From assembly GCA_021815805.1 (NCBI GenBank), contig JAKAZQ010000001.1, positions 136,998-200,997 of the forward strand: a stretch of DNA of 64,000 nucleotides. The letters run 5' to 3'. The stretch is from Pseudomonadota bacterium (GTDB lineage Bacteria; Pseudomonadota; Gammaproteobacteria; Burkholderiales; Burkholderiaceae_C). Positions 1-64,000 of this stretch are shown piece after piece. Numbering within the stretch: position 1 is the stretch's first letter; each line of letters begins with the position of its first letter. The notes under the pieces are model-generated. The model did not search any database. It was not told the origin of the DNA and was given only the letters and a program-made list of their open reading frames with translations. The position numbers and the translations under genes were made by a program.

Positions 1-19
1 GGGGCATCGGCGGGCACCT

Positions 20-448
20 TCACACCACGATGTCGCGCACGGCGTCGGGCATCCCGGCCTCGATCACCGCGGCCTCGCGCGCCTGATGCGTGGCGCGATC
101 CCAGACCTCGAAATGCGAGCCCATGCCGATGAGATCGATCTCGCGCTCGATGTGCGCCGCCGCACGCAACTCGGGGGAAATCAGCACGCGCCCGCTGGCG
201 TCGATCTCGGTCTCGGTGGCGTGTCCCAGGTAGATGCGCTTCCAGCCCTGCGCCGACATCGGCAGCGCGGCGATCTTGGCGCGGAATTCCTGCCATTGCT
301 GGTCGCCGAACATGAGCAGGCAGCCTTCCGGGCTCTTGGTCAGCGTGAGACGGCCGGCGGCCTGTGCCAGCAGCATGTCGCGGTGACGCGCAGGCACGGT
401 CATGCGACCCTTGCCGTCCAGCGTCAGCGCCGATATGCCGATGAACAC
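20..448 (-). CDS. mraZ: Transcriptional regulator MraZ
   Basis: MraZ is the DNA-binding repressor that opens the division and cell-wall (dcw) cluster; the rest of the cluster would lie left of the window. The protein (142 aa) shows the two AbrB-like SpoVT halves of the family, each with its D-x-x-G-R signature (LDGKGRMTVP near the N-terminus, IDASGRVLIS in the second half). I chose the GTG at 446-448 because it gives the family's usual N-terminus (FIGISALTLDGKGR) and has GGAG a few bases upstream; the open frame continues another 37 codons upstream without family similarity. A promoter and a three-box operator lie just upstream, consistent with autoregulation. Confidence 0.93.
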   Translation of the reverse strand: MFIGISALTLDGKGRMTVPARHRDMLLAQAAGRLTLTKSPEGCLLMFGDQQWQEFRAKIAALPMSAQGWKRIYLGHATETEIDASGRVLISPELRAAAHIEREIDLIGMGSHFEVWDRATHQAREAAVIEAGMPDAVRDIVV

Positions 449-496
449 GTGCTTCTCCGATTCCGCTCCGATTTGGCCAGGTGCGGGTTGCGAGCG

Positions 497-521
497 CTGC
501 ACTTTCACCCACTTTTCTGCA
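497..521 (-). promoter_or_regulatory. Candidate MraZ operator (three 10-bp-spaced boxes)
   Basis: Read on the minus strand, TGCAG (517-521), TGGGT (507-511) and TGCAG (497-501) recur at exact 10-bp spacing with purine-rich AAAAG/GAAAG spacers. The known MraZ site is a set of TGGGN repeats separated by 5 bases; here only the middle box is a full match and the outer two are degenerate. It lies between the promoter and the mraZ start. Confidence 0.5.
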
Positions 522-530
522 CCTGGCTGC

Positions 531-559
531 ACTGTATGGGGCAAACTGGAACCAGTCAA
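531..559 (-). promoter_or_regulatory. Predicted sigma-70 promoter of mraZ
   Basis: On the minus strand a TTGACT -35 box (554-559) and a TACAGT -10 box (531-536) are separated by 17 bases. It lies about 85 bases upstream of the mraZ GTG and reads into the operator repeats at 497-521. Confidence 0.6.
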
Positions 560-786
560 TACCGCTCAGCGAATTTCTCTTATCAAACAATGACTTAGCG
601 AGAATTCACATACTGTTGATTTGCACAGATATACAGAAAAAAACCCACTTGAAATAAGGACTTGAAGCCCGTGTTGCAAGTAACGGTTTGACGCCACGAC
701 CCCGACTGCGGGCGCCTGCATCTCCGGGGAAACCGCGTCCAGACGACGATTTGCGCACTGCTAGACTTTGCGCACGCTCAGGCGCC
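560..786. other. Non-coding divergent spacer mraZ/crcB
   Basis: This spacer is more AT-rich than the surrounding sequence, especially 580-660, which includes a run of A at 636-642. A further isolated TGGG (minus strand) sits near 643-646. No open frame here looks coding. I looked for a fluoride riboswitch ahead of crcB and did not recognise its conserved core. Confidence 0.4.
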
Positions 787-1206
787 ATGCGGACGGCGCG
801 CACCTCTCCTGTGCTGGATCCATCGGTGACGTACTTCTACCTCGGGCTGTTCGCCATACTCGGCGCCTTCGCGCGTTACGGTCAGTCGGAACTCGTGCCG
901 CTGGCCCTGGGCACGGCGTTTCCGTTCGCCACCCTTTCGATAAACGTCGCCGGCTCGCTGCTGATGGGCTTCCTGTTCACCTTCACGCTGGAGCGCGGCA
1001 ACCTGAGCAGCGAACTGCGCACCGGCATGCTCACCGGCGGGCTCGGCGCCTACACGACGTTCTCGACCTTCTCGCTGGAAGCGCGCGACCTGCTGCACGG
1101 CGGCCACCTGGCGCTGGCTCTGGTCTACATGCTGAGTTCGGCGCTGCTGTGCGTGCTCGGCGCCCTGTTCGGCCGCTGGCTGGCACGCCGGCGTGGCGCG
1201 CGCTGA
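787..1206 (+). CDS. crcB: Fluoride channel CrcB/Fluc
   Basis: Small integral membrane protein (about 139 aa) of the CrcB/Fluc family, which exports fluoride as a dual-topology dimer in the inner membrane. The four expected hydrophobic segments are visible, with the family signatures N-V-x-G-S near residue 45 (INVAGSLLMG) and the GGLGAYTTFSTF motif carrying the TM3 break and polar track. The start is uncertain: ATG 787 is used, but a GTG at 826 directly before the first membrane segment gives a length nearer the family norm. It is convergent with rnpB. Confidence 0.9.
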   Translation: MRTARTSPVLDPSVTYFYLGLFAILGAFARYGQSELVPLALGTAFPFATLSINVAGSLLMGFLFTFTLERGNLSSELRTGMLTGGLGAYTTFSTFSLEARDLLHGGHLALALVYMLSSALLCVLGALFGRWLARRRGAR

Positions 1207-1248
1207 GCCTGGATCGAGGCCCGCGGCCGCGCGCATTTCGGAAATAGA

Positions 1249-1585
1249 GGGCGAAGCAAGCCTGTAGGCCGGATTCTGTGCGCCGGTTTCCCGGCGTGGC
1301 AGTCATTCCTCTGGGCCGCGCGTTACCGCCACGGCTCGATGCCACCTACCCGCAGGCTCGCGCGGGCCGCGCTCCCGGCGCCTTGCGGCGCCCTCGCCTG
1401 CCTATTTGGTGTTGCTCCGGGTGGAGGTTGCCGCGTTTCACGTCCGCGCGGCTTGCGCCGCGCATACTCGTCTCTGTGGCCCTGTTCGTCGCGTCGCCGC
1501 GCACGGCCGTTAGCCGTCACCCTGCCCTGCGGAGTCCGGACCTTCCTCACCGCTTGCGCGGCGCGACTGCCCGGCCTGCTTCGCC
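1249..1585 (-). ncRNA. rnpB: RNase P RNA, bacterial type A
   Basis: Catalytic RNA that matures tRNA 5' ends. On the minus strand the conserved blocks appear in order: GAGGAAGGTCCGGACTCC, then GGGCAGGGTGA, an ACAGAGACGAG block, CCTCCACCCGGAGCAA followed by CCAAATAGGCAG, and AGAGGAATGACTGCC near the 3' end. The ends are set by helix P1, where GGCGAAGC at the 5' end pairs with GCTTCGCC at the 3' end. The length, about 337 nt, is normal for a proteobacterial RNA. It begins only 8 bases after the pyrC stop on the same strand, so processing from a pyrC read-through transcript is possible. Confidence 0.96.
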
Positions 1586-1593
1586 ACCGCGCA

Positions 1594-2673
1594 TTATGCC
1601 CGGGTGGCGGACGCCACGCGCCAGTGCAGCGTGGCGCCGGCATCGACCGGCACGATGCAGGTGTCCAGGTACTCGATGCTATCGGGAACGGTCCAGTCCT
1701 GGCGGCGCAATTGCAGGCGCCCGGCGTTGCGCGGCAGGCCGTAGAAGTCGGCGCCGAAATGGCTGGCGAACGCTTCGAGGCGCGGCAGGCAGCCCGCCTG
1801 CTCGAAGGCCTGCGCGTACAACTCCACGGCGTGCAGGGCGCTGAAGCAGCCCGCGCAGCCGCAATCCGCCTCCTTGGCGCCGCGTGCGTGCGGAGCCGAA
1901 TCGGTTCCGAGGAAAAAGCGCGGGTCGCCGCTGCCCGCCGCCTGCATCAGGCGCACGCGGTGGGAATCGCGCTTGAGCACCGGCAGGCAGTAGTAATGCG
2001 GACGCAAGCCGCCGCGGAACATGGCGTTGCGGCTGTGCAGCAGGTGGTGCGCGGTGATGGTGGCGGCCAGCAGCGGCGCGCCGCGCGCATCGCGCGCGTC
2101 GTGCGCCAGCACGAAATCCACCGCATCGGAGGTGGTGATGTGCTCGAGCACGATTTTCAGCGCCGGAAACTCGCGCCGCAGCGCCTGCAGGTGGCGCTCG
2201 ATGAACACCGCCTCGCGATCGAACACGTCGACCTCCGGATCCGTCACCTCGCCATGCACCAGCAACGGCATGCCCTCGCGCTGCATGGCCTCGAGCACGC
2301 CGTGCACGCGCCGCAGGTCGGTGACCCCGCTGTCGGAGTTGGTGGTGGCGCCGGCCGGGTACAGCTTGACCGCGAACACCGCGCCGCTGGCGCGCGCCCG
2401 TGCGATTTCCTGCGGCGGCGTGCGATCCGTCAGGTACAGGGTCATCAGCGGCTGGAAATCGGCTCCGGCGGGACGCGCCGCCAGCACCCGCTCGCGATAG
2501 GCCAGCGCCTGCGCGGTGTCGACCACCGGGGGCTTCAGGTTGGGCATGACGATGGCGCGCGCGAACTGCGCGGCGCTCCACGGCACGGTGCTGGCCAGCG
2601 CGTCGCCGTCGCGCAGGTGCAGGTGCCAGTCGTCGGGACGCGTGATGCTCAGGGTCTGCGGCGTATCTTGCAT
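1594..2673 (-). CDS. pyrC: Dihydroorotase, class II
   Basis: Catalyses the reversible cyclisation of N-carbamoyl-aspartate to dihydroorotate in de novo pyrimidine synthesis. The protein (359 aa, usual for the E. coli-type class) has the metal-binding H-x-H near the N-terminus (DWHLHLRDG), the lysine that becomes carboxylated ([16 protein letters not shown]), further metal histidines ([17 protein letters not shown]) and the C-terminal catalytic Asp in LGTDSAPH. The ATG at 2671-2673 fits the family N-terminus; the frame is open further upstream but would run into the neighbouring ABC transporter. It lies 31 bases downstream of that gene on the same strand. Confidence 0.96.
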
Positions 2674-2704
2674 GCCGGTGATGGTAGCGGGCGACGGCGC
2701 GGCC

Positions 2705-4552
2705 TCAGGCCACGCGCGCCAGTTCCGGCAGCGGCGGGTCGGCATCGTCGCCCTGGCGCTGCAGTTCCCACATGCGCGCGTACAGTCCGCCCGCGGCGAG
2801 CAGTTCGGCATGGGTGCCGCGCTCCTGGACGCGTCCATCGGCCAGCACCAGGATCTGGTCCGCGTCGACCACCGTGGACAGGCGATGCGCGATGATCAGC
2901 GTGGTGCGCTGGCGCGCCGCCTCGCGGATCTCGGCCTGGATGGCGCGCTCGTTGGCCGAGTCGAGTTGCGACGTGGCCTCGTCGAAGATCAGCAGCGCAG
3001 GCTCCTTGAGCAGGGCCCGTGCAATCGCCACGCGCTGCTTCTCGCCGCCGGACAGCTTCAGTCCTCGTTCGCCGACCTGGGTCTGGTCGCCCAGCGGCTG
3101 GCGCTGGATCAGCGCCTCGAGTTGCGCCGCGCGCAAGGCGCGTCCGATCTGCGCGGGCGTCGCGTCGGGCCGGCCGTAGGCAATGTTGTAGGCGATGGTG
3201 TCGTTGAACAGCACCGTATCCTGCGGCACCAGGCCGAGGGCGGCGCGCAGGCTCGATTGGCTGACGCGTGCGATGTCCTGGTCGTCGATCAGGATGCGCC
3301 CGGACTGCGGGTCGTAGAAGCGGAACAGCAGGCGCGACAGCGTCGACTTGCCGGCGCCGGAGGGACCGACCACCGCCACGGTGCTGCCCGCCGGAATCTC
3401 GAAACTCAGCCCCTTGAGCACCTCGTGCCCGGGCTGGTAGGCGAAGTGCACCTGCTCGAAACGCACGGCCCCGCCGCGCACCCGCAACGCCGGAGCCTGC
3501 GCGATGTCGGCCACCTCGCGTTCCTGCCGCAGGATGGTGAACATGCGCTCGATGTCGGTCAGGGCCTGGCGCAGCTCGCGGTACACCACGCCGAGAAAGC
3601 CCAGCGGGGCGTACAACTGGATCATGAAGGCGTTCACCAGCACCAGGTCGCCGAGGCTCATGCGGCCGTCGACCACGCCGACCGTGGCACGCCAGACGAG
3701 CAGGGTCACGGCGCCGGCGATGATCACGCTCTGGCCCAGGTTCAGCACGGACAGGGAATTCTGCGAGCGCACCGCGGCATGCATCCAGCGCTGCAGGTTC
3801 TCGTCGTAGCGCTGCGCCTCGTAAGCCTCGTTGCCGAACATCTTCACCGTCTCGTAGTTCAGCAGCGCATCCACGGCGCGCTGGTTGGCACGCGAATCCT
3901 GCTCGTTCATGGTGCGCCGCAGGCCGGTGCGCCACTCGGTGACGACCACCGTGAAGCCGATGTAGAGCACCAGCGCGGCCAGCGCCACGCCGGCGAACCA
4001 CCAGTCGTAGCGCACCACCAGAATGCCTATGACCAGGCCCATTTCCACCAGGGTGGGCAGGATGCTGTACAGCGTGTAAGAGACCAGGCTCGAGATGCTG
4101 CGGGTGCCGCGCTCGATGTCGCGCGACATGCCGCCGGTCTGGCGCTGCAGGTGGTAGTGCAGCGACAGCGAGAACAGGTGCTCGAACACCTGCAGCGCGA
4201 TACGCCGAACCGCCCCCTGGGTGACGCGCGAAAACACGACTTCGCGCAATTCGGTGAACAGCGAAACCGAGATGCGCAGCGCTCCGTAGGCCAGCAGCAG
4301 CGCCACCGGAACGACCAGCACGGCGCGCGGGTCCCCGGGGCGCAACTGCAGGTCGTCGACGATGTGCTTGAGCACGATGGGCACGCCGACGTTGGCGAGC
4401 TTGGCCGCCACCAGCAGGAGCAGCGCGCCGACCACGCGCACGCGGTAGTGCCACAGATACGGCACAAGGTGGCGCACGGCGGCCCAGCGCGCTCCTGGCG
4501 GAGATGGCTGCGCCGACGCTGGCGGCGGCGCGGAACTGGCGTGGTGTCGCAT
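2705..4552 (-). CDS. Atm1/ABCB7-type ABC exporter (fused permease-ATPase)
   Basis: A half-size exporter of 615 aa: an N-terminal six-helix membrane domain (about residues 25-330) followed by an ATPase domain. The ATPase has Walker [10 protein letters not shown] (about residue 391), signature [16 protein letters not shown] (about 498) and Walker [10 protein letters not shown] (about 521). The membrane-domain motif [10 protein letters not shown] is typical of the Atm1/HMT1 branch, whose bacterial members export glutathione or glutathione persulfide conjugates and can give heavy-metal tolerance. Substrate is inferred from that branch, not shown. It is divergent from the thioesterase gene. Confidence 0.88.
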
Positions 4553-4681
4553 GAAACAAAGGGATAATGAGGCTTGCCGGGAGCGCGTCAGCAGGCTGTT
4601 AGGCGACGCGCGTCGGCGATTGATACATTATTGAGCTTCGGCCCGGTTCCTGCTCGGGCATTCCCGGACAAAACCCGTATC

Positions 4682-5077
4682 GTGGATTCCCCGCAAAGCC
4701 TTCCGACCCATCCCGAGCCCATCCTGCGCATCCACCCGATGCCCTCCGATGTCAACATGCACGGAGACATCTTCGGCGGCTGGATCATGGCGCAGGTGGA
4801 CATCGCCGGAGGCATCGTCGCGGCGCGTCGCGCCAAGGGCCGCGTGGCCACCGTGGCCGTGAACCAGTTCGTGTTCAAGCATCCGGTGCTGGTCGGCGAT
4901 CTGCTGTCGCTGTACGCGAAGGTGGTGCGCATCGGGCGCACGTCGATCACCGTGGACGTCGAGGTCTACGCCGAGCGCGGCATTCCCGACACCCAGGTGT
5001 TCCGCGTCACCGAGGCCACGCTGACCTACGTCGCGGTGGGCGAGGACCGTCGCCCGCGTGTGGTACCGGCCGAGTAG
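4682..5077 (+). CDS. Acyl-CoA thioesterase, YciA-type hotdog fold
   Basis: Hydrolyses acyl-CoA thioesters. The single hotdog domain shows the family hallmark N-x-H-G-D-I-F-G-G-W (MHGDIFGGWIMAQVD) with the catalytic Asp, followed by AVNQFVFKHPVLVGD and a C-terminal beta region. Homologues have about 15-20 residues before this motif. The GTG at 4682 gives that spacing but lacks a clear ribosome-binding site; ATG 4739 (MPSDVNMHGD) is the other candidate. The frame is open upstream to 4574 without family similarity. Confidence 0.85.
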   Translation: MDSPQSLPTHPEPILRIHPMPSDVNMHGDIFGGWIMAQVDIAGGIVAARRAKGRVATVAVNQFVFKHPVLVGDLLSLYAKVVRIGRTSITVDVEVYAERGIPDTQVFRVTEATLTYVAVGEDRRPRVVPAE

Positions 5078-5132
5078 CCCGCGCCGGGCGCCGCATCCCG
5101 ACGCGGCAGGTCGACGCCGCGCCGCAATGCAA

Positions 5133-5154
5133 ACACCGCCCCGGAGGGCGGTGT
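5133..5154 (-). terminator. Hairpin terminator after rplY
   Basis: A perfect 9-bp stem (ACACCGCCC, 5133-5141, with GGGCGGTGT, 5146-5154) closes a CGGA loop between the convergent thioesterase and rplY genes. Only a short T-rich tail follows on the minus strand. It may serve both directions. Confidence 0.6.
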
Positions 5155-5175
5155 CTGTGGCGCGGATGCCGGGGT

Positions 5176-5790
5176 TCAGGCCGAGGCTTCGCCGGCGGCT
5201 TCCTCGCCACCGGCTGCGGCCTCGCCGGCGCCCAGGCTCAGCACCGTGGCGATCACCGGGTTCTCGGCACCGTGGGTGACCACGGTCAGGCCGGCCGGCA
5301 GCGCCAGATCGCTGACATGCAGCGACTGCCCCTTGCGCAGCTTGCTGAGGTCGACCTCGAGGAATTCCGGCAAGTCGTTCGGCAGGCAGGAGATCTCGAG
5401 TTCGCTGGCCACGTGGCTGATCATCGCGCCGTCCAGTTTGACCGCCGGGGACTCCTCGGCACCCTTGAAGTGCAGTGGCACCTTCATCGAGATCTTGCGA
5501 TCCGCGGCGATGCGCAGGAAATCCACGTGAAGCACCTGGTGGACCTTGAAGGGATGCACCTGGAAGGCCTTCAGCAGCACCTTGCTCTGCTGCTCGCCCA
5601 CCGTCAGGTCGAGCACCGACGAATGGAACTGTTCTTTCTTCAGGGCGTGGAACAGCGCGTTGTGATCGAGTTCGATCAGCTGCGGCGGCTGCTCGCCACC
5701 GTAGACGATGCCGGGTACCTTGCCGGCACGGCGCATGCGGCGGCTCGCACCGGTACCTTGCGCCTGACGTTCAAATGCGACGACTTTCAT
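5176..5790 (-). CDS. rplY: 50S ribosomal protein L25/general stress protein Ctc
   Basis: Long (CTC/TL5-type) L25 of about 204 aa. The N-terminal 5S rRNA-binding domain (about 1-95, with [13 protein letters not shown] and [13 protein letters not shown]) is followed by the C-terminal beta domain and an acidic, Ala/Gly-rich tail ([12 protein letters not shown]). ATG 5788-5790 has AGGAG just upstream. It follows prs on the same strand, the standard arrangement in beta- and gammaproteobacteria, and ends at a GC hairpin. Confidence 0.96.
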
Positions 5791-5892
5791 GTCGACTCCT
5801 GGAAAGGGGCCTGCGACCCCGGGGTGAAGGCGCCGGGCTCGCGACCAGCACGGCACCTGGAAAGCCACGGCCGGGCGGCCGCGGCGAAACAC

Positions 5893-6864
5893 TCAGAACA
5901 GGGTCTCCTGTTCGTTGAACAATTGCAGCACCGAGCCGCCCTGCGCGATGCGCATCATGGTCTGCGCGATCAGCGGCGCAGCCGACAGCTGGCGCACCTT
6001 GCGGCTGTTCAGCGCCGCGTCGCGCAGCGGAATGGTGTTGGTGACCACCACCTCATCGAGGTCGCTGGCGTTGATGCGCTCGATCGCCGGACCCGAGAAC
6101 ACCGGATGGGTACAGTAGGCGACCACGCTGCGCGCGCCGCGCTCCTTGAGCACCTCGGCGGCCTTCACCAGCGTGCCCGCGGTATCGACCATGTCGTCCA
6201 TGATGATGCAGTTGCGACCGTCGATCTCGCCGATCACGTTCATCACTTCCGACACGTTCGGCTTCGGGCGCCGCTTGTCGATGATCGCCAGGTCGCAGTC
6301 CATCAGCTTGGCCAGCGCGCGCGCGCGCACCACGCCGCCGATGTCCGGCGACACGACGATCAGGTCGTCGTCGTTTTTCTCGCGCAGGTCGCCCAGCAGG
6401 ATCGGCGACGCGTAGATGTTGTCCACCGGGATGTCGAAGAAACCCTGGATCTGGTCGGCATGCAGATCCATGGTGACCACGCGCGCGATACCCACCGCCT
6501 GCAGCATGTTGGCCACCACCTTCGCGGTGATCGGCACCCGGCTCGAACGCGGGCGCCGATCCTGGCGCGCGTAGCCGTAATAGGGAATGACCGCGGTGAT
6601 GCGCCCGGCCGAGGCGCGCTTCAGCGCATCGGCCATCACCAGCAGTTCCATCAGGTTGTCGTTGGTCGGCGCGCAGGTCGACTGCAGGATGAACACCTCC
6701 CGCGCGCGCACGTTCTGCTGGATCTCGACCGTCACCTCGCCGTCGGAAAACCGCCCGACGAAGGCCTGGCCCATGCCGATGCCGAGTTGCTCGACCACCT
6801 GCTGCGCCAGCGCCGGGTTGGCGTTTCCGGTGAAGACGACGAAATCGGCCGCGTGGGATGTCAT
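5893..6864 (-). CDS. prs: Ribose-phosphate pyrophosphokinase
   Basis: Makes PRPP from ribose 5-phosphate and ATP, supplying purine, pyrimidine, NAD, His and Trp synthesis. The class I enzyme signature is complete: FSDGE near the N-terminus, the ATP-site YYGYARQDR, the flexible catalytic loop with H in [12 protein letters not shown], and the PRPP-binding loop [10 protein letters not shown] chose ATG 6862-6864 ([13 protein letters not shown]), giving 323 aa; the frame also offers an ATG 11 codons upstream. It lies between tRNA-Gln and rplY. Confidence 0.97.
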
Positions 6865-6971
6865 GATGAAAGCTGCTACTGGCGCTGCGAAAGACATCGA
6901 GACCGCGCGTACGGCCGGGCGCCGTGTCGCAGCGCGACCGGCCGCTGCGAGTCGGTCAGGCCCTCAGGGGG

Positions 6972-7045
6972 CTGGGGAGGAAGGATTCGAACCCTCGAAT
7001 GCCGGAATCAAAATCCGGTGCCTTAACCAACTTGGCGACTCCCCA
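6972..7045 (-). tRNA. tRNA-Gln (UUG anticodon)
   Basis: A 74-nt cloverleaf on the minus strand: acceptor TGGGGAG paired with CTCCCCA, D arm with AAGTTGGTTAAGG, anticodon stem-loop CCGGATTTTGATTCCGG with anticodon TTG, T arm with GGTTCGAATCC. The discriminator base is G and the CCA tail is not encoded. It lies between ispE and prs, its usual place in this bacterial group, and is probably processed from the same transcript. Confidence 0.96.
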
Positions 7046-7268
7046 ACATCTCGACGCACCCCCGCGATCGCTCACGGGGCTTACGGGGGCCGCGACCCTC
7101 GGATGACGCTGCCATCCGCAATGTGTCGCGACACCTTGCAAATTCTACGCAATCTCGCGCGGTTTCCGAAACGCCGCGACGCCTGCGTCACTGCCCGACC
7201 ACATGGCGTACGCACGGGCGCACGCCTCGAATCGCGGCTCTCGAACCGCTACTCTCCATCCGCCACTG

Positions 7269-8267
7269 TCAATCCGCCACCCAATGCGCCAGCGGATGCC
7301 TGCGCAGCGTACGGCAGACCCGAACCGCCCACTGCGACGGCGCATTCGGCAGCACATCGTCGTCGGCATGCGGCCACGGAGCGAACATCGCCGACCCCGA
7401 ACCGCTCATGCGCGCCGCACCCGGCCCGCAACAGGCTTCCAGCCACCGCTCCAACGCGCCGAGCTGCGGCAGCAGGCGCGCCGCCACCGGCTGCAGATCG
7501 TTGGCTCCGAAGGCCAGCACCCTGCGCATGCGCTGCGCGGCCTGCCCTGCGTTCGCCTGCCCTGCGTTCGCCTGACCTGCGTTGGCCTCACCCGCATCCG
7601 CCTGCCGTGCACCGAATGCCGCAGCGTCCTGCGCGAGTTCCCTTTTGAGGTACCCGCAAAAGCCCTCCATTGTGCGAGCCGGCGTATTCCTTGTCAAGGA
7701 ATCGTGAGCAAAAACCTGTGCCGTGGACAAGCCGGCGCCGGGCCATGCCACCACCGCGCGCCACTGCGGCAGGTGCAGGGCTCGCAGGCGCTCTCCCGCG
7801 CCTTCGGCGAAGGCGGCCTCGCCGAACACGAACACCGGCACGTCGGCGCCGAGACGAGCGCCGAGTTCCTGCAACTGCGCACGGCGCAGCCCGAGGCCCC
7901 AGAGCCGATTCAGCGCGAGCAGCACGCTGGCGGCGTCCGAGCTGCCCCCGCCGAGACCTGCCTGCACCGGAATGCGCTTGCGCACGCGCATGTGCACGCC
8001 GAACCGACAGTTCGCATGCTGTTGCAGTGCGCGCGCCGCGCGCAGGCACAGATCGTCGTCCGGCAGCCCGTCAGCGCCCTCGCGCGACACCGCGGGATGG
8101 TCACGCAGCTCGAAATCGATCTCGTCGCACCAGTCGATGAACTGGAACACGCTCTGCAACGCGTGCAGGCCGTCGTCGCGGCGGCCCAGCACATGCAGGA
8201 ACCAGTTCAGCTTGGCCGGCGCCGGAACGCCCAGCAGCGCGCGCAGCGCCGGCGGCCGCGCGCTCAT
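7269..8267 (-). CDS. ispE: 4-diphosphocytidyl-2-C-methyl-D-erythritol kinase
   Basis: ATP-dependent kinase of the MEP isoprenoid pathway, a GHMP-family enzyme. Visible motifs: PAPAKLNWFLHVLGRRDDG at the N-terminus, the GHMP ATP loop PVQAGLGGGSSDAASVLL, and the C-terminal glycine motif ARMSGSGSAMF. At 332 aa it is longer than the usual 280-300 aa; the excess comes from an Ala/Gly/Gln/Asn-rich insert between residues about 217 and 242, encoded by five tandem 15-bp units. The ATG at 8265-8267 overlaps the lolB stop by 4 bases. Confidence 0.94.
   Translation of the reverse strand: MSARPPALRALLGVPAPAKLNWFLHVLGRRDDGLHALQSVFQFIDWCDEIDFELRDHPAVSREGADGLPDDDLCLRAARALQQHANCRFGVHMRVRKRIPVQAGLGGGSSDAASVLLALNRLWGLGLRRAQLQELGARLGADVPVFVFGEAAFAEGAGERLRALHLPQWRAVVAWPGAGLSTAQVFAHDSLTRNTPARTMEGFCGYLKRELAQDAAAFGARQADAGEANAGQANAGQANAGQAAQRMRRVLAFGANDLQPVAARLLPQLGALERWLEACCGPGAARMSGSGSAMFAPWPHADDDVLPNAPSQWAVRVCRTLRRHPLAHWVAD
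7541..7615. repeat. Five 15-bp tandem repeats inside ispE
   Basis: Units start at 7541, 7556, 7571, 7586 and 7601. The first two (CCTGCCCTGCGTTCG on the plus strand) are identical and the rest diverge progressively. The unit is a multiple of 3, so copy-number change alters protein length without shifting the frame; the encoded repeat is of the form A-G-Q-A-N. Confidence 0.9.
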
Positions 8268-8899
8268 GGCGCGCTCGCGGCGGCCCCCGCGAGCGCGCGG
8301 GACACCGTCATGCAGGGCGCGTCCGGCGACGCCGCCGCCGGGGTGTCGATGACCAGGCTCAGCCGCTGCAGGTCGTCGCCCTGACGACGCTGCAGGCGCA
8401 GGATGTACGGCACGCCGGCGCGCCGGCGCAGGTGCACCTGCCAGCCGAGCTGCTCGAACCCCCCCTGCGACAGTGCGCGCCAGGGCAGCGCGGCCGCCGG
8501 GCGGCCGCGCAACCAGTCGCGCAACGCCGTTCGCGGCAAGCGCACACCGAGCATGACCTGGGTCATATCCTCGAACGACGGGAAGCTGCGCCGCGTGCGG
8601 CCGTCGTCGACGCTGGCGGCGTCGGCGTTCCAGCTTGCGCGCATCAGCACCTGGCCGAGCGGCGACGCGAGCTCCAGGCGTCCGCCGTCGCCGTCCAGGC
8701 GCAACGCGAAGGAGCCGTACAGGTCGTGCGCCCGCGGCCCCTGCTCGACCACCGAAATGCGCCCGCGGTAGTCGAGCGCGCAGGCACCATGCACGCCGCG
8801 CAGCGGCGGTCGCGTGGCGCAGGCGCCGAGCAGCACGGCAAGCCCTGCCGCGACGCATGCGCGCAGCAGGCGGGGGCGCATCCCGCGCAGATTGCGCAT
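8264..8899 (-). CDS. lolB: Outer-membrane lipoprotein insertase LolB
   Basis: Receives lipoproteins from LolA and inserts them in the outer membrane. The protein (211 aa) has a lipoprotein signal with lipobox LLGAC, then a region matching LolB, with the core DLYGSFALRLDGDGGRLELAS and the later GRPAAALPWRAL segment. Start ATG 8897-8899 overlaps the TPR gene's stop by one base, and its own stop overlaps the ispE start (4 bases). An in-frame ATG six codons later is an alternative. The order TPR-lolB-ispE is standard for the group and supports the call despite weak sequence conservation in this family. Confidence 0.85.
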   Translation of the reverse strand: MRNLRGMRPRLLRACVAAGLAVLLGACATRPPLRGVHGACALDYRGRISVVEQGPRAHDLYGSFALRLDGDGGRLELASPLGQVLMRASWNADAASVDDGRTRRSFPSFEDMTQVMLGVRLPRTALRDWLRGRPAAALPWRALSQGGFEQLGWQVHLRRRAGVPYILRLQRRQGDDLQRLSLVIDTPAAASPDAPCMTVSRALAGAAASAP

Positions 8900-10812
8900 C
8901 AGAAGCTCAGGCCCAGCCGGTGCATGGCGCCGAGCACGCCGGCATCCCGCGGCGCTGCCAGCCACGCTCGGTGCAGCAGCTCGGTGGCGCGCTGGCGCTG
9001 GCCGCGGCGCCACAGCACCTGCGCGAGGTGGGCCGCGATCTCCGGGTCGGCGCGCCCGTCGTAGGCCTGCTCCAGCAGCTGCTGCGCCAGCACTGGATTG
9101 CCGAGGCGGAATTCCACCCAGCCCAGGCTGTCCATCACGAACGGATTGCCGGGGCTCAGGCGCAGCGCGCGCCGGATCAGCGCGCGCGCCCGACGCAGTT
9201 CACGGCCCTGGTCGGCCAGGCTGTAGCCCAGCGCGTTGAGCGCCGGCTGGTAGTCGGCATGCTCGCGCACGATGCGCTGCAGGATCTCGTCCATGCGCGA
9301 GGTGCGCCCGGCCTGCGCCGCGGCCATCGCCGTTTCATAGGCGTAGTCCGCCTGGTGGCCCCAGGCGTGCATGCCCGAGGCCAGCGCGGCGTAGGCGCGC
9401 CGGGGCTCGTGGATATCCTGCAGCAGCTCGGCGAGCGCCAGCAGCCGCTGCCGACGCTCGCCGCCGCTGCCGCGGGGCAACGCCTGCACCAGGGCCACGC
9501 CGTCGCGCACCCTGCCCTGCGCGACCAGCACCCGCGCGCGCTGCAGCGCCACGGCCGCGCCGTCGCGCTGTCCCGCCGGGATGCGTTGCAGCCACTCCGC
9601 CGCGCGCGGCGCGTCGCCCTGGGCCAGCGCGACATCCGACAGCGCGAGGTAGACGCGCGCCAGGTCGGCGTCCGAAATGCGCTGCGTGAGCGCGTGACCC
9701 TGGTTGCCGGCCGCGGCGCCGCCGGAGGCTCGCGCCGACGACGACGCCGACGACGCCGGCGGGGCTGCGGCGGATGCGGCCTGCGAAGCCGCGCCGGCCG
9801 GGCGCGCAGTGTCGTGGAGCAGATCCTGCAGCGACGGATCGTCGGGTCTCACCAGCCGCAGAAAACGCAGCAGAGCCTGCTCCGCCTGGCGCGGCCGGCC
9901 GAGCTGCTGCTGCAGCGAGCCGAGCGTAAGCCAGACCTGCGGCAGGCGCGGCTGACGTCGCGCCAGCGCCCGGCATGCGCGCAGCGCCACGCTCGCGCGC
10001 TGCTGCCCAGCCGCGGCGTCCACCCACAGCATGCGCAGCGAGTCATCGTCGGGATGCGCCTTGAAGTATCCCGCGAGCAGCCGGTCCGCGCGCGGGGGAT
10101 CGACCGTGTAGTGCTGCAGCACCAGCATGGCTGCCGGACGCAGCGAGGCATCGGCCTGCAGTGCGCGCGCCGCGCGCGCCACGCCGGCGCTGGCTTCGCC
10201 GGAAAGGATCTGCAGGTTGGCGATCACCACCTGCGACTGCGGCAAGGCGGCGTAGGGTGCGAGGCTGTGCCGCGCCAGCGCCAGCGCACGTGCAACGTCG
10301 TGCATGCCCTCGAAAACGCCCCCCAGCACGAGAATGGTCTGCGGACGTTGCGGCGCCGGGGTCATGGCCAGCAGACGGCCGATCGCGGCCGCCGCCTCGG
10401 TGTCACGCCCGAGTCCCAGCAGCAGCTGCACGCGCCAGGCCTGCGCGCGCAGTGATTCAGGCTGCAGTTCGCGCCAGGCATCGACCGCGGCAAGCGCCTG
10501 GTGCGGGCGCTGGGCGGCCAACGCGACATGCACCGCGCGCTCGAACAGCGGCTCGGAGTGCATGTCCCGGGCAGCGCGCAGCAACTCCGCATAGGCCACC
10601 TCGGGATGCCCGGTGCGCGCCGCGATCTCCCCGGTGAGAGTCGAGTAGCACCAGCGTGCCTGCTGTTCGGCATCGTCGCGCGCGCGGCGCGACGGCTGGA
10701 CATGGCTCAGCACGGCCACCGCGTCGGATCTGTCGACGCCGGGGGACGCCCCTCGGGCAGCCACGCCCAGCATGGCCGACAACGACAAAGCGACGAGAAC
10801 GACTGCGCGCAT
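8899..10812 (-). CDS. Exported tetratricopeptide-repeat protein
   Basis: A 637-aa protein with a signal peptide (MRAVVLVALSLSAMLGVAARG) and helical TPR-type repeats along its length, for example QPALNALGYSLADQGRELRR followed by NPFVMDSLGWVEFRLGNPVL near the C-terminus. A low-complexity Ala/Ser linker (about residues 345-375) divides it. The family is found upstream of lolB in many Betaproteobacteria; its role is not established, though the context suggests envelope or lipoprotein biogenesis. ATG 10810-10812 is chosen for the signal peptide; there is no good Shine-Dalgarno. Confidence 0.85.
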   Translation of the reverse strand: MRAVVLVALSLSAMLGVAARGASPGVDRSDAVAVLSHVQPSRRARDDAEQQARWCYSTLTGEIAARTGHPEVAYAELLRAARDMHSEPLFERAVHVALAAQRPHQALAAVDAWRELQPESLRAQAWRVQLLLGLGRDTEAAAAIGRLLAMTPAPQRPQTILVLGGVFEGMHDVARALALARHSLAPYAALPQSQVVIANLQILSGEASAGVARAARALQADASLRPAAMLVLQHYTVDPPRADRLLAGYFKAHPDDDSLRMLWVDAAAGQQRASVALRACRALARRQPRLPQVWLTLGSLQQQLGRPRQAEQALLRFLRLVRPDDPSLQDLLHDTARPAGAASQAASAAAPPASSASSSARASGGAAAGNQGHALTQRISDADLARVYLALSDVALAQGDAPRAAEWLQRIPAGQRDGAAVALQRARVLVAQGRVRDGVALVQALPRGSGGERRQRLLALAELLQDIHEPRRAYAALASGMHAWGHQADYAYETAMAAAQAGRTSRMDEILQRIVREHADYQPALNALGYSLADQGRELRRARALIRRALRLSPGNPFVMDSLGWVEFRLGNPVLAQQLLEQAYDGRADPEIAAHLAQVLWRRGQRQRATELLHRAWLAAPRDAGVLGAMHRLGLSF

Positions 10813-10948
10813 GGGAGGAAATCGGGTGCGGTGCGTCAATGTCTCCAGTGTAGTGGCCGACGCACCGGCCCCCGCCGCGGCGCGTGGCCGCGCGCCTTGC
10901 GAGCGGGCTGGCAAGCGCGCGCGTCGATGCGATATCGCACACGCCGGC

Positions 10949-12949
10949 TCAGAGCTGCGGCGGCATCGGCAGCGGCACCTCGCGCTCGGGCCCTGACAGC
11001 ACCATCGCGGTGCCGGAAATGGCCTGTACGCTGGCGTAGCGGCAGACCATGTTCAGCGCCTCGCATTCCTGCTCGAAGTCGATGCTGTACGCAAGCTTCG
11101 GCTGCGCGCTGACTCCGGGCATGCTCACCATCAGCAGACGCAGCGACCCCAAGGGGGCGGCGCGCGCCGCCACGGCCAGCATCTTGTGTGCGGGCGCGAG
11201 GTCCAGCAGGCGCAGCCGATTCGTGGCCCGCAGGCCCTGCGCAAGCTCGATCGCGCGCTGCGAGCCGGCCTTGCGCTGCAGCAGGTTGTAGTCCGTCGAG
11301 TACAGCTTTCCATCGACCAGCATGAACGCCCGGGCCATGGTTCCCGACGTATGGGTCCACGCCTCGACCGCGCTGGCGGCCAGCGGCGCGTCGACGTGAA
11401 GCGGCGCGAAGGCCGGGCTCTGCAATCCTGCCGCAGGCACCTGGTCGGAGAATGACTTGGCCAGCACCCGAAGCGGCAGCAGCCCATAGCCGGCTTGGTC
11501 GAAGCGCCCCCACAGCAGGTAATCGCTGCCGCCGCGCGCGTCGGTCAGCGGCAACACCCCCAGCACGCTGCGGCGGTGCTGCTCGGGGACCATGCCCGAG
11601 CCGACCATGAATCTGCGCAAGGAGGCGTCCTTGTGCAGCGCGTCGCGCATCAGCGCCGCGTAGAGCGGGCGCGACTCGTTGAACAGGCCTTCGATCACCA
11701 GCAGGCTGTCGCCGAGTCCGGCAAGGTGGGCGATGGGATGCAAGGGATACAGCGGGTGGCCGTCGTTCCAGCCGGACGCGTGATCGCCGCGGCAGAACAC
11801 CATGCCGCGCGGACGCTCCGAGGAATTGTCGCCCTCGAGCACGCACACGCCATGATCCAGCAGGCTCAGATCCATCAGCTGCAGGCCGGGAAACACGCGA
11901 AAGAATTCCTCGTGCTGGGTGAAGTCACCATGCCACGCCAGCATGGCTTCCTGCGAGGCGACGTACAGGCGCTCGCCGTCGCGCGCGACCTCGAGGTGAC
12001 GCAGACACTGCGTCGAGCGCGGCTCCCCGCCCACGCAGCCCCAGAGCAGCAACGGACGCTTGAAGTAGACCTCGGGTCGCTTCGGGTCCTGCTCGAGCTC
12101 GAACACTGCCGAACCGAACCTGGGCGGGCCGGAGATCGACACGTAGAACACATTGCGCAGGCGTGCCGTCGCCTGCGCCTCGATCAGTTCCGACTGCCCC
12201 GCACGGGGGTGGAGCAATTCGGCTTGCATGCGCAGCTTGCTGGTGCTCGACGGCATCGGCTCGAGCTTGTCGGCCAGGCGCAGCACCCCTGCGCAGGCCG
12301 GCTGCTGGGCGCTGAGGGTCAGGCCGAAGGTGCACAACGGCAGATCCGGGTCCCGCAGCTTGCGATAGCGCTGCGGGTCGGCGCCGATTTCCATGGCGTG
12401 CACCGGAACGATGCGCTGTGGATCGGTCTCGAGCTTGGCCAACTTGACCGCGTCGTCGGCACGCGCCGGCTGGTAGTGCAGGGTGTAGCGCAACGCGCGC
12501 AAGCCGAGGTTGCCCCCCAGGCGCAGCTCCAGGCTCCCCGGGCGTGACGCCCCCGGCTGCCGCGTATCCGGCTCGGGAAGGCGCAGCTGCGGCTCCCGGA
12601 AAGGCGAGGCCAGGTCACCCTGGAGCACGCCGGGATCGCGCCGCGACGGCACTGGCCAGCCTGTCGAGGGATGGCGCCATTCCTGGCGCCTGGACGGGAT
12701 CGAGGCCGTCGCCGTGTCGGAGCGCGGGCCCGACGCGACGGGGCCGAGAACTCCGAAGATCTCCAGGATCTCGTGCACCAGCACCACGCCCACCAGGAAC
12801 ATCACGGTCAGCGCACTGTAGAACGCATACCCGACGGAGATCAGCTTGCCACCCCCGGCAGCGGCAGCGCTGTTCGCGCCCGCAAGCCCCCCGAGCCCTG
12901 TCGCACGACGCCCCCACCTGCACAGGCGCCGAAAGCAATAGCCAGCCAT
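10949..12949 (-). CDS. Membrane-anchored propeller-like protein, paralog 6 of 6 (most divergent)
   Basis: I do not recognise this family. The 666-aa protein has a basic N-terminus, one strong membrane segment (about residues 36-62), a Pro/Arg-rich linker, then a beta-rich part that aligns with its five upstream neighbours. It keeps the core cysteines C206 and C219 (C-x12-C), the second pair around GVCVLEG, and the blade-like VARDGERLYVAS. It lacks the D-D-G-S-R-T-L motif of the other five and has an extra C-terminal Cys (NMVCRYASV). GGAGG lies 8 bases before the ATG at 12947-12949. It is last in the array, 136 bases before the TPR gene. Predicted periplasmic, anchored in the inner membrane. 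Confidence 0.8.
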   Translation of the reverse strand: MAGYCFRRLCRWGRRATGLGGLAGANSAAAAGGGKLISVGYAFYSALTVMFLVGVVLVHEILEIFGVLGPVASGPRSDTATASIPSRRQEWRHPSTGWPVPSRRDPGVLQGDLASPFREPQLRLPEPDTRQPGASRPGSLELRLGGNLGLRALRYTLHYQPARADDAVKLAKLETDPQRIVPVHAMEIGADPQRYRKLRDPDLPLCTFGLTLSAQQPACAGVLRLADKLEPMPSSTSKLRMQAELLHPRAGQSELIEAQATARLRNVFYVSISGPPRFGSAVFELEQDPKRPEVYFKRPLLLWGCVGGEPRSTQCLRHLEVARDGERLYVASQEAMLAWHGDFTQHEEFFRVFPGLQLMDLSLLDHGVCVLEGDNSSERPRGMVFCRGDHASGWNDGHPLYPLHPIAHLAGLGDSLLVIEGLFNESRPLYAALMRDALHKDASLRRFMVGSGMVPEQHRRSVLGVLPLTDARGGSDYLLWGRFDQAGYGLLPLRVLAKSFSDQVPAAGLQSPAFAPLHVDAPLAASAVEAWTHTSGTMARAFMLVDGKLYSTDYNLLQRKAGSQRAIELAQGLRATNRLRLLDLAPAHKMLAVAARAAPLGSLRLLMVSMPGVSAQPKLAYSIDFEQECEALNMVCRYASVQAISGTAMVLSGPEREVPLPMPPQL

Positions 12950-13123
12950 ACCGCAATCCTCCAAGACCGAAGCGCCGGAAACCCGGGGCTGCGACAGCCC
13001 ATGACCCCGCCTCGCCACCGCAGCAACGCATGTCGCGCCAGCATATCGCCATATCAATTTATTGTGATGTTTAGTGTCGTGCTGCCGCTCACTTCGATGT
13101 CGCCCGCATCGCTTCGGTGGTAT

Positions 13124-13179
13124 CGCCCGCCTGTCGCCGCCCGCCTGTCGCCGCCCACCTGTCGCCGCGCATCTGTCGC
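13124..13179. repeat. Four 14-bp tandem repeats between paralogs 5 and 6
   Basis: Contiguous units of CGCCCGCCTGTCGC start at 13124, 13138, 13152 and 13166; the first two are identical, the third has one change and the fourth two. They lie just downstream of the stop codon of paralog 5. No spacers, so not CRISPR. The rest of the 255-base gap is non-coding, with an AT-rich stretch at 13048-13080 that could hold a promoter for paralog 6. Confidence 0.9.
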
Positions 13180-13204
13180 AGGCGCCGCCCTCGGCGCGCC
13201 GACC

Positions 13205-15271
13205 TCAGTCGGGCGCGGCGCGCGGATGGCGCGGAGCCAGCAACAGCGTGTTCCGACTGAGATGCTCGACGTAGTAGATCGCCGTCGGTCCGGGCAGCAA
13301 CTGCGCCAGTTGCTGGTCGAAGTACAGGATCCGCGCTGCCCCGGGGGCTGCCGCGAAATGCGGCACGTGACGCATCAGCACGCCCGCGCGCAGAGAACCT
13401 CCCGCATCGTGACTGCCACCCAGCGCGAGGGTTCTCGAGCCATCGTCGGCCTCCAGCAGCGCAGCCGCGCCATGGTCATGCCAGCCTTGCGGCGCGTCGT
13501 AGGCGGTATGCGATACGGCCCTCGCACGCCGCAGGTCGTAGTAGTCGGACGTGAGGCCATGGTCGGCACTGAAGATGCGCACCTGCTCGGCCCGCGGCGA
13601 GTACCAGGACAGCACCAGCAGCGCCGACTGCTGGATGCTGCGCCCGGCGCTGAAGCTCGGTCCGACGTCCACCCGCGGCGGCACCATCCCGGAGGCCACG
13701 CCCGGGTATAGGCTGGCGACCTGCAGCGCATCACGCGAGCCTGAAAAATAGCCGTGCAGCACAAACTGCTGCGGCAGCTTCGCGCGCGGCGACACTCCGA
13801 GCACTCCCAGCACCACCCGGCCCGGGTTCGCGTCACGCGGCAGCAGCCCGACTACGTGCATCGCGGGCCATGGCAGGGACGCGTCGGGCACCCAGGCCCC
13901 GAGCAGAGGCCGCAGACTGCGCCACTGCTGGTCCACGATCAGCAGGCTGTTGCCCAAGGCGGCCATGGCATAAGGCTCCATCAGGTATTCCGGGAATTCC
14001 CGCACCGGTAGCGGAAGGACCTGCGGCGGATCCCACTGGTCGGATCCCTGGTTGCTGCAGCGAAGCGCCGCCGAGATATTCCCGGTGCCCTCGAGCATGC
14101 ACACCCGCCCGTCGATCATGGCCATCGGGCCCAGCCAATTTCCACCGCCGACCTGCAGGCGCAGCATCGGCGGCGTCTCGGCCCCGCCCGTCCACTCGAA
14201 CACGCGGTGCGGAGTGGACAGGTACAGGCGCGAGCCGTCGCGCGACAGTTGCATGTGCTCGAGTCGCTGCATGGGCAGGGTCAGGGTCTCGCCGTTGCCG
14301 AAGCCGTGCAGATAGGTCCTGGTCCAGAGATCAGGGTTCTGCGCATCACGCTGCACCATGTACAGCGCACTGCCGACGAAGCCCAGGCTCGCGAAGCTGA
14401 CGAAGAACACCTCCTTGATCGCCAGGCCGCGGCGCGCGCGCAGCGTGCCCGGCAGATGCTCGACGAATGCGTCCTCGCCGGCCAGGCCGTTCGGCTGCGT
14501 GGTGCTGGCGTAGAAGCTCAGCGGCGTCGACGCGCCATGCCGGCTGCTGCGCTGCGCCGCCACGCGCACCACGCCCACGCACGATGGCTGCTGCGCATCC
14601 AGGCGCAGGCCGCGCTGGCACAGGCGTTCGGCCGCCCCACCAGGCCAGCCGTAGGCGGCGGGTTGCGCCTCGATCTGCTGCGCCGGCACCCACTCGACCT
14701 GCTCCGCGTCGAGCCGCGCGTGGTGCAGGTAATAGCGCACTTGCGCCGACTCTCCCGCATCGCCGCGATAGCTCAGACGCAGGCGCAGGTGGTGGAAGTC
14801 CAGGTTGTCGAGAAACTCGAGATCGAGACCCCGTACACCCTGCTTCGCCGGCGCATCGTCCGCTTCGGCATTCTGCGGATGCCCGGGCTTGGGCAGCGCG
14901 ATCTGCTGCTTTGCCGTGCCCGCGGATGGCAGGGGCGGCGGGCCCTTGCTGATGTGGAACACGCTCATTTCCACTTCCTTGACGGAACGCGTTGCCTCAC
15001 CTCCGGGCGGATCCGGCCGTTCGAGCTGCCGGCCCCCGGGCCCGGTGGCGCCCTGCACGCCGGGGTCCGGGCGCAGCAGCGTCCAGACAAAGCAGGCCAG
15101 CACCAGCACGAGTGCACTGGCGCCCATGAGCAGCGCCTGAGGCAGCAGGGGGCTGAGTCCCGGCAGCGCCGGAACCAGCACCCCCGTGACAGTCGCCCTG
15201 GTCTTCCAGCTCGCCAAGGCGGCAAGGGCGGCAAGGCCCGAGCGCAAACCGCGAAAGCGTCGGTTCAACAT
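13205..15271 (-). CDS. Membrane-anchored propeller-like protein, paralog 5 of 6
   Basis: Family unknown to me. The 688-aa protein begins with a basic stretch and hydrophobic segments (about 29-66) ending in VLVLACFVWTLL, then a Pro/Gly linker with the short motif MSVF, then the conserved part: FLDNLDFHHLRLRLSYR, YYLHHARLD, WVPAQQI, C218-x12-C231, the blade motif LSRDGSRLYLST followed by VFEWTG, a second Cys pair (VCMLEG to ALRC), GNSLLIVDQQW, WVPDASLP, ADDGSRTL, and a C-terminal YYVEHLSRNTLLLAP. Closest to paralog 3 (for example GFVGSALYMVQRD is identical). ATG 15269-15271 has GGAG 6 bases upstream; an in-frame TTG four codons earlier is less likely. Confidence 0.85.
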   Translation of the reverse strand: MLNRRFRGLRSGLAALAALASWKTRATVTGVLVPALPGLSPLLPQALLMGASALVLVLACFVWTLLRPDPGVQGATGPGGRQLERPDPPGGEATRSVKEVEMSVFHISKGPPPLPSAGTAKQQIALPKPGHPQNAEADDAPAKQGVRGLDLEFLDNLDFHHLRLRLSYRGDAGESAQVRYYLHHARLDAEQVEWVPAQQIEAQPAAYGWPGGAAERLCQRGLRLDAQQPSCVGVVRVAAQRSSRHGASTPLSFYASTTQPNGLAGEDAFVEHLPGTLRARRGLAIKEVFFVSFASLGFVGSALYMVQRDAQNPDLWTRTYLHGFGNGETLTLPMQRLEHMQLSRDGSRLYLSTPHRVFEWTGGAETPPMLRLQVGGGNWLGPMAMIDGRVCMLEGTGNISAALRCSNQGSDQWDPPQVLPLPVREFPEYLMEPYAMAALGNSLLIVDQQWRSLRPLLGAWVPDASLPWPAMHVVGLLPRDANPGRVVLGVLGVSPRAKLPQQFVLHGYFSGSRDALQVASLYPGVASGMVPPRVDVGPSFSAGRSIQQSALLVLSWYSPRAEQVRIFSADHGLTSDYYDLRRARAVSHTAYDAPQGWHDHGAAALLEADDGSRTLALGGSHDAGGSLRAGVLMRHVPHFAAAPGAARILYFDQQLAQLLPGPTAIYYVEHLSRNTLLLAPRHPRAAPD

Positions 15272-15363
15272 GTACAACTCCAAGGTTCATGCGGCGCCCA
15301 CCGCCGGGTTGGGGTCGACGCGCCACGCCAGGCCACTGACCGCAACGAAAGGGCCGGGAGCAC

Positions 15364-17442
15364 TCAGTTCACGCTCGCGTAATCGCGGGCCCGCACGCGA
15401 GCTGCAGACAGCACCAGGGTGTTGTCGGTGACGTGACGCACGTAGTACGAACTCGGCAGCAGCGACAGCCCGAGTGCGGCAAGTGCATCGTCGAAGGCGA
15501 TGGCCTGTGGCTCGCCGGGATCGGCCATCAGGCTGTGCACCGGACGCAGCATCAGGCCGACCCATTCGGCGCCCGGGGACTCCTGCCGGCCTCCCGTCAC
15601 CAGTGTTCGCGATCCGTCGTCATGCCGGAGCAGGTTCAGCGCCGAGTGATCCCGCCAGCCCTGCGGCCAGGACAGCGTGTTGTGGCGCAGCTGCCTGCGG
15701 TTCTTCATCGCATAGTGGGTGGAGACGGTCCTCAGCCCACGACTGAAGATGCGCGCGACCCCGGATTCCGGGATGCTCCATGCCACGGCACGCCACTCGG
15801 GCCAGGCCCCGCTGCGTTCGCCAAAGCTGTCCCCGGTCGACACCACGGGCCGCAGCAGGCCCGCACCGGGCCGCGGCAGCAGCGTCACCGGCCGGAACAC
15901 GTGGGCAAGGGACGGAAAGCGCCCGTACAGCAACAGCTGCAGTTCCTCACTGCCAGGCCTTGAAAGCGACAGCGCACCGAACAGGTCGCGGCCCGGAACG
16001 TATTCGCTGGACGCCAGCGTGAGCTCCTGCAAGCGCGGCTGCACCAGCGACGCGTCGGGCACCCAGATCGCCGGCAAGGCCCCCGTCTGCCCGCGCTGGC
16101 GGTCGATCAGCAACAGGCCGTTGCCGTGCGCAAGCATGACAAAGGCGCGGCTGCGGGGGGGCTGCGGCCAGCCGGGCCCGTCTCTGGGCAGTGCCAGCTC
16201 CGGTCCCCAGAATGCAGCCCCCTGGGCAAGGCATCGCAACAGGGGTTCGGGTTCGAGCACGCGCTGTTCGATGACGCACACGTGGTGGTCGATCACCGCA
16301 GCCGCCGTCAGCAGACCGGGTTCGAACAACGCGGTCAGCACGCGCGGCTTCGCCGACGGCGTGCCGGTCCATTCCTGCAGATCTCGGCTCGAGCCCAGGT
16401 ACAGGCGGCTGCCGTCGCGCGCCAACTGAAGGAAGGTGACGCCGTGCATCGGCAGGGACGGCAGCGGGCCGTGTCCGGGGCCAGTCCTGCCCCGCAGCGG
16501 GATCGTGCGCCACTGCGCGGGCTGCTCGGCGTCGCGCGCAACCATGTAGACCGCGCTACCGTTCGCGGAAAGGTTCTCGAAGCTGACAAAGAATCCCTCC
16601 CTCAGGTGCAGACGGCGACGCGCGCGCAGGGTTGTCGGCTGCTGCTCGACCCAGGCGTCCTCGCCCGGCAGGGCCTGCGGCCTGGTGGTGGCGGCATAGA
16701 AGGCCAGACGCGTCGACGAGATGCCGGTGCCGGTTCGCTGCGCCGAAACACGGACGACTCCCCGGCACGACGGGCTCGCATCGTCCAGACGCATGCCGAT
16801 GGCACAGGCGCGCGCCGCCTCGCCCTGCTGCGCGTGGTAGGGCGCAACCCCATAGGCGATGCGCAGCGGCGCGACCATCGCGACCTGGGCCTGGTCGATG
16901 TGCACGTGATGCAGGTAATAGGGCGCATGCCCCTGCTGGCCGAAGCCGGGGCGGTAGGTGAGCTGAAAACGCAGCTGCCGCAGATCGACGTTGTCTCCGA
17001 AGCGCAGTTCCAGGCGCGGCCCCGCTTGCTGCGTCGACGTGTCGTCACGGGAAGGCTGCAAGGGCCCCGGCTTGTGCGCCAGCGCATCGTCCGGCAGGCT
17101 GGCGTCGCCGCCGCTGACCTGCTGGCCGCCCGGCATCAAGGTGGCGCTGGCATGCTGCGTCGGCTTGCCGGGATCCCTGGATCCGCCGTGCATCGGCACG
17201 CTGCGCACCTCAGGCGTGGGAACACGCGGCGCGTCGCGGCTGCGCACCTGCTCCAGCACCCTGCCCGCGAGCATCGCGGCGCCGGTGAGCAGCATCGCGC
17301 CGATGGCCCCCGCCGTCGCGTACTGCAGCGCCTGCGCCAGCATCGGCTGCAGCACGGGCGGCGGGATCTTCATCAGCATCGGCGCAAGCGCCAGTACCGA
17401 AGCCACACGGCCGCGTACCCAAAGGGACAGCAATGCGAACAT
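15364..17442 (-). CDS. Membrane-anchored propeller-like protein, paralog 4 of 6
   Basis: Family unknown to me; 692 aa. N-terminal hydrophobic region (about residues 12-60, with ATAGAIGAMLLTGAAMLAG), Pro/Ser linker, then the conserved beta-rich part: LRFGDNVDLRQLRFQLTYRP, C213-x12-C226, GSAVYMVARD, LARDGSRLYLGSS followed by EWTG, second Cys pair (HVCVIEQ to LLRC), NGLLLIDRQR, IWVPDASL, RHDDGSRTLVTGG, and YYVRHVTDNTLVLS at the end. It is nearest to paralog 1 (shared GSAVYMVARD and the NLLRHDDG block). AGGAGG lies 8 bases before ATG 17440-17442. Gap of 83 bases to paralog 3 and 92 to paralog 5. Confidence 0.85.
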   Translation of the reverse strand: MFALLSLWVRGRVASVLALAPMLMKIPPPVLQPMLAQALQYATAGAIGAMLLTGAAMLAGRVLEQVRSRDAPRVPTPEVRSVPMHGGSRDPGKPTQHASATLMPGGQQVSGGDASLPDDALAHKPGPLQPSRDDTSTQQAGPRLELRFGDNVDLRQLRFQLTYRPGFGQQGHAPYYLHHVHIDQAQVAMVAPLRIAYGVAPYHAQQGEAARACAIGMRLDDASPSCRGVVRVSAQRTGTGISSTRLAFYAATTRPQALPGEDAWVEQQPTTLRARRRLHLREGFFVSFENLSANGSAVYMVARDAEQPAQWRTIPLRGRTGPGHGPLPSLPMHGVTFLQLARDGSRLYLGSSRDLQEWTGTPSAKPRVLTALFEPGLLTAAAVIDHHVCVIEQRVLEPEPLLRCLAQGAAFWGPELALPRDGPGWPQPPRSRAFVMLAHGNGLLLIDRQRGQTGALPAIWVPDASLVQPRLQELTLASSEYVPGRDLFGALSLSRPGSEELQLLLYGRFPSLAHVFRPVTLLPRPGAGLLRPVVSTGDSFGERSGAWPEWRAVAWSIPESGVARIFSRGLRTVSTHYAMKNRRQLRHNTLSWPQGWRDHSALNLLRHDDGSRTLVTGGRQESPGAEWVGLMLRPVHSLMADPGEPQAIAFDDALAALGLSLLPSSYYVRHVTDNTLVLSAARVRARDYASVN

Positions 17443-17525
17443 GGTGGATTCCTCCTGGATGGGGTGAGAACTCCGGCGTCGTGCCCGCCTGCGAGCTGCT
17501 GCACGTGCCCGTGACCGGCCTGTCG

Positions 17526-19583
17526 TCAGACGGATGGCGAGGGCCGTGGGTGGCAAGGCGTCAGCAACAGCGCATTGCGGGTCACGTACTGGACGAAATA
17601 CTCGGCCGTCGGACCGGGTGGCAACTGCGCAAGGTCGTGCCCGAAGTCGATGACGTACGAAAGCCCTCGAGGCAGGCCGGTGAAACTCGGCAGGGCTTGC
17701 AGCAGCAAGCCGACGCGAACGGGCTCGACGCCCTGCCGCAGCGCGCCCCCGGCCACCAGGGTGCGCGAGCCGTCGTCGTGCTCGAGCAGGTTGAACGCAC
17801 CGTGCCTGTCCCAGGCGGAGGGAAAGTCCAGCGCGGCATGCGACAGCGCTCGGCCGCGCCGGCGGTCGTAGTGGTCCGACACGATGTCAGGAGCGGCGCT
17901 GAACAGGCGGATCTGATCCGTCCCGGCGAGCGCCCACACGTGGCTTGTCTCCACCGCCCGGACCAGGCTCTCGCGAGGGCTGAAGCCTTGCCCCACCCGC
18001 ACCTCGCGCGGGCCGCCCGCCGGCCCGCCTGGAAACACCTGGACCACCGCGAGGGAAGTGGCCGATCCGGAGAAGAATCCATGCAGCACGAATTGCTGCG
18101 GGGACTGTCCGCGCGGGGAGACTGCGATCGCACCCAGGATCGCGCGTCCGGGATGCTGCTCGGCCTGGGCCAGCGTGAGTTCGTGCATGGAGGGCAGTGG
18201 CAGCGTGGCATCGGGCACCCAGACCGCAGGCAAGGCCCCGGTGACCCGCCATTGCTGGTCGACGATCAGCAGGCTGTTCCCGGAGGCCGCGATGCTGTAG
18301 GGCTCGAACAGGTGCGGCGCGGCCCCCTGCACGCTGTGGGGAATGAGACGGGGCGGATCCCATCGGGAGGAATTCTGGGAACTGCAGCGCAGCGCGGCCG
18401 AGAAGCGACCGTTGCCCTCGACCACGCACACGCGATGGTCGATGGTGTCGAGGCCGCTGAGCCAGTACCCGCCGGCCGCCTGGAGCAGCAGGCGCGGGGG
18501 CGTGCCGGTGTCGCCCAGCCATTCGAACACGCGGCGCGGCGTCGACAGATACAGGCGCGAGCCGTCGCGCGACAACTCCATGTGATCGAGGCGCTGCCAG
18601 GGCAGGCTCAGGGCCTGCCCCGTGCCCTGGGCGCGCAGGTAACTCTTGATCCAGGCCCCGGGAAACAGCGGATCGCGCTGCACCATGTACAGCGCACTGC
18701 CGACGAAGCCCAGGCTGGAGAAGGCGACGAAAAACACCTCCTTCAGCGCCAGGCTGCGGCGCGCGCGCAGCGTGCCCGGACGCTGGGCGATGGCATCGAC
18801 CTCGCCTGGCAGCCCGCCGGGCCGCTGCGTGGCCGCGTAGAAGCTCAGCGCGGTCGAGGTGGTGTGCTTGCCGGTGCGCTGCGCGGCCACGCGCAGCACC
18901 CCCTCGCAGGACGGCCGCTGCGCATCCAGCAGCAGCCCGGGCTGGCACAGGCGCGGCTGCGCTCCCGCTGGCCAGCCATAGGCCGAGGGATAGGCGCCGA
19001 CCTGCTGCGCCGGGACCCATTCGAGCTGCGTCGGATCGAGCCGCGCGGGGTACAGGTAATAGCCCACGCCGGGCTCGCGATCCTTCGGGCGGTAGCTCAG
19101 GCGAAAGCGCAGCCTTCGCATGTCCAGGTTGTCGAGGAACTCCAGGTTGAGACCCCGCACGCCCGGCTCGACCTGCGGATCGTCGTCGCCGACGCCCGCC
19201 TTCGCGTCTTCCGGCGTCCAGTACTGCTGCTGGCCGGCGTCCGCGGTCGACACGTGCTTCGGATCCAACGGAGCGCCGCCGAACACGCTCATCTCCTCGC
19301 CCCCCGGCCGCGTGGCCGAGTCCTTGTGGGGCAGCATCGGCGACTCGACCTCCGGCGCTGGCGCCGGCCACGGCGCCGGGACGCGCTGGGTGAGCGTCAG
19401 CACGAGGGCGCCGACCAGCACCACGGCGAGGCCAACGCCCGCGCAGATCGACGCGGGCACAAGGCCGGCCAGCAGCGGCAGGCCGGCCGTGAGCACGCCG
19501 CCGACGGCGCTCCGTATCGACGACACGAGGCCCGCGAGCGCGACCACGCGGCACACGGACGATCGGGGTGGACGCTTGGACAT
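17526..19583 (-). CDS. Membrane-anchored propeller-like protein, paralog 3 of 6
   Basis: Family unknown to me; 685 aa. After a basic start come hydrophobic segments (about 12-64, including VGLAVVLVGALVLTL), a linker with MSVFGGAP, then the conserved part: FLDNLDMRRLRFRLSYRP, EWVPAQQV, C213-x12-C226, GFVGSALYMVQRD, LSRDGSRLYLST followed by VFEWLG, second Cys pair (RVCVVEG to ALRC), GNSLLIVDQQW, VWVPDATLP, EHDDGSRTLVAGG, and a C-terminal YFVQYVTRNALLL. AGGAG lies 7 bases before ATG 19581-19583. The frame stays open 92 codons upstream through the 15-bp repeats but with no similarity to its paralogs, so that extension is not used. Confidence 0.85.
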   Translation of the reverse strand: MSKRPPRSSVCRVVALAGLVSSIRSAVGGVLTAGLPLLAGLVPASICAGVGLAVVLVGALVLTLTQRVPAPWPAPAPEVESPMLPHKDSATRPGGEEMSVFGGAPLDPKHVSTADAGQQQYWTPEDAKAGVGDDDPQVEPGVRGLNLEFLDNLDMRRLRFRLSYRPKDREPGVGYYLYPARLDPTQLEWVPAQQVGAYPSAYGWPAGAQPRLCQPGLLLDAQRPSCEGVLRVAAQRTGKHTTSTALSFYAATQRPGGLPGEVDAIAQRPGTLRARRSLALKEVFFVAFSSLGFVGSALYMVQRDPLFPGAWIKSYLRAQGTGQALSLPWQRLDHMELSRDGSRLYLSTPRRVFEWLGDTGTPPRLLLQAAGGYWLSGLDTIDHRVCVVEGNGRFSAALRCSSQNSSRWDPPRLIPHSVQGAAPHLFEPYSIAASGNSLLIVDQQWRVTGALPAVWVPDATLPLPSMHELTLAQAEQHPGRAILGAIAVSPRGQSPQQFVLHGFFSGSATSLAVVQVFPGGPAGGPREVRVGQGFSPRESLVRAVETSHVWALAGTDQIRLFSAAPDIVSDHYDRRRGRALSHAALDFPSAWDRHGAFNLLEHDDGSRTLVAGGALRQGVEPVRVGLLLQALPSFTGLPRGLSYVIDFGHDLAQLPPGPTAEYFVQYVTRNALLLTPCHPRPSPSV

Positions 19584-19650
19584 GCGGGACTCCTGGACTG
19601 GTGCTGCGCCTGGCCGCATCGGCGGCCGGGCACGATGCGAGGTGCGGGAA

Positions 19651-19726
19651 AACGATGGGGAGCGGGAACGATGGGAGCGGGAACGATGGGCGCGGAAGCG
19701 ATGGGGGCGCAAGCGATGGGCAGCGA
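19651..19726. repeat. 15-bp tandem repeats in the paralog 2-3 spacer
   Basis: Five imperfect units with the core A-R-C-GATGGG start at 19651 (16 bases long), 19667, 19682, 19697 and 19712. They occupy the 321-base gap 19584-19904, the longest in the array. The rest of that gap holds a possible small open frame starting at ATG 19871-19873 with AGGAG upstream, discussed under findings; otherwise I see nothing in it. Confidence 0.85.
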
Positions 19727-19904
19727 CATGCCGGCGCGGGCTCGCGCGCCGCTGCGCTCGTCGCGACCGCGCAAGCTGTGCAGCCCCACCCGCGCAAACG
19801 CCAGTCCGTCCTGGCGCTCGCCGGCGACGCTCGGTGCGCAGCCGCGGCGAAGGTGGCACGGCGGAATCGGCATGTCGGTTTTCTCCTGTCGGTGCGACCC
19901 TGGA

Positions 19905-21992
19905 CTAGGCATCGTGCGGGGCCAGCACCAAGGCGTTGGGCGTGACATGCTCGACGCAGAAGGCGCTGGGCTCCTGCACGGCATCCAGCTGTTCGAGGGC
20001 TTGATCGAACGGGATCAAGTGGCCCGCTTCGGGCATGGCCATGAAACCGGGAATGCGCTGGATCAGCAGGCCCAGCCGTCCCCCCCCGGAGAGCTCGCGC
20101 CCTCCGGCAACCAGGGTTCTGGAGCCGTCGTCGTTGTCGAGCAGGCTGAAGGCGTTGTGGTCGCGCCAGGTCGGCGACCAGCGCAGATGCTGGCGGCGCA
20201 GCTGCCGGCTCGGGTTCAGCGCATGGAAGGTCGAGGTGATCGACATGCCGCTGCTGAAGATACGCACCACGCCGCCGCCCGGGCGCCGCCAGATCGCGAC
20301 ATGCCTGGGGGCCGGCTCCTGGGCCGAGATCTCGCCGAAAACGGCGCCCGACGCGACCTCGGCGCGCGGCCCGTGCGGCGTCGACTGCTGGAACAACGCA
20401 AGGTGCGCGAAGGGCCGGCGTGGCGAAGGAAACTGTCCGAACACCAGATAGTGCGCCGGGGCATCGCCCGCACCCGACAACGCGACGACGCCGTTCACCG
20501 CGCGCCCGGGACTTCGCGCGCTGCGCTCCAGGGTGAGGGCATGCATGCGCGGCGAGGGCTCCGACGCATCGGGAATCCACGATGCGGGAAGGTCGAACAT
20601 GTTGAACCCCTGTCGGTTGGTGATCAGCAGGCTGTTGCCGTGGGCCGCCAGCACGAAGGGCATGCTCATGTTGAAGGGCATCGCGTCCACCGTGTGCGGG
20701 ATCGGCGCCGGCTCGTCCCACTGGCTCGAGCCCTGGCTGCGACAGCGCAGCGCGGCCGCGCGATGTCCGTTCTGCTGGACCACGCACACGCGGCGGTCGA
20801 GCACCGCCATGCCCGCGAGCAGGTGCGGGGTGTGCGCGTCCAGCAGAATGCGCGGCCTGGCACGGGGAGTGCCGGTCCATTCGTACACGCTGAACCGTGT
20901 GCCCAGGTACAGCCGGGTGCGGTCGCGCGACAGCTGCAACTCGTCGACCTGCTCGCCGGGCAGGCTCAGGCCCCTGCCGTCGCCGAAGCCGCGCAGGTAG
21001 GTCGGGCGCCACGCTGACGGGTCGTCCGGCTGCCGCGCGAGCATGAACAGCGCGCTTCCGGACTCGGTCAGGCTCGCGAAACTGACAAAAAGCGCCTCCT
21101 TCAGCGCCAGCACACGTCGCGCGCGCAGCGTCGACCGGCTGCCTTCCACCATCGCATCCTCGTGCGGCAGGCCCAGCGTCGCCACGCGCGTGGCAAAGAA
21201 GTCCAGCGGGCTCGTGGTGGTGCGCATAGCGGTACGCTGCATCGCCACGCGGACCACTCCGAAACAGATCGGATGCTCGGCATCGAGGCGCAGCCCGCGC
21301 GTGCACAGCCGCGGCGGCCCGTCGCTCCAGCCATAGTCCTCGGGATGGTCCGTGATCTGCCGGGCCGGCACGATCTCCAGCTCCGCGGGATCCACCCGTC
21401 CGTGGTGCAGGTAGCGCGGAGCGCCGCTGTCCACCGGCATGGCCGGCACGTAGGTGACGGTGTAGCGCAGGTGCCGGAAATCGATGTTGATCCCGAGGTC
21501 CAGCGCCAGGCGCGCCGGCGTGCCCGGCGGCTCCTGCTGCGCCGGCTGCAGCGGCTGCCGGATCCGCGGCTGCGCCGGCCCGAGCGTGCTCTGGCCGGCC
21601 TGCTGGCCGGCCGCGCCCGCCCTGTTCAGCGGCCCCAGAGCGAAGACGTTGTTTTGCGCCCCTCGCGCACCGTGCGGCTGGATGCGCGAGGCTTCGTGAC
21701 CCGGACGCGCGACGATCGGCGGCGGCGCGAGCGACGGCGCGCCAGGAAGTGTGCGGACCACCAGCCAGCCGACCCCTGCAACGACGACGACCACGCCGAG
21801 CACGCCCACGGCAGCCTGGATCGTGCCTTGCAACAGCGAGCGCGCGAGGGTCGACGTCAGCGCCGGAAGCGCCGCCGGAACCATGCCGGCGACCGGTGCG
21901 AGCACCCCGGCGGCAAGCGCCTTGAACCTCAGGATGACAAGCGCGATCACGGCGGGCGCGAGCCGTCCGAGCCTGCGCAAGCCTGAACCCAT
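19905..21992 (-). CDS. Membrane-anchored propeller-like protein, paralog 2 of 6
   Basis: Family unknown to me; 695 aa. Long hydrophobic N-terminus (about residues 10-82) with a final membrane segment GVLGVVVVVAGVGWLVV, then a linker containing NNVFALGP and a Gln/Pro-rich stretch. Conserved part: NIDFRHLRYTVTYVP, C230-x12-C243, LSRDRTRLYLGT followed by VYEWTG, second Cys pair (RVCVVQQ to ALRC), GNSLLITNRQG, SWIPDASEP, DNDDGSRTLVAGG, and EHVTPNALVLAP at the end. AGGAG lies 8 bases before ATG 21990-21992. Only 44 bases separate it from the stop of paralog 1, so the two are probably co-transcribed. Confidence 0.85.
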   Translation of the reverse strand: MGSGLRRLGRLAPAVIALVILRFKALAAGVLAPVAGMVPAALPALTSTLARSLLQGTIQAAVGVLGVVVVVAGVGWLVVRTLPGAPSLAPPPIVARPGHEASRIQPHGARGAQNNVFALGPLNRAGAAGQQAGQSTLGPAQPRIRQPLQPAQQEPPGTPARLALDLGINIDFRHLRYTVTYVPAMPVDSGAPRYLHHGRVDPAELEIVPARQITDHPEDYGWSDGPPRLCTRGLRLDAEHPICFGVVRVAMQRTAMRTTTSPLDFFATRVATLGLPHEDAMVEGSRSTLRARRVLALKEALFVSFASLTESGSALFMLARQPDDPSAWRPTYLRGFGDGRGLSLPGEQVDELQLSRDRTRLYLGTRFSVYEWTGTPRARPRILLDAHTPHLLAGMAVLDRRVCVVQQNGHRAAALRCRSQGSSQWDEPAPIPHTVDAMPFNMSMPFVLAAHGNSLLITNRQGFNMFDLPASWIPDASEPSPRMHALTLERSARSPGRAVNGVVALSGAGDAPAHYLVFGQFPSPRRPFAHLALFQQSTPHGPRAEVASGAVFGEISAQEPAPRHVAIWRRPGGGVVRIFSSGMSITSTFHALNPSRQLRRQHLRWSPTWRDHNAFSLLDNDDGSRTLVAGGRELSGGGRLGLLIQRIPGFMAMPEAGHLIPFDQALEQLDAVQEPSAFCVEHVTPNALVLAPHDA

Positions 21993-22036
21993 GGCACTGG
22001 CTCCTCGGAACGATGCAGGGGACAGAGGCCGGCGGC

Positions 22037-24190
22037 TCACACGCCACCGCCGGACGCTGGCGCCGGTGACAGCAGCAGCGCATTGGACGTCACGTGCTCG
22101 GCGATGAACGACTGCGGGTTGCGGCCCTGCAGCCTGCGCAACTCCGGACTGAAATCGAGGGCCTGGGCTTCGCCGGGCGGCGCCATGAACCCCGGCACGT
22201 GGCGCAGCATCAGCCCGACCCACCAGTTGCCGACGGTCTGCAGATGCCCGCCCGTGACCAGGGTGCGCGTGCCGTCATCGTGACGCAGCAGGTTCAGCCC
22301 GAGGTGATCGCGCCAGCCGCGCGGCCATTCGATCTCGGCATGCAGCAACTGCTTGCGCTGGCGCAGCCCGTAGTGGGTGGACATGAGCGACGGCCCCGAA
22401 CTGAAGATGCGCACCGCGCCGGCGCCCGGGCGAGTCCAGGCCACGGCACGTAGCTCCGGGTAATCGGAGCTCCCGGCATGCGCGCCGAAGCTGGCACCCG
22501 GCGAGACATCGGGCGCCCCTGGCTGATTGCGGCCATCGCGGATCAGCGTGACAGGCTGGAACACATGCTTCTTGCCGGGAAACACACCGTGCATCACGAA
22601 GTGCTGGACGGCGTCGCCGGGGCCGGACACCGGCAGCACGCCGAACACCTGCCGACCCGGCTGGTACTCGGAGCGCGCCAGGCTTACGGCGTGCAGCAGC
22701 GCCGGCGCGACGGACACATCGGGTACCCAGAACGCACGCATCTCGCCGGTCTCCCGCCACTGCATATTGGCAATGAGCAGGCTGTTGCCATTCGCCGCCA
22801 GCCGCAGCCGCAGCGTCAGGAAGGCGGGGAGCCCGATGATCGAGTTGGCACGCGGCCGCGGCTGCAACGGGATCTGCGTCAGCTCATCCCATTGGCTGGC
22901 ACCCTGGGTCAGGCAGCGGAATGCGGCCGGCTGCGTCGACCAGCGCTGCAGCACGCAAACCCCGCGGTCCAGCACCGCGATGTCTCCCAGCCTCGAGTCG
23001 TCGCGCAGCGTGAGCAGCACCCGTGCATGGTTTTGCGGTGAACCCGTCCACTCGGACAACTCCCGCATCGACGACAGGTACAGGCGGGAGGCGTCCCGCG
23101 ACAACTCCAGGTTGAGCAACGGACGCATCGGCAGGCCGAGCAGCGGCACGCCGGTGCCGTGCCCCCGCAACGGGGTCTTGGTCCAGGCGCCTGGCTGGCG
23201 TGGATCGCGCGCCACCATGTACACGGCGCTGCCGCCGATGCCGTCGTCGGAGAAGGCGGCGAAGAAGGCCTCCTTCAGATCCAGATCGCGGCTCGCGTGC
23301 AAGGTGTCGCGAAGGCCCTCCACGGAGCCGGGCTCGTCGTCGGGACCCTGGATCGGCTGCGGCGTGGCGTAGAAGTGCACGGGGGTCGACGAAGTGCGCA
23401 GCGTGCGCGCTCGCGCCGCGGCCACGCGCATCACGCCCTGGCAGCGCGGCTGCCGGCGATCGAGACGCAGATCGGCCTCGCACAGGCGCGGGTGCTCGCC
23501 GGCGCGCCAGCCCCAGGCCGTCGGGTCGCCCTGGATCTGCTGCGACTGCACGAGCTCGAGCTGCTGCCCGTCGAAACGCGCGTGGTGCAGGTAATACGGG
23601 GTGTCCAGCGCATCGGCCGCGTCCGGCTGGTACTCCAGCGTGTAGCGCAAGCTGCGGAAGTCGACGTTGTCGTTCAGGCGCAGCATCAGGCGCGGCGCGC
23701 CCGGCTGCGCCGGCGGATCGTCGTGCTGGTCGGCCTGGGCATCGTGCGCGTCGCCGGGCATGCGCGAGGCGCCTTCGCCGGCGTTGCCGGGCGGACCGAG
23801 CGCAAAGATGGAATTGCGCCGCGGGTCGCCACGCGCATCGCCCGCACTGTCCTGCGGCGCCGGTCGCCGCCCGCGACCGGGCTGCTCGAGCACCGGCCTG
23901 CGCTGCACGCCCGCGGCACCCGCCGCGGCCGGCGCGTAGTCGCCGGATGAGCGGCTCTGCACGGCCTGCTGCAGCAGGCTCGCGGCGGTGGAGACGACGG
24001 CGATCGCGACGGCTCCCAGAACCGAGTACACGACCGAATTGACCAGCACCGGACCCAGCGCCGACATGACCGAGCTGATCAGCGGCGAGATCACGAGCAG
24101 CAGCGAGCCGGCGGCCCCCTTGCTCCACGCCAGCATGGCGGCGAACACCACCGCGATGCGCGCGCGGCCCCTGCGAAATCCAGCGAACAT
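22037..24190 (-). CDS. Membrane-anchored propeller-like protein, paralog 1 of 6
   Basis: First gene of the array; family unknown to me; 717 aa. Basic start, hydrophobic region about residues 12-75, a linker containing NSIFALGP and an Asp/Gln-rich stretch, then the conserved part: LRLNDNVDFRSLRYTLEYQP, YYLHHARFD, C237-x12-C250, GSAVYMVARD, LSRDASRLYLSS followed by SEWTG, second Cys pair (GVCVLQR to AFRC), GNSLLIANMQW, FWVPDVSV, RHDDGTRTLVTGG, and EHVTSNALLLSP at the end. GGAGG lies 8 bases before ATG 24188-24190. It is divergent from mutM across 240 bases whose only notable feature is an AT-rich stretch at 24325-24356, a plausible promoter zone. Confidence 0.85.
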   Translation of the reverse strand: MFAGFRRGRARIAVVFAAMLAWSKGAAGSLLLVISPLISSVMSALGPVLVNSVVYSVLGAVAIAVVSTAASLLQQAVQSRSSGDYAPAAAGAAGVQRRPVLEQPGRGRRPAPQDSAGDARGDPRRNSIFALGPPGNAGEGASRMPGDAHDAQADQHDDPPAQPGAPRLMLRLNDNVDFRSLRYTLEYQPDAADALDTPYYLHHARFDGQQLELVQSQQIQGDPTAWGWRAGEHPRLCEADLRLDRRQPRCQGVMRVAAARARTLRTSSTPVHFYATPQPIQGPDDEPGSVEGLRDTLHASRDLDLKEAFFAAFSDDGIGGSAVYMVARDPRQPGAWTKTPLRGHGTGVPLLGLPMRPLLNLELSRDASRLYLSSMRELSEWTGSPQNHARVLLTLRDDSRLGDIAVLDRGVCVLQRWSTQPAAFRCLTQGASQWDELTQIPLQPRPRANSIIGLPAFLTLRLRLAANGNSLLIANMQWRETGEMRAFWVPDVSVAPALLHAVSLARSEYQPGRQVFGVLPVSGPGDAVQHFVMHGVFPGKKHVFQPVTLIRDGRNQPGAPDVSPGASFGAHAGSSDYPELRAVAWTRPGAGAVRIFSSGPSLMSTHYGLRQRKQLLHAEIEWPRGWRDHLGLNLLRHDDGTRTLVTGGHLQTVGNWWVGLMLRHVPGFMAPPGEAQALDFSPELRRLQGRNPQSFIAEHVTSNALLLSPAPASGGGV

Positions 24191-24430
24191 CGAGCATTCC
24201 TCCGTAGTGCGACCGAAAAGGGCGGGCGGGCCACCGGCGCAGGCTGCGCGAAGCCGCCGGGAACCGGGCACGCGTCGGCGCGGTCGCGCCGGCGTTGCGC
24301 CTGCACGGCCTTGCCGTGCTCGCCTTTGCATTACCATTGGTTACATTTTTAGCAGCCATGGCTTGCCCGTGCATGTTCGAGGGGCGTGTCCTGGCGGCGC
24401 GCCGGCAGGCGACGGGCGCACAATGCGTGC

Positions 24431-25252
24431 ATGCCCGAACTGCCCGAAGTCGAAGTCACCCGGCGCGCCCTGCTGCAGCCCCTGCTGGGCAGCCGCATCC
24501 GAGGCGCAAGCCTCGGCAAGGCGCTGCGCTGGCCGCTGCGCTGCGCGCCCGACGAACTCGCCGGGCAGCGCATCGACAGCCTGGACCGACGCGGCAAGTA
24601 CCTGCTGATGGGGCTGCAACGCGGGCAGCTGATCGTGCACCTGGGAATGTCCGGCTCGCTGCGCTGGCATGGCGCAGGCGACGCCAGTGCAGCTGCGCCC
24701 GGGCCGCATGAACACTTCCGGCTGTTCACCGACCGCGGTGAACTGCGCCTGCACGACCCGCGACGCTTCGGAGCCGTGATCTGGCACGGGCACGCGCAGC
24801 CGCCGCACCCGCTGCTGCAGCGGCTCGGCCCCGAGCCGCTGCTTCCCGGGTTCGACGGCGAATGCCTGTGGCGCGCGCTGCACCCGCGCCGCGTCGCGGT
24901 GAAACTGCTGCTGCTCGATCAGTCGGTGGTCGCCGGCATCGGGAACATCTACGCCTGCGAGGCGCTGTTCCTGGCGGGCATCGATCCGCGTACTCCCGGC
25001 TGCCGCATTTCCCGAGCGCGCTGCGCGCGCCTGGCCGAGGCGCTGCGCGAGACCCTCGAGCAGGCGCTGCGAGCCGGCGGCAGCACGCTGCGCGACTTCT
25101 GCTCCAGCGACGGCGCCCACGGGCATTTCCAGCTCCAGGCGCGGGTCTACGGGCGCGGCGGACAGCCCTGCAGGCATTGCGCCGCGCCGCTGGCGCATGT
25201 GGTGCAGGGGCAACGCAGCACTTATTTCTGCCGCAACTGCCAGACGCGTTAG
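24431..25252 (+). CDS. mutM: Formamidopyrimidine-DNA glycosylase
   Basis: Removes 8-oxoguanine and formamidopyrimidines from DNA and cleaves the abasic site. The N-terminus must be MPELPEV, because Pro2 is the nucleophile and Glu3 is catalytic, so ATG 24431 is the start even though the frame is open further upstream. The helix-two-turn-helix region (about residues 130-220, with QSVVAGIGNIYACE) and a C-terminal zinc finger C-x2-C-x16-C-x2-C (QPCRHC to FCRNCQ) are complete. 273 aa, normal. It pairs functionally with mutY two genes downstream (the GO system). Confidence 0.97.
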   Translation: MPELPEVEVTRRALLQPLLGSRIRGASLGKALRWPLRCAPDELAGQRIDSLDRRGKYLLMGLQRGQLIVHLGMSGSLRWHGAGDASAAAPGPHEHFRLFTDRGELRLHDPRRFGAVIWHGHAQPPHPLLQRLGPEPLLPGFDGECLWRALHPRRVAVKLLLLDQSVVAGIGNIYACEALFLAGIDPRTPGCRISRARCARLAEALRETLEQALRAGGSTLRDFCSSDGAHGHFQLQARVYGRGGQPCRHCAAPLAHVVQGQRSTYFCRNCQTR

Positions 25253-25339
25253 CGCATCGCGGCACGACGCATCGGGCCGGTCGCGGCTACAAAGGGTTAC
25301 GCTATGCGTCGTGCGAGATCCTGCCCTGTGTTCGCCGCC

Positions 25340-27292
25340 ATGACCCAACAGCCTCTGTCCGCATCCCCTCCCCCCCACTGGAGCCGTTTCGGTGCCTGGC
25401 GCGACCAGCGGCTCGCGCGCCTGTCCGCGCTCGGCGGCTGGCTGGGCGACAGCGGCCTGGATCCGTCGCTGTGGCAGGAGGCGCTTGCCGAACTCGAACG
25501 CCGCCTGCAGCGTGACCAGGTGCAGCTGGCCTTCGTCGCCGAGTTCTCGCGCGGCAAATCCGAGCTGATCAATGCCCTGTTCTTCGGCCGCAGCGGCCAG
25601 CGCGTGCTCCCCGCGGGGGTCGGGCGCACCACCATGTGCCCGCTGGAGATCACCGGCGAAACCCAGATGCCCTGCGCGCTGCGCCTGCTGCCCATCGAGA
25701 CCCGGGCCGAGGCGCGCCTGCTCAGCGACTGGAAAGGCCGTCCGCAGGAATGGCAGGAGCACAGCTTCGCCGCCGACGACGCGGTGGCCATGAGCCGCGC
25801 CCTGCAGCACCTGTGCGACACCGTGCGCGTGCCGCTGGCGAAGGCGCGCGAGCTGGGCTTTCATCTCGACGACGCGGATGGCGCCCAGGCGCCGCCGCGC
25901 GCACCCGAGGATCTGGTCGAGATCCCGCGCTGGCGCCACGGGTTGCTGAACATCGACCACCCGCTGCTCGCCCAGGGCATCAGCGTGCTCGACACGCCGG
26001 GGCTCAACGCGCTCGGCGCCGAGCCCGAGCTGACGCTGTCGCTGATCCCCTCCGCCGCCGCGGTGGTGTTCCTGCTCGCAGCGGATGCCGGAGTCACGCG
26101 CAGCGACCTGCAACTGTGGACCGATCACATCGGCGCCGCCGGACGCGAGCGCAGCTTTGTCGTGCTCAACAAGATCGACATGCTGTGGGATCCGCTGCGC
26201 AGCGCCGCCGAGGTGCAGCAGCAGATCCGCAGCCAGTGCGAATCGGCGGCGCGGGTGCTGCAGGTCGCGCCGTCGCGCGTGTTCGCGCTCAGCGCCCACA
26301 AGGGGCTGCTGGCGCGGGTGCACGGCGACGACACCATGCTGCAGCGCTCCGGCCTGCCGCAACTCGAGGCGGCGCTCGGCGCCTGCGCCGACGCGGAGCG
26401 CCGCGAGTGGCTGGACGGCAGCTGGCGCGCCACGCTGCTCGACACGCGCCAGCGCCTGGAGCGCGATATCGATGCGCGCGTGCGCCAGGCCGACGAGCAG
26501 CGCATGGAACTGGAAGCGCTGCGCGGCAAGAGCAAGCAGGCGGTGGCCGCGCTGCTGCAGCGGGCGAACGCCGAGCGCATCGAATTCGACGCCGCGCTCG
26601 GGCTCGTCCAGGCCGTACAGGCGATCAACACGCGCCACATGGCGCAGCTGGACGAAGCGCTCGATGCCGGCCCCGCGTTGCAGCGCCTGGAGAACCTGCG
26701 ACGGCAGATCCGCTCCACCCTGCTCAAGACCGGCCTGCACCCGGCCCTGGCGCAGGCTTGCGACGAACTCGGCTCGAGCATGCAGCGCGCCGAGGCGCTG
26801 CTCGAGGAAAACCAGTCGATGCTTGCGGGCGCCTGCGTGCGCCTGAACCAGGAGTTCGCGTTCTCGATCCCGCTGCCCAAGGCCCTGCGGCTCGACGGCG
26901 CGCGCCTGGATCTCGACGCCATGCGTGCGGACTACCTCCGGTTCGCCGGCGCAGTGCAGTGGCTGCGGCTGCAAAACGCCAGCTACGCCGACCGCGTGCT
27001 GCTGTCGGCGCAGGCGCGGCTGCGCGCCATCCAGGAGCGCGCCGTGGCGGATGCCCAGCACTGGAATCGCGCGGCCATGGCCAGTCTGCAGGCACAGGCG
27101 CGCGAGCGCCGGCGCTCGGTGCGTCGACGTCTGTCCAACCTGCACCAGGTGGCGCAGGCGGATGGCGAACTGACGCAGCGCATCGAACAACTGCGCGGGC
27201 GCGGTGAGCAACTGCGCGAACTGCGCCAGCAGTTGCGCAACCGCTTCGAACTCGCGCTGCCCGAGGATCGCTCGGTACCGGCCGCGGCATGA
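25340..27292 (+). CDS. Dynamin-family GTPase
   Basis: Large GTPase of about 650 aa. G1 is AEFSRGKSELINAL, G2 the Thr in GRTTMCP, G3 VLDTPGLNAL, G4 NKID. A long helical C-terminal part with many Arg/Glu-rich heptad-like stretches follows (about residues 360-640). Bacterial dynamin-like proteins act in membrane remodelling, but this branch, commonly found between mutM and mutY in Betaproteobacteria, has no assigned role that I know. Start ATG 25340 (MTQQPL) is a choice; ATG 25304 is also in frame and neither has a good ribosome-binding site. Its stop overlaps the mutY start by 4 bases. Confidence 0.85.
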   Translation: MTQQPLSASPPPHWSRFGAWRDQRLARLSALGGWLGDSGLDPSLWQEALAELERRLQRDQVQLAFVAEFSRGKSELINALFFGRSGQRVLPAGVGRTTMCPLEITGETQMPCALRLLPIETRAEARLLSDWKGRPQEWQEHSFAADDAVAMSRALQHLCDTVRVPLAKARELGFHLDDADGAQAPPRAPEDLVEIPRWRHGLLNIDHPLLAQGISVLDTPGLNALGAEPELTLSLIPSAAAVVFLLAADAGVTRSDLQLWTDHIGAAGRERSFVVLNKIDMLWDPLRSAAEVQQQIRSQCESAARVLQVAPSRVFALSAHKGLLARVHGDDTMLQRSGLPQLEAALGACADAERREWLDGSWRATLLDTRQRLERDIDARVRQADEQRMELEALRGKSKQAVAALLQRANAERIEFDAALGLVQAVQAINTRHMAQLDEALDAGPALQRLENLRRQIRSTLLKTGLHPALAQACDELGSSMQRAEALLEENQSMLAGACVRLNQEFAFSIPLPKALRLDGARLDLDAMRADYLRFAGAVQWLRLQNASYADRVLLSAQARLRAIQERAVADAQHWNRAAMASLQAQARERRRSVRRRLSNLHQVAQADGELTQRIEQLRGRGEQLRELRQQLRNRFELALPEDRSVPAAA

Positions 27293-28383
27293 TCGAGCCG
27301 GCGGACGCCCGCGTGGCGCGCGGGCCCGGCATCGACCCCGCGAGCTTCGCGCCGCGCCTGGTCGCGTGGCAGCGCGAGCACGGGCGCCACGACCTGCCGT
27401 GGCAGCGCAGCCGCGACCCCTATCGCGTCTGGGTCTCGGAGATCATGCTCCAGCAGACTCGCGTCGACACCGTGCTGCGCTACTACGACGCGTTCCTGCA
27501 GCGCTTTCCCGATGTGCGTGCGCTGGCGCAGGCTACGCTGGACGATGTGCTGGCGCAATGGAGCGGCCTCGGCTACTACCGCCGCGCGCGCCATCTGCAT
27601 GCCTGTGCGCGACAGGTCTGCGAACGCCACGGCGGCCGCTTTCCGCGGCGGCGCGAGCAACTCGAACAGCTGGCGGGCATCGGGCGCTCGACGGCAGCCG
27701 CGATCGCCGCATTCTGCTTCGCGCAGCGCGAGGCGATTCTCGACGCCAACGTGCAGCGCGTGCTGGGGCGCGCCTTCGGGCTGCCCGGGACGCGTGATGC
27801 CGGCTCGCTGCGCGCGATGTGGCAGCTCGCCGAATCCCTGCTGCCGGCGTCGGAGCAGATGGCCGGCTACACGCAGGGACTGATGGACCTGGGCGCCACC
27901 GTGTGCAGGGCCGCCACGCCCGATTGCCCCGCCTGCCCCTTCGCGGTCGACTGCCCGCGCACGGCGCAGGAGGCGCGGCACGACGCGCAGGCACGGCAGC
28001 CCGGCACGCCACGAGCCGCCAGGCGCACACGCGAATGGGTGCTGCTGTGGGCCTGCAGCGCCGACGCCCAGGCACCCCGCGTCTGGTTGCAGCGCCGCGA
28101 TGCGCACGGCATCTGGCCCGGGCTGTGGTGCCTGCCCGGCCACGACGATGCCGCGCAGGCGCTGGCCCAGGCGGCGGAACTGGGCGAGGTGCTGGAGCAG
28201 CGCGCGCTGCCGCCCGTGCGCCACCTGCTCACCCACATGGATCTGCTGCTGCACCCGCTGCGCGTCGTGGTGCGCGCGGCTTGCCGCGCCGGCGACGGCG
28301 ACGCGCAGGGCGCATGGTTCGCGCCCGACGAGGCCTTGCGCCTCGGCCTGCCGGCGCCGGTGCGCCGCCTGCTGCAGGTTTGA
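27289..28383 (+). CDS. mutY: Adenine DNA glycosylase MutY
   Basis: Excises adenine mispaired with 8-oxoguanine. Features in order: catalytic Glu in SEIMLQQTRV, helix-hairpin-helix LAGIGRSTAAAI, catalytic Asp in ILDANVQRVLGR (DAN where DGN is more common), the 4Fe-4S cluster C-x6-C-x2-C-x5-C (CRAATPDCPACPFAVDC), and a C-terminal NUDIX-like 8-oxoG recognition domain (about 245-360). 364 aa, normal. The ATG at 27289 overlaps the dynamin gene's stop. Confidence 0.97.
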   Translation: MIEPADARVARGPGIDPASFAPRLVAWQREHGRHDLPWQRSRDPYRVWVSEIMLQQTRVDTVLRYYDAFLQRFPDVRALAQATLDDVLAQWSGLGYYRRARHLHACARQVCERHGGRFPRRREQLEQLAGIGRSTAAAIAAFCFAQREAILDANVQRVLGRAFGLPGTRDAGSLRAMWQLAESLLPASEQMAGYTQGLMDLGATVCRAATPDCPACPFAVDCPRTAQEARHDAQARQPGTPRAARRTREWVLLWACSADAQAPRVWLQRRDAHGIWPGLWCLPGHDDAAQALAQAAELGEVLEQRALPPVRHLLTHMDLLLHPLRVVVRAACRAGDGDAQGAWFAPDEALRLGLPAPVRRLLQV

Positions 28384-28401
28384 GAATCGAAGGATTTCGC
28401 C

Positions 28402-29364
28402 TCAGGCCGTGGCGTGCGAACCACCCACGGCATCGAGTTCACGGTGGCGCACCAGCACGCTGTAGCTGCGCATGAAATGCCGCCCGAGTTGCTCGGCCAG
28501 AAAGACGGAACGGTGCTGTCCCCCGGTGCAACCGATCGCCACGACCACATAGCTGCGCTGATCCTCGGCCATCATCGGCAGCCAGGTCTCGAGAAAGCCC
28601 TCGATGTGCGCGAGCATGCGCATGGCGTCCGGCTGCGCGCGCAGGAACTCGGCCACCGCGGCGTCGCGCCCGGTGAGCGCGCGCAGTTGCGGCTCGTAGT
28701 GCGGGTTGGGAAGCATGCGCACGTCAAACACGAAATCCGCATCCAGCGCCACGCCGTGCTTGAAGGCGAAGGACTCGAACAGCAGCGTGACGCGGGAGGC
28801 CTCCAGCTGCACCGCCTGTCGCACCCAGGCGCGCAACTGGGCCGGACGCAGGCCGCTGGTGTCGATGTGCAGGCCCAGGCCGGCCACCGGCGCGAGCAGC
28901 TCGCGCTCGAGTTCGATGGCCTCGATCAGCGCGGGCGCCGAAGCCGGCGCCGGCTGCCCCGGGATGCCGCGCGCCTGCTCCCCGCGACGCGCCGTCAGCG
29001 GGTGCGCACGCCGGGTTTCCGAAAAACGCTGGACCAGTGTTTCGCTGCGACAGTCGAGAAAAATGAAATGCAGATCGCATTGCGCGCGCAGGCGGCGCAC
29101 CAGCTCGGGCAGCAACGACAGGCCCTCGGCGCCGCGCGCATCCATGGCGATGGCGAGCCGGCGGTAGCCGGCCTGCTGCGCCACCCCGAGCAAATCGTCG
29201 ACGAGTTGCACCGGCAGGTTGTCGACACAGTAGTAGCCGGCGTCCTCGAGCGAGTTCAGCGCGATGGTCTTTCCCGAGCCGGACACGCCGGACAGCAGCA
29301 CCACGCGCAGCGCGCGGGCATCGTGCGGCGTGGCGGGCGCCGCGGTGGACGATGGCAGATTCAT
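28402..29364 (-). CDS. rapZ: RNase adapter protein RapZ
   Basis: Nucleotide-binding protein that in enterobacteria directs RNase E to the GlmZ small RNA and senses glucosamine-6-phosphate. The protein (320 aa) has Walker A GVSGSGKT, the YCVDNLP segment, the C-terminal domain with DVRMLPNPHY, and AIGCTGGQHRSV near the end. It carries a Gly/Pro/Ala-rich insertion of roughly 20 residues between RRAHPLT and AIELEREL compared with the enterobacterial protein. ATG 29362-29364 is preceded by AGGAGG at good spacing. Convergent with mutY, 18 bases apart. Confidence 0.93.
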   Translation of the reverse strand: MNLPSSTAAPATPHDARALRVVLLSGVSGSGKTIALNSLEDAGYYCVDNLPVQLVDDLLGVAQQAGYRRLAIAMDARGAEGLSLLPELVRRLRAQCDLHFIFLDCRSETLVQRFSETRRAHPLTARRGEQARGIPGQPAPASAPALIEAIELERELLAPVAGLGLHIDTSGLRPAQLRAWVRQAVQLEASRVTLLFESFAFKHGVALDADFVFDVRMLPNPHYEPQLRALTGRDAAVAEFLRAQPDAMRMLAHIEGFLETWLPMMAEDQRSYVVVAIGCTGGQHRSVFLAEQLGRHFMRSYSVLVRHRELDAVGGSHATA

Positions 29365-29474
29365 GGAACGATCCTCCTTGCTACGCGCGACCGCCGACCC
29401 GCGGCTGCCGCCGCCCGCGGCGGCGCGGGCTTCGTGGTGCAGGTGGCGCAGGCATCGTGCAGGGGCGCTGCGTC

Positions 29475-31169
29475 TCAGCCGCTGCGCCGGGCGCGGCGCG
29501 GGCTGGCCGACGGGGCCGGCGCGGCGGCGCCGAGCATTTCCCGCGCATGCGCCAATGCCACCTCGGACGCCGCGTCGCCGCCGAGCATGCGCGCGATCTC
29601 GCGCACCCGGGCGGCGTCGTCCAGGCATGTCACGCGACTCAGCGTCTGCCCGTCGCGACTCGTCTTGTCGACCTGCAGGTGCTGCGAAGCCGCCGCGGCG
29701 ACCTGCGCCAGGTGGGTCACGGCGAGCACCTGGCGGTCCGTGCCCAGCGCGCCGAGCAGCCGACCCACGGTGTGCGCCACGGCGCCGCCGATCCCGGCGT
29801 CCACTTCGTCGAACATCAGGGTTCCGACGGTCTGCTGGGCCGCGGTGGTGGCGGCCAGCGCCAGCGCGATGCGCGACAGCTCGCCGCCCGAGGCCACGCG
29901 ACCGAGCGGGCGCAGCTCGGCGCCGGCATGCCCGGCCACCAGCAGCTCCACCGCCTCCGCGCCGGTGGCCTGGATGTGCGGCAGCGCGCGCAAGTCCACC
30001 GCGAAATCCCCGCCCTTCATGCCAAGTTCCTGCAGCAGCCCGCGCACGCCGGCGGCCAGACGCCGGGCCGCCTCTGCACGCCGCCGGCTCAGGCGCTGCG
30101 CCGCGTCGCGCAGCGCCGCCTGGGCGGCACGCTCGGCGGCGGCCAGGGCGTCGAGGTCGGCCCCCTGCTGCAATTGCTGCAGACGCGCGCGCGCGTCCTG
30201 CCAGTGCGCGGGCAGCGCATCGGGCGCGATGCGGTGGCGTCGCGCCTGCGCCATCCAGGCCGACAGCCGGGCGTCGACCTCGGCCAGGCGCTGCGGATCG
30301 ACATCGGCCTGGCGCAGGCGCGCGGCGACTTCGTGGCCGAGTTCGGCGCCGAGGGTACGCAACTGGTCGAGCTGTTCGACCAGCGGCTGCAGCGCCGCGT
30401 CGATGCCGGCCGCCGACTGCAGCACCTGCTGCGCCCGCGCCAGCATGCGCAGCGCGCCGGTTTCGTCGTCGTCCAGCCATGCCCCGGCCGCCTGCAACTG
30501 CTCGATCAGCTCGGCGGCGTGCGCCAGGCGGCGGTGCTCGGCGTTCAGCGGCTCCCACTCGTCGTCGCGCGGCGCCAGGCGATCGAGTTCGGCGAGTTCG
30601 ATCTCCAGTGCTTCCCGCTCGCGCTGCAACTGGCCGGCGTCGTCGCGCGCCGCGCGCAGGCGCGCGTCGGCGTCGCGCCAGGCACGCCAGGCCTGCGCGC
30701 AGGCCTGGCGCTCGGCCCCCGCGCCGGCGTAGGCATCGAGCAGTTCGGCCGCGGCATCGCTGCGCGCCAGGCTCTGCCAGGCGTGCTGGCCGTGAATGTC
30801 GACCAGCAGGCTGCCCGCCTGACGAAGTTGCGCCAGTGTCGCCGGACTGCCGTTGAGAAACCCGCGCGAGCGTCCCTGGGCGTCGATGACGCGGCGCAGC
30901 AGCACGCTGTCGCCGGGGTCGAAACCCTGGCCGTCGAGCCACTCCAAGAGTTCCGGCGGGGTGTCGAATTCGGCGGAGATCTCGGCGCGCGACGCGCCGG
31001 CGAGCAGCACCGAAGCGTCGCCGCGCTCGCCCAGCGCCAGCTTGAGCGCGTCGATCAGGATGGACTTGCCGGCGCCGGTCTCGCCGGTGAGCGCGGTGAA
31101 GCCGGGGCCGAACTCGAGTTCGAGTTCGTCCACCAGCACGAATTCGCGAATATGCAAGCGGCGCAGCAT
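29475..31169 (-). CDS. recN: DNA repair protein RecN
   Basis: SMC-like ATPase in recombinational double-strand break repair. Walker A GETGAGKS near residue 30, DIHGQHAWQSL, a long coiled-coil (about 150-370), signature VASGGELSRIALAL, Walker B TLMFDEVDAGIGG and the AVTHLAQVAA switch segment. 564 aa, normal. Located 30 bases downstream of nadK on the same strand, so it is probably co-transcribed with it; the 110-base gap to rapZ contains nothing I recognise. The extended Ala/Pro/Arg C-terminal tail is low complexity. Confidence 0.96.
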   Translation of the reverse strand: MLRRLHIREFVLVDELELEFGPGFTALTGETGAGKSILIDALKLALGERGDASVLLAGASRAEISAEFDTPPELLEWLDGQGFDPGDSVLLRRVIDAQGRSRGFLNGSPATLAQLRQAGSLLVDIHGQHAWQSLARSDAAAELLDAYAGAGAERQACAQAWRAWRDADARLRAARDDAGQLQREREALEIELAELDRLAPRDDEWEPLNAEHRRLAHAAELIEQLQAAGAWLDDDETGALRMLARAQQVLQSAAGIDAALQPLVEQLDQLRTLGAELGHEVAARLRQADVDPQRLAEVDARLSAWMAQARRHRIAPDALPAHWQDARARLQQLQQGADLDALAAAERAAQAALRDAAQRLSRRRAEAARRLAAGVRGLLQELGMKGGDFAVDLRALPHIQATGAEAVELLVAGHAGAELRPLGRVASGGELSRIALALAATTAAQQTVGTLMFDEVDAGIGGAVAHTVGRLLGALGTDRQVLAVTHLAQVAAAASQHLQVDKTSRDGQTLSRVTCLDDAARVREIARMLGGDAASEVALAHAREMLGAAAPAPSASPRRARRSG

Positions 31170-31199
31170 GCCTGGAACCCCGTGACCCGTCGCGGGCCG

Positions 31200-32096
31200 T
31201 CAGTCCTCGACCCCGAGGATCTCGTGCCAGTGAAGCTTCTTGCGCAGGGTCGAGAAATAGCTCCAGCCGGGCGGATGCAGGAACAGCGCGCGGTACGGAG
31301 CGATGCTCAGGTGGATGTGGTCCCCGCCCAGCAGGTCGGCGAAATGCTGCATGTCGAAATTCACGCCGACATCGCTGCGCGACGCCACCTCGATGTCGAT
31401 GCGCACCTGCTCGGGCAGCACGATCGGGCGATTCGACAGGGTGTGCGCGGCGATCGGCACCAGCACCAGACCGGGCAGGCTGGGATGCAGGATGGGGCCG
31501 CCGGCCGACATCGCATAGGCCGTGGAGCCGGTCGGGGTGGCCACGATCAGGCCGTCGGCGCGTTGCGCGTACATGGCGCGGCCGTCGACCTCCACGCGCA
31601 ACTCCACCAGGCCGGTGGCGCCGCTGCGATTGACGACCACGTCGTTGATGGCGATACCCGAGTAGATCGGCGTGCCGTCGCGCAGCACCTGGCCGGCGAG
31701 CACCGCCCGCTGCTCGCGCTCGAAATGGCCCCTGAGCATGGCGCCGAGGGCCTCGCGCCACTCGCTCTCGGCGATGTCGGTGATGAACCCGAGGCGCCCG
31801 GAGTTGATGCCCATCAGCGGCACGCCCCAGGGAGCGAGTTCGCGCGCCGCGCCGAGCATGGTGCCGTCGCCGCCGACCACGATGCCCACCCATTCGCTGG
31901 TCGCCGCCGCGCCGATCTGCTGCAGGCTGGCGCTGGGGTAGCCCGGCAACTCGCATTGCAGCGCCGTGTGCTGCTCGATCACCGGCTCCACGCCGCACGC
32001 GGCGAGCCAGGCGGCGATTTCGCCCAGGGTGCGCGTGACTCCGGCTGCCTGGTGCTTGCCGATCAGAACCGCGTGCTGAAAGACTGGTGTGGACAT
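31200..32096 (-). CDS. nadK: NAD kinase
   Basis: Phosphorylates NAD to NADP. The family motif GGDGTML (residues 75-81), the second motif NDVVVNRSG and the glycine-rich TPTGSTAYAMSAGGP are all present. 298 aa, usual length. ATG 32094-32096 (MSTPVFQHAVLIGK) fits the family N-terminus. Divergent from hrcA across 203 bases, and upstream of recN, the normal betaproteobacterial order. Confidence 0.96.
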   Translation of the reverse strand: MSTPVFQHAVLIGKHQAAGVTRTLGEIAAWLAACGVEPVIEQHTALQCELPGYPSASLQQIGAAATSEWVGIVVGGDGTMLGAARELAPWGVPLMGINSGRLGFITDIAESEWREALGAMLRGHFEREQRAVLAGQVLRDGTPIYSGIAINDVVVNRSGATGLVELRVEVDGRAMYAQRADGLIVATPTGSTAYAMSAGGPILHPSLPGLVLVPIAAHTLSNRPIVLPEQVRIDIEVASRSDVGVNFDMQHFADLLGGDHIHLSIAPYRALFLHPPGWSYFSTLRKKLHWHEILGVED

Positions 32097-32287
32097 GGGC
32101 GAGGTGCGGTAGAACACGCGCCGAAGGACGCGATTGCCGCGCACGCGAACAGTTGGCGGGCAGGCCTGCCCGGCATTACAGCACAGGCGCGCGCAAGCGG
32201 CGCCCGGAGGTGGCGCCCGGAGGCGGCGCCAGGAATCCCCCCGGCAGGCGCGCGACCGGATTTCGCCCAAGCCGGCTCGGAGGATTT

Positions 32288-32293
32288 TAAAAT
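32288..32293 (+). promoter_or_regulatory. Candidate -10 element of hrcA
   Basis: TAAAAT lies in the palindrome ATTTTAAAAT within an otherwise very GC-rich region, seven bases before the hrcA ATG. If used, transcription would begin at or next to the start codon, giving a leaderless mRNA. No convincing -35 box was found at the right distance. Confidence 0.3.
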
Positions 32294-32299
32294 CGCGAC

Positions 32300-33319
32300 A
32301 TGGACGATCGAGCCCGCGTGCTGCTCAAGACCCTGATCGAGCGATACATCGCCGACGGCCAGCCCGTCGGCTCGCGCACCCTTTCGCGCGCCTCGGGCCT
32401 GGAACTGTCGGCGGCGACCATCCGCAACGTGATGGCCGATCTGGAGGATCTGGGGCTGATCGCCAGCCCGCACACGTCGGCCGGGCGCATTCCCACGGCG
32501 CGCGGCTACCGCCTGTTCGTCGACACCATGCTCACCGCGCGCCACGCCGACGGCAGCGCGGAACTCGAGCAGCGCTTTCGCTCCGAGCTGTCGGCGATGG
32601 AGCCGCAAAAGGTCATCGTCAACGCCGCGCGGCTGCTGTCCAACCTGTCGCATTTCGTCGGCGTGGTGATGAGCCCGCGCCGCGATGCGGCGTTCCGCCA
32701 CATCGAGTTCCTGCGCCTGTCGGAGCAGCGCATCCTGGTGATCCTGGTCGACGCCAGCGGGGACGTGCAGAACCGCATCATCGTCTCCACCCACCCTTAC
32801 ACGCAGAGCCAGCTCACCGAAGCTGCGAACTACCTGAACGCGCATTGCAGCGGCCTGAGTTTCGAGCAGATGGCCGCGCAGTTGCGCGGAGAAGTCGAGA
32901 ACCTTCGCGGCGAGATCGTCGCACTGATGCAGGCCGCGGTCAGCGCCGCCAGCGAGGCGGCGGCCGAGCAGAGCGAACAGCTGGTGATCTCGGGCCAGCA
33001 GCAACTGCTGAAAATCGACGACCTGTCCAGCGACCTGGCCAGCCTGCGGCGCCTGTTCGACCTGTTCGAGCAGAAGTCGCTGCTGCTGCGCCTGCTGGAG
33101 AGTTCGGATCGCTCGGAGGGAGTGCGCATCTACATCGGCGGCGAGAGCGAGGTCGTGCCGTTCGAGGAACTGTCGGTGATCACCGCGCCCTACGAGGTCG
33201 ACGGACGGGTGGTGGGCACGCTCGGCGTGATCGGCCCCACGCGCATGCCCTACGAGCGCATGATCCGCATCGTCGACATCACCGCCAAGCTGGTCGGCAA
33301 CACGCTGAGCCAGCGCTGA
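32300..33319 (+). CDS. hrcA: Heat-inducible transcription repressor HrcA
   Basis: Repressor of chaperone genes through the CIRCE operator. The N-terminal winged helix (about residues 1-75) includes [17 protein letters not shown] and [13 protein letters not shown], followed by the conserved [17 protein letters not shown]; the C-terminal half ends with [14 protein letters not shown]. 339 aa, normal. I did not see a CIRCE inverted repeat (TTAGCACTC pattern) in front of it. The last 41 bases overlap the end of the convergent pseudopilin gene. Confidence 0.96.
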
Positions 33320-33893
33320 GCACCGACGCCGCGAGGGTTCGACGCGGCAACCCGGGCCGCGCCGGGGCGGCGCCGCAGTCGCATTCGTGCTCGCGCAGGC
33401 GCCCGCCGGCCGCCAGGACCAGTTCCCGCCCGGACCGGGCGTCCGCGGTCGGCGGCCACGGGCATACGCGCCAGCGCCCCATCAGCCAGGCGCCGGTGGG
33501 CTGGCGCGGCCAGCCGGCGGCATCGAAGCCGGCGCCGCGGGCGAGTGCGCCGGAGGCGTCGATGCGCACCCCGGCAAGCGCCGCCTGCGCCAGCGCTGGG
33601 GCGGATGCCAGGCAGGCCGCGTCGCCGCGCGCCACCCAGCCCTGCTCCCAGCGCGCGGCGTGCTGGCAATGCTGCCCGTCGGCGCTCGGACACAGCCGCA
33701 CCCCGCACCCATGCTGCAGTGCGTGCAGGCGCGCCGACCGCAATGCGTCATGCAGCGACGCAGCCGCCGCACGCACGCGCTGCGCCCGCAACGCGGCCTG
33801 CCAGGACGGCATCGCCAGCGCAAGGCACAACGCCGTCAGCGCAAGCGCAACCAGGCATTCGATCAGCGTGACTCCCGGCGCCCGGCGTTGCAT
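33279..33893 (-). CDS. Type IV pilin-like protein, FimT/GspH type
   Basis: A 204-aa prepilin-like protein. The N-terminus has a short basic leader ending in G, then [20 protein letters not shown] with the invariant Glu at +5, so it should be cut by prepilin peptidase and assemble through its hydrophobic helix. The body has scattered cysteines and [17 protein letters not shown]-type spacing typical of FimT/GspH minor pseudopilins. No other pilus gene is nearby. Its 3' end overlaps hrcA tail to tail by 41 bases. Start ATG 33891-33893 lacks a clear ribosome-binding site. Confidence 0.7.
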
Positions 33894-33997
33894 GCCGGCA
33901 TTGTGGGGGGATCGCCCGACTGGCGCGCCGCTCGCGTCGAAGACCCCGTACTGCCCCGTACACTACGAAGCTTCGCGCGTGACCCGCACGGGCATGC

Positions 33998-34073
33998 GGG
34001 CCCTTAGCTCAATGGTCAGAGCAGCGGACTCATAATCCGTTGGTTGCCGGTTCGAGCCCGGCAGGGCCCACCA
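33998..34073 (+). tRNA. tRNA-Ile2 (CAU anticodon, lysidine type)
   Basis: A 76-nt cloverleaf with encoded CCA: acceptor GGGCCCT pairs with AGGGCCC, D arm TAGCTCAATGGTCAGAGCA, anticodon loop CTCATAAT with anticodon CAT, T arm GGTTCGAGCC. Overall identity to the E. coli tRNA reading AUA (C34 modified to lysidine by TilS) rather than to either tRNA-Met. Its 3' half is repeated at 35051-35096, marking it as the integration site of the following mini-island. A TACACT at 33959-33964 could be its -10 box. Confidence 0.93.
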
Positions 34074-34074
34074 G
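34029..34074 (+). repeat. Left attachment-type repeat (attL), 3' half of tRNA-Ile2
   Basis: These 46 bases run from the anticodon loop through CCA plus one base, and recur at 35051-35096 in the same orientation with 3 mismatches. This is the pattern left by tyrosine-recombinase elements that insert into a tRNA gene and restore its 3' end. Inference from position; no integrase is present. Confidence 0.75.
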
Positions 34075-34157
34075 CATGCTCGCGGCTCGGATGATGCAGT
34101 CCGTCAGGCTGCCCACCACGATCCGATCTGGCCGCCTCGGGTGGCGGCGCCAGGCGC

Positions 34158-34439
34158 TCAGGCCGCCCTTCGCAGGGGCTTGATGTTCGGAAGCCGCACC
34201 TTGCTGGCTTGCCACAGGTCGTACTGAGCCTGCATGTTCACCCACATGTCGGGCGAGGTTCCCAGCCAGACGGCAAGCCGCCGCGCCATCACGGCGGATA
34301 TGCCGGCTTGCCCGTTCAGCACCTTGGACAAGGTCACGCGCGCCACGTGCAACTCTTGCGCTGCCTGCGTCACGGTCATGCCCTCGGGCAGCCATTCGCG
34401 CAGAACCTCGCCCGGGTGCGCTGGGTCGTGCATGCTCAT
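34158..34439 (-). CDS. higA: HigA-family antitoxin (XRE helix-turn-helix)
   Basis: A 93-aa protein starting MSMHDPAHPGEVLREWL, the typical HigA opening, followed by a helix-turn-helix (about residues 22-60: VTQAAQELHVARVTLSKVLN) and DMWVNMQAQYDLWQA at the C-terminus. It should neutralise HigB and repress the operon. It lies 9 bases downstream of higB, the toxin-first order characteristic of higBA. Inside the tRNA-flanked mini-island. Confidence 0.9.
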   Translation of the reverse strand: MSMHDPAHPGEVLREWLPEGMTVTQAAQELHVARVTLSKVLNGQAGISAVMARRLAVWLGTSPDMWVNMQAQYDLWQASKVRLPNIKPLRRAA

Positions 34440-34448
34440 CTTCTTCCC

Positions 34449-34727
34449 CTAGTGGTAGTCCTGGTAGTCGACAAGTTCGGCGCCTGCGCCATCGAAGCGG
34501 AACGTCAAGCGCCAGTTGCCGTTCACCCACACCGACCAATGCCCGGCCAACCGCCCGGACAGCGGGTGCGGACGCCACGCCGGCGCGCCCATGTCCTGCG
34601 CGCTCCTGGCAGCATCCAGGGCGGTCAGCAGCAGCCGCAATCTGGGCGCATGATGCGGCTGGATGCCGGCTTTGCTACCCGTGCAGTAGAAGGCCTCCAG
34701 ACCCGCATGACGGAACGACCGGATCAT
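34449..34727 (-). CDS. higB: HigB-family toxin (RelE fold mRNA interferase)
   Basis: A 92-aa RelE/HigB-type ribosome-dependent endoribonuclease. Diagnostic segments: MIRSFRHAGLEAFYCTG, IQPHHAPRLRLLLTALDAA, WRPHPLSGRLAGHWSV and the C-terminal NGNWRLTFRFDG followed by VDYQDYH. All family segments are present, so the toxin appears intact. First gene of the pair. Confidence 0.92.
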   Translation of the reverse strand: MIRSFRHAGLEAFYCTGSKAGIQPHHAPRLRLLLTALDAARSAQDMGAPAWRPHPLSGRLAGHWSVWVNGNWRLTFRFDGAGAELVDYQDYH

Positions 34728-34733
34728 GAGCCG

Positions 34734-34763
34734 ATTGTAACGCGTCGCGTATCAGATATCAGC
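34734..34763 (-). promoter_or_regulatory. Candidate higBA promoter/operator
   Basis: On the minus strand a TACAAT -10 box (34734-34739) lies seven bases before the higB ATG; the -35 is weak. Immediately upstream, two adjacent 7-bp direct repeats (TATCAGA, TATCAGC on the plus strand; 34750-34763) could be the HigA binding site. Inference only. Confidence 0.35.
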
Positions 34764-34801
34764 TGTGCGGACTCGGCGTGACCACTCGGATTGACCCGAG
34801 C

Positions 34802-34969
34802 CTAGGAGCCTGGGCGGCAGAGGGCGAGCCTGCTGCAATTCGCCAGGGGCGGTCCATTCCGGCGCCGATTCGTCGCCCATAGTGGCCACTATGGGCTCCT
34901 CACTGCCCCCGAACTGTCCTCGCCCCTGACGAATTTCGCGACGGCTCCCTCTGCCGCCCAGGCTCCTAG
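34802..34969. repeat. 168-bp imperfect palindrome (MITE- or REP-like hairpin)
   Basis: The outer 23 bases of each arm are perfectly complementary (34802-34824 against 34947-34969, core TGGGCGGCAGAGGG), and the centre is a perfect 20-base palindrome CCCATAGTGGCCACTATGGG (34876-34895). Both arm pairs share the exact centre 34885.5, and a further match (AATTCG-CAGGGGCG) lies between. Transcribed RNA or single-stranded DNA would form one long hairpin. No open frame inside. It is non-coding and lies within the mini-island. Confidence 0.9.
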
Positions 34970-35050
34970 CGCGACGAATACGACAGACTCCAACGGACCG
35001 CAGCGGGCGAAGGCGAGCCTGAGTTCCCGGGAAATCCTGCCTGAATTCCG

Positions 35051-35096
35051 CTCATGATCCGTTGATTGCCGGTTCCAGCCCGGCAGGGCCCACCAG
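35051..35096 (+). repeat. Right attachment-type repeat (attR), partial tRNA-Ile2 copy
   Basis: 46 bases matching 34029-34074 with 3 substitutions (positions 6, 15 and 26 of the repeat), including the full T arm and CCA. The 5' half of a tRNA is missing, so it is not a tRNA gene. Confidence 0.75.
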
Positions 35097-35392
35097 GATC
35101 CGGCGCCCGCCGGGCGGCGCCGGGCGGCGCCGGGCGCTCCGCGGACATGCTGTCCGGGTGGTCCGCGAAACGTCGGGCAGGCGACGGGCAGGCGGGCAGC
35201 CACAGGCAGCGAGGATGCGCTGCCGCGCCAAGGCGACGAGTGTCGACGCGCGTCGACGCGCGCCGGGAAACCGGCGCAGCCGGAGGCCAACGATCGGAAC
35301 GCGCCGCTCGTGCGCACCCGCCGATTGACAAGATGCCGGATCTTCGCCGACATTGCGGGTGAGGCCGCGAGCCCGAGCTCGCGACGCACGCC
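35097..35392. other. Non-coding GC-rich spacer
   Basis: It holds 10-bp direct repeats of CGGGCGGCGC (35111-35140, the last unit degenerate) and short GTCGACGCGC repeats near 35240. I see no gene, and no clear promoter for the following cyclase. Confidence 0.4.
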
Positions 35393-37411
35393 ATGCCCCT
35401 GCGACGATTGACCCTGGCTCAGCATGCGCCTGTCGCGCGATTCGGAATCGGAACCCTGATCTTTCTCGGGGCGCTGGCGCTTCGCGTCGCCGTATTGCCC
35501 ATCGATGGGCACGCCGGATTCATCACCTTCTATCCGGCACTCGTGCTGGTGCTGTACCTGTGCGGAACCGGGCCCGGCCTGTGGGTGCTGCTGCTCAGTG
35601 CCGCCACGGCTTACTGCATGTTCTACCCGCCGTACGACTCCTGGAGACCGAGCTTCACCTCCGGCGTGAGCGTGCTGTCGTACGTGCTGTGCTCGCTGGT
35701 CATCACGCTGGTCATGCGCACCCTGCAGAACACCAACCGCCGGCTGCGCGACGCGGTCTGGCGCACCGAACTCGCGGAAGCCCGGCTCAAGGGCATCATC
35801 AGCGAGCAGACCGACGTGCTGCTGCGCTTCGATCCCGGCGGCGCCGTGACCTTCGCCAACGAAGTCGCGACGCGCATCCTCGGGGCCCGCGTGGAGTCGG
35901 GGCCATCCAGCCGATGGAAGGGCGCGGTGCATGCCGAGGACCTGCCGCAGGTACTGCGCGAGGTCAGCGCGCTCGGCAACGACCAGCCCCAGGTGCGCTT
36001 CGATTGCCGGCTGATCGACACCCAGGGTCGGGTGCACTGGTTCGATTTCATCGACCAGGCGCTGTTCGACAGCGACGGGCGACTGCTCGAGATCCAGAGC
36101 ATGGGCCGCGACATTTCGCAGCGCAAGCAGCTCGAGCAGCAGCTGCGACAGGCCGAGTCCGAACTGCGCGACCTGTACGACAACGCCCCCTGCGGCTACT
36201 ACTCCCTCGCTCCGGACGGAACCTTCCTGCGCGTGAACCGTCGCACCGAGGAGATGCTGGGCCTGCCTGGCGCCGAGCTGGTGGGGCGGCGCAGCATGGC
36301 GGATTTCGCCCCGGCGCGCGACCGCGAGACCTTCGAGGAGCACCTGCGCCGGGTGCGCGAAGGCGACGACCTGGTGCGCTACGAGATGCAAATCCGCGAT
36401 GCACGCGGCGAGCCGCGCCAGCTGTCCATCCTGGCCGTCGCGCTGCGCGACGACGGCGGGCGCTTCGTGCGCACGCGCTCCGTGATGCTCGACGTCACCG
36501 AACTTCACCACGCACGCAAGGCGCTCGAGCAGCTGGTGCGCGAACAGCAGGCCATGCTCGACAACGACGTGGTCGGTATCGTGAAACTGCGCGAGCGCCA
36601 CGCGACATGGGTCAACCGCGCCTTCGAGCGCATGTTCGGCTACGCCCCCGGAGAAATGCTCGGGCTGCCGGCGCGCGTGCTCTACCCGGACGACGAATCC
36701 CACGCCGCGCTGGGACGTGAAGCCTACGCACAGCTGGCCGAGCACGGTCGCTACCGCACTACGCGGCGGCTGGTGAAAAAGAACGGCGAGCCGATCTGGG
36801 TCGACATGAACGGGGCCACGCTGTCCGAACAAGGCGATTCGCTGTGGCTGATGCTCGACATCACCGCGCTGAAGAGCAGCGAGCAGCGCATGACCTCGCT
36901 GGCCTACCACGACGCCCTGACGGGCCTGCCCAACCGAGCGCTGCTGCTGCAGTTCCTCGAGCGCGAGCTGGCCACGCGGGAACGCCTGGACGGCGCTCTG
37001 GCGATCTGCTTCGTCGATCTCGACGGCTTCAAGCCGGTGAACGACGCCCACGGCCACGAGGCCGGCGACACCGTGCTGCGCGTGGTCGCCGAACGCCTGC
37101 TCGAGAGCGTGCGCGGCAACGACATCGTGGCGCGCCTCGGCGGCGACGAGTTCATCGTCGCGCTCACCCATCTGGCGGACAGCGAGCTGGCGCGGCATAC
37201 GCTGCGCCGCCTGCTCGAGCGACTGCGGCTGCCGATCCGCCTGCCGGGCGACGCCATGGTCCGGGTCTCGGCCAGCATCGGCGTTGCGCTGTGCCCGCGC
37301 GACGGACGAGACGCCTTCGAACTCCTGCGGCGCGCCGATCAGGCCATGTACCGCGCCAAGGCCGCGGGGCGCGACCAGGTGCGCTTCCACGACGAAGGCA
37401 TCGCACGCTGA
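35393..37411 (+). CDS. Membrane PAS-PAS-PAS-GGDEF diguanylate cyclase
   Basis: Makes cyclic di-GMP in response to an unknown signal. The protein (672 aa) has an N-terminal multi-helix membrane region resembling the KdpD/DUF4118 sensor (about 15-110, FITFYPALVLVLYLCG), three PAS domains (about 130-245, 255-375 and 380-500) and a C-terminal GGDEF domain. The active-site motif RLGGDEF is intact (about residue 583), and an R-x-x-D inhibitory site (RGND) lies five residues before it, so product inhibition is expected. No ribosome-binding site is obvious before the ATG. Confidence 0.92.
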   Translation: MPLRRLTLAQHAPVARFGIGTLIFLGALALRVAVLPIDGHAGFITFYPALVLVLYLCGTGPGLWVLLLSAATAYCMFYPPYDSWRPSFTSGVSVLSYVLCSLVITLVMRTLQNTNRRLRDAVWRTELAEARLKGIISEQTDVLLRFDPGGAVTFANEVATRILGARVESGPSSRWKGAVHAEDLPQVLREVSALGNDQPQVRFDCRLIDTQGRVHWFDFIDQALFDSDGRLLEIQSMGRDISQRKQLEQQLRQAESELRDLYDNAPCGYYSLAPDGTFLRVNRRTEEMLGLPGAELVGRRSMADFAPARDRETFEEHLRRVREGDDLVRYEMQIRDARGEPRQLSILAVALRDDGGRFVRTRSVMLDVTELHHARKALEQLVREQQAMLDNDVVGIVKLRERHATWVNRAFERMFGYAPGEMLGLPARVLYPDDESHAALGREAYAQLAEHGRYRTTRRLVKKNGEPIWVDMNGATLSEQGDSLWLMLDITALKSSEQRMTSLAYHDALTGLPNRALLLQFLERELATRERLDGALAICFVDLDGFKPVNDAHGHEAGDTVLRVVAERLLESVRGNDIVARLGGDEFIVALTHLADSELARHTLRRLLERLRLPIRLPGDAMVRVSASIGVALCPRDGRDAFELLRRADQAMYRAKAAGRDQVRFHDEGIAR

Positions 37412-37442
37412 GCGACCTGCTGCACGGGCCGCCGGCGCGGCG

Positions 37443-38069
37443 TCAGGACTGCCCGATCAGCTGGCGCAGGTCATGCGCGATCGCCTCCGTACGGGTCAGG
37501 TCCGAGCCGATCAGCGTGCCCTTGCCATGCTTGTCGAACACGTAGATCGCCGCGCTGTGGTTGACCACGTAGTTGCCATAGCGATCCTTCTCGCCGTAGC
37601 TGAAGGCCACGTGGTACCTCTTGGTGGCCGCGATCACGTCGGACATGCTGCCGCGCAGACCCACCGCCTGCGGGCTGAACGCCTTCGTGTAGGCCTTCAG
37701 GATGGGCAGGGTGTCACGCGCCGGATCGACGGAGATGAACAGGATGCGCACGTCCCCGGCGAGCGGGCCGAGATCGGCTACCGCGCTGGCCAGGTGGGAC
37801 ATGGTCAACGGACACACGTCGGGGCAGTGCGTGTAGCCGAAGTACGCCACCACCACCTTGCCGCGGAAGTCGCTCGCATGCACCGGCTTGCCGGTATCGG
37901 CCGAGACCATGCCGAACAGATCCAGATTGGCGAGCACGTCGCTGACATTGCTCATGTCCCAGTGCAGGGCCTTGCGCCCGCACGCGCCGACGGACAACGA
38001 CAGCAACAGGCCGAGCGCAACGGCCGCGAGGGTTCGCCGGAGGCCGGCGGGGCTACGCAAACTGGACAT
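37443..38069 (-). CDS. SCO1/SenC-type copper chaperone
   Basis: Thioredoxin-fold, membrane-anchored periplasmic protein that delivers copper to the CuA site of cytochrome oxidase. The 208-aa protein has a lipoprotein-like signal (LLLSLSVGAC), the copper-binding C-x3-C (HCPDVCPLT) and the distal His (VVNHSAAIYVFD). ATG 38067-38069 has AAGGA upstream. It lies alone, 20 kb from the oxidase cluster at the right edge; a second SCO-like gene sits inside that cluster. Confidence 0.92.
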   Translation of the reverse strand: MSSLRSPAGLRRTLAAVALGLLLSLSVGACGRKALHWDMSNVSDVLANLDLFGMVSADTGKPVHASDFRGKVVVAYFGYTHCPDVCPLTMSHLASAVADLGPLAGDVRILFISVDPARDTLPILKAYTKAFSPQAVGLRGSMSDVIAATKRYHVAFSYGEKDRYGNYVVNHSAAIYVFDKHGKGTLIGSDLTRTEAIAHDLRQLIGQS

Positions 38070-38149
38070 GATCGGAAATCCTTCGGTTACGGTACTGCGT
38101 GCAAGGCGGTCGTGCGCGCAAGGCTCATCGGGCAGGCGCCGCAGCCGCC

Positions 38150-38779
38150 TCAGCGGGCCGCGATCAGGCGAAGACCGAGCGCCACGAACACGCCCCCGGC
38201 GATGCGGTCGAGCCACAGCGCGAGGCGTGCATCGCGCCTGAGGCGCGCGCCGATGCTGCCGGAGAACGCCCCGATGAGCGCGAACAGCACAGCCGCCTGC
38301 AGCGTGAACACGGCCCCGAGCACGGCCATCTGCAACGCCACATGGCCACGCGAGGCATCGACGAACTGCGGCAGGAACGACAGGAAGAACAACACCACCT
38401 TCGGGTTCACGGCGTTGGCCAGCACGCCGCGCACGAACAGCCGGGACAGCGCCTCGTTGCCGGCCGGCGCGGCCAGGCGCATGTGCAGCGCGCCCCGGCT
38501 GTGCAGCGCGCGCCAGCCCAGCCACAGCAGGTACAGGCCGCCGCACACGCGCAACAGCCCGAAGGCCCACGGCGTCGCGGCGATCAGCGCGCTGACCCCG
38601 AGCACGGCCAGGGTCGTGTGGCTCAGGCAACCGCTGGCGCAGCCCAGGCCGAAGGCCATGCCCTGGCGCGGCCCGCGCGATGCGCCCATGCTCAGCACCA
38701 TCAGGTTGTCCGGGCCGGGCGCCACGGTGATGAGCAGCGCCGCCAGCAGGAAGCCCAGGAATTGCGCGGAGGTCGGCAT
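38150..38779 (-). CDS. LysE/RhtB-family amino-acid exporter
   Basis: Inner-membrane protein of 209 aa with about six hydrophobic segments. It starts with the family pattern: a first helix followed by APGPDNLMVLSMGASRGPRQG, then GCASGCLSHTTLAVLGVSAL, and NPKVVLFFLSFLPQF in the middle. Members export amino acids or derivatives; the substrate cannot be told. The usual family length is 200-210. Confidence 0.92.
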   Translation of the reverse strand: MPTSAQFLGFLLAALLITVAPGPDNLMVLSMGASRGPRQGMAFGLGCASGCLSHTTLAVLGVSALIAATPWAFGLLRVCGGLYLLWLGWRALHSRGALHMRLAAPAGNEALSRLFVRGVLANAVNPKVVLFFLSFLPQFVDASRGHVALQMAVLGAVFTLQAAVLFALIGAFSGSIGARLRRDARLALWLDRIAGGVFVALGLRLIAAR

Positions 38780-38925
38780 GGCGCGATGGTACCGGTGTCA
38801 CGCCGCCCGCTGCCGGGCGCCCTGCACCCACAGCCGGCCGGGTCGCAAATCCTCGCGCCGACAAGGGCGCCGAGCCCACGCGAGAATGACCGCCAAGCGG
38901 CATGGTGCCGGACAAGGAGCTTGCG

Positions 38926-39633
38926 ATGAAACCGATTCGCGGGGCACTGCGCATCGCCTCGATCTGCGCGCTCGCGCCCTGGGCACTGTGCCACGGGCCG
39001 GCCCTTGCGCTGGCCGACATGTACACCTGCGGCAGCTTCAACCACCCATGGCCGGTCCAGGTGTTCTACATGCAATTCATCAACGACAGCCAGACCCCGT
39101 TGACCGTCGACTTCAACGACGCTTTCCAGTGCCGCTGGGATCCCCAGGACATGGCCGGGGGCAAGTACGTGCTGCCACCGGGCTCGCGTTCGGGCTGGTT
39201 CCGCAGCGTGTCCTACGACGGTTTCAGCTACCAGAGCATGAAGCTCTACACCCGCCAAGCACAGGACGACGATACCCGGCTGATCATCGGCCGCAACCGG
39301 TTCACCGGCATCTCGCTGTGCACCGCGGCCAACGATCGCACCGAGCTGGGCACGTCCTTCGGCATGGACTACGACGTGACCGAGCTCGAAACGCCGGGGC
39401 ATGGCTCGTGCATCGTCAATCCGGTGCAGGTGGATGGCCAGGGGCGCAACTTCGCGCGCAGCATGTCTGCGGCCTACAGCACCCCGGGGGATCGCCCGCT
39501 GTATGTGTCGATCCGCTATCAGCGCATCCGCGACGACCACCCGCCCTACGCGGTGTACCACGAGGAACACTGGGTCCCCGACCAGCCTTTCGCGGGCAAC
39601 GGGCAGTTGTGGTCCTACCCGGCGGGCTGGTGA
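38926..39633 (+). CDS. Secreted protein of unknown function
   Basis: I do not recognise it. The 235-aa protein has a signal peptide (MKPIRGALRIASICALAPWA, cut near ALALA) and AGGAG before ATG 38926. The mature part is rich in aromatic residues and beta-strand patterns, with four cysteines (YTCGS, FQCRW, SLCTA, GSCIV) that could form two disulfides, and phrases such as PPGSRSGWFRSVSYDG. It could be a periplasmic or surface beta-sandwich protein. Monocistronic by position, between divergent lysE and convergent EAL genes. Confidence 0.7.
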   Translation: MKPIRGALRIASICALAPWALCHGPALALADMYTCGSFNHPWPVQVFYMQFINDSQTPLTVDFNDAFQCRWDPQDMAGGKYVLPPGSRSGWFRSVSYDGFSYQSMKLYTRQAQDDDTRLIIGRNRFTGISLCTAANDRTELGTSFGMDYDVTELETPGHGSCIVNPVQVDGQGRNFARSMSAAYSTPGDRPLYVSIRYQRIRDDHPPYAVYHEEHWVPDQPFAGNGQLWSYPAGW

Positions 39634-39672
39634 GCCGCACCGCGCCTGCGCAGGCGCGCTCGCGTTGCAACG

Positions 39673-40547
39673 CTACGCCGGCACCGCGGCGAGATGCCGA
39701 GCGACGTGCTCGGCCGACGCCGGCTTGCCGAACCAGTAGCCCTGCGCGAAGTCGCAACCCATCTCGGAGGTGATCCAGGCCTCGGCGGGGCTCTCGACCC
39801 CCTCCGCCACCACCTGCATGGACAGGTCGTGCGCAAGCCTGATCACCGAATCCGCGATGGTGCGGTGACGGCTGCTGTCGGGCAGGCGGCGTGTCAGCGA
39901 GCGGTCGAGCTTGAGGCAATCCGCCGGGATCTGGGCCAGCAGCGCCAGGTTGGCATAGCCGGTGCCGAAATCGTCGAGGGCGAAGCGAAAGCCGGCGCGT
40001 CCGAGTTCGGCCACATGCTGCAGCATCAATTCCGGCTGCTGGCTCATCACATGCTCGGTGATCTCCAGGGTCAGCGCGTCGGGAGGCAGCCCGATCTGCT
40101 CCAGGTAGCTCTGCCACAACCGGGTCACCGGGCGCGACGCCAGTTGCAGCGCCGACACGTTGACGGCCACCCGCACCGCTTGCCCGCACTCGGCGCGCAG
40201 GCGCCTGCAGGCGTCGGCGGCGCCGCGGAACACCCAGTCGCCGATGTCCAGGATCATGCCGTTGCGCTCGGCCAGCGGGATGAACCGGTCGGGCGCTACC
40301 GCTCCGAACACCGGATGATCCCAGCGCAGCAAGGCTTCGAAGGCCGGCGCCACGGCCGCGCGCATGCCGCGGATCGGCTGGTACACGAGGCGGAACTGGG
40401 AGCGCGCCAGGGCGCAGCCCAGTTCCTGTTCCAGATCCCGCGGCTGCGGCGCCTGCGCCAGCGCGGGCGCGCTGCGCGCGCGAACCACGCCGATGGCGCA
40501 GTCCGCGGCGCGCCGGCCCGGATGGCGAGGGCGCCGCACGCGGTGCA

Positions 40548-40548
<1 letters not shown>
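39673..40548 (-). CDS. EAL-domain cyclic di-GMP phosphodiesterase
   Basis: Stand-alone EAL protein (291 aa) that should hydrolyse cyclic di-GMP. Key residues are all there: E-A-L-L-R (FEALLRWDHP), Asn in VNVSALQL, Glu in LEITEHV, DDFGTGY, Lys in LKLDRSL, Glu in VVAEGVES and Gln in AQGYWFGKP. No sensory domain; the first 45 residues are basic and disordered-looking. Its ATG (40546-40548) shares one base with the stop codon of the upstream lipoprotein gene, which suggests translational coupling. Confidence 0.93.
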
Positions 40549-42404
<1,856 letters not shown>

Positions 42405-42480
42405 CGTGAACTCCCTGGTTCGGTGAAGGTGGCGGAGGCGCCACGAAACGGCGCGGAACGCCGGGTGTTGCATGGCGGCC

Positions 42481-42508
42481 ATGATAAATGGGAAATCTTC
42501 CCAGTCAA
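42481..42508 (-). promoter_or_regulatory. Promoter of the lipoprotein-EAL operon with an operator-like inverted repeat
   Basis: On the minus strand TTGACT (42503-42508) and TATCAT (42481-42486) are 16 bases apart. The spacer contains the inverted repeat GGGAA-ATC-TTCCC (42490-42502), placed where a repressor would block polymerase. It lies 77 bases before the lipoprotein ATG, in the region divergent to the DUF6502 gene. Confidence 0.5.
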
Positions 42509-42565
42509 CATCTTTGCTGCTAGAGTTGTGTCAACGTTGCACACCGAGCTTCAGCACACACCATC

Positions 42566-43492
42566 ATGGGGCGCCCCACCACGCCGTTGTCCGCCAACCC
42601 GGTCCCGAGCATGTCGCCGGGATCGGCGCAGCAGGTGCTCGACGCCTGGGCACGCGTGCAGGCGCCGCTGTGCCGCCTGCTGCTGCGCGCCGGGCTCGAC
42701 TATCCGCGCGCCGCGGCCGAGCTGAAGCAGGTGTTCCTGGAGCAGGCGCATGCCCAGTTGCAGGACAGCAACGCCGCCGACACCGACTCGGCGCTGAGCC
42801 TGCTGTCCGGCGTGCACCGCAAGGACATCCGGCAGTGGCGCGGCGGCGCGCAGCAACAGCCGAGTCATCCCGCTATCGGGCCCGGCGCGCAGTTGCTCGC
42901 GCGCTGGGCCGCGTTGCCCGGCTATCGCGATCGCCAGCACCGGCCCAAGGCGATCCGGCGTGTCGGTCCGGCGCCGTCGTTCGAGCATCTGGCACGCCAG
43001 GTCACGCAGGACGTGCACGCTTTCACATTGCTGCAGGAACTCACGCGCATGGGCCTGGTGCGCACGGCGCTGCGCAGGGGCGTGGAGTACGTCGAGCCGC
43101 AACTCGACGCCTTCGTGCCGTCCGCCGACCTCGCCGGACTCCTCGAGCTGCTGGGCATGAACCTCGCCGACCACGCCGCGGCCGCGGTATGCAACGTGCA
43201 TGGCGAGACCCCGCGCCTGGAACAAAGCGTGTTCGCCGACGGCCTCAGCGATGCGTCGATGCAGCGCCTGGCCGAGCTCGCGCGCGAGCTGTGGGCGCGC
43301 AGCCGCGAAGCCATGATCGCCGAGGCGCTACGCTGCGTCGAGGCCGACCGCGAAGCACGCGATGCGCGCGGCCGCATGCGCTTCGGTGCGTACTATTGGA
43401 ATTCGGTCGCCGGCGCCGCAGCAGCGGCGCCCGCCACGCGGCAGCGTCGCGCCGCCACCCGACAAACTTCATCCTCCAAGGAACGCTCGTGA
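42566..43492 (+). CDS. DUF6502-family protein (putative transcriptional regulator)
   Basis: A 308-aa soluble, mostly helical protein. The opening helices (VLDAWARVQAPLCRLLLRAG followed by AAAELKQVFLEQA) match what I know as DUF6502, a family of small DNA-binding-like proteins often found next to DUF5666 genes, as here. The centre resembles a winged-helix pattern (HPAIGPGAQLLARWAAL, RVGPAPSFEHLARQV). Function not established. Its stop overlaps the GTG of the next gene by 4 bases. The family name is from memory and moderately certain. Confidence 0.7.
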   Translation: MGRPTTPLSANPVPSMSPGSAQQVLDAWARVQAPLCRLLLRAGLDYPRAAAELKQVFLEQAHAQLQDSNAADTDSALSLLSGVHRKDIRQWRGGAQQQPSHPAIGPGAQLLARWAALPGYRDRQHRPKAIRRVGPAPSFEHLARQVTQDVHAFTLLQELTRMGLVRTALRRGVEYVEPQLDAFVPSADLAGLLELLGMNLADHAAAAVCNVHGETPRLEQSVFADGLSDASMQRLAELARELWARSREAMIAEALRCVEADREARDARGRMRFGAYYWNSVAGAAAAAPATRQRRAATRQTSSSKERS

Positions 43493-45183
43493 GGAACTCC
43501 CTGCTCGACCCGCTGCGCCGGGCCTTCTGCATCGCGGCCGCGGCAGGCTCGCTGCTCGGTCTTTGCTCCTGCGGCGGCGGCGCAGCCGTCGTGGCGCTGG
43601 TCGGCGGCGGCGTCGGCACCGGCGGCACCGGCATCGTGCTCGGCACCGTGGTCGGCCTGGGCAGCGTGGTCGTCGACGGCCAGAGCTTCAGCAGCGCCAC
43701 TCCCACCTACTACAGTTCGTCGGGCGGCAGCAACGGCGAGACGGAGACGAACTCCCAGGCGGTGGAAGTCGGGGCGCGCGTCGCCCTGCAACTGCAGAAG
43801 TCCGGCAACGGCCTGCAACCCACGACCCTGCTGATCCAGCCCGACCTGGAGGGGCCGCCGGTCTACGACCCGAACACCGGAACCCTCAGCGTGGAGGGCG
43901 TGCGCGTGAGCGTCAACGCCGACCCGGCGCGCGGACCGGTGACCTTCTACTCCGGCCTCACCGGACTCGATTCCGGCAGTGCGCCGGCGGCGTCGGCAAG
44001 CCAGGTCGTGGTGCACGGCGCGTTCGGCCTGGATGCCTCCGGACAACCCTACATCCTGGCCTCGCTCATCGAGCAGGTGCCCGCCAGCAAGGTGCGCAGG
44101 CTCACCGGAGTGGTCAGTGCGCTGGGCACGCAGTCCGTCAGCGTGGCCGGCCAGACCATCCCGCTGGGCCCGCAGACCAGCGTGCTGGGCGGGCAGGGAG
44201 CGAGCCTCGGCGTCGGCGAACTGGTGCATGCCTGGACCGACGGCAGCAACTGGGTGCTCAGCGTGCGGGCTCTCGGATCGTTCCAGGGCAGCGTGCAGAT
44301 GGGCGGCATCGCCTACGCCATCGGCGGCAGCGGGTTCACGCTGTCGGGCATCCCCGTCGACACCAGCGGTCTGAGCAGCGTGCCCGCGCTGCAAAGCGGC
44401 GACTACGTGGTGGTCAGCGGCCACGCCAACGGCCAGGGCACGCTGGTGGCGCAGTCCATCCAGGCCGCGCCGGCCACGCTCACCATCCGGGGCACCATCA
44501 CCGGATACGTCAGCGCGTCCAGCTTCCAGGTACGCGGAGTGCCGATCGACGCCTCGCAGGCCGGTTTCCCCGCGGGCTCGAGCGCCGGCCAGCTCGGCAA
44601 CGGTGCCTACGTGGTGATCCAGGGCGCGGTGTCGCCGGGCAACCCCAACGTGATCTCGGCCAGCCAGGTACAGGTGCTGTCGACGCTGCCGACCGGTGAG
44701 ACCGTGGACCTGCAAGGCACGATCGGCGCGGTCAGCGACAGCAGCCACTTCACGCTGCAATGGCAGGCGGAGCAGGAAGGCAACCCGGTCAGCCAGAACA
44801 CCACGGCGGTCAGCGTGGCCGCGAATTGCGCCTACATCTACGTCAACGGCACGCCGACTCCGCTGGCGGCGGGCATGGCGGTGGAGGTCGAGGGCACCTA
44901 CCAGGACGGTGCGTTGAGCGCCTACACCATCAAAATTCTTCCGTCCGCCGGGTCCGGCGGCGGCGGCAGTGGCGGCGGCAGCGCCACGCAGGAGGTCTCG
45001 GGCCGTGTGTACGGCTGGAACAGCGCCACCTCGACCTTCACCCTCAACGGCATCTCGCTGACGATCCCGGCAGGGGTCTCGATCCCCTCGGGTTTCGACA
45101 ACGGCGCGTCGGTCGAAGTGACCTTCACGCCCGCCGCCGCCGGCGGCAGCGGGACGGTCAAGGACCTTTCGATCGACAACTGA
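43489..45183 (+). CDS. DUF5666-repeat lipoprotein
   Basis: A 564-aa exported protein with a lipoprotein-like signal (LLGLCSC followed by Gly-rich sequence), then about six repeated OB-like beta units of roughly 65-75 aa, each with the pattern G-x-V-x-x-hydrophobic ... G-x-x-V-x-V-x-G (for example LTGVVSALGTQSVSVAGQTI, IRGTITGYVSASSFQVRG, LQGTIGAVSDSSHFTLQW). A Gly/Ser linker precedes the last unit. The start is the GTG at 43489, with AAGGAA upstream, overlapping the DUF6502 stop (GTGA). Role unknown; probably periplasmic or outer membrane. Confidence 0.8.
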   Translation: MRNSLLDPLRRAFCIAAAAGSLLGLCSCGGGAAVVALVGGGVGTGGTGIVLGTVVGLGSVVVDGQSFSSATPTYYSSSGGSNGETETNSQAVEVGARVALQLQKSGNGLQPTTLLIQPDLEGPPVYDPNTGTLSVEGVRVSVNADPARGPVTFYSGLTGLDSGSAPAASASQVVVHGAFGLDASGQPYILASLIEQVPASKVRRLTGVVSALGTQSVSVAGQTIPLGPQTSVLGGQGASLGVGELVHAWTDGSNWVLSVRALGSFQGSVQMGGIAYAIGGSGFTLSGIPVDTSGLSSVPALQSGDYVVVSGHANGQGTLVAQSIQAAPATLTIRGTITGYVSASSFQVRGVPIDASQAGFPAGSSAGQLGNGAYVVIQGAVSPGNPNVISASQVQVLSTLPTGETVDLQGTIGAVSDSSHFTLQWQAEQEGNPVSQNTTAVSVAANCAYIYVNGTPTPLAAGMAVEVEGTYQDGALSAYTIKILPSAGSGGGGSGGGSATQEVSGRVYGWNSATSTFTLNGISLTIPAGVSIPSGFDNGASVEVTFTPAAAGGSGTVKDLSIDN

Positions 45184-45192
45184 CTGCATGCG

Positions 45193-46140
45193 ATGATCCA
45201 GACCCTGTCGCCCCACGATGCGATGCTCGACGACCCCTGGGCCGACTGGCTGCTGGACGGCCGCAATGCCGGCGACCCGGTGTTCGAGCAGCGCATCCAG
45301 GCCCGCGTCGACGAGTACATCGACCACGCCCTGCAACCCCTCGAGCTGCAGCCTGGCGCGAGCCTGCTGGATTTCGGCTGCGGCGACGGCGCGCTCGGGC
45401 TGCGCGCGCTGCAGGCGCGCGACGACCTGCGCGTGGTGTTCGCCGACACGTCGGCGGAACTGCTGGATCGCGCCAACCGGCGCGCCGAGGCGGCCGGCGT
45501 CGATGCACGATGCCGTTTCGTGTGGTTGGCGGACGGCGATCTCGGCGTCATTCCGGCGGCCAGCCTGGACGCCGTGTGCACGCGCTCCGCGCTGGCGTAC
45601 GTGCCGGACAAGCACCGCATGCTCACGCAATTCCACCGCGTGCTGCGCCCGGGAGGCATGCTGTCGCTGGCCGAACCCATTTTTCGCGACGACGCGCTGA
45701 TGTGCTGCGCCGAGCGCGCGGTGCTGGACGGCCCGCAGGCGGCGGAACTGCCCCCGCTGCTGCGTCTGCTGCACGACTGGCGGGCGCGCCAGTTCCCGGA
45801 CACCGCCGAGGCCGTCGCCGACTGCCCGCACTGCAATTTTTCCGAGCGTGACCTGTTCGCCTGGGTCATGCAGGCCGGCTTTGCACAGCCGCACCTGGAA
45901 CTGCACATCGATGCGGGCCCGCCGCTGGCCCCCGACTGGGACAGCTTCACGCGCCACACCCCGCATCCGTTCGCGACCAGCCTGCGCGACGTGCTCGACT
46001 GGGAATGCGCACCGGAGCAGGGCGCCGCGCTGGAGGGCCTGTTGCGCGAGCAATGGGAGCAAGGCGCGATGAGCTCGGTGGATCGCATGGCCTACCTGCA
46101 CGCGCGCCGACCGCAGGAGCCCGCGCCGCCTCCCGGCTAA
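45193..46140 (+). CDS. Class I SAM-dependent methyltransferase
   Basis: A 315-aa protein with the SAM-binding motif I LLDFGCGDGALG (about residue 57), motif II acidic residue in VVFADTSAELL and the later HRVLRPGGMLSLAEP. The C-terminal third has several cysteines (MCCAER, DCPHCNFSE), which is unusual for the fold and may bind a metal. Substrate unknown. It starts 10 bases after the DUF5666 stop, so probably belongs to that operon. Confidence 0.85.
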   Translation: MIQTLSPHDAMLDDPWADWLLDGRNAGDPVFEQRIQARVDEYIDHALQPLELQPGASLLDFGCGDGALGLRALQARDDLRVVFADTSAELLDRANRRAEAAGVDARCRFVWLADGDLGVIPAASLDAVCTRSALAYVPDKHRMLTQFHRVLRPGGMLSLAEPIFRDDALMCCAERAVLDGPQAAELPPLLRLLHDWRARQFPDTAEAVADCPHCNFSERDLFAWVMQAGFAQPHLELHIDAGPPLAPDWDSFTRHTPHPFATSLRDVLDWECAPEQGAALEGLLREQWEQGAMSSVDRMAYLHARRPQEPAPPPG

Positions 46141-46194
46141 GTCGAGGCTAAGTCCCTGGTCGTAGGCTTGGGGTCCGCCGTCCCGGATCCCGCC

Positions 46195-47679
46195 ATGCCT
46201 TGCGCTCCAGACACTCCACGCGCCCGCCCCGCGCAACTCCCGCTTGCCCGCTTCGTGCTGCGCGCGCGCGCGCAGCAACGGCGGGTACGCCGTCTCGGGC
46301 GCAGCGCGACCCTGGCGGCACTGTTGCTGGCGCTCGGCGGCTGTGCCACCTACCGGCCGCAACCGCTGGCCGCGCGCCCCGCTACGGCGCCCACGCTGCA
46401 CGACTTGCGGGTGCACGCGCGCGACATCCCGCTGCCGCGCCTGGCGGCGCAGCGCATCGACCTCGCGCAGCCGCTGCCGATGCCGGCGGTGGCGGCGCTG
46501 GCGGTGCTGAACAATCCGCAGCTGCGCGTGGCGCGCGACCGCCTCGGCATCGCGCGCGCTCAGGCCTTCGCCGCCGGCCTGCTGCCCGATCCGCGGTTCT
46601 CGATGTCGCGCGACTTCCCGCGTCACAGCGCCGGCGCCAGCAGCACGGCCTACAGCTACGGCCTGGGCTTCGACCTCGGCAGCCTGATCACGCGGCCGGC
46701 GGCGCGCGCCGCGGCGCACGCCCACGTGCGCAGCATCGACCTGCAGCTGCTGTGGCAGGAATGGCAGACCGCGGCGCAGGCGCAATTGCTGTACGTGCGC
46801 GTGGCCGGGCTGCGGCAGCGCCTGCAGCTGCTGCACGAGGAACTGCGCCTGCAGCAGCTGCGCCTGCGCCGCACGCGCGCGGCGGTGGCCGCGGGCGATC
46901 TGCCGCGCACCACGGCCGACGCCGAGTTCGCCGCCCTGCAGGCGCTGCAGCAGCGCATCGACAGCGCGCGGCGCGGCGGCGTGGCGCTGCAGGCGCAGCT
47001 GCACGCCCTGCTCGGCCTCGCCCCCGACGCGACGCTGCGCATCGCCGGCATGCCGCGCATTCGCGCGCAAGCCCCGCAGCAGGTGCGCGCGGCGCTGGCG
47101 CATATCGCACGCATCCGCCCCGACCTGCTCGCGCTGCGCGCCGGCTACGAAAGCCAGGAGCAAGCGCTGCGTGAAGCGGTGCTGGCGCAATTCCCGTCGA
47201 TCAGCATCGGCTTCACCAGAGCCCGCGACACCAGCGATGTCAACACCGTCGGCTTCGGCCTCAGCCTGAGCCTGCCGCTGTTCAACGGCGCGCGCGGACG
47301 CGTGGCCGTGCAGCGCGCGACACGGCAGGAACTGCGCGATGCCTACCAGTTGCGCCTGGACCAGACGGCGTCCGACGTGGCGCGCAGCCTGCGCGAGCTG
47401 GCCGAGCTGGAACGCCAGCGCAGCCAGCTCGAAGCCGGCCTGCCCACGCTGCGCGCCGCGGCGCGCGCCGCGCAGGCCGCGCTGCGGCGCGGCGAGATCA
47501 CCTTGCCGCAGGCGCAGGCGCAGCGCCAGGCCCTGCTCGAACAGCGCCTGGCGCTGCAGGGCGTGCGCCAGCTGCTGGCCGAACAGGCCGTCGGGCTCGA
47601 CGCGCTGACCGGCGCGGGCCTGTACCGCGCGGCAGCGCCGCAACTTCCCCGGATCCCTCCACAAGCTCGACGCTCATGA
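46195..47679 (+). CDS. TolC-family outer-membrane efflux lipoprotein
   Basis: Outer-membrane channel of a tripartite pump. The protein is about 494 aa with two TolC-type helical repeats (LNNPQLRVARDRLGIARAQA and a second starting IRPDLLALRAGYESQEQAL) and a lipobox LALGGC, so it is an NodT/OprM-like lipoprotein. The lipobox is about 49 residues in, so the true start may be later, for instance GTG 46255. It is the first of five overlapping genes; its stop overlaps the adaptor start (ATGA). Confidence 0.88.
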   Translation: MPCAPDTPRARPAQLPLARFVLRARAQQRRVRRLGRSATLAALLLALGGCATYRPQPLAARPATAPTLHDLRVHARDIPLPRLAAQRIDLAQPLPMPAVAALAVLNNPQLRVARDRLGIARAQAFAAGLLPDPRFSMSRDFPRHSAGASSTAYSYGLGFDLGSLITRPAARAAAHAHVRSIDLQLLWQEWQTAAQAQLLYVRVAGLRQRLQLLHEELRLQQLRLRRTRAAVAAGDLPRTTADAEFAALQALQQRIDSARRGGVALQAQLHALLGLAPDATLRIAGMPRIRAQAPQQVRAALAHIARIRPDLLALRAGYESQEQALREAVLAQFPSISIGFTRARDTSDVNTVGFGLSLSLPLFNGARGRVAVQRATRQELRDAYQLRLDQTASDVARSLRELAELERQRSQLEAGLPTLRAAARAAQAALRRGEITLPQAQAQRQALLEQRLALQGVRQLLAEQAVGLDALTGAGLYRAAAPQLPRIPPQARRS

Positions 47680-48794
47680 TGTTTCGTCCCGCATCCCCCT
47701 GCCCCGGCGCACGCACCGCATGCCCCCGGGTGCGCCGCCGGCACGCCGCTGCGCTGTTGCTGGCAGGTGCGCTCGGTCTTGCCGGTGCGCCGGGCGCGCG
47801 CGCCGCAACCACGGTGTCGGCGCAGGTGCGCACGGCCGCGCTGCAGCGCGGCGAACTCACCCGCACGGTGGACGCCGTCGGCAGCGTGCGCAGCGCCGCC
47901 GGACACACCCTGCTGATCAGCTTCGAGCGCCCGGTGCGCATCGAACAGGTGCTGGTCGAGGCGGGCCAGGCGGTGCGGCGCGGCCAGGCGCTGCTCGTGG
48001 TCGGCGGCACCGCGGCCGGACGCGCCACCGCCGCGCGACTGCGCACGGCACTGCGCAGCGCGCGGGCCGAACTGCGCCGGGTGCGCGACCTGACGCATCG
48101 ACAACTGGCCACGCGGGCGCAACTCGACGCGGCGCGCAAGAACGTCGCCGACGCGCGCGCCGCGCTGGCCGCGGCACGCGTCCAGGGCCTGGGCCGGTCG
48201 TCCCAGCGGGTGCGCGCGGCCTTCGACGGCGTGGTCGAGCAGGTGGCGGTGGATCCGGGCACGCAGCTCGCCGCCGGATCCACCGCGCTGCGGCTGGCGC
48301 CGCGCAGCGACCTGCAGGCGGTGGTCGGGCTGGCCCCGGACGCCGCGCGGCGGCTGCGCCGCGGCATGAGCGCGCGCGTGCGCCCGGTGTTCGAGCCGCA
48401 GCTGCAGGCACGCGCCACGGTGCTGCAGGTGGCCGCGCGCGTCGATCCCGCCAGCGGGCGCGTCGACGTGTACCTTGCGCTGCCGGCATCGGCGACGTGG
48501 GCGCTGCCGGGGCTGGCGGTGCAGGCGCGCCTGCCGCTGCGATCCTGGCATGGCTGGGTGGTTCCACGCCAGGCGGTGCTGCGCGATGCCGCGGGCCGCG
48601 CCTATGTGTTCCAGGACGACCACGGGCGCGCGCGCCGCGTCGACGTGCGCGTGCGCGCCGACGCGGGCGAACGCAGCGTGGTCGCCGGGCCGCTGCAGGC
48701 CGCACAGCCGCTGGTCGTGGTCGGCAACTATGAATTGCGCGACGGCATGGCGCTGCGCAGCGCTGCGCCGGCCGCCGCGGCGCGCGCCCGATGA
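47676..48794 (+). CDS. RND efflux periplasmic adaptor (membrane fusion protein)
   Basis: HlyD/AcrA-type adaptor of 372 aa: signal peptide, lipoyl-like half motifs (IEQVLVEAGQAVRRGQALLV and FDGVVEQVAVDPGTQL), a short alpha-hairpin (about 115-180) and a beta-barrel domain. It links the inner-membrane RND pump to the TolC-like channel. Four-base overlaps on both sides support coordinated synthesis. Confidence 0.9.
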   Translation: MMFRPASPCPGARTACPRVRRRHAAALLLAGALGLAGAPGARAATTVSAQVRTAALQRGELTRTVDAVGSVRSAAGHTLLISFERPVRIEQVLVEAGQAVRRGQALLVVGGTAAGRATAARLRTALRSARAELRRVRDLTHRQLATRAQLDAARKNVADARAALAAARVQGLGRSSQRVRAAFDGVVEQVAVDPGTQLAAGSTALRLAPRSDLQAVVGLAPDAARRLRRGMSARVRPVFEPQLQARATVLQVAARVDPASGRVDVYLALPASATWALPGLAVQARLPLRSWHGWVVPRQAVLRDAAGRAYVFQDDHGRARRVDVRVRADAGERSVVAGPLQAAQPLVVVGNYELRDGMALRSAAPAAAARAR

Positions 48795-51700
48795 ACGCGT
48801 CGCGCTGGCTGCAGCGGCATCGCCGCTCGGTGCTGTTCCTGCTCGGGCTGCTCGCCGTGGGCGGCATCCTGGCGGCGTTCAAGCTGCCCGTCGGGCTGTT
48901 CCCGGACGTCAGCTTCCCGCGCGTGGTCGTGTCGGTGGATGCCGGCGTGCGCCCGACGCGCCAGATGGTGCTGCAGGTGACGCAACCGCTGGAGCAGGCG
49001 ATCCGGCGCGTTCCCGGGGTGGTCACGGTGCGCTCGAAGACCAGCCGCGGCTCGGCCGACATCTACGTCACGTTCCATTGGGGAAGCGACATGAGCCTGG
49101 CCGCGGTGCAGGTCAACGAGGCCGCGAATCAGGTGCTGCCGATGCTGCCGCCCGGCACCACGCTGCGCAGCAAGCGCATGGATCCGACGGTGGATCCGAT
49201 CATCGCCTACAGCCTGACCTCCTCGCGGCTCGGGCCGGTGCGCCTGCGCGACCTCGCCGAACTCGAATTGCGTCCGCTGCTGTCCGGCATCGACGGCGTC
49301 GGGCGCGTGCAGGTGCAGGGCGGCGAGATCGAGGAATACCACGTGGTGGTCGACCCGGCCCGGCTGCAGGCCCTGAACCTCAGCCTGGGCGACGTCGAGC
49401 GCACGCTGTCCGCGGACAGCGGCGTGCAGGCGCTGGGGCACCTGCAGGATCGCTACAAGCTGCTGCTGGCGCTGGCCGATGCGCGCCTGCACGACGCCGC
49501 GCAGATCGGCGACCTCGTGGTGCGCGCCACGCCGACCGGGGTGGTGCGCATCCGCGACATCGCCGAGGTGGTGCGCGGCACGCAGCCGCAGTGGACCACG
49601 GTGACGGCCGACGGCAGGCCCGCCGTGCTGCTGAACATCTACCAGCAGCCGGGCGGCAACAGCGTGAAGATCGCGCGCGACGTGCGCCACCTGCTCGCCT
49701 CCACACACCTGCCGCGCGGCGTGCGGCTGGCCAACTGGTACGACCAGAGCCAGCTCGTCGTGGCCTCGGCGCTGAGCGTGCGCGACGCCATCCTCATCGG
49801 CATCGTGCTGGCCGGGCTGGTGCTGCTGCTGTTCCTGCGCAGCCTGAAGATCACGCTGATCGCCATGACCACGGTGCCCGCGGTGCTGGCCGCGACCGTG
49901 GTGCTGCTGAAGATGCTCGGCATGAGCTTCAACATCATGACCCTGGGCGGCATGGCTGCGGCCGTCGGGCTGGTCATCGACGACGCCATCGTCATGAGCG
50001 AGCACATCGTGCGCCGGCTCGGCGAGCGCAGCCTGCACGGCAGCGCCGGACCGGCCGCCCGGCACGGCGGGGTGATGCACGCGGCGATGGAGTTCTTCCA
50101 GCCGCTCGCCGGATCCAGCGCGTCGACCGTCGTCATCTTCGTGCCGCTGGCCTTCCTTTCCGGCATCACCGGGGCCTTTTTCAAGGCCCTGGCGCTGACC
50201 ATGGCCGCAGCGCTGGTGATCTCGTTCTTCGTGTCCTGGCTGGCGGTGCCGCTGCTCGCCGACCGCCTGCTCGGCGCGCGCGACATCGAACGCGAGTTCA
50301 CGCGCGAACACGGGCGCTGGCTGGGCGCCGTGCAGCGCGCCTATGCGCGCCTGCTGCCGCTGCTGCTGCGCCGGCCTTGGCTGCTGCTGCTCGGCGTGGC
50401 GCCGCTGCTGCTGGCCGGCGCAGTCGCCTACCGCGCGGTGGGCAGCGGCTTCCTGCCGCGCATGGACGAGGGCGGCTTCGTGCTCGACTACCTGACGCCG
50501 CCCGGCACCTCGCTGGCCGAGACGGATCGGCTGCTGGCGCAGATCGAGCAGATCCTGCGCGACACGCCGCAGGTGCAGACCTTCTCGCGGCGCACCGGCC
50601 TGCAGCTCGGCGGCGGCATCACGCATGCCAACGAGGGCGACTTCTTCGTGCGCCTGAAGCCGCTGCCGCGCGAACCGATCTGGCAGGTCATGGACCAGGT
50701 GCGCGCGCGCATCCATGCCCGGGTGCCGGGCATCGACATCGACACGGCGCAGCTCATGCAGGATCTGATCGGCGATCTCACCGCGGTGCCGCAGCCGGTC
50801 GAGATCAAGATCTTCGACGACGATCCGCGCCAGCTCGCCCGGCTCGCGCGCAAGACGGCGGCGGCGATCTCCCGGGTACGTGGCATCGTCGAGGTGCGCA
50901 GCGGCATCCGCGTCGCCGGCGACGCCTTGAACATCCGTCTCGATCCGCTGCGCCTGGCGCTGCACGGCGTCGATGCCCGGCAGGTGCGGGCGCAGCTCGC
51001 CGCGCTGATCGGCGGCAGCGTCGCGACCCGGCTCGAACAGGGCCCGAAGATGGTGGCGGTGCGGGTGTGGGACGCGCCGGGCCTGCGCCAGACCCCGCAG
51101 TCCATCGCGGCCTTGCCGCTGCGCGCACCCGACGGCAAGGTGTTCCGCCTCGGCGAGGTGGCGCGCATCTCGCTGCTGACCGGGCAGCCCGAGGTCATTC
51201 GCGAGAACCTCAAGCGCATGGCGGCGGTGACGGCGCGCATCAGCGGGCGCGATCTCGGCTCGACGGTGGCCGCGGTCAAGCGCATCATCGACGCTCCGGG
51301 CTTCTACCCGACCGGGGTGTACGTGCGCCTGGGCGGGCTCTACAAGCAGCAGCGCATCGCCTTCACCGGACTGCTGCAGGTGCTGGCGGCGGCCGTGCTG
51401 CTGGTGTTCCTGCTGCTGCTGTTCCTGTACGAGCGCCTGCGCGTGGCGCTGAGCATCCTGGCCATGCCGCTGCTCGCGCTGCCGGCGGTGTTCGTCGGAT
51501 TGTGGCTGGCCGGCGTCGAGCTGAACATCTCGGCCATGATGGGCATGACCATGATCGTCGGCATTGTCACCGAGGTCGCCATCTTCTACTTCAGCGAATT
51601 GCAGGAACTGCAGCGCGCGAACCCGCGCCTGGCCTTGCAGGACGCGCTGGTGCAGGCCGGCGTGAACCGCATGCGCCCGATCGCCATGACCACCATCGCG

Positions 51701-51916
51701 GCGATTCTCACGCTGCTGCCGCTGGCGCTGGCCATCGGCCAGGGCTCGGCCATGCAGCAGCCGCTCGCGGTGGCCATCATCGCCGGGCTGACGGTACAGT
51801 TGCCGCTGGTGCTGCTGGTGATGCCGGCGCTGTTCTCGCTGTTGCGCGGTCGCCTGAGCGACGAAGCGCAGACGGCGGACGCGGGAGACGCGAGGCATGA
51901 GAATCCTGCTGGTTGA
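48791..51916 (+). CDS. RND-family efflux transporter permease
   Basis: Inner-membrane proton-driven pump, 1041 aa. Expected layout: TM1, first periplasmic loop (about 35-325), TM2-TM6, TM7, second loop, TM8-TM12. The TM4 proton-relay aspartates are in GLVIDDAIVMSEHIVRR, and FFPD-like VGLFPDVSFPRVVVS follows TM1. The TM4 sequence is closer to the HAE (drug) group than to CusA-type metal pumps, but the substrate is not determined. The last 20 bases overlap the response regulator gene. Confidence 0.93.
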   Translation: MNASRWLQRHRRSVLFLLGLLAVGGILAAFKLPVGLFPDVSFPRVVVSVDAGVRPTRQMVLQVTQPLEQAIRRVPGVVTVRSKTSRGSADIYVTFHWGSDMSLAAVQVNEAANQVLPMLPPGTTLRSKRMDPTVDPIIAYSLTSSRLGPVRLRDLAELELRPLLSGIDGVGRVQVQGGEIEEYHVVVDPARLQALNLSLGDVERTLSADSGVQALGHLQDRYKLLLALADARLHDAAQIGDLVVRATPTGVVRIRDIAEVVRGTQPQWTTVTADGRPAVLLNIYQQPGGNSVKIARDVRHLLASTHLPRGVRLANWYDQSQLVVASALSVRDAILIGIVLAGLVLLLFLRSLKITLIAMTTVPAVLAATVVLLKMLGMSFNIMTLGGMAAAVGLVIDDAIVMSEHIVRRLGERSLHGSAGPAARHGGVMHAAMEFFQPLAGSSASTVVIFVPLAFLSGITGAFFKALALTMAAALVISFFVSWLAVPLLADRLLGARDIEREFTREHGRWLGAVQRAYARLLPLLLRRPWLLLLGVAPLLLAGAVAYRAVGSGFLPRMDEGGFVLDYLTPPGTSLAETDRLLAQIEQILRDTPQVQTFSRRTGLQLGGGITHANEGDFFVRLKPLPREPIWQVMDQVRARIHARVPGIDIDTAQLMQDLIGDLTAVPQPVEIKIFDDDPRQLARLARKTAAAISRVRGIVEVRSGIRVAGDALNIRLDPLRLALHGVDARQVRAQLAALIGGSVATRLEQGPKMVAVRVWDAPGLRQTPQSIAALPLRAPDGKVFRLGEVARISLLTGQPEVIRENLKRMAAVTARISGRDLGSTVAAVKRIIDAPGFYPTGVYVRLGGLYKQQRIAFTGLLQVLAAAVLLVFLLLLFLYERLRVALSILAMPLLALPAVFVGLWLAGVELNISAMMGMTMIVGIVTEVAIFYFSELQELQRANPRLALQDALVQAGVNRMRPIAMTTIAAILTLLPLALAIGQGSAMQQPLAVAIIAGLTVQLPLVLLVMPALFSLLRGRLSDEAQTADAGDARHENPAG

Positions 51917-52592
51917 GGACGACCAGATGCTCGGCGCGGCGCTGCGCGAGGCGCTGCGCGACGCCGCCCATGCCGTGGACTGGGTGCACAGCGGCGAGGC
52001 CGCGCTGCTGGCGATGCGCTCCACGCCCTACGAGGCGATGCTGCTCGACCTCGGGCTGCCGGGCCGCGACGGACTCGGCGTGCTGCAGTCGGCGCGGCGC
52101 GCCGGCTACCAGCTGCCGGTGATCATCGTCACCGCGCGCGACGGCGTCGACGACCGTATCCGCGGCCTCGATCTCGGCGCCGACGACTACCTGATCAAGC
52201 CCTTCGCCACCGAGGAACTGCTGGCCCGGCTGCGCGCCGTGGCGCGGCGCAAGGCGGGGCATGCGCAGGCCGTGCTGAGCACCGGAACGGTACGCCTCGA
52301 CCCGGCGACGCGGGAGGCCAGCTTCGGCGACACCACGGTGCGCCTGTCGGCGCGGGAGTACGCGCTGATGTACGCGTTGCTGTTGCGCCCCGGCGCCGTG
52401 CTGTCGCGCGACGACCTGGAGAACCTGATCTACGGCTGGAACGAGGAGGTCGAGAGCAATGCCGTGGAGTACCTGATCCACAGCATTCGGCGCAAGCTGG
52501 GAGCGGCCGCGATCAAGAACGTGCGCGGGGTCGGCTGGGTCATCGACCGCGCGCCGCAGGAAACGCCGCGCGGCCGCGCGGATCCGGCATGA
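51897..52592 (+). CDS. OmpR-family response regulator
   Basis: A 231-aa regulator: receiver domain with acidic pocket (VEDDQ), phosphoacceptor Asp51 (LLDLGLPGRDG), Thr in IVTARDG and Lys in LIKPFATEE, followed by a winged-helix DNA-binding domain (RLSAREYALMYALL, NAVEYLIHSIRRKLG, VRGVGWVID). Encoded directly after the RND pump and before its kinase, so it probably controls this efflux operon. Confidence 0.95.
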   Translation: MRILLVEDDQMLGAALREALRDAAHAVDWVHSGEAALLAMRSTPYEAMLLDLGLPGRDGLGVLQSARRAGYQLPVIIVTARDGVDDRIRGLDLGADDYLIKPFATEELLARLRAVARRKAGHAQAVLSTGTVRLDPATREASFGDTTVRLSAREYALMYALLLRPGAVLSRDDLENLIYGWNEEVESNAVEYLIHSIRRKLGAAAIKNVRGVGWVIDRAPQETPRGRADPA

Positions 52593-53965
52593 GCCCGCTC
52601 GGCATGCTGCGCGCCTGGTCGCGCCGATCCCTGCTGCGCCGGCTTTGGCTGTGGACCACGCTGATCGTCGCCCTGGTGGGGGCGAGCACGGCCGCGGTCT
52701 CCTACGTGCTGGGCTACCTGGAGGCGAACCGCCTGCAGGACGCGCAACTGCGCCAGGTCGCCGCGCTGCTCGGCACGGGCGCGCGCCTGCCCGACGCGAC
52801 GCTGCTGGCGCGCGCCGCCGAGGTCGACCGCGACGCGCGCGTCGTGGTGCAACGCCTGGGCACGCGGCGCGGCCTGGCACTGCCTGCGGATCTCGCTCCC
52901 GGCATGCACGTGGTGCGTGCCGGCGGGCAGCGCTGGCGGGTGTTCGTGCGCGACGCGCCGGGCGGCGCGATCGCCGCGGCGCAGCGCACCGATCTGCGCT
53001 CCGACGCAGCCACCGACAGTGCGCTGCGCACGCTGTATCCGTTGCTCGCGCTGATCCCGCTGCTGGCACTGCTGGCGGCCTGGGTGGTGCGGCGCGCGCT
53101 GTACCCGGTGCTGCGACTGGCCGCCGAACTCGACGCGCGCAGCGAGTTGCGCCTGGACGCGCTGCCGATGCACGACGTGCCGCGCGAATTGCTGCCCTTC
53201 GTGGCCTCGATCAACGGCCTGCTCGAACGCGTCGGCGCGCTGCGCGAACGCGAGCGACGCTTCGTCGCCGACGCCGCGCATGAATTGCGCACGCCGATCG
53301 CCGCGCTGACCCTGCAGGCGGAGAATCTGGAGCATGTGGAATTGCCGGGGCCGGCGCGGCAGCGTCTGCGCGGCATGCTCGCGGGGCTTGCGCGCACGCG
53401 CGCCGCGGTGGAGCAACTGCTCAGCCTGGCGCGGGCGCAGTCGGGGCGCTTCGGCGCTGCCCAGCGCGTCGAGCCGGGCAGCGTGCTGCGCCATGTGCTG
53501 GAGGATCTGCTGCCACTGGCCGAACAGCGCGGCATCGATCTGGGCATCGAGCGCGACGACGGCGCGCCCATCCTGGCCGACCCGACACAGATCTACACGC
53601 TGCTGCGCAACGCCGTCGACAACGCGCTGCGCTACACGCCCGCCGGCGGGCGCGTCGACCTGTGCAGCAGCACCACGCGTTGCGCCGACGGCACCGACTG
53701 GACCCACATCGACGTCGAAGACGACGGTCCCGGCATTCCCCAGGCCTGGCTGCAGCACGCCTTCGAGCCGTTCAACCGGCTGCAACGCGACCGCGATCAG
53801 GCCGGCAGCGGCCTGGGCCTGGCCATCATGAGCCACATCGCCGACCACCTGGGCGGCCGGCTGAGCCTGGAAAACCGTGGCGGTGGCGGATTGCGCGTGC
53901 GCTACAGCCAGCGCAGCGCCGCTGCGGGCGCGGCCGGCGCGAGCGACGCCGCCGGGCCTCACTGA
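52589..53965 (+). CDS. Sensor histidine kinase (QseC/PmrB-like)
   Basis: A 458-aa inner-membrane kinase: TM1 (about 17-40), periplasmic loop, TM2 (about 147-167), HAMP-like linker, H-box with phosphorylated His231 (ADAAHELRTPIAAL), N-box (NAVDNALRYTP), G1 (VEDDGPGIP) and G2 (GSGLGLAIMSHI). All catalytic boxes are present. Starts inside the regulator stop (ATGA). The cognate regulator is the preceding gene. Confidence 0.95.
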   Translation: MSPLGMLRAWSRRSLLRRLWLWTTLIVALVGASTAAVSYVLGYLEANRLQDAQLRQVAALLGTGARLPDATLLARAAEVDRDARVVVQRLGTRRGLALPADLAPGMHVVRAGGQRWRVFVRDAPGGAIAAAQRTDLRSDAATDSALRTLYPLLALIPLLALLAAWVVRRALYPVLRLAAELDARSELRLDALPMHDVPRELLPFVASINGLLERVGALRERERRFVADAAHELRTPIAALTLQAENLEHVELPGPARQRLRGMLAGLARTRAAVEQLLSLARAQSGRFGAAQRVEPGSVLRHVLEDLLPLAEQRGIDLGIERDDGAPILADPTQIYTLLRNAVDNALRYTPAGGRVDLCSSTTRCADGTDWTHIDVEDDGPGIPQAWLQHAFEPFNRLQRDRDQAGSGLGLAIMSHIADHLGGRLSLENRGGGGLRVRYSQRSAAAGAAGASDAAGPH

Positions 53966-54057
53966 CGCGGCGACCCGGCGCGCGCGACGTTTTCTGTTAC
54001 TTTGTTTCACATTCTTGTTGCGCGGAAACACACAGGCGGTCAACCGCGGGCCCAGCG

Positions 54058-54085
54058 TTAGCGTTTGTCGCTGGGGGGCTATATG
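54058..54085 (+). promoter_or_regulatory. Candidate promoter of pal
   Basis: TTAGCG (54058-54063) and TATATG (54080-54085) with a 16-base spacer, about 130 bases before the pal ATG, in the 250-base gap after the kinase gene. The stretch 53990-54020 is also AT-rich. The gap otherwise holds no gene I can support. Confidence 0.4.
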
Positions 54086-54215
54086 CTCACGCTGGGATTC
54101 GTGCACGCTCGCACGCCCCGACCCGCGTTTCCTGGCACTCACGGCTCGAATCCGCGAGGCCATGTTGCTTGTTCCGATGCATAACTAACCACTTATTCCT
54201 ACGAAGGGGATCGTG

Positions 54216-54749
54216 ATGAAGCGTCACCTGTTGTCCACCGTGCCGGCCGTGCTGGCGCTGGCCGTGCTCGGCACTCTCGGCGGCTGCGCCTCGAGCAGCA
54301 AGCCGACGGCTCCGGTGCAAGCGGCCGCCCAGGCGCCCGCCAGCAACGCCAACTCCGCGCAAAGCAGCGTCGCGGCGGTGCAGGCGCCCGCCGAGGACAA
54401 CCTTGGCCCGGCGCCGGACGTGGCGCGCAGCGTGTTCTTCGCGTTCGACAAGTACAACGTGGAAAACAAGTACCGCCCGGTGATCGAGGCCAACGCGCAG
54501 TACCTGTCGAACCATCCGGGTGCGCATGTGCAACTGCAGGGCAACACCGACGCCCGCGGCAGCCGCGAATACAACCTGGCGCTCGGCCAGAAGCGTGCCG
54601 ACGCGGTGATGAATGCCATGGAACTGCTGGGTGCCAAACCGTCGCAGATGGAAGCCATCAGCTTCGGCAAGGAAAAGCCCAAGGCGCTCGGCAACACCGC
54701 GGCGGACTACGCCGAGAACCGTCGCGTGGACATCGTCTACCTGCACTGA
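54216..54749 (+). CDS. pal: Peptidoglycan-associated lipoprotein Pal
   Basis: Outer-membrane lipoprotein that binds peptidoglycan and completes the Tol-Pal system. The 177-aa protein has lipobox LGGC, an Ala/Gln linker (about 25-70) and an OmpA-like domain with VFFAFDKYNVE, the diaminopimelate-binding QGNTDARGSREYNLALGQKR and NRRVDIVY. AAGGGG lies just before the ATG at 54216, which is preferred over the GTG one codon upstream. tolB and the rest of the tol cluster are not upstream here, which is unusual. Confidence 0.93.
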   Translation: MKRHLLSTVPAVLALAVLGTLGGCASSSKPTAPVQAAAQAPASNANSAQSSVAAVQAPAEDNLGPAPDVARSVFFAFDKYNVENKYRPVIEANAQYLSNHPGAHVQLQGNTDARGSREYNLALGQKRADAVMNAMELLGAKPSQMEAISFGKEKPKALGNTAADYAENRRVDIVYLH

Positions 54750-54784
54750 GCCAACGGCTTCCGCGCCCGGCGCGGACGGCTGCG

Positions 54785-54821
54785 ACCCGCGGCGGACAGG
54801 CATGTCCACCGCGGGTTTTTG
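54785..54821 (+). terminator. Rho-independent terminator after pal
   Basis: A 14-bp stem with one mismatch (ACCCGCGGCGGACA, 54785-54798, with TGTCCACCGCGGGT, 54803-54816), loop GGCA, followed by TTTTTG. Confidence 0.9.
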
Positions 54822-54903
54822 TCTTGCGTTGCACGAACTTGCTGCAACGCACAAGGCGTCCATGGGATAATGTCGGCGGCATGCAACCGGCGGCGCCTCA
54901 TCG

Positions 54904-55536
54904 ATGACCTACGCGGTCAAGGAAATCTTCTACACCCTGCAAGGTGAAGGGGCGCAGGCGGGCGTGCCCGCCGTGTTCTGCCGCTTCGCCGGGTGCAACC
55001 TGTGGTCCGGACGCGAGCAGGATCGGGAACACGCCGTCTGCAGGTTCTGCGACACCGATTTCGTGGGCACCGACGGTGACGGTGGCGGCCGCTTCGCCGG
55101 CGCGCCCGAACTGGCCGACGCGGTGGCGCGGCACTGGCCCGCCGACAGCGCGGGCGCGCTGTGCGTGCTCACCGGCGGCGAGCCGATGCTGCAGGTCGAC
55201 CGGCCGCTGGTGCAGGCGCTGCACGCGCGGGGCTTTCGCATCGCGGTGGAGACCAACGGGTCGCTGCCGGTGCCCGAGGGCATCGACTGGATCTGCGTGA
55301 GCCCGAAGGCGGGTGCGCCGCTGGTCCAGCGCAGCGGCGACGAGATCAAGGTCGTCGTGCCCCAGCCCGGGCTCGACCTCGATGAACTGGCCGGGCTGGG
55401 TTTCACGCACCGCCTGCTGCAGCCGATGGACGGGCCGCTGCTGCGCGACAACACGCACTGGGCCGTGCAACGCTGCCTGCGCGATCCGCGCTGGCGCCTG
55501 AGCCTGCAGACCCACAAGCTGCTGGGCCTGCGGTGA
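54904..55536 (+). CDS. queE: 7-carboxy-7-deazaguanine synthase
   Basis: Radical-SAM enzyme of queuosine biosynthesis converting carboxytetrahydropterin to CDG. The 210-aa protein has YTLQGEGAQAG near the N-terminus and the cluster motif C-x14-C-x2-C (GCNLWSGREQ ... VCRFCDTDF), the variant known from Burkholderia QueE instead of the common C-x3-C-x2-C. LTGGEPMLQVD and VSPKAGAP follow. gluQ, which also acts on queuosine-tRNA, lies two genes downstream. Confidence 0.95.
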   Translation: MTYAVKEIFYTLQGEGAQAGVPAVFCRFAGCNLWSGREQDREHAVCRFCDTDFVGTDGDGGGRFAGAPELADAVARHWPADSAGALCVLTGGEPMLQVDRPLVQALHARGFRIAVETNGSLPVPEGIDWICVSPKAGAPLVQRSGDEIKVVVPQPGLDLDELAGLGFTHRLLQPMDGPLLRDNTHWAVQRCLRDPRWRLSLQTHKLLGLR

Positions 55537-55622
55537 AGTCCGCAACGCCGCATGGGGCGCCCCCGCCCATGCGACGCCATCCGGGGGCGCATGACGATTC
55601 GATGTCTACGGAACACAGTGCC

Positions 55623-57047
55623 ATGAACGACCCAACCCAAGCCGGCGCGACCGAACCGGCCGCCGTGCAGCGCTACAGCGATCTCGCGCTGGATCCGAGA
55701 CTGTTGCGTGCAGTGGCCGACATGGGCTATGAAAACCTCACGCCGATCCAGCAGCGGGCCATTCCGGTGGTGCTGTCGGGGCGCGACATGATGGGTGCCG
55801 CGCAGACCGGAACCGGCAAGACCGCCGCCTTCACGTTGCCGATCCTGCAGCGCCTGCTGCCGCAGGCCAGCACCAGCGTGTCGCCGGCGCGCCACCCGGT
55901 GCGCGCGCTGATCCTGGCGCCGACCCGCGAACTCGCCGACCAGGTGTTCGACAACGTGCATGCCTACGCCCGCCACACCCCGCTGCGCAGCGCCTGCGTG
56001 TTCGGCGGCATGGACATGGCGCCGCAGACGGCGGCGTTGCGCCAGGGCGTCGAAGTGCTGGTGGCGACCCCCGGGCGCCTGCTCGATCACCTGGAGGCGC
56101 GCACCGTGAACCTTTCGCAGGTGCAGTTCGTCGTGCTCGACGAGGCGGACCGCATGCTCGACATCGGCTTCCTGCCCGACCTGCAGCGCATCCTCGCCTA
56201 CCTGCCCACGCAGCGCACCACGCTGCTGTTCTCGGCCACCTTCTCGACCGAGATCCGGCGCCTCGCGCAAAGCTACCTGCACGATCCGGTGACGGTCGAG
56301 GTGGCGCGCCCGAACGCCACCGCGACGACGGTGGAACAGATCATCTACAAGGTGCCCGAGGATCTGAAGCACCCGGCGCTGCTGCAGGTGCTGCGCGACC
56401 ATGCGCTGCGCCAGACCATCGTGTTCGTGAACAGTCGTCTCGGCGCCAGTCGCCTGGCGCGCATGCTGGAGCGCGACGGCCTGAAGGCGCAGGCCATGCA
56501 CGGCGACAAGTCGCAGGCCGAACGCCTCGCCACCCTCGACGCCTTCAAGCGCAACGAGGTCGAGGTGCTGGTGGCCACCGACGTCGCGGCACGCGGCCTC
56601 GACATCGCGGAACTGCCGGGGGTCATCAACTACGACGTGCCGTTCAACGCCGAGGACTACGTGCACCGCATCGGCCGCACCGGACGCGCCGGTGCGTCGG
56701 GGCTTGCCATCACGCTGGCCTGCGAGCGCGACGGGCGCGGCCTGGCGGAGATCGAGAAACTCATCAAGCGCAAGATCGAGCCGCGCGAACTCGAGGTCAG
56801 CCGCACCGGCCGCCTGCCGCGCGCGCCGCGCGACTCCGGCGTGGGCAGCACCCCGGTGCGCGCGCACGGCGCGCGCGCGGCGGCCCGGGATCCGTGGTTC
56901 GACAAGCCGTACGAGCCCGATCCGGCGGCGCAGCCGGCCTGGGAAGAGCAGGCGCCCGCGGCTGCGCGCTCGGCGGTGAGCGCCAACATCCGGCCGCGGC
57001 GCAAGGTCGCCGCGCTGCTCGGCGGCAAGCCGCCGGCGGCGAAGTAG
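55623..57047 (+). CDS. DEAD-box RNA helicase, RhlE type
   Basis: ATP-dependent RNA helicase of about 474 aa. All motifs are present: Q motif (LTPIQQRAIPV), Walker A AQTGTGKT, Ia APTRELA, II DEAD, III SAT, and VI HRIGRTGRAG, followed by a basic, Ala/Pro-rich tail ending in RPRRKVAALLGG. The start is uncertain: ATG 55623 gives a family-like N-terminus, ATG 55602 and a GTG overlapping the queE stop (55533) are also in frame. Convergent with gluQ, 7 bases apart. Confidence 0.92.
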   Translation: MNDPTQAGATEPAAVQRYSDLALDPRLLRAVADMGYENLTPIQQRAIPVVLSGRDMMGAAQTGTGKTAAFTLPILQRLLPQASTSVSPARHPVRALILAPTRELADQVFDNVHAYARHTPLRSACVFGGMDMAPQTAALRQGVEVLVATPGRLLDHLEARTVNLSQVQFVVLDEADRMLDIGFLPDLQRILAYLPTQRTTLLFSATFSTEIRRLAQSYLHDPVTVEVARPNATATTVEQIIYKVPEDLKHPALLQVLRDHALRQTIVFVNSRLGASRLARMLERDGLKAQAMHGDKSQAERLATLDAFKRNEVEVLVATDVAARGLDIAELPGVINYDVPFNAEDYVHRIGRTGRAGASGLAITLACERDGRGLAEIEKLIKRKIEPRELEVSRTGRLPRAPRDSGVGSTPVRAHGARAAARDPWFDKPYEPDPAAQPAWEEQAPAAARSAVSANIRPRRKVAALLGGKPPAAK

Positions 57048-57054
57048 GCGCGGC

Positions 57055-57945
57055 TCAGCGCGCCGTTTCGCGCGGCGCCGACGGCCATTGCCGGCGGCGC
57101 GCCGGCCATTGCGCCAGCGCCTGCCGCAACACCTGCTCGACGCTGCCGGCATCGACCTGCAGCCCGAGTACGCGGGCCGCGTCGCACAGCGCGCGCGGCC
57201 CGGGCTGCACCACGGCGGCGCCTTCGCTCTTGGACAGCTTGCGCCCGTCGGCGCCGCGCACCAGCGGCAGGTGCAGGTAGTTCGGCGTGGGCACGCCGAG
57301 CGCCCGCTGCAGCAGCATCTGGCGCGCGGTCGACGATGCGAGATCCTCGCCGCGCACGACGTCGCTGACCTGCTGCGCGGCATCGTCGACCACCACCGCG
57401 AGCTGGTAGGCCCAGTCGCCGTCGGCGCGCTGCAGCACGAAATCCCCGACGCTGCGGTCGACGCGCTCGCACTGCTCGCCCAGGCGTGCGCAGCGCCAGC
57501 GCACCTCGGCGCCGGCGCCGTCCGGAAGCCGCAGACGCCAGGCGCGCGGCGCGCCGCGCGCGCCTTCGCGACAGGTTCCCGGATAGACGCGTTCGCCGCC
57601 CGGCGCGAGCGTGGCGCCGGCGCGCTCCAGGTCGCGCCGCGAACAGCTGCAGGCATAAGCGAGGCCCTGCTCGCGAAGGCGTTGCAGGGCCTGCGCGTAG
57701 GCTTCGCCGCGCCGCGACTGCCACCACACCGTGCCGTCCGGGTGCAGGCCGCAGGCGGCCAGTTGCTGCAGGATCAGGCGATCCGCGCCGCGCGCGCTGC
57801 GCCGGCTGTCGACATCCTCGATGCGCACCAGCCAGACACCGCGGTGGACTCGCGCATCCAGCCACGAGCCGAGCGCGGCGACCAGCGAGCCGGCATGCAG
57901 CCCGGCGCTCGGGGACGGCGCGAAGCGTCCTACATAGCCTGACAT
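57055..57945 (-). CDS. gluQ: Glutamyl-Q tRNA(Asp) synthetase
   Basis: Paralog of the GluRS catalytic domain that attaches glutamate to queuosine at position 34 of tRNA-Asp. The 296-aa protein lacks the anticodon-binding domain. It shows [16 protein letters not shown] (HIGH region), LVRIEDVD, the zinc-site cysteines (CSCSRRDL and YPGTC) and KLSKSEGA (KMSKS region). Shares the queuosine theme with queE nearby. Confidence 0.95.
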
Positions 57946-58008
57946 GGCGCGGCGCCTGCGCGCGGCCCCCTGGGGTATTTCAACAGCCTGCTCGTCCGGG
58001 ACAGGACC

Positions 58009-58908
58009 CTAGAGCGGCAGGTAGTGGTCGACCAGCATGGCCGCGAACAGCAGCGACAGATAGATGATCGAATAGCGGAACATGGCGCGCGCCAGCGCGT
58101 CGCTGTAGTTGCGGAGCAACTTCCAGGCATAGCTGACGAACACCGCCCCGAGCACCAGCGCGCAAAGCGCGTAGATCAGCCCGGCGCGATGCATCGCCCA
58201 CGGCATCAGGCTGACCGCCGTGAGCAGCAGGGTATACAGCAGCGCCTGCAGCCGGGTGTATTCGGAGCCGTGGGTCACCGGCAGCATCGGCAGCCCCGAC
58301 TTGCGGTAATCCTCGGTGCGATACAGCGCCAGGGCCCAGAAGTGCGGCGGCGTCCACAGGAAGATGATCAGAAACAGGATCAGCGCCTCGGCCGACACCG
58401 AGTTGGTCATCGCCGCCCAGCCGAGAACCGGAGGCATGGCTCCCGAGGCCCCGCCGATGACGATGTTCTGCGGCGTCGCCGGCTTGAGCAGCACGGTGTA
58501 GATCACGGCGTAGCCGATGAATGTGCCGAAGGTCAGCCACATCGTCAGCGGATTGACCTGGGTGTAGAGCAGCAGCATGCCCACGCTGCACAGCACGCCC
58601 GAGAAGGCCAGGATCACCGGCGTGGCGACCTCGCCGGTGGCCGACGGGCGCCACGAGGTGCGGCGCATCACCGAATCGATCTTCTGTTCGACGAGGCAGT
58701 TGAAGGCCGCCGCGGCACTCGCGACCAGCCAGATGCCCAGCGTGCCGAACACCAGCGGACGCCAGTCCGGCAAACCGGGCTTGGCGAGAAACATCCCGAT
58801 GACGGCGCAAAAAACAATCAATTGCACCACGCGTGGTTTGGTCAACGCATACAACTGCGCGACCATGCGCATCGGCCCCGAGGAATGCGAGAGACTGGTG
58901 GTTTTCAT
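58009..58908 (-). CDS. ctaB: Protoheme IX farnesyltransferase (heme O synthase)
   Basis: Adds a farnesyl group to heme B, making heme O for the terminal oxidase. UbiA-type membrane prenyltransferase of 299 aa, about nine helices, with LTKPRVVQL, the first polar motif [15 protein letters not shown], and [16 protein letters not shown] as the second. Start ATG 58906-58908 overlaps the ctaA stop by 4 bases; it is last in the surf1-ctaB run. Confidence 0.96.
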
Positions 58909-60083
58909 GGGTCGACTCGAACGGATGATCCTGGCGAGACGCTTGGCGCAGCATACTGCGCATCGCCGACGCGCGAACTTCGCCAGCAGGCGGCGGTGAG
59001 CAGCAGGACCATCAGCGCGGCCACGCCATTGTGGGCCACCGCGGGAACCAGCGGGTGATCCAGCTCGACCAGGCTGACGCCCAGCGCGATCTGGGCGAGC
59101 AGCGCGAGCACCAGCCAGCCGGCGAGTCGACGCAGGCTGCGCTGGCGCGCCAGCGCGGCGGCCGCCGCCAGCAGCAGTGACGACGCGACGACGGCGAACA
59201 GGCGATGCGCCCAGTGGATCGCGATCAGGGCCTGCAGCGTGATCGCCGAGCCGTCGGGCATGCGCCCCAGGTCACGCCACATGGTGAACCCGGCGCTCCA
59301 GTCGGCCGGCGGATTCCAGCTGCCGTTGCAGGTCGGGAAGCCGGTGCAGGCAAGCGCCGCGTAATTGGTGCTCACCCAGCCGCCGAGAAAGATCTGCACC
59401 AGCAGCGCGGCAAGCGCCGCGCGGCTGAGCCAGCGCGCGGCCGCGCCGGCGTCCAGCGGCTGCATGTCGGGGCGATTGCGCATCCAGAACCACGCCGCCA
59501 GCAACAGCAGGATGACCCCGCCCATCAGATGCAGCGTGACGATCAGCGGCTTGAGCAGCAGCGTGACGGTCCAGGCGCCGAACATTCCCTGCAGGATCAC
59601 CCACCCCAGCAGCAGCAGCGGCAGTCCGAGACGCATCGCCTGCCCTCGCCTTCGCGCCCACAGCGCGCGACCGGCCATGACCGCGATCAGCGTGCCGATG
59701 ATGGTCGCGATGTAGCGGTGGATCATTTCCACCCAGGCCTTGAAGGGACTGACGTAAGCCTCGCTCGGGCCTTCCTGCTGCACCGCCTCGTGGATCTGCA
59801 CGTGGGCCTGGGCCGGCGTGAAATGGCCGTAGCAGCCGGGCCAGTCCGGGCAGCCCAGGCCGGCATTCGTGAGGCGCACGAACGCGCCGAACATGACCAG
59901 GTCCATGGTCAGGAACACGAGCAGCGCGACCAGCCGCGACCAGCGCATGCGCATGCCGGCCCAGACCACCAGCAGCAAGCCGACCAGCCACATGCCGGCC
60001 TGCAGCCAGTGCAGCGAGAACAACCAGACGGTGGGGGCCGCCCGGTACATATTGATCAGATTCGAAGGCAGGGACGGACTCAT
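58905..60083 (-). CDS. ctaA: Heme A synthase (Cox15/CtaA)
   Basis: Oxidises heme O to heme A. A 392-aa protein with about eight membrane helices and the conserved histidines in [33 protein letters not shown] and VAHNGVAAL, plus the loop cysteines CPDWPGC and CTGFPTC. GAGG lies before ATG 60081-60083. Overlaps both neighbours by 4 bases. Confidence 0.96.
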
Positions 60084-60757
60084 CGGGTATTCCTCGGGTC
60101 GGACGCCGCCGGCGCGTCCGGGCTGCGCGGCAGCGGCTGCAGATGCCGCGCCTTCCAGCTCTGGGTGTTGTACAGCAGCTTGCTGAACACCGGCAGCGCG
60201 CGCAGCGGGTCGAAGCCGGCGCGGAAACGCAGCATCAGGTTGCCCAGCGGGTCGACCAGCCACATCGGCCCCTGCAGGGACTCGCCGGCGGCCAACGGCA
60301 GCCAGCGCCGCAGTTCGGCCGGGTCGGCGCGCAACATGACGGTGCCGGCGGCCGGCGCCAGCACGCCGGGATTCACGGCGGCAGCGTCGGTGATCAGCCA
60401 GACGCGCGCCACGCGATACTCGTCGTTGCCGGCGGCAAGGTAGAACTGGCGCATGTCGAACAGCAGGTGCTGGCAGCCCGGGTCGCAGGCCGCCGGCGCC
60501 GCCACCAGCATCAGCCAGTAGCCGTTGAGCGTGCGCAGGTCGAAGGCCTTGCCGTCCAGCGTGCGCAGGTGCAAGGCCGGCACCGGGCGCTGCGGGTTCA
60601 CCAGCTCGCCATAGGGCGGCCTGCCGCCGCGGTGCTGCAGCAGCCCGACGTACAGCGTGGCGGCCGCCGGCAGCAGCACCGACAGCGCCAGCAGCCACCA
60701 TGCCACGCGGCGTCGCGGCACGCCGCGCCGCGGCGCGGGAGGGGGGTGCGCGGTCAT
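60080..60757 (-). CDS. SCO/thioredoxin-like oxidase-assembly membrane protein
   Basis: A 225-aa protein with one N-terminal membrane helix (about 20-40) and a periplasmic thioredoxin-like domain. A C-x3-C (CDPGC) sits where SCO proteins bind copper (CxxxC), but the surroundings are otherwise diverged, and no distal SCO histidine is obvious. It occupies the place between surf1 and ctaA where Burkholderiales carry such a gene, so a role in oxidase copper or thiol chemistry is inferred. ATGA overlaps on both sides. Confidence 0.75.
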   Translation of the reverse strand: MTAHPPPAPRRGVPRRRVAWWLLALSVLLPAAATLYVGLLQHRGGRPPYGELVNPQRPVPALHLRTLDGKAFDLRTLNGYWLMLVAAPAACDPGCQHLLFDMRQFYLAAGNDEYRVARVWLITDAAAVNPGVLAPAAGTVMLRADPAELRRWLPLAAGESLQGPMWLVDPLGNLMLRFRAGFDPLRALPVFSKLLYNTQSWKARHLQPLPRSPDAPAASDPRNTR

Positions 60758-61530
60758 GCGGCCTCGCCGGCGGCGGCGCGACGCCGACGCAGGGTTCGCG
60801 TGGTGAAGAACAGCAACATGCCCATGCAGGTGGCGCTCATCGCGAACCACTGGAAGGCATAGCCGTAGTTGCGCTGCTCGCCGACATCGGGTTGCGGCCA
60901 TTGCCGCACCAGGCCGTCGCCGGGCGCGCCGAGTTGCTGCACCACGTAGGGAAGCATGCGCAGGTGATGGAGCTCGGCGAAAGCCGGCAACTGCACGTTC
61001 TGGCGCACCCGGGCGTCCGGCGCATCCTTGCCGAAGGCGAACATCTGCGACGGGGCGGGCGCGATGCGCCCGCGCACCTCGACCAGGCCCGCCGGACTGG
61101 GCACGGGCGGCACCAGCATCGGCGCGTGAACGTCGGGTCCGGCCCAGCCGCGCTGCACCATGACATAGGTGTCGGAGCCGGCCAGGCGAAGCGGCGTGAG
61201 CACCCAGAAGCCGCTCACGCCGTCGTGCTGGCGGTTCTGCAGATACACCGTGAGCGCGCCGTCCCAATGGCCGCGCGCGATCACCGGCCGCCACTCCTGC
61301 AGGCGCAAATCCACGCCTCGCGGGGTCAGCTGCAACGGCGCCAGATGCTCGCGACTGGCGATGCTGGCGGCCAGCGCCCGCTTGGTGTGCGCACGATCGA
61401 GTTGCCACACGCCCAGGCGCGCCAGCAGCGCGATCAGCGCCAGCGACGCGATCACCGTCAGGATTTCCCGTGGTCGCAGTCCCGGGGCCGAACCGGCGGG
61501 CGCGGCAGGTGGGACAATCGGCTTCGACAT
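60754..61530 (-). CDS. SURF1-family cytochrome oxidase biogenesis protein
   Basis: A 258-aa protein with two membrane helices flanking a periplasmic domain (helix 1 about 24-42, helix 2 about 228-247). Family segments: ARLGVWQLDRAHTKRAL, GFWVLTPLRLAGSDTYVMVQRGW and NYGYAFQWFAMSA. Assists heme A insertion in subunit I. ATG 61528-61530 is preceded by AAAGGG; first gene of the coupled surf1-SCO-like-ctaA-ctaB run. Confidence 0.92.
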   Translation of the reverse strand: MSKPIVPPAAPAGSAPGLRPREILTVIASLALIALLARLGVWQLDRAHTKRALAASIASREHLAPLQLTPRGVDLRLQEWRPVIARGHWDGALTVYLQNRQHDGVSGFWVLTPLRLAGSDTYVMVQRGWAGPDVHAPMLVPPVPSPAGLVEVRGRIAPAPSQMFAFGKDAPDARVRQNVQLPAFAELHHLRMLPYVVQQLGAPGDGLVRQWPQPDVGEQRNYGYAFQWFAMSATCMGMLLFFTTRTLRRRRAAAGEAA

Positions 61531-61559
61531 CACCCTTTCATCCAAGTGGGAGCCAACCC

Positions 61560-61772
61560 TTGCATATCGTTGTCGCCATCGCCTTCGTGCTGATCCTGGC
61601 CAGCCTGTTCTCCGGGCTGTATTTCGTCATGAAGGACAAGGGCAAGTCCAATCGCGCGGTCAACGCCCTGAGCTTGCGGATCGGATTTTCGATCCTGCTG
61701 TTCCTGTTCATCCTGTTCAGCTACAGGATGGGGTGGATCCACCCGACCGGAATCCCGCTGAATCCGCGCTGA
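61560..61772 (+). CDS. DUF2909 twin-transmembrane protein
   Basis: Small 70-aa protein with two membrane helices (about 3-22 and 36-56) and the conserved MKDKGKSNRAVNALSLR loop, ending RMGWIHPTGIPL. It starts with TTG at 61560, with GGAG eight bases upstream; this matches the family N-terminus, while an earlier in-frame start would add unrelated residues. Found in oxidase clusters of Betaproteobacteria; function unknown. It runs opposite to the surrounding oxidase genes. Confidence 0.85.
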   Translation: MHIVVAIAFVLILASLFSGLYFVMKDKGKSNRAVNALSLRIGFSILLFLFILFSYRMGWIHPTGIPLNPR

Positions 61773-61820
61773 GGCAACGGCCCCTGCGCGGCACGCCCAG
61801 GCGCGCCAGCGCAGCGCATG

Positions 61821-61842
61821 CGGGCGCGCCGAAGCGCGCCCG
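61821..61842. terminator. GC-rich hairpin between convergent genes
   Basis: A perfect 9-bp stem (CGGGCGCGC with GCGCGCCCG) and CGAA tetraloop between the DUF2909 gene and coxC. No T run on either side, so it may be a transcription-attenuating or mRNA-stabilising hairpin rather than a classical terminator. Confidence 0.5.
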
Positions 61843-61893
61843 TGGGTGCCCGACACGGGGTGCCGGCCCGCAACGCGGGCGCACCCCGCAAGG

Positions 61894-62751
61894 TCACAGC
61901 CAGTAGACCAGCACGTAGAGCAGCAGCCACACCACGTCGACGAAGTGCCAGTACCAGGCCGCGCCCTCGAAGGCGAAGTGGTGGTCGGCGGTGAAGTCCC
62001 CACGCACCATGCGGTACAGCACCACGGAAAGCATGGTCGCGCCGAGGAACACGTGGAAACCGTGGAATCCGGTCAGCATGAAAAAGGTCGCGCCGTAGAT
62101 GCCCGAGGTCAGCTTCAGGCCCATCTCGGTGTAGGCGTGGTGGTACTCGAACCCCTGCATGAACAGGAACGTGAAGCCGAGCAGGATGGTCGTGGCCAGC
62201 CAGAAGATCGACTTGTTGCGATGATTGGCGCGCAGCGCGTGGTGCGAGATGGTCAGGGTCAGGCCCGAGCTCAGCAGCAGCGCCGTGTTGATGGTCGGGA
62301 TGGGCCACGGATCCATCGCCGGGACCTTCGGAATCAGCCCGCCCGGGCCGACGGTCGGCCACACGGCGTGGAAGTTCGGCCAGAGGATCTGGTTGTGCAG
62401 CGCGGCCAGGTCGGGCAGCCCCCAGACCCGGGCGTAGTACAGGGCGCCGAAGAACGACGCGAAGAACATCACCTCGGAAAAGATGAACCAGCTCATGCTC
62501 CAGCGGAACGAGCTGTCCACGTCGTGGTTGTGCATCCCGCCTTCGCTTTCCGAGATCGCGCGCCCGAACCAGCCGTACAGGGTGCCCAGAAAGCCGATCA
62601 GGCCGACCACCAGGATCCACTGCGCGTGCGCGACATCGTTGAACCACAGCGCCGCACCGAACGCCATGAGCACGAGGGAGGTGGCCGCCATCACCGGATA
62701 GGGCGATGGGCTGGGGACGAAATAACCCGTAGGTTGGCTGGATGTGGACAT
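61894..62751 (-). CDS. ctaE: Cytochrome c oxidase subunit III
   Basis: Seven-helix subunit of the aa3 oxidase, 285 aa. Conserved segments: SWFIFSEVMFFASFFGALYY, TINTALLLSSGLTLTISHHA, LGFTFLFMQGFEYHHA and the C-terminal AWYWHFVDVVWLLLYVLVYWL region with the typical WHF-x-D motif. GAGGAAG lies before ATG 62749-62751. Downstream of DUF2970 on the same strand. Confidence 0.97.
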   Translation of the reverse strand: MSTSSQPTGYFVPSPSPYPVMAATSLVLMAFGAALWFNDVAHAQWILVVGLIGFLGTLYGWFGRAISESEGGMHNHDVDSSFRWSMSWFIFSEVMFFASFFGALYYARVWGLPDLAALHNQILWPNFHAVWPTVGPGGLIPKVPAMDPWPIPTINTALLLSSGLTLTISHHALRANHRNKSIFWLATTILLGFTFLFMQGFEYHHAYTEMGLKLTSGIYGATFFMLTGFHGFHVFLGATMLSVVLYRMVRGDFTADHHFAFEGAAWYWHFVDVVWLLLYVLVYWL

Positions 62752-62768
62752 ATGGTCTTCCTCGACTT

Positions 62769-62963
62769 TCAGGATTGAGCGGGGGGAACGATCCAGTGGA
62801 CGATGAGCATCAGCACACCGACGAACAGCGCTGCGGCGATCAGCCCCGCGATGACGATGTGGACGATGTTCAGATGCTCGAAGTCGCGTTCGCGGTCCTT
62901 CGATTTGCGCACGCCGAGAAAGGCCCAGAAGATGGCCTTGAAGGCGCCCAGGAACGATCCCAT
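62769..62963 (-). CDS. DUF2970 small membrane protein
   Basis: 64 aa with one C-terminal membrane helix (about 37-58) and the family pattern FKAIFWAFLGVRKSKDRERD. Members sit just before the subunit III gene in betaproteobacterial oxidase clusters, as here (17 bases apart). Function unknown. Confidence 0.85.
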   Translation of the reverse strand: MGSFLGAFKAIFWAFLGVRKSKDRERDFEHLNIVHIVIAGLIAAALFVGVLMLIVHWIVPPAQS

Positions 62964-63013
62964 GATGCGTGTGGCGACGGGTCAGGAGATGCGGCGGCGC
63001 CGCGCACGAGCCG

Positions 63014-63127
63014 TCACAGCAGGGTCCAGCGCAGGATGAACCCGATGAGCAGGGCCAGCGCGATGCTCAGGGTGATCAGCGCCAGACGCAGGTTGCTGCG
63101 GCGTTTGTCGGCGGGGAGTCGGTGCAT
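63014..63127 (-). CDS. Cytochrome oxidase small assembly protein
   Basis: A 37-codon gene: MHRLPADKRRSNLRLALITL, then a hydrophobic helix ending GFILRWTLL. The basic N-terminus and single helix match the tiny protein normally found between ctaD and ctaG in Betaproteobacteria. Start ATG 63125-63127 is 31 bases after the coxB stop, stop TGA 63014-63016. The match is by position and pattern, since the protein is short. Confidence 0.65.
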   Translation of the reverse strand: MHRLPADKRRSNLRLALITLSIALALLIGFILRWTLL

Positions 63128-63158
63128 GGCCGAAGGCGTGTCGATGCGGCTGCCGGGC

Positions 63159-64000
63159 TCAGCTCACGGCGCCCGACGGCGGGAACGCGCCACCGTCCTT
63201 CTTCAGCGTGGCAGCGGTCTGCTTCACCCAGGCCTGGTACTGATCCATCGGCAGGACCTTGACCACGATCGGCATGAAGGCATGGCCCTTGCCGCAGATC
63301 TGCGCGCACTGGCCGTAGTAGGTGCCGGGCTTGTCGACCTTGAACCAGGTCTCGCGCGTGGCGCCCGGAATGGCGTCCATCTGCACCCCGAACGCCGGCA
63401 CGTACCAGCCGTGCAGCACGTCGGCCGAGGTGGTCATGATGCGCACCTTCTCGTTCACCGGCACGACCAGCGGATGATCCACCTGCAGCAGGTAGTTGTC
63501 CGGCTTCGGGCCCTTGCCGTAGATCTGCGACATCGGGGTGCTCAGCGTCGAATAGAACGAGATCCCCTTGCCCGGACCGTCGAGGTAGTCGTAGCCCCAC
63601 TTCCATTGGTAGCCGGTGGCTTTCACGGTCATGAACGAATGGCCGACATCCTCCTGCGCGAGCACCACCTTGGTCGCCGGAATCACCATGCCAATCACGA
63701 TGAGCAGCGGAATCACCGTCCAGATGACTTCGACAGTGGTGCTTTCGTGGAACTTGGCCGGAATCGCACCCTTGGATTTGCGGAACTTGAACACCGAATA
63801 GAACATGGCACCGAACACGATCACGCCGATCGCCAGACAGATCAGCATGACCATGTAGTTCAGTCCGCGCTGATCGAAGGCGATGCTGGTCACCGGTTGC
63901 TGGAAGTCGATCCCGTCGACCTGCGGCCCGCCCGGCAGACTTTGCGCGGCGTAGGCCGTGGAGACGAACATGGCCGAGGCCAGCGTCGCATAGTGCTTCA
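63159..64000 (-). CDS. ctaC: Cytochrome c oxidase subunit II (5' end cut by window edge)
   Basis: Carries the CuA centre that accepts electrons from cytochrome c. The frame stays open to the window edge: residues KHYATLASAMFVSTAYAA form a signal peptide, and positions 63999-64000 (TG on the minus strand) are probably the end of an ATG whose first base is just outside. Two membrane helices follow (about 45-70 and 85-107), then the cupredoxin domain with QWKWGYDY and the CuA ligands His (VLHGWYVP) and C-x3-C-x3-H-x2-M (CAQICGKGHAFM). Within that loop Gln replaces the usual Glu. About 280 aa. Confidence 0.95.
   Translation of the reverse strand, partial: KHYATLASAMFVSTAYAAQSLPGGPQVDGIDFQQPVTSIAFDQRGLNYMVMLICLAIGVIVFGAMFYSVFKFRKSKGAIPAKFHESTTVEVIWTVIPLLIVIGMVIPATKVVLAQEDVGHSFMTVKATGYQWKWGYDYLDGPGKGISFYSTLSTPMSQIYGKGPKPDNYLLQVDHPLVVPVNEKVRIMTTSADVLHGWYVPAFGVQMDAIPGATRETWFKVDKPGTYYGQCAQICGKGHAFMPIVVKVLPMDQYQAWVKQTAATLKKDGGAFPPSGAVS

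Follow-up and report, generated by a model that had tools for sequence, protein, structure and literature searches.

The six consecutive genes at 10949–24190 of the window, the 64,000-nucleotide stretch of bacterial DNA that was analyzed, encoded divergent members of one unnamed protein family, and we tentatively interpreted the array as a lineage-restricted, fast-evolving envelope binding protein that may have expanded into paralogs differing both in sequence and in the partners they bind. The genes (666–717 codons; Table 1) were arranged head to tail on the minus strand in frames that were open from end to end. All six showed G+C contents of the coding type at the three codon positions (0.71–0.73, 0.49–0.53, and 0.84–0.88, respectively) and had GGAG directly 5' of the ATG. 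The encoded proteins could be aligned over their whole length; the ectodomains of W2–W6 showed 39–56% identity with one another, the upper value being that between W2 and W4, and 24–27% identity, far above chance, with that of W1. This alignment and these identities bore out the description of six same-strand tandem paralogs in the initial annotation, which had given no strand. Gene dosage, which had been offered there as one meaning of the array, was made unlikely because the copies were only 24–56% identical. Both a single-protein search and a profile search of the genome itself (3.1 Mb in 71 contigs, 94.5% complete) gave six family matches, all inside the array, which lay well within a 277-kb contig.

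Table 1. Features of the array and its borders in window coordinates. W1–W6 are numbered by rising coordinate, and coding parts are given without the stop codon.
Feature	Position	Strand	Remarks
TPR-repeat gene	8899..10818	-	Downstream of array, site border; Pfam TPR models; start codon approximate; in 27/28 genus genomes
TPR-gene leader CACTACACTGGAG	10843..10855	-	Intact beside array
W1, family gene 1	10949..12949	-	666 aa; coding part 10952-12949; most divergent copy; adjoins TPR gene
AT-rich stretch upstream of W1	13043..13072	-	Possible separate promoter; 73% AT in 30-mer
W2, family gene 2	13205..15271	-	688 aa; coding part 13208-15271; ectodomain used for modelling
W2 ectodomain	13208..14848	-	547 aa; AlphaFold2, Foldseek; blades hand-assigned from DSSP string
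W3, family gene 3	15364..17442	-	692 aa; coding part 15367-17442; weakest hydrophobic anchor of array
W4, family gene 4	17526..19583	-	685 aa; coding part 17529-19583; W2 sister
W5, family gene 5	19905..21992	-	695 aa; coding part 19908-21992
W6, family gene 6	22037..24190	-	717 aa; coding part 22040-24190; first transcribed gene of array
AT-rich leader upstream of W6	24325..24354	-	Probable promoter region; GTAACCAATGGTA at 24332-24344
mutM (formamidopyrimidine-DNA glycosylase)	24431..25252	+	Divergent, other site border; in 27/28 genus genomes

Searches of Pfam, NCBIfam, PADLOC, and PDB sequences gave no named family for the array proteins beyond chance-level scores. The best Pfam scores were those of Secretin_N (E = 0.0047, W6 stalk), DoxX_2 (E = 0.058, W4), and DUF7931 (E = 0.0028, in two of the 11 ectodomains from the window and five relatives), none of which we take to be a propeller family. 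The scores of Secretin_N and DoxX_2 were below their curated cut-offs, and the Pfam matches in the stalk and anchor were judged to be composition noise. No Pfam or NCBIfam profile of WD40, NHL, YVTN, BNR, or another named propeller family was matched, none of the 11 ectodomains was matched in PADLOC, and the three PHROGs families that were matched (best E = 0.054) were of no use. Among PDB sequences, the first search gave only one unusable match, an antibody chain (E = 0.54), and a profile of 11 rows gave no match at E ≤ 10, the solved PLL/PHL chains included. Among the papers listed on Thiomonas, propeller arrays, lectins, periplasmic propellers, and immunity, none described this family. The statement in the initial annotation that the family was unrecognised therefore held, with no confident profile match to a described family in Pfam, NCBIfam, or PDB, and we regard the proteins as a new, unnamed family whose fold is known, for which no relative can be recognised by sequence, and whose function we infer.

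The motifs reported earlier as common to the array were only partly shared. C-x12-C was present in all six proteins, as was the relaxed form [LV][SA]RDxxRLY, but the exact LSRDGSRLY occurred in two, and DNxDxxxLR, EWTG, GNSLLI, WVPD, and DDGSRTL each in four of the six. The stretch between anchor and ectodomain was rich in Pro, Gly, and Gln, with a combined fraction of 0.32–0.41 in the six window proteins versus 0.20–0.24 in the ectodomain. When the six window proteins and their five relatives were examined by a simple hydropathy scan with a threshold of 1.6 on the Kyte-Doolittle scale, an N-terminal hydrophobic segment exceeded the threshold in five of the six array proteins, W3 falling below it, and all ten proteins having the segment carried three to six Lys or Arg residues and no Asp or Glu ahead of it. 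Four cysteine residues, C77, C90, C250, and C264 (W2 ectodomain numbering), were invariant in the 11 ectodomains, and five of the 11 proteins contained exactly these cysteines and no others. In the predicted structure of W2, C250 and C264 would oppose each other on one strand hairpin, judging from the strand register, as in a disulfide. The basic, acid-free start, the hydrophobic segment, and the four invariant cysteines together suggest that the N-terminus lies in the cytoplasm and that the ectodomain faces outward and is oxidised. The membrane anchor claimed in the initial annotation is probably right, since the basic start and hydrophobic segment were found in 10 of the 11 proteins. Each paralog would begin with a short basic cytoplasmic N-terminus, which leads into an inner-membrane anchor and a flexible Pro/Gly/Gln-rich stalk, and would end outside the cytoplasm in the beta domain and, after it, the roughly seven-bladed propeller.

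The structure of the W2 ectodomain was predicted by AlphaFold2 from the 11 sequences with a pLDDT of 84.5 and a pTM of 0.86. A first run with the six window sequences only had given 53.3 and 0.49, respectively, and the Foldseek matches of that poor model were already propellers; since the first model was poor, support for the fold comes from the single 11-sequence prediction. In the W2 model, a separate N-terminal beta domain (approximately residues 7–131) preceded a propeller at residues 136–539 of about seven blades, a number that was counted by hand from the DSSP string and is left approximate by two extra C-terminal strands. Foldseek gave 346 PDB matches at E ≤ 0.001 (best E = 5.6e-7), led by ROS1, mLST8, and PLL, with target-normalised TM-scores of approximately 0.6 for mLST8 and PLL, which are single propellers; the leading entries were propeller proteins. 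Propellers of the WD40 and lactonase types were also matched in the Foldseek viral library. These results predicted a beta-rich, propeller-like fold for the family ectodomain. The initial annotation had derived the propeller from the RDGSRLY-type motif as a mark of its blades; the fold itself was upheld by AlphaFold2 and Foldseek, but this basis was not, because the motif occurs once per protein and not once per blade, and so cannot demonstrate a propeller. No blade repeat was detected in the sequence either (21 blade pairs, mean profile score 8.7 versus 8.1 for shuffled pairs, P = 0.44), although a detectable sequence repeat is not strictly required of the beta-propeller fold. The predicted structure resembled the seven-bladed WD40 propellers of mLST8 (4jsp and 6zwm; E = 5.8e-7 to 8.1e-7, TM-score to target 0.59) in shape; unlike these, the family had neither a Pfam WD40 match nor a blade repeat in its sequence.

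PLL/PHL lectins were among the best structural matches (8q7u, 5c9o, 5c9l, and 5mxe), the modelled fold matching a Photorhabdus PLL with E = 1.5e-6 and a TM-score normalised to the target of 0.60. By analogy with Photorhabdus laumondii, for which passages of PMC12203525 describe five homologous seven-bladed lectins and so document several homologous propeller lectins in one species, the array could encode tethered propeller lectins with different glycan specificities. Three tryptophan residues that were invariant in the 11 ectodomains, W219, W272, and W415, would suit such sugar binding. We nevertheless consider a sugar-binding array quite unlikely, as identity with PLL/PHL was about 10% with no sequence-profile match, and many unrelated propellers, WD40 proteins included, scored equally well. 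Moreover, the family has an anchor and an N-terminal beta domain, neither of which is noted for PLLs in those passages of PMC12203525, where PLLs are predicted to be extracellular and no membrane anchor is mentioned.

The invariant residues of the 11 ectodomains were Arg, Tyr, Leu, Cys, Pro, Gly, Ala, Asp, Trp, and Phe, and no His, Glu, Lys, Asn, Gln, Ser, or Thr was invariant. Because no plausible shared catalytic set was present among them, the ectodomain was read as a binding module, and on this residue pattern the propeller most likely serves as a head that binds without catalysis. The bound partner might be a metal or small molecule if the proteins were periplasmic carriers analogous to AztD, a periplasmic zinc-binding propeller (PMC6689063) that was among the Foldseek matches (6n01_B, E = 1.8e-5) and, like the family, is a propeller from bacteria with a probable location outside the cytoplasm. 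Metal-rich mine water is a habitat of Thiomonas (PMC2829063). We regard a carrier role as highly improbable, however, since the family lacks invariant residues of the metal-binding type, including any invariant histidine or glutamate, and its genomic setting differs from that of AztD, with no transporter gene at the site and the RND efflux genes of the window some 24 kb away. Those genes, which stand in a row at 47676–53962 (membrane-fusion protein, RND efflux permease, response regulator, and sensor kinase), make up an efflux system together with a dedicated two-component regulator. When the loops of the predicted propeller were assigned by hand to its top and bottom faces, conservation among W2–W6 was 0.294 for the top and 0.453 for the bottom (position permutation, p about 0.001). 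The five single-copy relatives showed the same trend (0.524 versus 0.666), so that it may be general to propellers and gives weak support for diversified binding, which we regard as plausible among the paralogs.

A profile search of 28 genomes of the genus found the family in six, this genome having six copies and five others a single copy each; no copy was detected in the remaining 22. The copies are thus not always tandem, a question raised in the initial annotation, since five of the six carriers are single-copy. A search of genome contigs with the six window sequences alone gave no relative loci; a second contig search gave five loci, in the same five single-copy relatives, which were also the genomes recovered by a profile search of 60 relatives. 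Strong matches among 399 genomes of the taxonomic family were restricted to this genome and the single-copy genome G026, whose recovery served as a positive control, and the order-level (300 genomes) and phylum-level (398 genomes) surveys gave a match in this genome only. These surveys used overlapping samples with two to four candidates scored per genome, and distant relatives may therefore be missed. In the survey of the taxonomic family, a marginal match with E = 6.2e-6 at profile positions 16–137, the anchor and stalk part, was not counted as a relative after reading by eye, nor was another with E = 4.8e-4 over 73 positions. By its strong matches, the family is so far confined to one Thiomonas-like genus of sulfur bacteria.

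The family always occupied the same chromosomal site, between mutM (Pfam matches Fapy_DNA_glyco, H2TH, and zf-FPG_IleRS) and the TPR gene; for the pair used, both genes were on one contig each time (27 of the 28 genomes). The mutM–TPR gap was 64–147 bp in 21 genomes; it measured 2077–2275 bp in the five genomes with a single copy and 13612 bp at the array. In the single-copy genomes the gap of 2.1–2.3 kb held a family gene of 605–621 codons and no accessory gene. The same or a near copy of CACTACACTGGAG was found 5' of the TPR gene in the empty-site genomes inspected. Because this leader is kept at the array and at empty sites alike, the family occupies the stretch from the start of mutM to the leader. 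An interpretation as a mobile element was not supported: plasmids (W2 ectodomain as the query) and viral contigs (profile) showed no similarity, the G+C content of the array was 0.68–0.72 per 1.5-kb block, like its surroundings, and no integrase or transposase gene was present within the array. The distribution also bears on whether the paralogs are an envelope scaffold, that is, fixed subunits of a hetero-oligomer or a set of structural or assembly adaptors. Their common architecture, probable co-transcription, and invariant core residues fit such a role, as does a propeller acting as a protein-binding platform. Against it, five of the six carriers manage with one copy and most of the genus with no detected copy, and the site in single-copy genomes offers no other gene as a companion; we judge a scaffold to be decidedly unlikely.

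Because rpoB was missing from 12 of the 28 genomes, mutM and the TPR gene were used as the species marker; five genomes contributed just 251–322 TPR residues, and neither gene was detected in G025. The genomes in which the rpoB model was unmatched included this one, G009, and G018 (all at least 92% complete), and the absence is probably a binning gap, although it recurs. In the mutM and TPR tree, the genomes grouped closest to this one (support 90), G005 and G015, had an empty site, and the single-copy group (support 45) was nested with the empty genomes G018 and G027 (support 100). This patchy distribution would reflect either an old gene that was lost several times or one that moved by recombination between conserved flanks. 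In five genome pairs, the family protein showed 46–85% identity versus 87–94% for mutM and 82–94% for the TPR gene; relative to G026, W1, W2, W3, and W6 were 29–30% identical, and mutM and the TPR gene 79% and 66%, respectively. The two pairs for which dN/dS was computed gave ratios of 0.28 and 0.37, indicating that the family protein is under purifying selection and is functional, though only loosely constrained. In the family tree, W2–W6 formed one group (support 100) in which W2 and W4 were sisters (99) and the remaining splits were weaker (55 and 78), and W1 was placed between this group and the single-copy genes (support 100). As W2 and W4 are not adjacent, duplication did not proceed simply from one gene to the next. 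An ancestral single gene between mutM and the TPR gene, evolving fast, may have been duplicated repeatedly in this species to give W2–W6 beside the more distant W1; the copies would then have diverged, each probably binding a different partner or ligand.

Fast divergence and presence or absence at one site would also fit a homogeneous polyimmunity locus, in which each periplasmic paralog neutralises a different competitor toxin, for example one delivered by a type VI system. Such loci are described in passages of PMC3482391 as tandem, distantly related, co-oriented paralogs with no toxin genes between them, variable in copy number and one per genome, and the array matches several of these features: it is tandem, divergent, in one orientation, variable in copy number, at one locus per genome, and without toxin genes between the same-strand paralogs. 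For lipase effectors acting in the periplasm, the immunity proteins are usually periplasmic proteins or lipoproteins (PMC9860674). In the passages of the polyimmunity and effector literature concerned, however, most known immunity proteins are cytoplasmic, and the array proteins, unlike these, are probably not. The type VI sheath gene (VipB, PF05943) was present in all six carriers and in 9 of the 22 non-carriers (Fisher p = 0.018), but 14 of the 15 genomes in the clade that holds the carriers have it, so that shared ancestry explains the association. In addition, the ectodomains matched no known immunity family in Pfam and nothing in PADLOC, and the gaps inside the array reach 321 bp. The family proteins are also large for an immunity role. 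We therefore consider a polyimmunity locus unlikely, and there is a rather slim chance that giant membrane-tethered beta-propellers serve as interchangeable periplasmic antitoxin shields, a new polyimmunity class amplified and diversified at one fixed site; if true, they would be a new structural class of immunity protein. Under the preferred interpretation as diversified envelope binding proteins, an unnamed family of one genus, at one clean site, evolves several times faster than its neighbours and has been amplified six-fold in one species. Nature thus offers a tractable experiment: a named, cultivated strain, Thiomonas sp. FB-6, has the single-copy version, through which function could be reached in one gene, and the six divergent copies could then show how binding diversified.

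The leader that precedes W6 probably drives transcription of W2–W6, and W1 may in addition be transcribed from its own leader. The element GTAACCAATGGTA upstream of W6 differed by one mismatch from GTAACAANYGNTA, which precedes the single copy in four of the five relatives, and a motif pattern built from the relatives only had one match in the window versus 0.04 expected (4 of 100 shuffles gave one). The gaps were 44 bp for W6–W5, 321 bp for W5–W4, 83 bp for W4–W3, 92 bp for W3–W2, and 255 bp for W2–W1, and the four other than that before W1 reached at most 47% AT per 30-mer. A search for a consensus sigma-70 promoter was negative, and the number of terminator-like sites was near chance (8 versus 5.9 expected). 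The W2–W1 gap contained four copies of a 14-bp unit, CGCCCACCTGTCGC (92% match), at 13124–13179, and the W5–W4 gap about five copies of a 15-bp unit at 19644–19725. Elsewhere in the window, an open frame of 1198 codons at 28405–31998 matched the RNase adapter RapZ at residues 899–1188, and the real gene is probably its last quarter only. TPR genes of the genus (that of G007 and neighbouring ones, e.g. L010 36–1658) contained simple-sequence stretches whose translation in other frames gives Gly-Ser-Thr or His-Trp repeats; one genome had a masked stretch in its TPR gene.
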